A program made the position numbers and the translations under genes. DNA of 22,599 bases, taken from IMG/VR virus record IMGVR_UViG_3300025110_000143, positions 1 to 22,599 of that record; one strand, given 5' to 3'. Shown here in pieces: positions 1 through 22,599 of the stretch. This stretch comes from a virus. Within the stretch, counting starts at the first letter, position 1, and every line of letters starts with the position of its first letter. A model generated the notes under the pieces. The model ran no database searches, was not told the DNA's origin, and saw only the letters and a list, made by a program, of their open reading frames with translations.

Positions 1-2832
1 TACTTTGGCTACTTCTTCTTTATGCTCTTTGTTCCTTTTTCTTGCTGTTGAAAAAATTGGATTATCATTGCCGTCAAAATCCTCAAGCCAACCGATCTCT
101 CTGAGTTGCTTCTCTCTTTCTGGAGTTAAATCAGATCTCTTTTTATCTTTTAAAGATCCTGCAGCTTCAACAGTGTCAAACTTTGAATCTTCTAAAATAA
201 GTCTGTTATTAACCGTATCTAGAGCTACAACATACTGAGCAAGTAGATGCTCAACTTCTGGGGATGTTATTAAGTTTTCACCTGTCAGCGGGTCAATAAA
301 GATCTTACTCTCAGCTTTAAAGTCTCCTTTAGGTTTTCCTGCTGCGTCAAAGGTTACTCCTTTTCCTTCTAACATCCTCCTCATTCCTCCCAGTGTTGAG
401 AGAGATAGTTTTGTCAGTTTGTTGCCTAGAGTATTCTTGTTAAATTTATTTTTAAACAGAACGTCTTTAGCATTCCTAAGAAGTCCGAAGTGAGACTGTT
501 CACCAAAGTTAGCAAAGTGTTCAGAAAGAATTTCTGAAGTTATATTCTTCCTTCTCGTTGCTATATCACCTTTTAAATAATTCTCTTTAGCTTTCTTATT
601 CTGTCTTTTTTGCAGCTCGTACTGACCAAGTAAATAAGTGATTTGGTCTGTAGCTTCAGAGTCTCCTTGCTTAATAGCTTCATCTCTTATCTTCCTTGCT
701 TCTGTTATTTTTCTTCCAAGTGGAGAGTTTTGGTTTTGTTGATAAACTGCGTCAAGATACTGATTTTCAAAATCCAACATCTGTTTATCAGTATAAAGTC
801 CGTCACTCCTTCTATTACCAGCTTCATCAAAAGTGCCGAAAATAACCTGCTCAAGTTCTGCCCTTGTGTCACCAAAAGGATCAACCCCTTCACCTTTGTC
901 TCTCCCTTTTCTTTTTTTAGAAGGAGCAGAGAAGTATTCTGTAGGGTGAAACAGTTCGTGAAATAATGTTCTGTTTCTTCCTGTTCCACTTGCGTCTGTG
1001 TTTATATAAATCGTGTTATTTCCGTATTTATTATCATAAAATCCGTATTGAAATCTAGCGTTTAAATCAGGGTTGTCTGGATCTTTGCTTGCTGCCTTTA
1101 CCATTCCCTCCCCGTCTGTGTATTTAATATCTACGTTAGATCCTTTCTTGCTCATATAACCCTGAAACAACTGGGCAGCATCAGCTTCTGCAGCAAGATC
1201 AGAGACTCCCATTCTTCTATCTGGATTTAAGAAAGCTTTTCTTTGATCTTCTGGAAGTCGTGATGCGTAATCTGTGATAAATTCCTCATCAAGTTTAAGG
1301 CGTTCCATACCTCTAAACTTGTTCCTTACAAGCGGAGTGTATTTGGCTGCTTTCTCTGCACCGTACCCTAAACCTCCACCAAAGGCTCCGAATCCTGCAC
1401 CTGCAGCAGCTCCTTCAGCTCCACCTGCAACGTATCCGGTTCCCATTCCTATAGCTGTCCCTTTTGTTATCTTGTCAGCAAGATCTCCAGCATTTCTTAG
1501 GATCTTGTCAGAGAGTGGAGTATCAAGTAACTGAACCCCTTTTTGAATTGGATCCCTAAGTGTTCCTTTCTTCTTAACTATGCCAAGTCCTGTTTGTCTT
1601 CTGCCGCCTTTCTGGGCTGCTTCTGATACAACAGATACTATCTGCCCCGGTGTTCCAATTGCTCCCCCTTTAATCTTAACAACTTCACCAATGCCTTTAG
1701 CAGTTTGTGGAAATTTTTCTAAAAGCCTTCCTTCTTGGCCTAAGTTTGATATTCCTTGGCCTGCATACTCAATAAGTTTACCAGTGGAATCAACAAGTTT
1801 TCCTGTTCCTTTAGCAAATGAGGTTGCTGGTCTTTTTGCTATTTCTTTGCTTACAGAGTAAACCCTTGAAAGGGCATCTTTAGTTGTTTGTGTTGCTGGT
1901 CGTTTAAGGGTTTCTTTTGCTACATCAAAAATCTTCTTTGTAGTCCCTTGATTGATTCCCTTAATAACATTGTTAAGAGCTTTGTTAGCAGCTATTGAAG
2001 GCTTGCCTGCTACTCTTCCAACAGTTCTATATATAGATCCACCAAATAGAGCACCGGGATCTAAAACAATTCCTAAAGTGTCAGCAGAAGCTGGATTGAT
2101 TCCTTCATCATATTTTGCAGCATATTCATTAAGATCTTTATCAAGAAAATAACCTGCTGCTCTTATTGCATCTCCTACCCTGCTCTTTCTGTCTTCTAAT
2201 ATTCGCTTAGTTCTTTCAGCGAACATCTTATAACGTTCGTATCTAGCTTTCTGATTTTCATCAGCAGCTCTAAAAGGACGTTGAGCAAGATCTGCAGCTC
2301 CTGTTGCTATATCAACCCAACCCTCTGCTGCTGATAAGGCTGCTTCTGGAAAGATTGCAGTAGCTTTAAGTGGATCTTCTTTGAACTTGTCTGGGATTTG
2401 TTTGCCGCCTTCATAAAGATAGCTGAAAGCTTCTTTTGAAGCTTCTGGAAGCGTTTTAGTTGCCCAGTGCCAAAAACCGTTTCTGCCTTCTTCTTTCTCC
2501 TGTTGCTCCCACTCTTTGAATCCTTCAAGAGTATAAATACCGTCTTCGTACTTAGGTGCTCCTTCAAAAGTAAGTTCTTCACCTAGCAGGTCATCGTCTT
2601 CAGGAGCTGGATCAATTATTATATTTCCAGCTTCATCTTTTCTCCACTGGTCTTGAGGGACTTCTTCTCCTAAAAGATTTTCGTCTACCTCTTCACCAAG
2701 AAAATCACCGTCTGCAGGTGAACCTACTGGATCTGTTTCTGACGATAGACCAACAGGAATCTCTTCACTTACTTCTTCTAATTCAATAAGTGGCCCAGTT
2801 CCGGAATCAGTTCTTTTGACTTGTGGAGGCAT
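1..2832 (-). CDS. Giant internal virion/ejection protein with HExxH metallopeptidase-like motif (3' end beyond window)
   Basis: The minus frame is open from ATG at 2832 to the window edge, giving at least 944 residues with no stop seen. The start (MPPQVKRTDSG) overlaps the preceding gene by 26 bases. Residues 1-90 are very acidic and hold three LGEE motifs. Residues about 90-450 are helical and rich in Lys and Ala. Residues about 458-495 form a Gly/Ala-rich hydrophobic stretch of glycine-zipper type. Residues 625-629 read HELFH, preceded by a beta-like NTIYIN strand, which is the HExxH zinc-peptidase signature. Candidate third ligands are E659 or E661 (RAELEQ) and E771 (SEHF). Size and position at the end of the tail genes fit the large ejected protein of podoviruses (T7 gp16 or N4-type in role). 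No lytic transglycosylase motif was seen in the visible part. The ejection role is inferred from context; the peptidase assignment rests on the motif alone. Confidence 0.85.
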   Translation of the reverse strand, partial: MPPQVKRTDSGTGPLIELEEVSEEIPVGLSSETDPVGSPADGDFLGEEVDENLLGEEVPQDQWRKDEAGNIIIDPAPEDDDLLGEELTFEGAPKYEDGIYTLEGFKEWEQQEKEEGRNGFWHWATKTLPEASKEAFSYLYEGGKQIPDKFKEDPLKATAIFPEAALSAAEGWVDIATGAADLAQRPFRAADENQKARYERYKMFAERTKRILEDRKSRVGDAIRAAGYFLDKDLNEYAAKYDEGINPASADTLGIVLDPGALFGGSIYRTVGRVAGKPSIAANKALNNVIKGINQGTTKKIFDVAKETLKRPATQTTKDALSRVYSVSKEIAKRPATSFAKGTGKLVDSTGKLIEYAGQGISNLGQEGRLLEKFPQTAKGIGEVVKIKGGAIGTPGQIVSVVSEAAQKGGRRQTGLGIVKKKGTLRDPIQKGVQLLDTPLSDKILRNAGDLADKITKGTAIGMGTGYVAGGAEGAAAGAGFGAFGGGLGYGAEKAAKYTPLVRNKFRGMERLKLDEEFITDYASRLPEDQRKAFLNPDRRMGVSDLAAEADAAQLFQGYMSKKGSNVDIKYTDGEGMVKAASKDPDNPDLNARFQYGFYDNKYGNNTIYINTDASGTGRNRTLFHELFHPTEYFSAPSKKRKGRDKGEGVDPFGDTRAELEQVIFGTFDEAGNRRSDGLYTDKQMLDFENQYLDAVYQQNQNSPLGRKITEARKIRDEAIKQGDSEATDQITYLLGQYELQKRQNKKAKENYLKGDIATRRKNITSEILSEHFANFGEQSHFGLLRNAKDVLFKNKFNKNTLGNKLTKLSLSTLGGMRRMLEGKGVTFDAAGKPKGDFKAESKIFIDPLTGENLITSPEVEHLLAQYVVALDTVNNRLILEDSKFDTVEAAGSLKDKKRSDLTPEREKQLREIGWLEDFDGNDNPIFSTARKRNKEHKEEVAKV
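2572..2706 (-). repeat. Three copies of a (D/N)(F/L)LGEE(V/L) motif
   Basis: Residues 43-49 (DFLGEEV), 52-58 (NLLGEEV) and 81-87 (DLLGEEL) of the giant ejection protein repeat one short hydrophobic-acidic motif in a disordered-looking acidic region. The codons differ between copies, so the peptide rather than the DNA is conserved. A docking motif for another virion protein is a guess. Confidence 0.7.
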
Positions 2833-4291
2833 CAGGATCTTTAGCTTGTTTTAAGTTTCTTAAAGCTGCATCAACATCGACCAGTTCACTCTCTAAACGT
2901 TTTTTGTTTTCAGTGTCAACTGTGCTGCCTTTGTATTTTTGAAGCTCTTTCTCAATTTCTTTCTTTCGTGCTTCAAGGTCATCAGCACCTTGAGCTATAG
3001 ACGCTTGAGAAGGTTGTTGGGCTAGTTTGTTGTTTACCCTTTCTGCTGCTGGAACTTTAATAATCTTGCCGCCTACCTGAACAGCAAAAGGGAGAGGTTT
3101 CCCTTCTTTAATTAAACCTTTTAAATAAATATTAGCTTCTTCCTCATTTACAAAAGGCCCAATATCTTCAGGTACTACTGTAGGGATTTTTTTCTTTGTC
3201 TTTGAGTCAACTTCTACAAGTGGGCTTTCTATTTGTTTAAGTATGTCCTCAAAATATCTAGGGACATCCTTAACCAAAGGGAGAAGTTTCTCGTTCTCAC
3301 CTATGTAACTTTGAACAGTGGAAACAGCTTGTGTCTTCTTGCCTTCCACAGCGTCCCTAGCTGCTTCAATAAATGAATCTCTTAGCTCAGGAGTGAGTAA
3401 CTGCCCCTCGAAAATCTTGTTGGCTAAGTTTGCCACCTTAACAGGCAAGCCTCCAGCATCTGCTGCAGTTGCAAACTCACCCTCTCTAACAACAGATTCA
3501 GGATCTAAAGCCTTCATAAACTTAAAGACTATTGAAATGTCCTGCGGCCCTTTCAACGATCTTCCTTCTTTTTCTGCTCTATTTACAAGTGTTTTAATCT
3601 GATCAAAAGCCTGTCTTGATTGTACATACTGAGCTACTGTTTTTTCTTTCTTAACATCTTTCAGTGAAGTTCTCAGATCACCTTTTTCTTCTGATGTTAA
3701 TCCCCCGAAGATTCCCCTCTCTACATCTTTAGGGATAAGGCTTTTAGCTCTTAACTCAGAAAAACGTTCTTCCTTGTAGTACCAATCTTTTACTTTTTGC
3801 TTCAACTCTGTAGGGAGTTTTTTGAAATCTATATCTCCGTTTGGTGAAAGGTACTCACTAAAATCTAACATTTCTGCAGGATTCTGATCTTTGTACATTC
3901 TTAAAATTTTCTTTTGTTGAATATCAGAATTAACTGTACTTAACAGTCCTGTGAATTGATCAAGCATTTTTAACTCACCCGTCAATGTATCTAAATTTGG
4001 TTTGTACTGGCTTATTCCAAAGAGGTGTTTTTTCATTAAACCTTGAAGCTGATCAGCTCCTTCTGGAGAGTTAACGTCTTTAATTTTAGACCAACCGTCT
4101 TTAAAAGCTTTCAGTTCTGTATTAGACGTTTCTAATCTCTCTGTTTCTTTCTGTTTAACTTTATTCTGCAGCTCAAGAGCTACTTTTTCAGCGTCTAATT
4201 TGCCTCTTTTAATAGCTCCGTCGATTGCATCAGGAACTAAATTAGAACCAACTTGAAAAGCTGCCAAAAATGTTTTTCCGCTCATTGACAT
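2807..4291 (-). CDS. Internal virion (ejection-type) protein
   Basis: A 494-residue protein, mostly charged and predicted helical by eye, with no signal peptide and no long hydrophobic segment. The N-terminus (MSMSGKTFLAAFQVGSNLVPD) is mildly hydrophobic, and the last 60 residues are a Lys/Glu-rich helix (ARKKEIEKELQKYK). It lies between a Gly-rich ejection-type protein and the giant HExxH protein, where podoviruses encode their set of ejected internal proteins. An AGGAAAGG sequence about 12 bases upstream of the ATG could serve as ribosome-binding site. The next gene starts 26 bases before this one ends, suggesting coupled translation. I do not recognise a named domain; the role rests on position and composition. 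Confidence 0.8.
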   Translation of the reverse strand: MSMSGKTFLAAFQVGSNLVPDAIDGAIKRGKLDAEKVALELQNKVKQKETERLETSNTELKAFKDGWSKIKDVNSPEGADQLQGLMKKHLFGISQYKPNLDTLTGELKMLDQFTGLLSTVNSDIQQKKILRMYKDQNPAEMLDFSEYLSPNGDIDFKKLPTELKQKVKDWYYKEERFSELRAKSLIPKDVERGIFGGLTSEEKGDLRTSLKDVKKEKTVAQYVQSRQAFDQIKTLVNRAEKEGRSLKGPQDISIVFKFMKALDPESVVREGEFATAADAGGLPVKVANLANKIFEGQLLTPELRDSFIEAARDAVEGKKTQAVSTVQSYIGENEKLLPLVKDVPRYFEDILKQIESPLVEVDSKTKKKIPTVVPEDIGPFVNEEEANIYLKGLIKEGKPLPFAVQVGGKIIKVPAAERVNNKLAQQPSQASIAQGADDLEARKKEIEKELQKYKGSTVDTENKKRLESELVDVDAALRNLKQAKDPDASTSQKN

Positions 4292-4297
4292 AATATT

Positions 4298-5155
4298 TTA
4301 AACCTTTCCTGTTATTACACCTAAAGCACCTTTTTTACCTCCTAGAAGTCCTCCAGTGAAAGCTCCTAGACCTAGCCCAGCTACAGAGCCGAACATATCA
4401 GCACCTTGCTGCTGTTGGTTCATATAATCCTGAAACTGATTATTGTATGTATTTGTAGCTAACCCTAGCGATCTAGCTCCAGCATTTGGATCTTGTCCTA
4501 AACCTTGTCTGATTCCCATTGGTTGGAAAGGAGCAGCTCCTTGCTGTGCTCCTGCGATCTGCCCAAACTGAGCTACAGGTGTTGTACCTGATAAGTAACT
4601 AGCTGCATTAGCTAGACGCTGCTGCCTTAGACGGAAAGCTGCATTACCAACTCCAAAAGCTTCCGCTGCTGCTGGTGCTGCTCCGAAGACGTTACCTCTA
4701 GCATATTGCCCAGCTCTTTCAGCTTGTTGGATTTCTTCCCGCATACCGGGAGCAAGTGCATAACCAGATTCAACGTCTTCCAAAGCTGCTTTTCCTAAAG
4801 CATCTCTAACTTTTCTAAATTGAGGATCAGATAGTTCTAACTCTTCAAGTGATTGCTTAACAAATTCAGTTCCGTATTTTTTACGAATATCAAGCATTGA
4901 CTGTGCAATGCTGTCAGCACTTTCTTTCGCAAAATCCAATTCTTTTCTAGACTGATCAACATCACCAACACCTGTAAAATCAGCAACCTTTTCCTCCCCT
5001 GTTACAGGATCTTTATAGGTTGTTTTCTCTCCCATACGAGCAGCAGCCTCAATACGCTTCTTCAAAGCTAATAATGACGCTTCTGTTCTAACTCCTTCAG
5101 TAGTCGCTTCTGCGTAATTCGGTGGTTCCGGTGGATCTGGTGAATACAATCCCAT
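4298..5155 (-). CDS. Small internal virion/ejection-type protein with Gly-rich C-terminal segment
   Basis: A 285-residue protein. It begins with a proline-rich MGLYSPDPPEPPNY head, as is common in podovirus internal proteins made just after the tail genes. Residues 25-130 are charged helix, 150-190 are Ala/Arg-rich, and 195-250 are Gln/Gly-rich. Residues about 254-281 are a Gly/Leu/Ala hydrophobic stretch (GSVAGLGLGAFTGGLLGG) that could insert into a membrane. AGAGGAA about nine bases upstream is a reasonable Shine-Dalgarno. It is the first of three consecutive ejection-type genes. I infer that it takes part in the channel that carries DNA across the cell envelope; no enzyme motif is present. 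Confidence 0.75.
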   Translation of the reverse strand: MGLYSPDPPEPPNYAEATTEGVRTEASLLALKKRIEAAARMGEKTTYKDPVTGEEKVADFTGVGDVDQSRKELDFAKESADSIAQSMLDIRKKYGTEFVKQSLEELELSDPQFRKVRDALGKAALEDVESGYALAPGMREEIQQAERAGQYARGNVFGAAPAAAEAFGVGNAAFRLRQQRLANAASYLSGTTPVAQFGQIAGAQQGAAPFQPMGIRQGLGQDPNAGARSLGLATNTYNNQFQDYMNQQQQGADMFGSVAGLGLGAFTGGLLGGKKGALGVITGKV

Positions 5156-5157
5156 CT

Positions 5158-5586
5158 TTAAAATTCCTCTTTTATAAAAAGTTCTCTCACTGTTAAACTA
5201 ATACTCTCAAGATAATCTTTTCCTCCTGTGAGGAAGGCGGTCATCAAACCTAATTCTGTCAAAGTATCTCTAATCACTAAAGCGTAGGTACGTTTAGTTT
5301 TGCCAGCATCTTCCCAGCTATTGGCATCCTTCCAAGCATTGAGACAAACTAAATGCAGAGGAAGGAGATTATGCTTATGCTGATTAAAGAAGCTGTTATC
5401 TGGTAGCTCTACCAAGAGAAGGAAGGCTAAGTCATAAGTATCTGCCCCTTTCCAGTTCTCTTTATCATCGTACAAGTCATCAATAAACCTAGCTATTTTG
5501 CAGATGATATTTAGGTAAAGGTGTGCTTCCCTATTACCTCCAGCACAAAGTTTTACAGCTTCTGCTACCTTATCCTCGTAGCTCAT
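5158..5586 (-). CDS. Unknown helical phage protein with DDxxDD motif
   Basis: A 142-residue all-helical-looking protein, translationally coupled to the nozzle gene by an ATGA overlap at 5583-5586. It carries an acidic FIDDLYDD motif at residues 34-41 and a second Trp/Asp-containing helix (NAWKDANSWED, 83-93). The pattern is superficially like the Asp-rich metal site of isoprenoid synthases, but the protein is less than half their length and sits among tail genes. Tail assembly or a minor virion role is more likely. I have an impression that similar short proteins follow tail genes in other phages, but I cannot name the family. Confidence 0.8.
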   Translation of the reverse strand: MSYEDKVAEAVKLCAGGNREAHLYLNIICKIARFIDDLYDDKENWKGADTYDLAFLLLVELPDNSFFNQHKHNLLPLHLVCLNAWKDANSWEDAGKTKRTYALVIRDTLTELGLMTAFLTGGKDYLESISLTVRELFIKEEF

Positions 5587-7721
5587 TGGTCAGCCTCCAT
5601 AGTGTCCATAAATGCCCCTGCTTGAATACTTCTCAAGGCAACGTATTTATTTCCTGTGGTGTCTCCTGTGCTCTGCTGGATCTTAAACTGTAGCTCTCTA
5701 AAAGGATCGTACTGTGTGAGGCTGTATCTGAACCTTCTAACCTTTGCATCTGGTAAAGTGAAAGGCAGTGTAGTGGAGCTTGTCCCTACAGTTGCCTCTT
5801 CATTATCAACCAGTGCAGCATCGTAAAGTGTTCCGTAAATTGTTGTAGCTGTAGCTGCTGCTGATGCACTTAAAGAGAGCCTTCCTCCGTTTGCAAAAAA
5901 CAAAGTCTGCCCGTTACTTACTGCAATAGGTAAAGCATCAACAATAACACCCGAAGAGGTGTAATCTCCTATAGCGTAGCCAGCAGTTTTATTTATTGTA
6001 ACAGTTCCAGAACTGCCAAGAAATATCTGGCCTGATCCTGTTTCTAAATTTGTTACCAATCTATCCCCTTCATCTCCGTCCAGAATTGGGAGAATGTCTA
6101 CCTTGGCATTACTTCTATCAAATTCGTATTCTACAAAGTCTCCACTTTTTGGACTAAGCTGATCATTGAAAGCCAAGCCTCTTGTAACTGCTTGCCAAGC
6201 TGTATCTCTGTAATTGCTTCCGTCAAAGTTGTCTTGAAAATCTGTAGAAACAGCATTCTCTGGAGAGACGTAATCTCTCAGCTCCATTACATTGCCAACC
6301 TTGTCCAGTGTCAGAAGTTTCTCTGCATAACCACTGAAGGCTGGCACTGCAAAATCAATAGCTTTGACGTTATAGTCTGCATTCCCTTGCCAGTATCCTC
6401 CCCAGCTATTGGTATTTACATTGTATATCAGGAGGCAGTTGTTGACTGTGCTACTAAGTATTGGAACAGATAGCATAAACATTCCGTTCCAGAAAGTTGC
6501 TGAAGCCTGCTGAACTGCTGCACTCCAGTTTATTGAATCTATTAAATCTTGAATAGGATAGCTGATCACTCCTGCAGTGCTGGCTACCATTTCCTCAGCC
6601 ATTGTACGCTTTAGACTTCTTACTCCGTCCTTGCTTAAATAGAAGAGATCTTCACCAACCTGAGCGGCAGCCCTGTGGCTAACGCATCCACTTTTATTGC
6701 TAACCTGCCTAATAGTGAAGGTAGCTGTAGCATTGCCTGCTGTAGCTGTGGCTGCTGTTAAAGGATTGGTGTCAACCAGATAAACACTGTTCTCGCAAAA
6801 TACTACTACGTTAGTTCCTACCCAAGAGTACATTCCTGTCACAGTTTCCGCTCCTGTGCCTACTTTGAACGGATTTATCTTAGTAGTTCCTAAAGTGAAC
6901 AGTGTGCTGGGAATAGCTGCCTCTTCATTATCTCCTACTGCTGAACCTGTTAATGTTCCGAAGATCTTTGTAGCGTTTGCTGCTGCTTCTGCACTTACTG
7001 AAAAAGCTCCTCCTCCGCTAAAGGTTAATATCTGCCCTATATCTAAAGGCACAGGCAAAGCATCAACTTCAATGCCGCTAGTTGTGTAGCTTGCTGTAGC
7101 GTACCCCCCAACTTTATCTATTTTTACAAAAGCCGTTAGATTAGGAAGAATGCTGCTAACGTAAATATCATTATTAGTTTCGTCGTACGCAAAAACTCTT
7201 CCTGAGTTTGCTATTAGGTATTTAGCATTTAAGGGAGCTGAATCTGCAGCCACTGTTTTAACCCAAGTACCTCCAGAATACTTTAATTCAAATATCTTAT
7301 TACTACTGCTATCACTACTCCAATACATCTTATCAGCTATCTGGCACATATATGCAGGAGTAGTTGCAGGACTCATTGATCCAGCGACTGCACTTATAGC
7401 TGCTACTGTTCCGTTGCTCTGAATCTCATACAGAGATCCGTTTACTGCAGCTATCACTCTTTCTCTGCTGTCAGAGTCAAAGAAGTGTAACGTCTGTACG
7501 TTTATACTGTTAGTAGTACTACCTAGAAGATTTGCAAACCTGTGAAAGCCTCTTCTTGTTTTGAGAACCCCGTTAATCTCTGGGGCTAGATCTTTAATCA
7601 GTTCAGCTTGAGACTCGTTTAAAAGGTTCTCCCTGAAATTAGAGACTTGGCCACCTATAAAACTGGCCTGCCGATCGTACAGCAGAGTGTTGTCAACTGC
7701 ATCATTGAAATAGACTGGCAT
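5583..7721 (-). CDS. Tail nozzle protein (T7 gp12 / tail tubular protein B-like)
   Basis: A 712-residue beta-rich protein directly downstream of the adaptor gene, with a two-base gap. The N-terminus (NESQAELIKDLAPEINGVLKTRRGFHRFANL, about residues 35-65, here split as NESQAELIKDL and NGVLKTRRGFHRFANL) is the opening typical of podovirus tail nozzles, where the protein enters a beta-propeller. WGGYWQG at 440-446 and the repeated VYLVD, LFYLS and LLIYNV strands fit propeller blades. Two copies of a 66-residue module (203-268 and 578-643) are inserted. The nozzle forms the distal end of the short tail and the DNA exit channel. No Shine-Dalgarno is evident; the leader is CTAAAA directly before the ATG. 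Annotation by context and fold pattern is fairly secure, although similarity to T7 is distant. Confidence 0.82.
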   Translation of the reverse strand: MPVYFNDAVDNTLLYDRQASFIGGQVSNFRENLLNESQAELIKDLAPEINGVLKTRRGFHRFANLLGSTTNSINVQTLHFFDSDSRERVIAAVNGSLYEIQSNGTVAAISAVAGSMSPATTPAYMCQIADKMYWSSDSSSNKIFELKYSGGTWVKTVAADSAPLNAKYLIANSGRVFAYDETNNDIYVSSILPNLTAFVKIDKVGGYATASYTTSGIEVDALPVPLDIGQILTFSGGGAFSVSAEAAANATKIFGTLTGSAVGDNEEAAIPSTLFTLGTTKINPFKVGTGAETVTGMYSWVGTNVVVFCENSVYLVDTNPLTAATATAGNATATFTIRQVSNKSGCVSHRAAAQVGEDLFYLSKDGVRSLKRTMAEEMVASTAGVISYPIQDLIDSINWSAAVQQASATFWNGMFMLSVPILSSTVNNCLLIYNVNTNSWGGYWQGNADYNVKAIDFAVPAFSGYAEKLLTLDKVGNVMELRDYVSPENAVSTDFQDNFDGSNYRDTAWQAVTRGLAFNDQLSPKSGDFVEYEFDRSNAKVDILPILDGDEGDRLVTNLETGSGQIFLGSSGTVTINKTAGYAIGDYTSSGVIVDALPIAVSNGQTLFFANGGRLSLSASAAATATTIYGTLYDAALVDNEEATVGTSSTTLPFTLPDAKVRRFRYSLTQYDPFRELQFKIQQSTGDTTGNKYVALRSIQAGAFMDTMEADQ
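5793..5990 (-). repeat. Duplicated 66-residue module, copy 2, in tail nozzle
   Basis: Residues 578-643 of the nozzle protein (KTAGYAIGDYTSSG through LVDNEEA). It is the partner of the copy at 6918-7115. The nucleotide sequences have diverged well beyond the shared protein pattern, so the duplication is not recent. Confidence 0.85.
6918..7115 (-). repeat. Duplicated 66-residue module, copy 1, in tail nozzle
   Basis: Residues 203-268 of the nozzle protein (KVGGYATASYTTSG through VGDNEEA). It aligns without gaps to copy 2, with 37 of 66 residues identical by my count. Shared landmarks are VDALP, GQ.L.F..GG, AAA.AT and DNEEA. The glycine and alanine pattern suggests a small beta-sandwich module. 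Confidence 0.85.
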
Positions 7722-7723
7722 TT

Positions 7724-8902
7724 TTAGAAACTAAAATCATTTCGGGTATATGCTCCTGAGAGATCCTCGGGGATGATCCTCATAATTTTAGCTGTTTGAT
7801 TTGTTTCTGCATCTCTGGCCACTGCTAGGAGTCTATCCCCTTCACCAGTTTCCAGTTGTGCTTTTCCGTACTGTCTCTGCCTCTTTAGCATATCTGCAGT
7901 ACCGTATTTGATCAGTGCGTTATCTATTCCGCTGATCATCGGAGCATCTGTGTCAGCCGTTAGTGGCCTAATCTTTTTCTTCCCTAAAATTGTCAACTGT
8001 ATCGGTCCAGTAGAATCATACTCTGGCCTGTTGTATAATCTGACTCTCTGAAACTCAGACTTGGTTTCCCAAGCGTTCCAGTAGAACTTATCGTATCCTG
8101 TAATGTTCTTTACGATAATAGTGTCAGTAGTTTCCTCCTTGGACAAAGATGTAATCTCAGAATAACTTTCAAAAGTTACATTAGTTGAAGGACTTGCTGC
8201 CAAGGTGATTGTTTCCTTATAAATTCTGTCAGGATCACCCTTTAATTTTCCTACTACTTCAATTTTCTTCCCAGCATCTGCTGCATCGACTGCCTCAAAG
8301 TAAAGATCGCCGTTAACGAGATTAAAATTAATACCCACAGAGGAAATAGCAGAAAACTTATTAGCAGTTCCTTTCTCGTTAATTGATGACGGATCTGCCA
8401 TAAACTGCGTGATGATTTCTGAAGGGATGAGTTCTTCATTGTCTGCTGTTATTGCCAACACTTGTGAAATGTTCTGCGGTAAAATCAACTGATCACTGTA
8501 TCCTGAAGCGTAGGCTGTAGCTGCTGCCCCTGATCCAGATCCACCTGTAAAAGTTACTGTAGGATTGTCTTCGTAGTTCTGGCCTGCATTAGTAAGAACA
8601 ATCTCACCAACTGAATCATTAAACAGTTTAGCTGTTGCTGCTGCAGAGCTTCCTGTTGTGCTTGTAAATCCAACAGTAGGAGCTGAAGTGTAACCACTTC
8701 CTCCGTCTGTTAATTCAAGGTAGATGATCCTTCCGTCTGGTTCAGTTGTTACTCGATCAACTACAAGGCTTTCACGCCAAAGAGCTGAATCATAGATTAA
8801 CTGATGATGCTGCCTGACATACTCTTTGCATCTGGTGATGCTTGTACTGTCTGTTTTACCAACCAGATTGCAGATGTATGTGGCTATTTGTAAAAGTGTC
8901 AT
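7724..8902 (-). CDS. Head-tail adaptor / tail tubular protein A-like protein
   Basis: A 392-residue protein just upstream of the nozzle gene, starting in a TAATG overlap with the previous gene; AGGA eight bases upstream is the likely ribosome-binding site. It has the T7 gp11-like layout. There is an N-terminal helical part (residues 1-45, ending in the YDSALWRES segment), a beta middle, and a C-terminal helical part (DNALIKYGTADMLKRQRQYGKAQ, 327-349, then a helix to 370). In this family the helices bind the portal and the tail nozzle. Residues 59-131 are an inserted pair of glycine-rich GGSGY..APTV.FT repeats. Order and layout support the call; sequence similarity to T7 itself is low. Confidence 0.75.
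   Translation of the reverse strand: MTLLQIATYICNLVGKTDSTSITRCKEYVRQHHQLIYDSALWRESLVVDRVTTEPDGRIIYLELTDGGSGYTSAPTVGFTSTTGSSAAATAKLFNDSVGEIVLTNAGQNYEDNPTVTFTGGSGSGAAATAYASGYSDQLILPQNISQVLAITADNEELIPSEIITQFMADPSSINEKGTANKFSAISSVGINFNLVNGDLYFEAVDAADAGKKIEVVGKLKGDPDRIYKETITLAASPSTNVTFESYSEITSLSKEETTDTIIVKNITGYDKFYWNAWETKSEFQRVRLYNRPEYDSTGPIQLTILGKKKIRPLTADTDAPMISGIDNALIKYGTADMLKRQRQYGKAQLETGEGDRLLAVARDAETNQTAKIMRIIPEDLSGAYTRNDFSF
8510..8728 (-). repeat. Tandem glycine-rich beta repeats within the adaptor protein
   Basis: Residues 59-93 (containing LTDGGSGYTSAPTVGFTS and SSAAATA) and 98-131 (containing LTNAGQNYEDNPTVTFTG and GSGAAATA) are two tandem copies of the pattern LT.GG.GY...PTV.FT..G.G.AA.A. 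This pattern is widespread in bacterial and phage surface proteins. It looks like an insertion into the adaptor fold. Confidence 0.75.
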
Positions 8903-9921
8903 TAGGCAGTTCCTAAACCAAATACTTGAAACGTGAAACCCCCTTGAGGATCTCTAGGTGTAGCATCTGAGTAAACATCTTCAGTTCTGAGTTCAAAAGA
9001 TGAAGCTGTTTTGTTTACTGCTTTCGCTATCTGCCCGTAACGATTATTTTGTCCTATAGCCAATTCAAACCCGTTTCCTATAACGTGATACTTCACCCCC
9101 GGTAATGCTTCCTGAAATGTTACAGTAAATCTTCCTTCATCAATTCTGGTTATACCAGAAATATTAAAAGGATTCTCTATAGTTATGTTGTCAGAGGAAT
9201 CTAGTATAATGTGGGCAAAGGCTTTAATCAGCATTGCACTACTTTGGTTAACTGTTAAAACATCAGCGTCATCAGTCCCTGCAGTAGTTGGATTAATAGC
9301 TCTTGCTGCTGTAGCTAATCGAACGACCCCACTTGTAGTTGTTAATGCTGGTAAACTTTGTATTAACTTCTTAGGGGAAACTTGTGCTAGTCCTGCAGGA
9401 GACTCGTCAAATATCAGAAGTCTGTCGTTGTCCATATCTAGACTGCCTGATGTCAGATCTGTCTGCCCTGTTATAGCTGTTGTGTGTAGCCTTAGTTTTG
9501 CTGCTGTGTTGTTCGTTACGTTAACGTTACTGCTGTTAACCAGTTTAAACTCATCAGCTACTACTGCATTGATGCTGTCACTTGTTCCTACAAGTAACTT
9601 TGAAGATCCGTCTGATCCTCCTCCTATCATTGCCAAGTTGGAAGGATCTCCTGTGCTGTTGGTACTGCGTACCTTAACAGTCTGAGATCCCATATCCTCC
9701 AGCTTGGTGTTATCTACTGCATTGTTCCTGATTGTTCCTGTAGTAACAGGCTGAGGTGATGCAGTGCTGATCTTGTCAGCAGTCACAGCGTTAGTAGCTA
9801 ACTCTGTTGAACCTATTGAGCCAGCCGTTACAGTGGCATTGTCTACTAAATTATTTAGGGAGGCAGCCGTAACTGAGTCACCAGTTGTAAAGGTTGTTCC
9901 CTTGGTCAAATAGGTTCCCAT
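8902..9921 (-). CDS. Tail fibre protein (second fibre)
   Basis: A 339-residue protein with the Ser/Thr/Asn-rich, low-charge composition of trimeric tail fibres. Residues 30-75 contain fibre-type repeats (IGSTELATNAVTADKI, then IRNNAVDNTKLED). The middle is beta-rich. The C-terminal 85 residues (ISGITRIDEGRFTVTF and onward to FQVFGLGTA) look like a compact beta tip domain. No S74 chaperone is present. AAGG eight bases upstream of the ATG is the likely ribosome-binding site. It could instead be a short spike or collar fibre. The receptor is unknown. Confidence 0.7.
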   Translation of the reverse strand: MGTYLTKGTTFTTGDSVTAASLNNLVDNATVTAGSIGSTELATNAVTADKISTASPQPVTTGTIRNNAVDNTKLEDMGSQTVKVRSTNSTGDPSNLAMIGGGSDGSSKLLVGTSDSINAVVADEFKLVNSSNVNVTNNTAAKLRLHTTAITGQTDLTSGSLDMDNDRLLIFDESPAGLAQVSPKKLIQSLPALTTTSGVVRLATAARAINPTTAGTDDADVLTVNQSSAMLIKAFAHIILDSSDNITIENPFNISGITRIDEGRFTVTFQEALPGVKYHVIGNGFELAIGQNNRYGQIAKAVNKTASSFELRTEDVYSDATPRDPQGGFTFQVFGLGTA

Positions 9922-9924
9922 AGT

Positions 9925-10158
9925 TTAAGCCTTCTTAGCTGCTTTTTTCTTTGGGGCTGGAGTAATGCTAGAAGCTGCTTCAACGGCTGCCTCTGCTGCG
10001 TCCTGTGTCTTTGCTACACCGTGTCTAAGGAAGATTGCTAAAATAGCTGTTACTGCGATATGCAATCCCTCAGCTAGTGATGCCTCCTCTGTTGCCACTG
10101 CTGCCGCTGCACCCAAAAGGGAAGTCAACGCCGTCCAAACTGTCTTACTTTTCCACAT
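9925..10158 (-). CDS. Small two-helix membrane protein, holin candidate
   Basis: A 77-residue protein with two hydrophobic stretches (TALTSLLGAAAAVA, residues 9-22, and LHIAVTAILAIFLRHGV, residues 32-48). Ala-rich and then strongly basic residues (PAPKKKAAKKA) end the protein. Size, paired membrane segments and positive tail fit a small class II holin. The opening (WKSKTVWTAL) resembles small membrane proteins of other phages. The RBS is AAGGA seven bases before the ATG. No endolysin is in the window, so the lysis role is inferred. Confidence 0.65.
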   Translation of the reverse strand: MWKSKTVWTALTSLLGAAAAVATEEASLAEGLHIAVTAILAIFLRHGVAKTQDAAEAAVEAASSITPAPKKKAAKKA

Positions 10159-10162
10159 CTTT

Positions 10163-10315
10163 TTATCCTTTTTTTATTAACTGTCTTATCTTCAAAATAA
10201 TATAAACCAAACTGGCCAAGCTCACTCCGCATTTCAGAATAAGATCTATTTCCAGCATCAAATTTCCTATCCCCACTGTAGCACTAGCCAGCACCTTAAA
10301 GTCGTCAAGGTTCAC
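10163..10315 (-). CDS. Small membrane protein, holin or holin-partner candidate
   Basis: The likely start is GTG at 10315, preceded by a G-rich GGGGGGA, giving 50 residues (VNLDDFKVLASATVGIG...). A TTG at 10348 would give 61 residues. It has two hydrophobic stretches (VLASATVGIGNLMLEI, and ILKCGVSLASLVYIILKI) and a basic tail (RQLIKKG). It lies four bases upstream of the other small membrane protein, so the two are probably co-translated. A holin or holin/antiholin pair is possible. No family is recognised with certainty. Confidence 0.6.
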   Translation of the reverse strand: MNLDDFKVLASATVGIGNLMLEIDLILKCGVSLASLVYIILKIRQLIKKG

Positions 10316-10366
10316 CCAAATCCCCCCACTAATATATCTAATAAACAAATCAGAAAAACTAGCAGC

Positions 10367-10756
10367 TTATTCTGCCGCCTCTTCTGTTGCTTCCTCAAAA
10401 TCATCAGAGGCTTCTTCTGCGTCATCAGATTCTTCCGCTGGTGCTACCACTGGAGTTTCTTCAGCTTCGATAACAGCATCAGGATCACGTTGTAGTCCAA
10501 GCTGGGCTAAAGCCAAGTCACCAATATAAGTAGCATCATCTTTGTCAGACCCCCAAGCGTCCCAAGTTGGTCCAGTCACATTCAGTAAAGTTGAAACGAG
10601 TGGGTTGGTTCCCCAGACATCTTCTCCTTCAGGATTCGTAAACTTGCCCCAGCCAACTACGCTGAATTGCATTCCAAATTCTTGGGCTGAGTTTAGTGAT
10701 ACTGCTACTTTAGAAACGTTTAGCTCTGCTGTAGGTATTGTGTTTATTTCTATCAT
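10367..10756 (-). CDS. Unknown protein with acidic tail, downstream of fibre
   Basis: A 129-residue protein. The first 85 residues look folded and beta-rich, with several Trp (FSVVGWGKF, and TWDAWGSDKDDATYIGDLAL). The last 40 are Glu/Ala/Asp-rich and probably disordered (EESDDAEEASDDFEEATEEAAE in outline). It follows the S74 fibre gene immediately, suggesting a fibre-associated or fibre-assembly protein. The leader is A-rich with no clear Shine-Dalgarno. I do not recognise the family. Confidence 0.75.
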   Translation of the reverse strand: MIEINTIPTAELNVSKVAVSLNSAQEFGMQFSVVGWGKFTNPEGEDVWGTNPLVSTLLNVTGPTWDAWGSDKDDATYIGDLALAQLGLQRDPDAVIEAEETPVVAPAEESDDAEEASDDFEEATEEAAE

Positions 10757-10775
10757 TATTTTCTAATTTTTAAAA

Positions 10776-13658
10776 TTATGCGTTTTCTAAAGCCTCTATT
10801 TTTGCTTTCAATTCTTTAATTGCTGCCACCAAAAGAGGCACTAGCTTGCTTTGGTCAATGCCTTGATAATCAGGTTGTTCCTCGGTCAATTCTTCTTGTG
10901 CTTCAACGGCTTGAATTTCTGGCTGACCTTGAACGGCTTGAATTTCTTCAGTTTTAATATCGCCAATTGAAACGCCTTCTGGAAGTTCGTCTCCTTCTTC
11001 GTAATAAGTTGCTGGTTGATATTCAACTGCCTCAACTGCTTCTTGATATTCAACTGCCTCAACTGCTTCTTGAACAACGACGGTTTTCATCGCGTCTTTT
11101 TCGCCAGTAACCGCTTCGGGTACTATCGCTTGAGCCTCGTGGGCAACAAATCCGTCAACCGTTTTTTCGGAGTCTGCTTTAAAGTTAAAACGATAAACTG
11201 GTAGTTGTTCAATTCGGTCTAATGCACCTGTTAACGGTTCAAGATTTTCTTTTAATCGATAATCTGAAGAAGTGTTAAACGAGGTCGCCGAGCCATTAGT
11301 TTTTATAGAACCGACTTCGCCGTTCGGATTGTAAAATAAATAATGTCCACGAGTCCCTGTGTTGTCCGCAGACGTTTGAGTGTTCGGCCCGCTACTTGAC
11401 GTTGTCGCCAAAGACTTCCAGCCGACTGTCGCGCCTGTTGCTGACACTGCGCCGATTTCTAAATCTCCGGCAAATGTGGCTAGACCGCCAAATTTTGAAG
11501 TGCCTCCTACAGTTAACGGGTCTGTTATTGCCCCACTTGAAAGCCCAATGCCTACGTTACCATTTCCTTTTACGATGAATATATTAGCATTTCCAGATGA
11601 CTCAGCTTTAAAAACATTGGTGTGCGTAGTGCTTGTAGCAGTGGTAACAAACAATCCATTGTCTTCAGACTGAGTGCCAGAGTTACTGATTGTTGTTAAG
11701 AAATCACCGTTAGCTGTGTCGCCGCTGACGCTCAACCCGTTTGAGCAAGTGACGAGTCCCGCCGATGAAATCGACATCCTCTCCGTGCCGGTGGCGTTGT
11801 TGTCGTGGGAAGTTATTCGAAGTGTAGGCGTTGGGCCTGACCCAGCTCGCTGCGCACTTATGAGAAATCCGTAGTTATCAGCGCTTGACGTGCCGAGTGC
11901 GACTGAGGTAACGCCTGTTGTATTTGTTGTTCCAGACGGTAACAATTTAAGTGCCGCGCCCGAAAACGGTGTTCCGGTGGTTGTCTCTTGCGCCTTGTTA
12001 AGCGTTACGGTTCCCGTCGAACCAATGCGTAGTCGCTCACTACCTTGCGTTGAAAATGTTATCGGGTTTGACGTTCCTCCGCTTGCATTTGCTATGTCAA
12101 AAATGTCACTACTTGGATTAGAAATTACGCCTTTGACGGAAGTGTTACGGACGTAAATTGTGCCGTTGACATCTAATTTTGCATTCGCGTCTGGAGAAAT
12201 TCCTAGCCCCGTATTCCCGGCCGCTGAAATTTCCATCGCAGTTGTGGTGGCAACTCGCATACGAATTGTATTTGGCGTACCGTGAGAACCACCACGCAAA
12301 CTGATGTTGCCGCCGTTGTTTGTTGCGTTGCCTCCTGCAATCGTCAATTCGCCTTCTGCATTATCAGATGTAATAGTGCCACCGTTGTCGCTAAAAGTAA
12401 GAAATTTATCCAAAAGCAATTCTCTGTCCTGTGGCGTTCCTTGACTTGTGCCAATTCTTGCACTCGTACTGTTAAGTTGAACAATAGGTTGAGTCTGCTG
12501 AATTGTGCCTCCCATTGTTCCGTCAGAATTTCCTGCTCGATCCTGACACATCGATGACTGCGTTGGATTTGCAAATGCTAGGTCGTGATCCGTTAATGCA
12601 CCTACTTCATCAACTTGCCAGGTGTCAATTGTAACTACGTTCCCAGTACCTAAACTTGACTCTAAATTAATAAAACAATCTTGAGCGTGGTGTGCTGTAA
12701 ATTCTATAATATCATCAACAAAACTTGTGGTTAGAGGAGTTCCATAAACAAGACCGTTTTGCGTGTTCACAGCAAAACGAGGACCAGCAGAACCTCCTGT
12801 GTATTTAGCCGTGATTCTGACACGATATTTTTTACCAACTACTAAATCTTTTTTTAAATCACTTGTGTTACGCAGATAATTAAATGCTCCGCTTACGTTA
12901 TTATTATACGTGATTGTTAAATTATTGCTGACGTTAGCAATTGCGTTGCCTCCGTAAGCTGTCCAGCTATATGTGCCGCTTGTGAATGTGCTTGCAGTCG
13001 CATCGACTAAATCCTGTTCTCCGTACTGACTTTCAAACGGAACGTCAGCACGTTGAAAACAAGTGTCCACTTCGTCGTGTGTGAGAGCCTTATTCCAAGT
13101 CCGAAATCTGTACAGTCCTCCTAGGAATGTGTATCCAGATCCAGAGTTGCCGATCATTGCTGTGGACGAAACACCATCACCTAAATTAATTGATGCTGAT
13201 GTAGCAATAGAGACAGACGCAACTTCTGTGCCGTTACGATATAAAACTGCATTTCCTGATCTGTCACAACTTACAACGTAATGCGTTGGCTCGTTGTAAT
13301 CTGCTGCCATATTATACGCTAAATCGTACTGAGTCGCTGATCCTACAGCGTTGAAGAAAATCAGTTTAACTACATTGCTAGAAACGTGATTTTCTATTGA
13401 AAACTTATTATTAACAGTAGTAGCAGACTGGTAAATAGATCCTCCGCTTGAACCAACTTCTCCAGTCTGATTCATAACAAACTCTATTGAGAAATCACTT
13501 GTACCAAATTCTACTGCTGCATTGTTGGCTAGGTGGATGTAGCCAGTGTTGGAGAAATACAGTCCTTGCCCGTCTGAACTATTGACAAGTTCGCGGATTA
13601 TTTCACCACCGCCTCCGCCGCTTGATGTGGAGGTGTTAATTATGTTGGCTATTCCCAT
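10776..13658 (-). CDS. Tail fibre/spike with LamG-like N-terminal domain and C-terminal S74 self-cleaving chaperone
   Basis: A 960-residue protein. After a Gly-rich linker (13-18), residues about 28-205 form a LamG/concanavalin-like domain (GLYFSNTGYIHLANNAAVEFG; FSIEFVM; GLYRFRTWNKALTHDEV). Residues about 218-352 look like a second jelly-roll carbohydrate-binding domain. The long middle carries fibre repeats (SERLRIGSTGTVTL; TERMSISSAGLVT; GNGNVGIG). Residues 797-806 (SSDYRLKENL) match the Peptidase_S74 cleavage site, with cleavage expected at S798, followed by DGFVAHEAQAIVPEAVTGE. The end (SKLVPLLVAAIKELKAKIEALE) is the coiled-coil chaperone tail. S74 domains trimerise the fibre and then cut themselves off. 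A 65-residue acidic insertion at 863-931 contains an exact repeat. It probably recognises the receptor. Residues from about 350 onward use CpG and CGN codons more than the neighbouring genes do. Confidence 0.9.
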   Translation of the reverse strand: MGIANIINTSTSSGGGGGEIIRELVNSSDGQGLYFSNTGYIHLANNAAVEFGTSDFSIEFVMNQTGEVGSSGGSIYQSATTVNNKFSIENHVSSNVVKLIFFNAVGSATQYDLAYNMAADYNEPTHYVVSCDRSGNAVLYRNGTEVASVSIATSASINLGDGVSSTAMIGNSGSGYTFLGGLYRFRTWNKALTHDEVDTCFQRADVPFESQYGEQDLVDATASTFTSGTYSWTAYGGNAIANVSNNLTITYNNNVSGAFNYLRNTSDLKKDLVVGKKYRVRITAKYTGGSAGPRFAVNTQNGLVYGTPLTTSFVDDIIEFTAHHAQDCFINLESSLGTGNVVTIDTWQVDEVGALTDHDLAFANPTQSSMCQDRAGNSDGTMGGTIQQTQPIVQLNSTSARIGTSQGTPQDRELLLDKFLTFSDNGGTITSDNAEGELTIAGGNATNNGGNISLRGGSHGTPNTIRMRVATTTAMEISAAGNTGLGISPDANAKLDVNGTIYVRNTSVKGVISNPSSDIFDIANASGGTSNPITFSTQGSERLRIGSTGTVTLNKAQETTTGTPFSGAALKLLPSGTTNTTGVTSVALGTSSADNYGFLISAQRAGSGPTPTLRITSHDNNATGTERMSISSAGLVTCSNGLSVSGDTANGDFLTTISNSGTQSEDNGLFVTTATSTTHTNVFKAESSGNANIFIVKGNGNVGIGLSSGAITDPLTVGGTSKFGGLATFAGDLEIGAVSATGATVGWKSLATTSSSGPNTQTSADNTGTRGHYLFYNPNGEVGSIKTNGSATSFNTSSDYRLKENLEPLTGALDRIEQLPVYRFNFKADSEKTVDGFVAHEAQAIVPEAVTGEKDAMKTVVVQEAVEAVEYQEAVEAVEYQPATYYEEGDELPEGVSIGDIKTEEIQAVQGQPEIQAVEAQEELTEEQPDYQGIDQSKLVPLLVAAIKELKAKIEALENA
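11016..11069 (-). repeat. Exact 27-bp tandem repeat, two copies
   Basis: TTGATATTCAACTGCCTC and the following nine bases occur at 11016-11042 and again, without change, at 11043-11069 on the plus strand. They encode two copies of the nine-residue EAVEAVEYQ unit in the acidic insertion of the S74 domain. Identity at DNA level indicates a recent slippage duplication that stays in frame. Confidence 0.95.
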
Positions 13659-13661
13659 CGT

Positions 13662-14027
13662 TTAGTTCCCCATCCTACCGCTGTAGGCTACGTTCACTTT
13701 ACCTGTACCTGTTGCTGTGCAGAAACTTAGTCCTGCTGTGTAACCTGCAAACGTGATAGCTCCTCCAGTTCCATCTTCATCTGAAGTACAAGCTGAAAGA
13801 ATTCCTGTGTAATTACCTGACGTAGTAGCGCATTTTGTTGATCCGCTTGCATTACCGTCTTTTGTCAGTCTGTAAAATACTGGTACTGTCCCAACATTCT
13901 GAATTATCAGGAATGCTGGACTCATCGAGGTTTGAATTGTTGAATCTGTTGCTGATCCCGTAGGGACAGATAGCTCTAGGTTTATTGTTTCACCAAAGTT
14001 GTGGAGAACATCGTTTTGTGCGCTCAT
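13662..14027 (-). CDS. Unknown small beta-rich virion protein
   Basis: A 121-residue protein rich in Ser, Thr and Gly, with strand-like segments (ETINLELSVP, PAFLIIQNVGTVPVFYRL, GKVNVAYSGRMGN) and three Cys residues. The composition is that of a small structural protein such as a head decoration or fibre-base protein. Its place just before the fibre gene fits either. The leader is TATAAAAA with no Shine-Dalgarno. No family is recognised. Confidence 0.75.
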   Translation of the reverse strand: MSAQNDVLHNFGETINLELSVPTGSATDSTIQTSMSPAFLIIQNVGTVPVFYRLTKDGNASGSTKCATTSGNYTGILSACTSDEDGTGGAITFAGYTAGLSFCTATGTGKVNVAYSGRMGN

Positions 14028-14030
14028 TTT

Positions 14031-14291
14031 TTATAAATTCCAAATCTTTTTCATTTGCCGCTTTGTGTAGCGACTTTTCCACCCTCCTGCTTTCATCTCT
14101 GCAGATCTGCAGGATCTCTTAATCTGTTCTTTAGGAGAGAGTGGTTTTTGTTGGCCTCCGAAGCTAAAACTGGTTGGTACATCAACCTTCATCCACTTCT
14201 GGCCTCCTTCTTCAAAACTATCAAGATCAGGAGAGGCTAGGATTTCCCTAACCTCACCTGTCTCAACATTCCTATAATCTAACAAAGGCAT
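14031..14291 (-). CDS. Unknown basic protein with FmdB-like opening but no zinc cysteines
   Basis: An 86-residue protein starting in a TAATG overlap, with AAGG seven bases upstream. The opening MPLLDYRNVETGEV follows the shape of FmdB-type zinc-ribbon proteins (MPxYxYxCxxCG), but both cysteines are replaced. The C-terminal 40 residues are basic (KEQIKRSCRSAEMKAGGWKSRYTKRQMKKIW). It could be a nucleic-acid-binding or virion protein. Function unknown. Confidence 0.75.
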   Translation of the reverse strand: MPLLDYRNVETGEVREILASPDLDSFEEGGQKWMKVDVPTSFSFGGQQKPLSPKEQIKRSCRSAEMKAGGWKSRYTKRQMKKIWNL

Positions 14292-14584
14292 TAATCAGCC
14301 TTGTAAACAGGTATCCAATACTGAACCCCGTTTATACTAATAAGAACTCCCTCAACATCAGTTCCTCCCGGTGTTAAACCAGAAACTGCATAAGTTGTGA
14401 GATTTGTAGATCCGTCTTTATCGGACCCGTCAATTTTTGCATTTGTAAACTCCAAGAAAGGAGTTGCTGACTGTGCTGTAGAGGTGTCTCCGTTAGGGGC
14501 TTCTATAGCAATTGTCTTTGCGTTGTTATTTCCTCCGTCAGTTGAATACTGACGACCTTCTAGTGCTTTTCCAATTATTGGCAT
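14291..14584 (-). CDS. Unknown small virion-region protein
   Basis: A 97-residue protein, neutral and Thr/Gly/Asn-rich, with a C-terminal beta hairpin-like end (VEGVLISINGVQYWIPVYKAD). It has a strong ribosome-binding site, AAGGAGG nine bases before the ATG, unlike most head genes here. It lies two genes after the capsid gene, where decoration or completion proteins are common. No family is recognised. Confidence 0.75.
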   Translation of the reverse strand: MPIIGKALEGRQYSTDGGNNNAKTIAIEAPNGDTSTAQSATPFLEFTNAKIDGSDKDGSTNLTTYAVSGLTPGGTDVEGVLISINGVQYWIPVYKAD

Positions 14585-14586
14585 TT

Positions 14587-14865
14587 TTACATTCCTCCTT
14601 CAGCGTCGATTTTCATCATCTCTGCCATTAGTTCATCGCGGCCCGGTCCTTCTTCAACTACTTCCTCTTCTACAACAGATTCCTCTGCTGGATAAGCAGG
14701 CTCTCCGTTGACAGTTTCCATAGCAATCTCGACCATATCCCCGTCCATTTCTGAGACAGTCCCTTCAATAGTGAAGGAAACTGCATCACCTTTTTCAGGT
14801 GAGAGAACCTCACCCTCCTCGCCTGCCATTTGAAGGCTGGCTACTGGTATCATTACGTTTGGCAT
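14587..14865 (-). CDS. Unknown small acidic protein following the capsid gene
   Basis: A 92-residue, strongly acidic protein. Residues 23-55 look like a small beta domain (GDAVSFTIEGTVSEMDGDMVEI). Residues 60-92 are Glu-rich (VVEEEVVEEG), ending in MAEMMKIDAEGGM. Short acidic proteins of this type often follow capsid genes in phages. Its ATG lies 11 bases after the GC-rich hairpin that closes the capsid gene, and no Shine-Dalgarno is visible. Confidence 0.75.
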   Translation of the reverse strand: MPNVMIPVASLQMAGEEGEVLSPEKGDAVSFTIEGTVSEMDGDMVEIAMETVNGEPAYPAEESVVEEEVVEEGPGRDELMAEMMKIDAEGGM

Positions 14866-14876
14866 AAGTATAAACC

Positions 14877-14898
14877 GGGAGGGGAATTACCCCCTCCC
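14877..14898 (-). terminator. GC-rich hairpin after the capsid gene, possible partial terminator
   Basis: An exact inverted repeat, GGGAGGGG (14877-14884) with CCCCTCCC (14891-14898), has a six-base loop. On the minus strand it is followed by GGTTTATACTT, a weak U-rich tract. It sits between the capsid stop and the next ATG. It may act as an attenuator or an mRNA-stabilising hairpin that favours capsid expression. Confidence 0.6.
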
Positions 14899-14912
14899 AG
14901 TGGTTAATAATC

Positions 14913-15944
14913 TTAGCTGTAGTTTGTACCACTATAAACCTGAGCCAAGAATTTCGGCTGTAGGATCTTCTGACCGTAGTAGGTCTTGAAGCCAACAGTG
15001 GTGAGCTGTGCTAGTGGATCAGTTTTGTCTGGTCCCTGAGCAATAGACATCTTAGGAGCATAAGGACTCTGAGAAGCTAAATCTACAGTGCCAAAGGCTT
15101 GATCACCAAAGACCATTGTAGAGAAAACGCTTCCTGTGTTGCTGTAAGTTACCCGATTAGCTGCTGCAGCACCGTGAGCAGTTTGATAAGAGTTAGTTGT
15201 TTCAATGCAACGAATACCTGCATAACGTCCAACTTCACCCTTCATAATTGCATCAGGATCACCGTAGTGACGAGAACTAATCCAATCAGAATCATTCTGC
15301 AAATCACGCAATACTCTTGGATCAGCAACAGCAGTATAATAGCCGTTAGTGGCTGGAGCATTGTTAACCTTCAGAGCTGTAGCTGTGTCCAGTAACTCAA
15401 GACCTGTCATCACCTGAGACGATGTAGGAGCTGCTGAGTAATAAGCTGAAGCACCAGCAAAACGATTAATTTTGTTAGCTGTGATTGTAGTGCCTCCAGT
15501 GATCGAAGTATCATCTGCAAGTGTGTAAAGGATTTTAGTATCCAAATGTAGAGCTGCGTCCTGACCGTTAACAGTAGTAGCCTGCTCCATATGATTAAAT
15601 AATTCCTGAGCTGTAAGTAGATCAGAAATACCAATCACCTGACCGTATTGGCTGAGTGTTACGTCAACATACTCAAGAGTCATTTCCTTGTACGCACCCT
15701 TAGCCCAAGCTGTGCCTGAACTGTGTCCATCACCTTCGGTAAGACCTTTGATGTTACTTGTCTCTGGTTCTACATAACGGAAAAACCTAACTGAGTTTTT
15801 CCCCGCCTTTTCTGGAAGAGCTTGCTTTTTGGCAAACTGTTCTAGAACGATGTTTTGAACTATTTGTTTTAATAGTTCTTTACTGAAAAAAGCTTGTAAA
15901 CTGTTACTAATGCCAGTTGAAGCTGTGTCTGTAATTCCTGCCAT
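14913..15944 (-). CDS. Major capsid protein, N4-gp56 family
   Basis: A 343-residue HK97-fold capsid protein. The N-terminal signature of the N4-gp56 family is clear: SNSLQAFFSKELLKQ, then IVLEQFAKKQALPEKAGK and NSVRFFRYVEP (about residues 13-59), then GLTEG. It continues with the E-loop/P-domain pattern (EYVDVTLSQYGQVIGISDLL) and GYYTAVADPRVLRDL. It follows the scaffold gene by 13 bases, as expected. The leader is ATAAAATAGAAAA directly before the ATG, with no Shine-Dalgarno. No N-terminal prodomain is visible, so assembly probably relies on the separate scaffold. Confidence 0.93.
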   Translation of the reverse strand: MAGITDTASTGISNSLQAFFSKELLKQIVQNIVLEQFAKKQALPEKAGKNSVRFFRYVEPETSNIKGLTEGDGHSSGTAWAKGAYKEMTLEYVDVTLSQYGQVIGISDLLTAQELFNHMEQATTVNGQDAALHLDTKILYTLADDTSITGGTTITANKINRFAGASAYYSAAPTSSQVMTGLELLDTATALKVNNAPATNGYYTAVADPRVLRDLQNDSDWISSRHYGDPDAIMKGEVGRYAGIRCIETTNSYQTAHGAAAANRVTYSNTGSVFSTMVFGDQAFGTVDLASQSPYAPKMSIAQGPDKTDPLAQLTTVGFKTYYGQKILQPKFLAQVYSGTNYS

Positions 15945-15957
15945 TTTTCTATTTTAT

Positions 15958-16899
15958 TTATAAGTTAATAACTGCACCCCGTTGATCGTGATCCTTCACC
16001 ATTTTTAGAAGTTCATCCCTTTGTCGGTCTGAACTCATATTACTGAAAGATTCCAATCTACCCGATTGGTCAACGGTTGTTCCGTTTATTTGTAGTTTGC
16101 CGTTTAACTCTTTTACTTGCTTTGCAAGCTTGGAGTTTTCAGCTTCCAAGGTGTCAACTCTTTTAGCCTTAATAAACTGTTTAGCAGCTTCCACTGCATC
16201 ATTGATACCTTCTGGGTACGTTGCCAAAATCTTCTTTCTATCAAGCAATTCAGAAGTGAATTTATACAGTTCGGAGTCTTGATCCTGTAGTGACGGATTA
16301 TCCTTCACTTGCTGGCTCAAATTTGCCTCCCATTGTTCCATTACTGTCCTTTGCGCGTTAAGGACTTCCTGCTGCTGGATCGTTTCCTTTGCTGTTTTAG
16401 CTTTTTGAAGTGCTAACTCTGCGAGATCGTCACGACCTTCCTCCCGATATTCCTGAGCGATTTGCTCATAGTCATCAGGAGTAAATTGTGCCGCTTCTTT
16501 TCGCTGCTGAATATCTGAGAACGCATCTGATTTCTTAGCTTCAAGCTCTTGGCGTTCTTGTGCCAACCTTGCTTGCTCTTGCTTTAATTCTTCTTTAGCT
16601 GCGTTTACTTCCTTCCAGCTTTTATTAGCTCTATCTTGGGCTTTTTTAGCTCTGGAGTATTTCGATTTCGGTTGTTCCTCAGAAGGTTCTACCTGTTCTT
16701 TAGGTTCAGGAGCTTCTTCCTTGGGTTTGTCTTCTACGTTGACCGTCTCGCTAGTTGGTTCCTCCGCTGCGTTGTCAGAGGTTGGGGTGCTCGCAGTATC
16801 ACTCGCGGGGGCAGTGCCATCTATCTCAGCAATCTGCCCTAATAGCTGTTCGCGTGTGATTTCTACCTCACCAGCTTGTACTGTTTCAGTTTCAGACAT
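15958..16899 (-). CDS. Capsid scaffolding protein
   Basis: A 313-residue, highly charged protein just upstream of the capsid gene. Residues 25-78 are an acidic Pro/Thr/Glu-rich disordered segment. Residues 80-180 are a long Lys/Glu/Gln-rich coiled coil (AAKEELKQEQARLAQERQEL). Residues 235-262 are a second heptad-like helix (AENSKLAKQVKELNGKL). The C-terminus (SDRQRDELLKMVKDHDQRGA) is a charged helix of the kind that contacts the capsid protein. This is the classic composition and position for scaffold. No protease domain is seen. The leader (TTAGAATTT) lacks a Shine-Dalgarno. Confidence 0.9.
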   Translation of the reverse strand: MSETETVQAGEVEITREQLLGQIAEIDGTAPASDTASTPTSDNAAEEPTSETVNVEDKPKEEAPEPKEQVEPSEEQPKSKYSRAKKAQDRANKSWKEVNAAKEELKQEQARLAQERQELEAKKSDAFSDIQQRKEAAQFTPDDYEQIAQEYREEGRDDLAELALQKAKTAKETIQQQEVLNAQRTVMEQWEANLSQQVKDNPSLQDQDSELYKFTSELLDRKKILATYPEGINDAVEAAKQFIKAKRVDTLEAENSKLAKQVKELNGKLQINGTTVDQSGRLESFSNMSSDRQRDELLKMVKDHDQRGAVINL

Positions 16900-16904
16900 A
16901 AATT

Positions 16905-17255
16905 CTAATTGGTTCTAGGGTTCAGTAACCACTCAAGATCATCTGTGACTCCTTCTTCTATTGGAGCTTTTTCTGGTTGTCTTACCATTAGCCCGTCAAT
17001 AGATGCCAGAGCACCCTTAAAACCTGCAGCCCAACCTGCTTCATAAGCGAGATTAGCCTTGCTGCTGGATATTAGTTTCTCCATTTGATGCAAGTGCAAC
17101 GACAATAAAGAACTATTTAACTTCTGGCCTGTTGTTGAACCGAAGAAAGCTCTGAGTGCTTCCGTATCCTGATCACTCCACTGCTGGGGTTTCGGGTATC
17201 CGTTGTTCCGGTTGAACGCCCTCAGCGTTCGCCATTTCTGCATTAGCTTGTTCAT
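16905..17255 (-). CDS. Unknown small protein overlapping the portal gene
   Basis: About 116 residues from ATG at 17255. ATG codons at 17243 or 17291, or a TTG at 17306, are alternatives; none has a good ribosome-binding site. The first 80 or so bases overlap the portal C-terminus in another frame. Clear protein-like features begin with WSDQDTEALRAFFGSTTGQKL, followed by a helix and the small-residue segment EAGWAAGFKGALASIDGL. Small proteins with this W..ED...L..FL.T..G..L pattern often sit between portal and scaffold genes. Function unknown. Confidence 0.75.
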   Translation of the reverse strand: MNKLMQKWRTLRAFNRNNGYPKPQQWSDQDTEALRAFFGSTTGQKLNSSLLSLHLHQMEKLISSSKANLAYEAGWAAGFKGALASIDGLMVRQPEKAPIEEGVTDDLEWLLNPRTN

Positions 17256-19059
17256 TATTCGCTGCTTGAGCTGCTTGCTCAAAAAAGTCATTAAGATCAC
17301 GCTCAATTTCTGTAGCTGCTTTAGGGTCTTTTTCCTTCAACTGATTAACGTGTGCAGCCAAGTGCTGTTGCAACATCTGCCCTTCTATTGGCTCAGGTGC
17401 TGCCCCTTCTTGTGCTCTCTGTTGGATGTATTGCATCACTGTCTGGATATGTACCAGATCGTCATCAGCAGGTTTAACTTGTGCAGGGAATCCTAGTCTC
17501 AAGATTCCGATTTCTTCAGCTTGTTGCTCTGCCTGATCTGATGCCTGTATATCTGGATCTTGAAATAATCTCTTCACCAGTGTCGCATCATCTGCTTCCA
17601 GTACGGACTTCCTGAGTTGTCCTTGATTAATGAAAGGATCATTATTGAACATCTGCAAGCGAGTCATCGCTTTCTGGAATAAGAACTGTTTATTAACTCC
17701 GTCAGCAGATCCAGTAGGTTGAATGTTGTAATTCTGACTGAGTGCCTCCTGTGGCACTTCCTGAGCTGTGTCCAGATACCAGTAGTTCAGATCTGTAGCA
17801 TCATATTGCTGCAGCATCGACCAGCTCATTCTGTAAAGTTTTCCTAAAGCAATCCTAAAGATTCTCATCCTCAGATCTGTACTCTGCTGGTAAAGACTGC
17901 TAACTGCTTCAACCTCTGTAGCTGTCCTTCGTTCTGGATAAGCTAGAGTTTGATTTAATCCAAAGTCTGGAGTGCTGATCCTTTGCTGGGCTATCTCCCG
18001 CATCAGGTTCATCTGCTGATCAAAGCTGATAGGTGGAGACTGCTGTGCTACTGGCTGAATGTCATAAGGCAGGATCTGACCGGGGGCCATACGAATATTG
18101 CCTGCATTTGGGATCTCCCTGTTTGTTCTGTAGAGAGGCTGATTAAACAATGTCATTGCATCGTTCTTTTCGTTCAACAACTTACAAAGCTCTGCCTCAA
18201 ATACTGCTACCTGTTCGACTACTCCTCTACTGCTGTAATAGCCGGGATCTTTTATCTCATAAGGGAAAGCTACAAACGGAGGTTTACCGTGAGCGTACGG
18301 AATCTTCATCACAGGACGCAGATCAATATCCGGCTGTGCTGGTGAGTAAGTGCAGATTCTCCACTCACCTGATTCAGGACATCTGTAATAAACTTCCCAG
18401 ACTATTATCTTTCCACTGCTGTCAAAGGTTAACCCTTCTCTCTGGTACTTGATTTCTCTTGTAGTTAAATCTCCAGAATCTTCATCATAGGTTCCTATGA
18501 TTTGCTCGATTACTTCAGGGTCTTGATTGAAGGTCTTGTTTCTTCTGTAAGCATCTATTGTGTAGGTGCTGATCTGTGTAATTCTGTCAGCCGTTTCCAG
18601 ATTTCTGGTGCTAGGCGGGACAATCATATGCTGAGGGTCTACTGAAAAATAATCCAAGCAACCTTTAGCGTGATTCCAAACCACTTTCATTATTCCCTGA
18701 CCACTAACCAGAGTTGAGTCAATTGCTGAAAGTATTTCTGTTTCCAGATTGCTCTTCTGTTTCAGTCTGTGATCAAACCACTGGGCTGCTGCTGTTGTCA
18801 GTTCCGCAACCTGTGGGGTATTTGGAATAAATGAAGCTATTAAATCTGTAGCGAAAAGTTGCTGAAAATAATGTGGCTTTAACTTTTCTATTATTGAATC
18901 ACTAAGAGGAAAGTGTGCATCTGAAGCTGTTGGCCAAGGCTTTGTTTTCCTCCGTAGACCGTGATGCCGCATCTCATAAAACATCCTCTGTCTAGTATCC
19001 CAGAGGCTTCTGTCTGCTAAGTCTTGTAGTACGTTAGCGTTTAATTTTTCCCTGTCCAT
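17173..19059 (-). CDS. Portal protein
   Basis: A 628-residue protein five bases after the small ORF. The pattern matches podovirus portals. PWPTASDAHFPLSDSIIEKL (41-60) comes near the N-terminus. FATDLIASFIP is followed by a helical stem region. SSRGVVEQVAVFEAELCKLLNEKNDA (276-301, the helix before the crown) precedes YPERRTATEVEAVSSL (374-389), a conserved portal segment. The C-terminus is Gln/Ala/Glu-rich with a low-complexity end (NNEQANAEMANAEG). Twelve subunits would form the DNA channel at the capsid vertex, bound by terminase during packaging and by the adaptor afterwards. The terminase gene upstream and scaffold/capsid genes downstream support the call. Confidence 0.92.
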   Translation of the reverse strand: MDREKLNANVLQDLADRSLWDTRQRMFYEMRHHGLRRKTKPWPTASDAHFPLSDSIIEKLKPHYFQQLFATDLIASFIPNTPQVAELTTAAAQWFDHRLKQKSNLETEILSAIDSTLVSGQGIMKVVWNHAKGCLDYFSVDPQHMIVPPSTRNLETADRITQISTYTIDAYRRNKTFNQDPEVIEQIIGTYDEDSGDLTTREIKYQREGLTFDSSGKIIVWEVYYRCPESGEWRICTYSPAQPDIDLRPVMKIPYAHGKPPFVAFPYEIKDPGYYSSRGVVEQVAVFEAELCKLLNEKNDAMTLFNQPLYRTNREIPNAGNIRMAPGQILPYDIQPVAQQSPPISFDQQMNLMREIAQQRISTPDFGLNQTLAYPERRTATEVEAVSSLYQQSTDLRMRIFRIALGKLYRMSWSMLQQYDATDLNYWYLDTAQEVPQEALSQNYNIQPTGSADGVNKQFLFQKAMTRLQMFNNDPFINQGQLRKSVLEADDATLVKRLFQDPDIQASDQAEQQAEEIGILRLGFPAQVKPADDDLVHIQTVMQYIQQRAQEGAAPEPIEGQMLQQHLAAHVNQLKEKDPKAATEIERDLNDFFEQAAQAANNEQANAEMANAEGVQPEQRIPETPAVE

Positions 19060-19064
19060 CTTAG

Positions 19065-19241
19065 TCAGTCAGCCTCTTCTTCATCTTTGTTTTCTAAAAC
19101 ACCTTCCAAGGCTAAGGCAGCAGCGTGCATATGAATCACTCCTACCATTGTTGGGTAGCTTATATCGAACTCCACCAAGTATCTGTTTACTAATCTGGTT
19201 AGATCTGTGGAAAAAGCATCTGCTTGCTCTTCGTTAGTCAT
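19065..19241 (-). CDS. Unknown small protein at the head-operon start
   Basis: 58 residues from ATG at 19241 (MTNEEQADAFSTDLTRLVNRYL...). A GTG at 19277 would add 12 residues, but they would be encoded by the terminator hairpin itself, so the ATG is preferred. It is an amphipathic helix (VNRYLVEFDISYPTMVGVIHMHAAALALEG) with an acidic end. The GGAGGGG of the terminator arm lies 11 bases upstream and is the only Shine-Dalgarno candidate. It is five bases from the portal start. Function unknown. Confidence 0.75.
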   Translation of the reverse strand: MTNEEQADAFSTDLTRLVNRYLVEFDISYPTMVGVIHMHAAALALEGVLENKDEEEAD

Positions 19242-19274
19242 AAAAAAAGCCGCCCCTCCAGAAGGAAGGACGGC
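19242..19274 (-). terminator. Intrinsic terminator overlapping the next gene's Shine-Dalgarno
   Basis: The minus strand reads GCCGTCCTTCC, loop TTCT, GGAGGGGCGGC, then seven T. All 11 stem positions pair, three of them as wobble or A-T. The T run is followed directly by the ATG at 19241. This is a textbook Rho-independent terminator after the packaging block. The descending arm contains GGAGGGG, which is also the likely ribosome-binding site of the next gene. Confidence 0.9.
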
Positions 19275-19303
19275 CACACAGATATGACAACTGCGAATAA
19301 GAA

Positions 19304-19594
19304 CTATTTAAGGAAGGCTAATGCTTTCCCCAAGTGCTTTTCACAGTCGCCGGGATCACTTTGCAACTGATTCCTAGCTGTTTCAATGTGAAATTTTACC
19401 TGCTCAAGCTGGTTTTTTAGTGTTACTGCATAAGCAAAGCTATCTAGAGCCTCCTCAATAGAGTCATTTACAAGCGGAACTCTGTCCCACAAGTTATCTT
19501 TATGTTCAGCCTGCCCTTTCCTGTACTTTTCAGTGAAGAGTTGCCTGAAGGTATCAGTTAATTCAGTTAAATGTTGCTCTTGTTCCTCTGTCAT
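19304..19594 (-). CDS. Small helical protein, MazG-like pattern
   Basis: A 96-residue helical protein, coupled by an ATGA overlap to the lipoprotein gene. Residues 23-61 read KYRKGQAEHKDNLWD, then EEALDSFAYAVTLKNQL, giving KY..GQ.EH...L plus EE..D (E47, E48, D51). This resembles the metal-binding EE..D helix of MazG/all-alpha NTP pyrophosphohydrolases. A single truncated motif set in a short protein is not proof of activity. The last 30 residues are a second helix. It lies just before the terminator. Call it MazG-like with low certainty; it is a real gene with high certainty. Confidence 0.75.
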   Translation of the reverse strand: MTEEQEQHLTELTDTFRQLFTEKYRKGQAEHKDNLWDRVPLVNDSIEEALDSFAYAVTLKNQLEQVKFHIETARNQLQSDPGDCEKHLGKALAFLK

Positions 19595-19839
19595 TCTGTC
19601 CCTTTCTCCAGTTCATACTCCAGATCTATAATCACTTCTAAGCTGTCTTTAACGAACTTCCTCCCCGCTGGGCTGCTCTCCAGTGCGTCCCTGAATCCCT
19701 CTGGGTTCATCTCCACTAGCCTCTTCGTGTTGTCCAACCTTAGAGGGGTTTTGCAGCCAACTGTCCAAAGCAGACAGCTTCCTATCACGACGATCACTAG
19801 CCTGCTTCCGTATCTGTGTTTTTTCTGTTTCTTTAGCAT
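19591..19839 (-). CDS. Small lipoprotein, outer-membrane spanin candidate
   Basis: 82 residues from ATG at 19839 (a TTG at 19845 would add two). A basic head (KKQKKHRYGSR) is followed by a hydrophobic stretch (LVIVVIGSCLLWTV) and a lipobox-like WTVGC with Cys29. The mature part is about 54 residues, charged and helical (FVKDSLEVIIDLEYELEKG). It lies largely inside the frame of the preceding gene. This is the nested arrangement of Rz/Rz1 spanins, in which the small lipoprotein sits in the outer membrane. A Thr at the -3 position is not ideal for a lipobox. Confidence 0.65.
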   Translation of the reverse strand: MLKKQKKHRYGSRLVIVVIGSCLLWTVGCKTPLRLDNTKRLVEMNPEGFRDALESSPAGRKFVKDSLEVIIDLEYELEKGTE

Positions 19840-19891
19840 AACCAAAAGCTTGTTTTAGTATTTCCAAAATTAATCTTATTACCTTTATCAT
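19649..19891 (-). CDS. Partner of the nested lipoprotein, inner spanin-like candidate
   Basis: 80 residues, starting in an ATGA overlap with the large terminase stop. The N-terminus is a hydrophobic amphipathic helix (MIKVIRLILEILKQAFGYA), followed by a strongly charged part (KETEKTQIRKQASDRRDRKL). The last 30 residues are low-complexity (Gly/Glu/Arg/Pro) and share DNA with the lipoprotein frame. The membrane segment is marginal compared with a real inner spanin. The terL-coupled start and the nested lipoprotein support a real gene. Spanin function is inferred from arrangement only. Confidence 0.55.
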   Translation of the reverse strand: MIKVIRLILEILKQAFGYAKETEKTQIRKQASDRRDRKLSALDSWLQNPSKVGQHEEASGDEPRGIQGRTGEQPSGEEVR

Positions 19892-21321
19892 CCTATGTTA
19901 ATCCCCATTTGTGTCCGTAGTTGATTTTCATCATTAAGCTCCATCAACCCCTCTGCAAAGATGTCCTCTAGTGTTGCCTGTTTAGGTCCAGAATCCATTA
20001 GAAACTCTGAGCTGTAGGAGGCTGCCATTACAAAGGCATCAGCTCTGTCTGGACTACTGAATCCTCTGGCTCTGCATTCTGCTTTGCTTTCCAGATTTAG
20101 CTTCCCTGTCTTTGTAGTCTGTACTCTTCTATTTGTAAGCTGTGCGTGCAGGATCTCATCGTCTGGTAGAACAATATCAGCCTTCTCTATTTGTCTGGCT
20201 GCATTAAACCACATCTCTGCAGATCTATTCGCAAATCTGTCAGGCTCAAAGGCTCTACTGCCCAGATTGATCTGGTGCATTGGCCAGCCCATTTCTGCCA
20301 ACTGTTGGGCCATTGGCAGCCCTAATCCTCCAGCATCACAAAAGATCTGTTGAGGCTTCAGACCTGCTCTTTCAAACTCCAAGGCAAACCTACCACAGGC
20401 TGCCATTGTATTCTTATCTCTCCAACTGATCAGCTTTGTAACGTGGTTGCCTGTCCTGATACAGATAACATTCTCATCAGCTCCTGCTGCAAAGTCCACA
20501 GCAGCCACTACCTCACCCTTCTGTTTCTTTGGAGGATTCTCCAGACAGTGCATCAAACTGTCCCAAGGGATAACTGTGGACTCCCCAGACTCTTCCATAA
20601 ACTCAGCCCGTATCATCGAACTGATCAAAGGATGTGATGCTCCCCACTTCTCTATCTGTTGCTCGATCCACTTGGGATCTATGTGGGGGCAGTCGTAGGC
20701 AGTGACTGTATGTAAATCCCAAAACTCCTGCTCCTTACTAAAGCATTTATAAAACTGCCCCTTACAGCCTCCCGGTGATGACATCAGTAAAACCCTATTT
20801 GGCTGGCATCGTTCCAGTGCCATAAATATTTCATCTTTTACCGTCTTTGCTTCATCAATTACCATCAAAAGATTATCAGCGTGCCAGCCCTCAAACCTAC
20901 CGGGATCATCTGTGCTAAACCCTATCACCCTGCTTCCGTTAGGTGTACTCAGTTCAGTCTGATTAATCTGTATCCCCAATCCTCCAACCTTTCTAGCCAA
21001 GCTTCTTATAGTTGGCCACATCTGTTCCTTCACCTGCCTGTAAACTCCTGAAGTAGTTACGCAAACGCTATTAGGATACATCAAAGCGTGCCACAAGGCT
21101 GCAGGTGCTGCGCACATTGCTGTCTTCCCTGATCCGTTGGCTGCCTTTAGTGCTATCCTAGTCTTAGGTTTACTAAGGCTCTGCAGCACCTTCTTCTGCC
21201 AAGGATGCAGTTTCAGCTTAAAGATCTTCTCTGCAAAAAGATCACAATCAGAGTCTGATCTTTTCTGCTGTTTCTGCTTTGTAGAATGCGTTTTGTTTTT
21301 TTGTTCTGCTTCTGTCTTCAT
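19888..21321 (-). CDS. terL: Terminase large subunit
   Basis: A 477-residue DNA-packaging motor with both expected domains. The ATPase has Walker A ANGSGKT (61-67), Walker B LLMVIDEA (151-158; D156, E157) and the coupling motif LLMSSPGG (178-185). The N-terminal LHPWQKKVLQSL (38-49) is the adenine-binding Q-motif. The RNase H-like nuclease has D276 (AAVDFA), D329 (FCDAGG) and D425/D428 (SPDRADAF). The protein binds the portal, translocates DNA into the procapsid and cuts concatemers. The start overlaps the nuclease gene by 74 bases; AGGAAGGA is 11 bases upstream. The next gene starts in an ATGA overlap with this stop. Confidence 0.96.
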   Translation of the reverse strand: MKTEAEQKNKTHSTKQKQQKRSDSDCDLFAEKIFKLKLHPWQKKVLQSLSKPKTRIALKAANGSGKTAMCAAPAALWHALMYPNSVCVTTSGVYRQVKEQMWPTIRSLARKVGGLGIQINQTELSTPNGSRVIGFSTDDPGRFEGWHADNLLMVIDEAKTVKDEIFMALERCQPNRVLLMSSPGGCKGQFYKCFSKEQEFWDLHTVTAYDCPHIDPKWIEQQIEKWGASHPLISSMIRAEFMEESGESTVIPWDSLMHCLENPPKKQKGEVVAAVDFAAGADENVICIRTGNHVTKLISWRDKNTMAACGRFALEFERAGLKPQQIFCDAGGLGLPMAQQLAEMGWPMHQINLGSRAFEPDRFANRSAEMWFNAARQIEKADIVLPDDEILHAQLTNRRVQTTKTGKLNLESKAECRARGFSSPDRADAFVMAASYSSEFLMDSGPKQATLEDIFAEGLMELNDENQLRTQMGINIG

Positions 21322-21715
21322 CTGTCTTCGGTCCTTCCTCCCAAACTTCCCTAATCATCTCTGGAGTATCACCCTTCTCATCAACCAACTGCTGCACCAG
21401 AAGGCAATCCTCCAGCAAATACAGCAATACTGTAGGCAACTTAAAAGCATAGGCAAAAGCTTTGCCAGCCAGCACTTTCTCAGAGCCAACCAATAGCTCA
21501 CCTTGGTGAAACTTCATTAAAGTCTCATAATCAAATCTCCTCCACTTCACCTCTATTGCAGCCTTCATATAATCAGCAGTAGTCAGGATGCCGTCCAAGT
21601 GGCTCATTCTCTGCCCACTGCCTTCATAATAATAAGTTTCCCCCTGCTTAACACAGTGGGCCAGATACCTGACTACAGCTTCAGTCTCCTTCTCTTCTGC
21701 TACTTCCCTGCTCAC
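21248..21715 (-). CDS. Stand-alone PD-(D/E)XK nuclease-fold protein
   Basis: A 155-residue protein from GTG at 21715, in a GTGA overlap with the preceding stop; AAGGA is seven bases upstream. The PD-(D/E)XK core is visible: E12 on the first helix, D41 (SHLDGIL), then E55 and K57 (AAIEVKW) on the next strand. These are followed by a helix and a strand (TVLLYLLEDCLLV), as in the VRR-NUC and RecB-type nuclease folds. The C-terminal 30 residues are charged and overlap the terminase gene. The role is unknown: packaging-end processing, recombination or attack on host DNA are all possible. The fold call rests on motif spacing. Confidence 0.75.
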   Translation of the reverse strand: MSREVAEEKETEAVVRYLAHCVKQGETYYYEGSGQRMSHLDGILTTADYMKAAIEVKWRRFDYETLMKFHQGELLVGSEKVLAGKAFAYAFKLPTVLLYLLEDCLLVQQLVDEKGDTPEMIREVWEEGPKTDEDRSRTKKQNAFYKAETAEKIRL

Positions 21716-21990
21716 CTCAGTATCCTTAGCTTCTCCTTCAGTTTGTCGTGTAGATCCTTGTTGCTCACTTTAGTCGCTTCAATTGCTGTCCTTAGCATTC
21801 CCTTGTCAGGCTTAGGCTGCATCAGAAGGCTCAAGCTTAACTCAGTCCAGTACTGCCTAGCATCAGCCTTCTTCCTACTGGGGCTAGTTGTTCCCCAGTT
21901 CTCTTTATAATTGCTCTCTAGTCTCATATACCACTCAGGAATGATCCTGCCTTTAAACAGCTCTACAGCCTTCTCTACAGCCTTATCCAC
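21712..21990 (-). CDS. Unknown small basic protein in the terminase region
   Basis: 92 residues from GTG at 21990, overlapping the stop of the terminase-small-like gene by eight bases. It has an aromatic segment (IIPEWYMRLESNYKENWG), a basic segment (SRKKADARQYW) and a C-terminal Lys-rich helix (KDLHDKLKEKLRIL). It is positively charged overall, consistent with nucleic-acid or protein binding. No known domain is recognised. Its coupling to genes on both sides suggests that it works with the packaging or nuclease proteins. Confidence 0.75.
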   Translation of the reverse strand: MDKAVEKAVELFKGRIIPEWYMRLESNYKENWGTTSPSRKKADARQYWTELSLSLLMQPKPDKGMLRTAIEATKVSNKDLHDKLKEKLRILR

Positions 21991-22599
21991 CTAGCACAGG
22001 ACTCTCCCCTATATGCCCACAGAAACATTCAAATCTAGCAAAGTGGTCACAGTAGTCATCACGCCTTACCTCCAATATCTCCAGCTTCTCCACAGGAATA
22101 CTCTTGCTGCATTGCAGGCAGTACAGCCTTGATTCTGCAGGAACAGGGTCAGCATCAGGTTTCTGATATGCTGTAGAGAAATTAGAAGATTCAGGTGTGC
22201 GAGGGTTAGGAGGGGGGTGGGGGGCGTTTGATGCCCCCTCCCCTGCTGTGGGGCTGCCCCCCTCCTCCTCAGACTGATCAGTGCTGGCCCCCAGATTGGC
22301 CCTTGCTTCAGATTCCTTAGCATCTACGTCAATAACGTTCGATTCATAGTCAGACGTTGAGTCTAAATCTGAACGTTGCTGCTGCATTTCCAGCAGTTGC
22401 TCTGGTGAGATCGTTGAGCTGAAGCTCATCGTCTGCATCTCCACCTTCTTGCTTGTGCTGTAATCCTTCGAGAACCTGCTCTGTAGGGTTTTTAAAGCTA
22501 GATGCCCGTCTCCCCCTACAATCTGTTCGTTGATTGTTATGTGGCAAAGGTTGGCGTACTGACTCTCTGCGTGCGCTACGCTGTCCGAAAAGTCAGGGT
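21983..22599 (-). CDS. Terminase-small-subunit-like protein with zinc-ribbon-like C-terminus (5' end beyond window)
   Basis: The frame stays open to the right edge, so the GTG at 22444 is internal and 204 residues are visible. The first 50 or so (AHAESQYANLCHITINEQ, then GDGHLALKTLQSRFSKDYS) fit the second half of HTH-type small terminase proteins, where a G.W.AA..LL.RRF..rwg pattern recurs. Residues 70-150 are Ser/Glu/Pro-rich linker. Residues 158-204 carry C160, C163, C183, C191 and C193 (YCLQC, YCDH, ECFCG), a zinc-ribbon-like cluster. It would recognise DNA for packaging, consistent with its place upstream of terL. The HTH itself would be outside the window. The Zn cluster is visible; the terminase identity is inferred. 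Confidence 0.65.
   Translation of the reverse strand, partial: PDFSDSVAHAESQYANLCHITINEQIVGGDGHLALKTLQSRFSKDYSTSKKVEMQTMSFSSTISPEQLLEMQQQRSDLDSTSDYESNVIDVDAKESEARANLGASTDQSEEEGGSPTAGEGASNAPHPPPNPRTPESSNFSTAYQKPDADPVPAESRLYCLQCSKSIPVEKLEILEVRRDDYCDHFARFECFCGHIGESPVLGG
22203..22262. other. G/C-run tract with hairpin and possible G-quadruplex
   Basis: On the plus strand there are G6 (22212-22217), T, G6 (22219-22224), then C5 (22234-22238), T, C4 (22240-22243), and C6 (22257-22262). GGGGGC (22220-22225) pairs with GCCCCC (22233-22238) around a seven-base loop. Both strands carry several G runs. It encodes the Pro/Gly linker of the terminase-small-like protein. It stands out sharply from the AT-leaning surroundings. 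Confidence 0.7.

Follow-up and report, generated by a model that had tools for sequence, protein, structure and literature searches.

The processing of phage polyvalent proteins by their own metallopeptidase (MPTase) domains was proposed by Iyer, Burroughs, Anand, de Souza and Aravind in 2017 (PMC5512222). In that paper, polyvalent MPTases combine an HExxH helix, a three-stranded sheet, a variable insert between helices and a glutamate on a second, C-terminal helix, and they occur in multidomain giant proteins together with ART modules. The same authors give the virion RNA polymerase (vRNAP) of phage N4 as a counter-example, since this protein carries a related domain and is packaged unprocessed. 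Other systems considered here include phage P1 DdrB, a polyvalent head protein with an HExxH MPTase, the phage family PHROG 87, annotated as "metallo-protease", and the IrrE/PprI proteins (M78). IrrE cuts a repressor protein in trans.

The window analysed here, 22,599 bp in length, is the complete record of an uncultured virus whose major genes are all encoded on the minus strand. It codes for the following main features, together with a scaffold-like protein and several head-tail and internal structural proteins:

1..2832, minus strand: giant polyvalent/ejection-type protein, residues 1-944, with an ATG start and open at the window edge
2807..4291, minus strand: 494-aa neighbour of the giant gene, a candidate internal virion protein from its position, matching phrog_13634 (unknown function)
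5583..7721, minus strand: 712-aa structural protein, weakly matching families of internal virion proteins and of virion structural proteins
10776-13658, minus strand: tail-fibre-like protein whose C-terminal part matches the S74 intramolecular chaperone domain (E=2e-12)
14913..15944, minus strand: major capsid protein (phrog_1357, E=4.7e-44)
17173-19059, minus strand: 628-aa protein at the portal position, without a family match
19888..21321, minus strand: terminase large subunit, whose nearest isolate phages infect Akkermansia

The giant gene, whose start is overlapped by the gene of the 494-aa protein, is the last of the structural cluster and is cut by the end of the record. Its HExxH lies at the end of a podovirus-like cluster of structural genes, and from its position after the capsid and tail genes the giant protein is probably injected into the bacterial host. 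The nearest relatives of the terminase are those of Akkermansia phages (32-38% identity), so a host among the Verrucomicrobiota is likely on sequence grounds; the terminase suggests an uncultured podovirus group on this phylum.

In the window the giant ORF comprises 944 aa, and full-length versions of 2019 aa, 91% identical, are present in two records (L002 and L003). The preliminary description of this DNA had recognized an HExxH signature, HELFH, at residues 625-629, after NTIYIN and within positions 901-1020; these positions were confirmed, and the motif is conserved. The features of this part of the protein are:

1354..1461, minus strand: Gly/Ala-rich stretch, approximately residues 458-493, N-terminal to the MPTase; from its sequence, a possible membrane or packing segment
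478..1215, minus strand: MPTase domain as modelled, residues 540-785 (alignment A7, structure model, fold and profile searches)
1000..1017, minus strand: NTIYIN, residues 606-611, the final strand of the zincin sheet, preceding the HExxH helix (alignment and model)
946..960, minus strand: HELFH, residues 625-629, with predicted zinc ligands H625 and H629 and predicted general base E626
532..534, minus strand: E767, an invariant residue of SEILSEHFANF and the candidate for the third zinc ligand, placed on a helix by the model

By composition, 0.004 HExxH motifs are expected in the 944-aa protein, and one is observed. The MPTase domain is under purifying selection, with a dN/dS of 0.12 for codons 540-785 as compared with 0.36-0.45 for the N-terminal parts of the gene.

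A degenerate DNA pattern for FHELFHP, combined with profile searches, recovered a second subfamily at 31-37% identity. A check of the relatives for loss of H625, E626 or H629, set beforehand as an argument against the enzyme, found all three residues invariant, both in the 14 close and moderate relatives and across 18 MPTase domains extending down to ~15-25% identity. In the 18-domain set the only other invariant positions are the Asn and Asp of an IN-x-D motif, one Tyr of the insert, and E767. The third ligand had been tentatively placed at E659 or E661 (in RAELEQ) or at E771, and none of these is conserved: the former two are replaced by D, A or T or shifted in relatives, and the latter is Asp or another residue. 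Conserved instead is E767 (SEILSEHFANF; group B counterpart RELMSDYFAMF), whose position and sequence context resemble those of a zincin third ligand. The earlier interpretation is therefore partly supported, being right on the domain and wrong on the third ligand.

A first structure model (350 aa, 14 sequences) reached a pLDDT of 65, and its fold searches were swamped by the helical insert. For fold comparison it was replaced by a second model, trimmed to residues 540-785 and built from a deeper and diverse alignment (pLDDT 76, pTM 0.69). The secondary structure of this model is H4-23, E29-33, E58-61, E68-72 and H80-95, with the HE of the motif at 86-87, followed by the helical insert; model residue E228, which corresponds to E767, is located in the last helix (218-242). 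The predicted structure thus places HExxH on a helix after three strands and the conserved Glu on a later helix, the element order (helix-strand-strand-strand-HExxH-helix) of the zincin-type metallopeptidase that had been suggested from the sequence. In the case of VIA-align, IrrE (3dti) was matched with Z 7.9 over 93 residues at 2.9 Å (model 9-240), along with 3dte and 8sln, and the protease domain of lethal factor (4dv8) with Z 7.0 over 143 residues (model 1-246). Helical proteins that match only the insert reach Z values as high as IrrE, so the fold-search Z alone is not decisive. Foldseek against the PDB gave no significant match for either model, and the A3 profile gave only chance matches there; the A7 profile, searched against the whole PDB, placed two IrrE proteins on top (E 0.0055 and 0.028). 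PHROG 87 is matched with E=2e-5 over ~64 residues up to the HExxH, without the third-ligand helix and in only 4/18 family members, and Pfam M78 (PF06114) scores 14.0 bits, below its gathering cut-off of 22 bits. Because the fold match, the IrrE-first profile result, the PHROG 87 match and the sub-threshold M78 score agree, the domain is very probably a zincin-like MPTase.

Set against the described systems, the domain shares with the polyvalent MPTases of Iyer et al. the HExxH helix, the three-stranded sheet, the Glu on a second C-terminal helix, the variable insert, the giant multidomain setting and the ART modules, and it is a new clade of this known kind. It differs in its defining pattern, IN-x-D...HE[LVTM]xH...Y...E-[IL]-x-[SA]-[ED], and in that tblastn with the giant protein or with the three MPTase groups found the domain in no isolate phage of the searched collection; with P0002 as query, the match was confined to the C-terminal half. 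The C1 domain of N4 gp50 also presents an HExxH, again within a giant protein that a podovirus-like virion ejects, and it aligns in register at the HExxH, very weakly (0.7 bits); unlike the present proteins, gp50 is without FMP (the separator described below), carries different cargo and is reported to be packaged unprocessed (PMC5512222). P1 DdrB is likewise in register and weak (4.2 bits), and it differs in its C-terminal MPTase, the absence of FMP and its cargo. Among solved structures IrrE/PprI ranks first by profile and is a plausible relative by fold, where the match covers the whole core; against this, the present family lies below the M78 cut-off, separates HExxH from the third Glu by a long insert, and lacks a repressor-cleavage context. 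PHROG 87 is alike up to the HExxH, and the third-ligand helix falls outside the match.

The half of the protein that is missing from the window contains a repeated motif. Full-length relatives carry [FY]MP at residues 1136, 1148, 1307, 1972 and 1998 (0.1 expected), and because the window stops at residue 944, ahead of the first of these sites, the separators of the window protein itself are inferred from its 91%-identical relatives. In the giant ORFs of the relatives, [FY]MP occurs 42 times where 2.1 are expected, whereas the remaining ORFs of these contigs together contain it once (2.6 expected). A DNA scan for DIRFMPA, a pattern picked for the motif alone, added 28 loci that encode the peptide in frame; in 25 of these the ORF is of the polyvalent type, long or truncated, and contains 1-10 sites. 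The separator consensus, [RQN]-[FY]-M-P-[AGS], is found at 64 sites in 18 non-redundant proteins (~3 expected), a count that includes proteins picked by the DIRFMPA pattern, in many of which one site is the seed itself. Several comparisons connect the motif with module boundaries, modules being inserted or exchanged exactly at it: where L003 has a single motif, L027 has two, with an additional ART-like module enclosed by them; in the otherwise close proteins of L008/L036 and L032/L033/L035, the whole C-terminal module is exchanged after GGQVR-FMP; and of the points where homology between relatives breaks off, 25% fall within 5 aa of a motif, compared with 3% for random positions. The flanks of the motif are slightly more disorder-like. 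In these relatives, then, one short motif stands at most module junctions and is tied to one protease clade.

The cargo modules that follow the MPTase chassis include ART-like, "QSDW" and DUF7178 modules, among others. The QSDW module, GGENYREL...E[LVF]QSDWHQ.GR...PDAPFK...ITPEMR..GQ..F, is located at ~1480-1780 of P0002 in L003 (A5), where it has no Pfam or PHROG match; it is widespread, occurring alone in phage proteins of 500-800 aa as well as inside giant polyvalent proteins. The DUF7178 module (E=1e-25) forms the C-terminal cargo of L008 P0005 (residues ~1952-2067), and an unrelated 300-aa module takes its place in close relatives. In L064, the MPTase chassis (1665-6890) and the cargo array (6857-12595) are two overlapping ORFs; the cause is either an assembly frameshift, a programmed frameshift or a genuine division of the gene close to the first separator. 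The polyvalent ORF 7754-14917 of Dolichospermum phage Dfl-JY45 (L038) has repeated ART-like and QSDW modules and an HEVVGH motif, and at the ends of its junctions F-[SAY]-R seems to take the place of FMP; other phage groups may have separators of their own.

The association between separator and MPTase was examined from both directions. In FMP-bearing ORFs the MPTase lies N-terminal to nearly all separators, the exception being one of the ten sites of L054, which is upstream. As a comparison set, 160 loci were collected via the unrelated QSDW module; most of their giant proteins have some HExxH and few have FMP. The idea that any MPTase implies FMP was accordingly discarded, as most FMP-free polyvalent proteins also carry HExxH. 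A profile of the FMP-associated MPTase scored 107-274 bits in the FMP proteins it was derived from or in proteins closely related to them. In the non-redundant FMP-poor giants all scores stayed below 27 bits (60/60), and none reached 50 bits (0/60; Fisher p=1e-5). Five FMP-selected records outside the profile (L041, L042, L050, L058 and L064) matched it with E<1e-29, and L214 and L045 matched more weakly. The HExxH domains of L054 (10 sites) and L062 fall outside this clade; of the followed-up FMP records lacking the profile, L045 and L062 have an HExxH in the same ORF, and records without any MPTase (L051, L066, L068) have ORFs that run off their contigs. For the reverse test, 45 records were picked by HELFHALE, and among their newly fetched ORFs 17 reach a stop within the locus. 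Each of these contains 2-5 FMP motifs (17/17), every motif lying at least 552 aa C-terminal to the HExxH. The ORF 5033-11992 of L214 has five [FY]MP motifs and an MPTase reading TEELGHH, in which the first His is lost and the later Glu motif (QEIGAAQFS) is retained; judged from these residues, it is possibly a natural inactive or re-tuned protease. The end of the QSDW module follows the same division, FMP proteins having ...GQ..F-MP[AGQ], whereas elsewhere residues other than MP come after ...GQ..F (F-S/Q/A/E...). A quick QSDW tree requires three changes; polyphyly of the modules from FMP proteins, which would show convergence on FMP, was not upheld, the AU test favouring a single clade (p=0.996), and for this reason no convergence is claimed. 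An association of FMP with the MPTase is expected if the separator is a protease site, and shared descent could also give it.

As judged from its codons and variants, the separator is a protein-level signal. Its wobble bases vary (TTC, TTT and TAT; all four CC_ codons), and a DNA-level recombination site was set aside on this account. In L056 (3145-aa ORF), FMP and FLP both occur at equivalent junctions, three of five FLP sites using CTT codons, so the middle residue of the separator tolerates Leu. The view that FMP marks internal translation starts at the ATG of Met-Pro, by which modules would also be made separately, draws on the resemblance of MPA, MPS and MPG to protein N termini and on a mean Shine-Dalgarno complementarity slightly above that of other internal Met codons (-3.6 versus -2.7 kcal/mol); it is nonetheless very improbable, because many sites have no Shine-Dalgarno-like sequence, the Phe or Tyr before Met is conserved, and FLP serves at equivalent junctions. 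Still less credit is due to the notion that HELFH arose by chance in a protein without enzymatic function: the weak family scores (Pfam 14 bits against 22) speak for it, and it is largely refuted by the low expected number, the invariance across 18 domains, the model, the IrrE fold and profile matches and the dN/dS.

The comparative evidence points to self-processing of the polyprotein over cleavage of peptidoglycan or of a host protein, targets that the preliminary description had offered together with virion proteins. That the MPTase cuts its own polyprotein at or near the FMP separators is the likeliest of the explanations considered, though a tentative one, at somewhat below an even chance. 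Counting against it are the five separators that L214 keeps beside its degenerate MPTase, the HExxH domains of L054 and L062 outside the clade, possible co-inheritance, the N4 precedent, and the middling Z values, Foldseek result and M78 score. Should the MPTase be active and instead be directed, after ejection, at a host defence protein or regulator or at the cell wall, FMP would serve docking or packaging in place of cleavage; among solved folds the closest, that of IrrE, belongs to a protease acting in trans, L214 keeps its FMP motifs despite a degenerate protease, and a docking or unfolding motif for packaging would also sit at linkers. This reading is rather unlikely, and it leaves unexplained that FMP tracks one MPTase clade and is missing from most other MPTase-bearing polyvalent proteins. 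Further down the scale stands a structural or packaging role of the domain, as a pseudo-enzyme or assembly domain, which has a precedent in N4 vRNAP: according to Iyer et al. (PMC5512222), its MPTase-bearing region is needed for encapsidation and the protein remains unprocessed. The in-register gp50 match, very weak as it is, and the ligand lost in L214 agree with such a role; catalysis fits better than structure alone, because very divergent homologues all retain H, E, H and the distant Glu, and the dN/dS is 0.12. Because N4 vRNAP is packaged unprocessed, both the structural and the host-target explanations stay alive. It is improbable that FMP is processed by another phage or host protease while the MPTase has a different job: P1 DarA is processed (as noted in the P1 record) though it has no HExxH of its own, and L214 retains FMP beside its degenerate site, but the association of FMP is with the MPTase clade, and no prohead-type protease was found among the part of the window ORFs annotated by the family scan.

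Under the self-processing reading, the zinc ligands would be H625, H629 and E767, with E626 as the activator of water. The constant N-terminal half with the MPTase would serve as a chassis for the interchangeable cargo modules joined behind it by separators, and the MPTase, in cis or in trans, would cut at or near [RQN]-[FY]-M-P-[AGS], freeing the modules during virion maturation or after ejection. The wider proposition, in which a large, uncultured phage group pairs a constant MPTase chassis with swappable injected effectors, each joined by a standard [RQN][FY]MP[AGS] that the protease clade of the chassis recognises and cuts, with separator and protease co-evolving, is somewhat less probable still.

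As far as searched, an MPTase clade tied to a repeated module separator is new, and the link is directly testable. The FMP separator was found neither in the examined passages of Iyer et al. (PMC5512222) nor in the literature searched, where nothing relevant turned up on FMPA or on the cut sites of phage MPTases. Although MPTase processing of polyvalent proteins has been proposed since 2017, no cut site is named in the literature searched, and the FMP separators supply an explicit candidate substrate for these MPTases that is cheap to test. Since the separators mark module boundaries, unknown injected effector modules can be separated from giant phage proteins by eye or by script. If cleavage is demonstrated, these phages would possess a polyprotein system of protease and linkers of their own, much as eukaryotic RNA viruses do.
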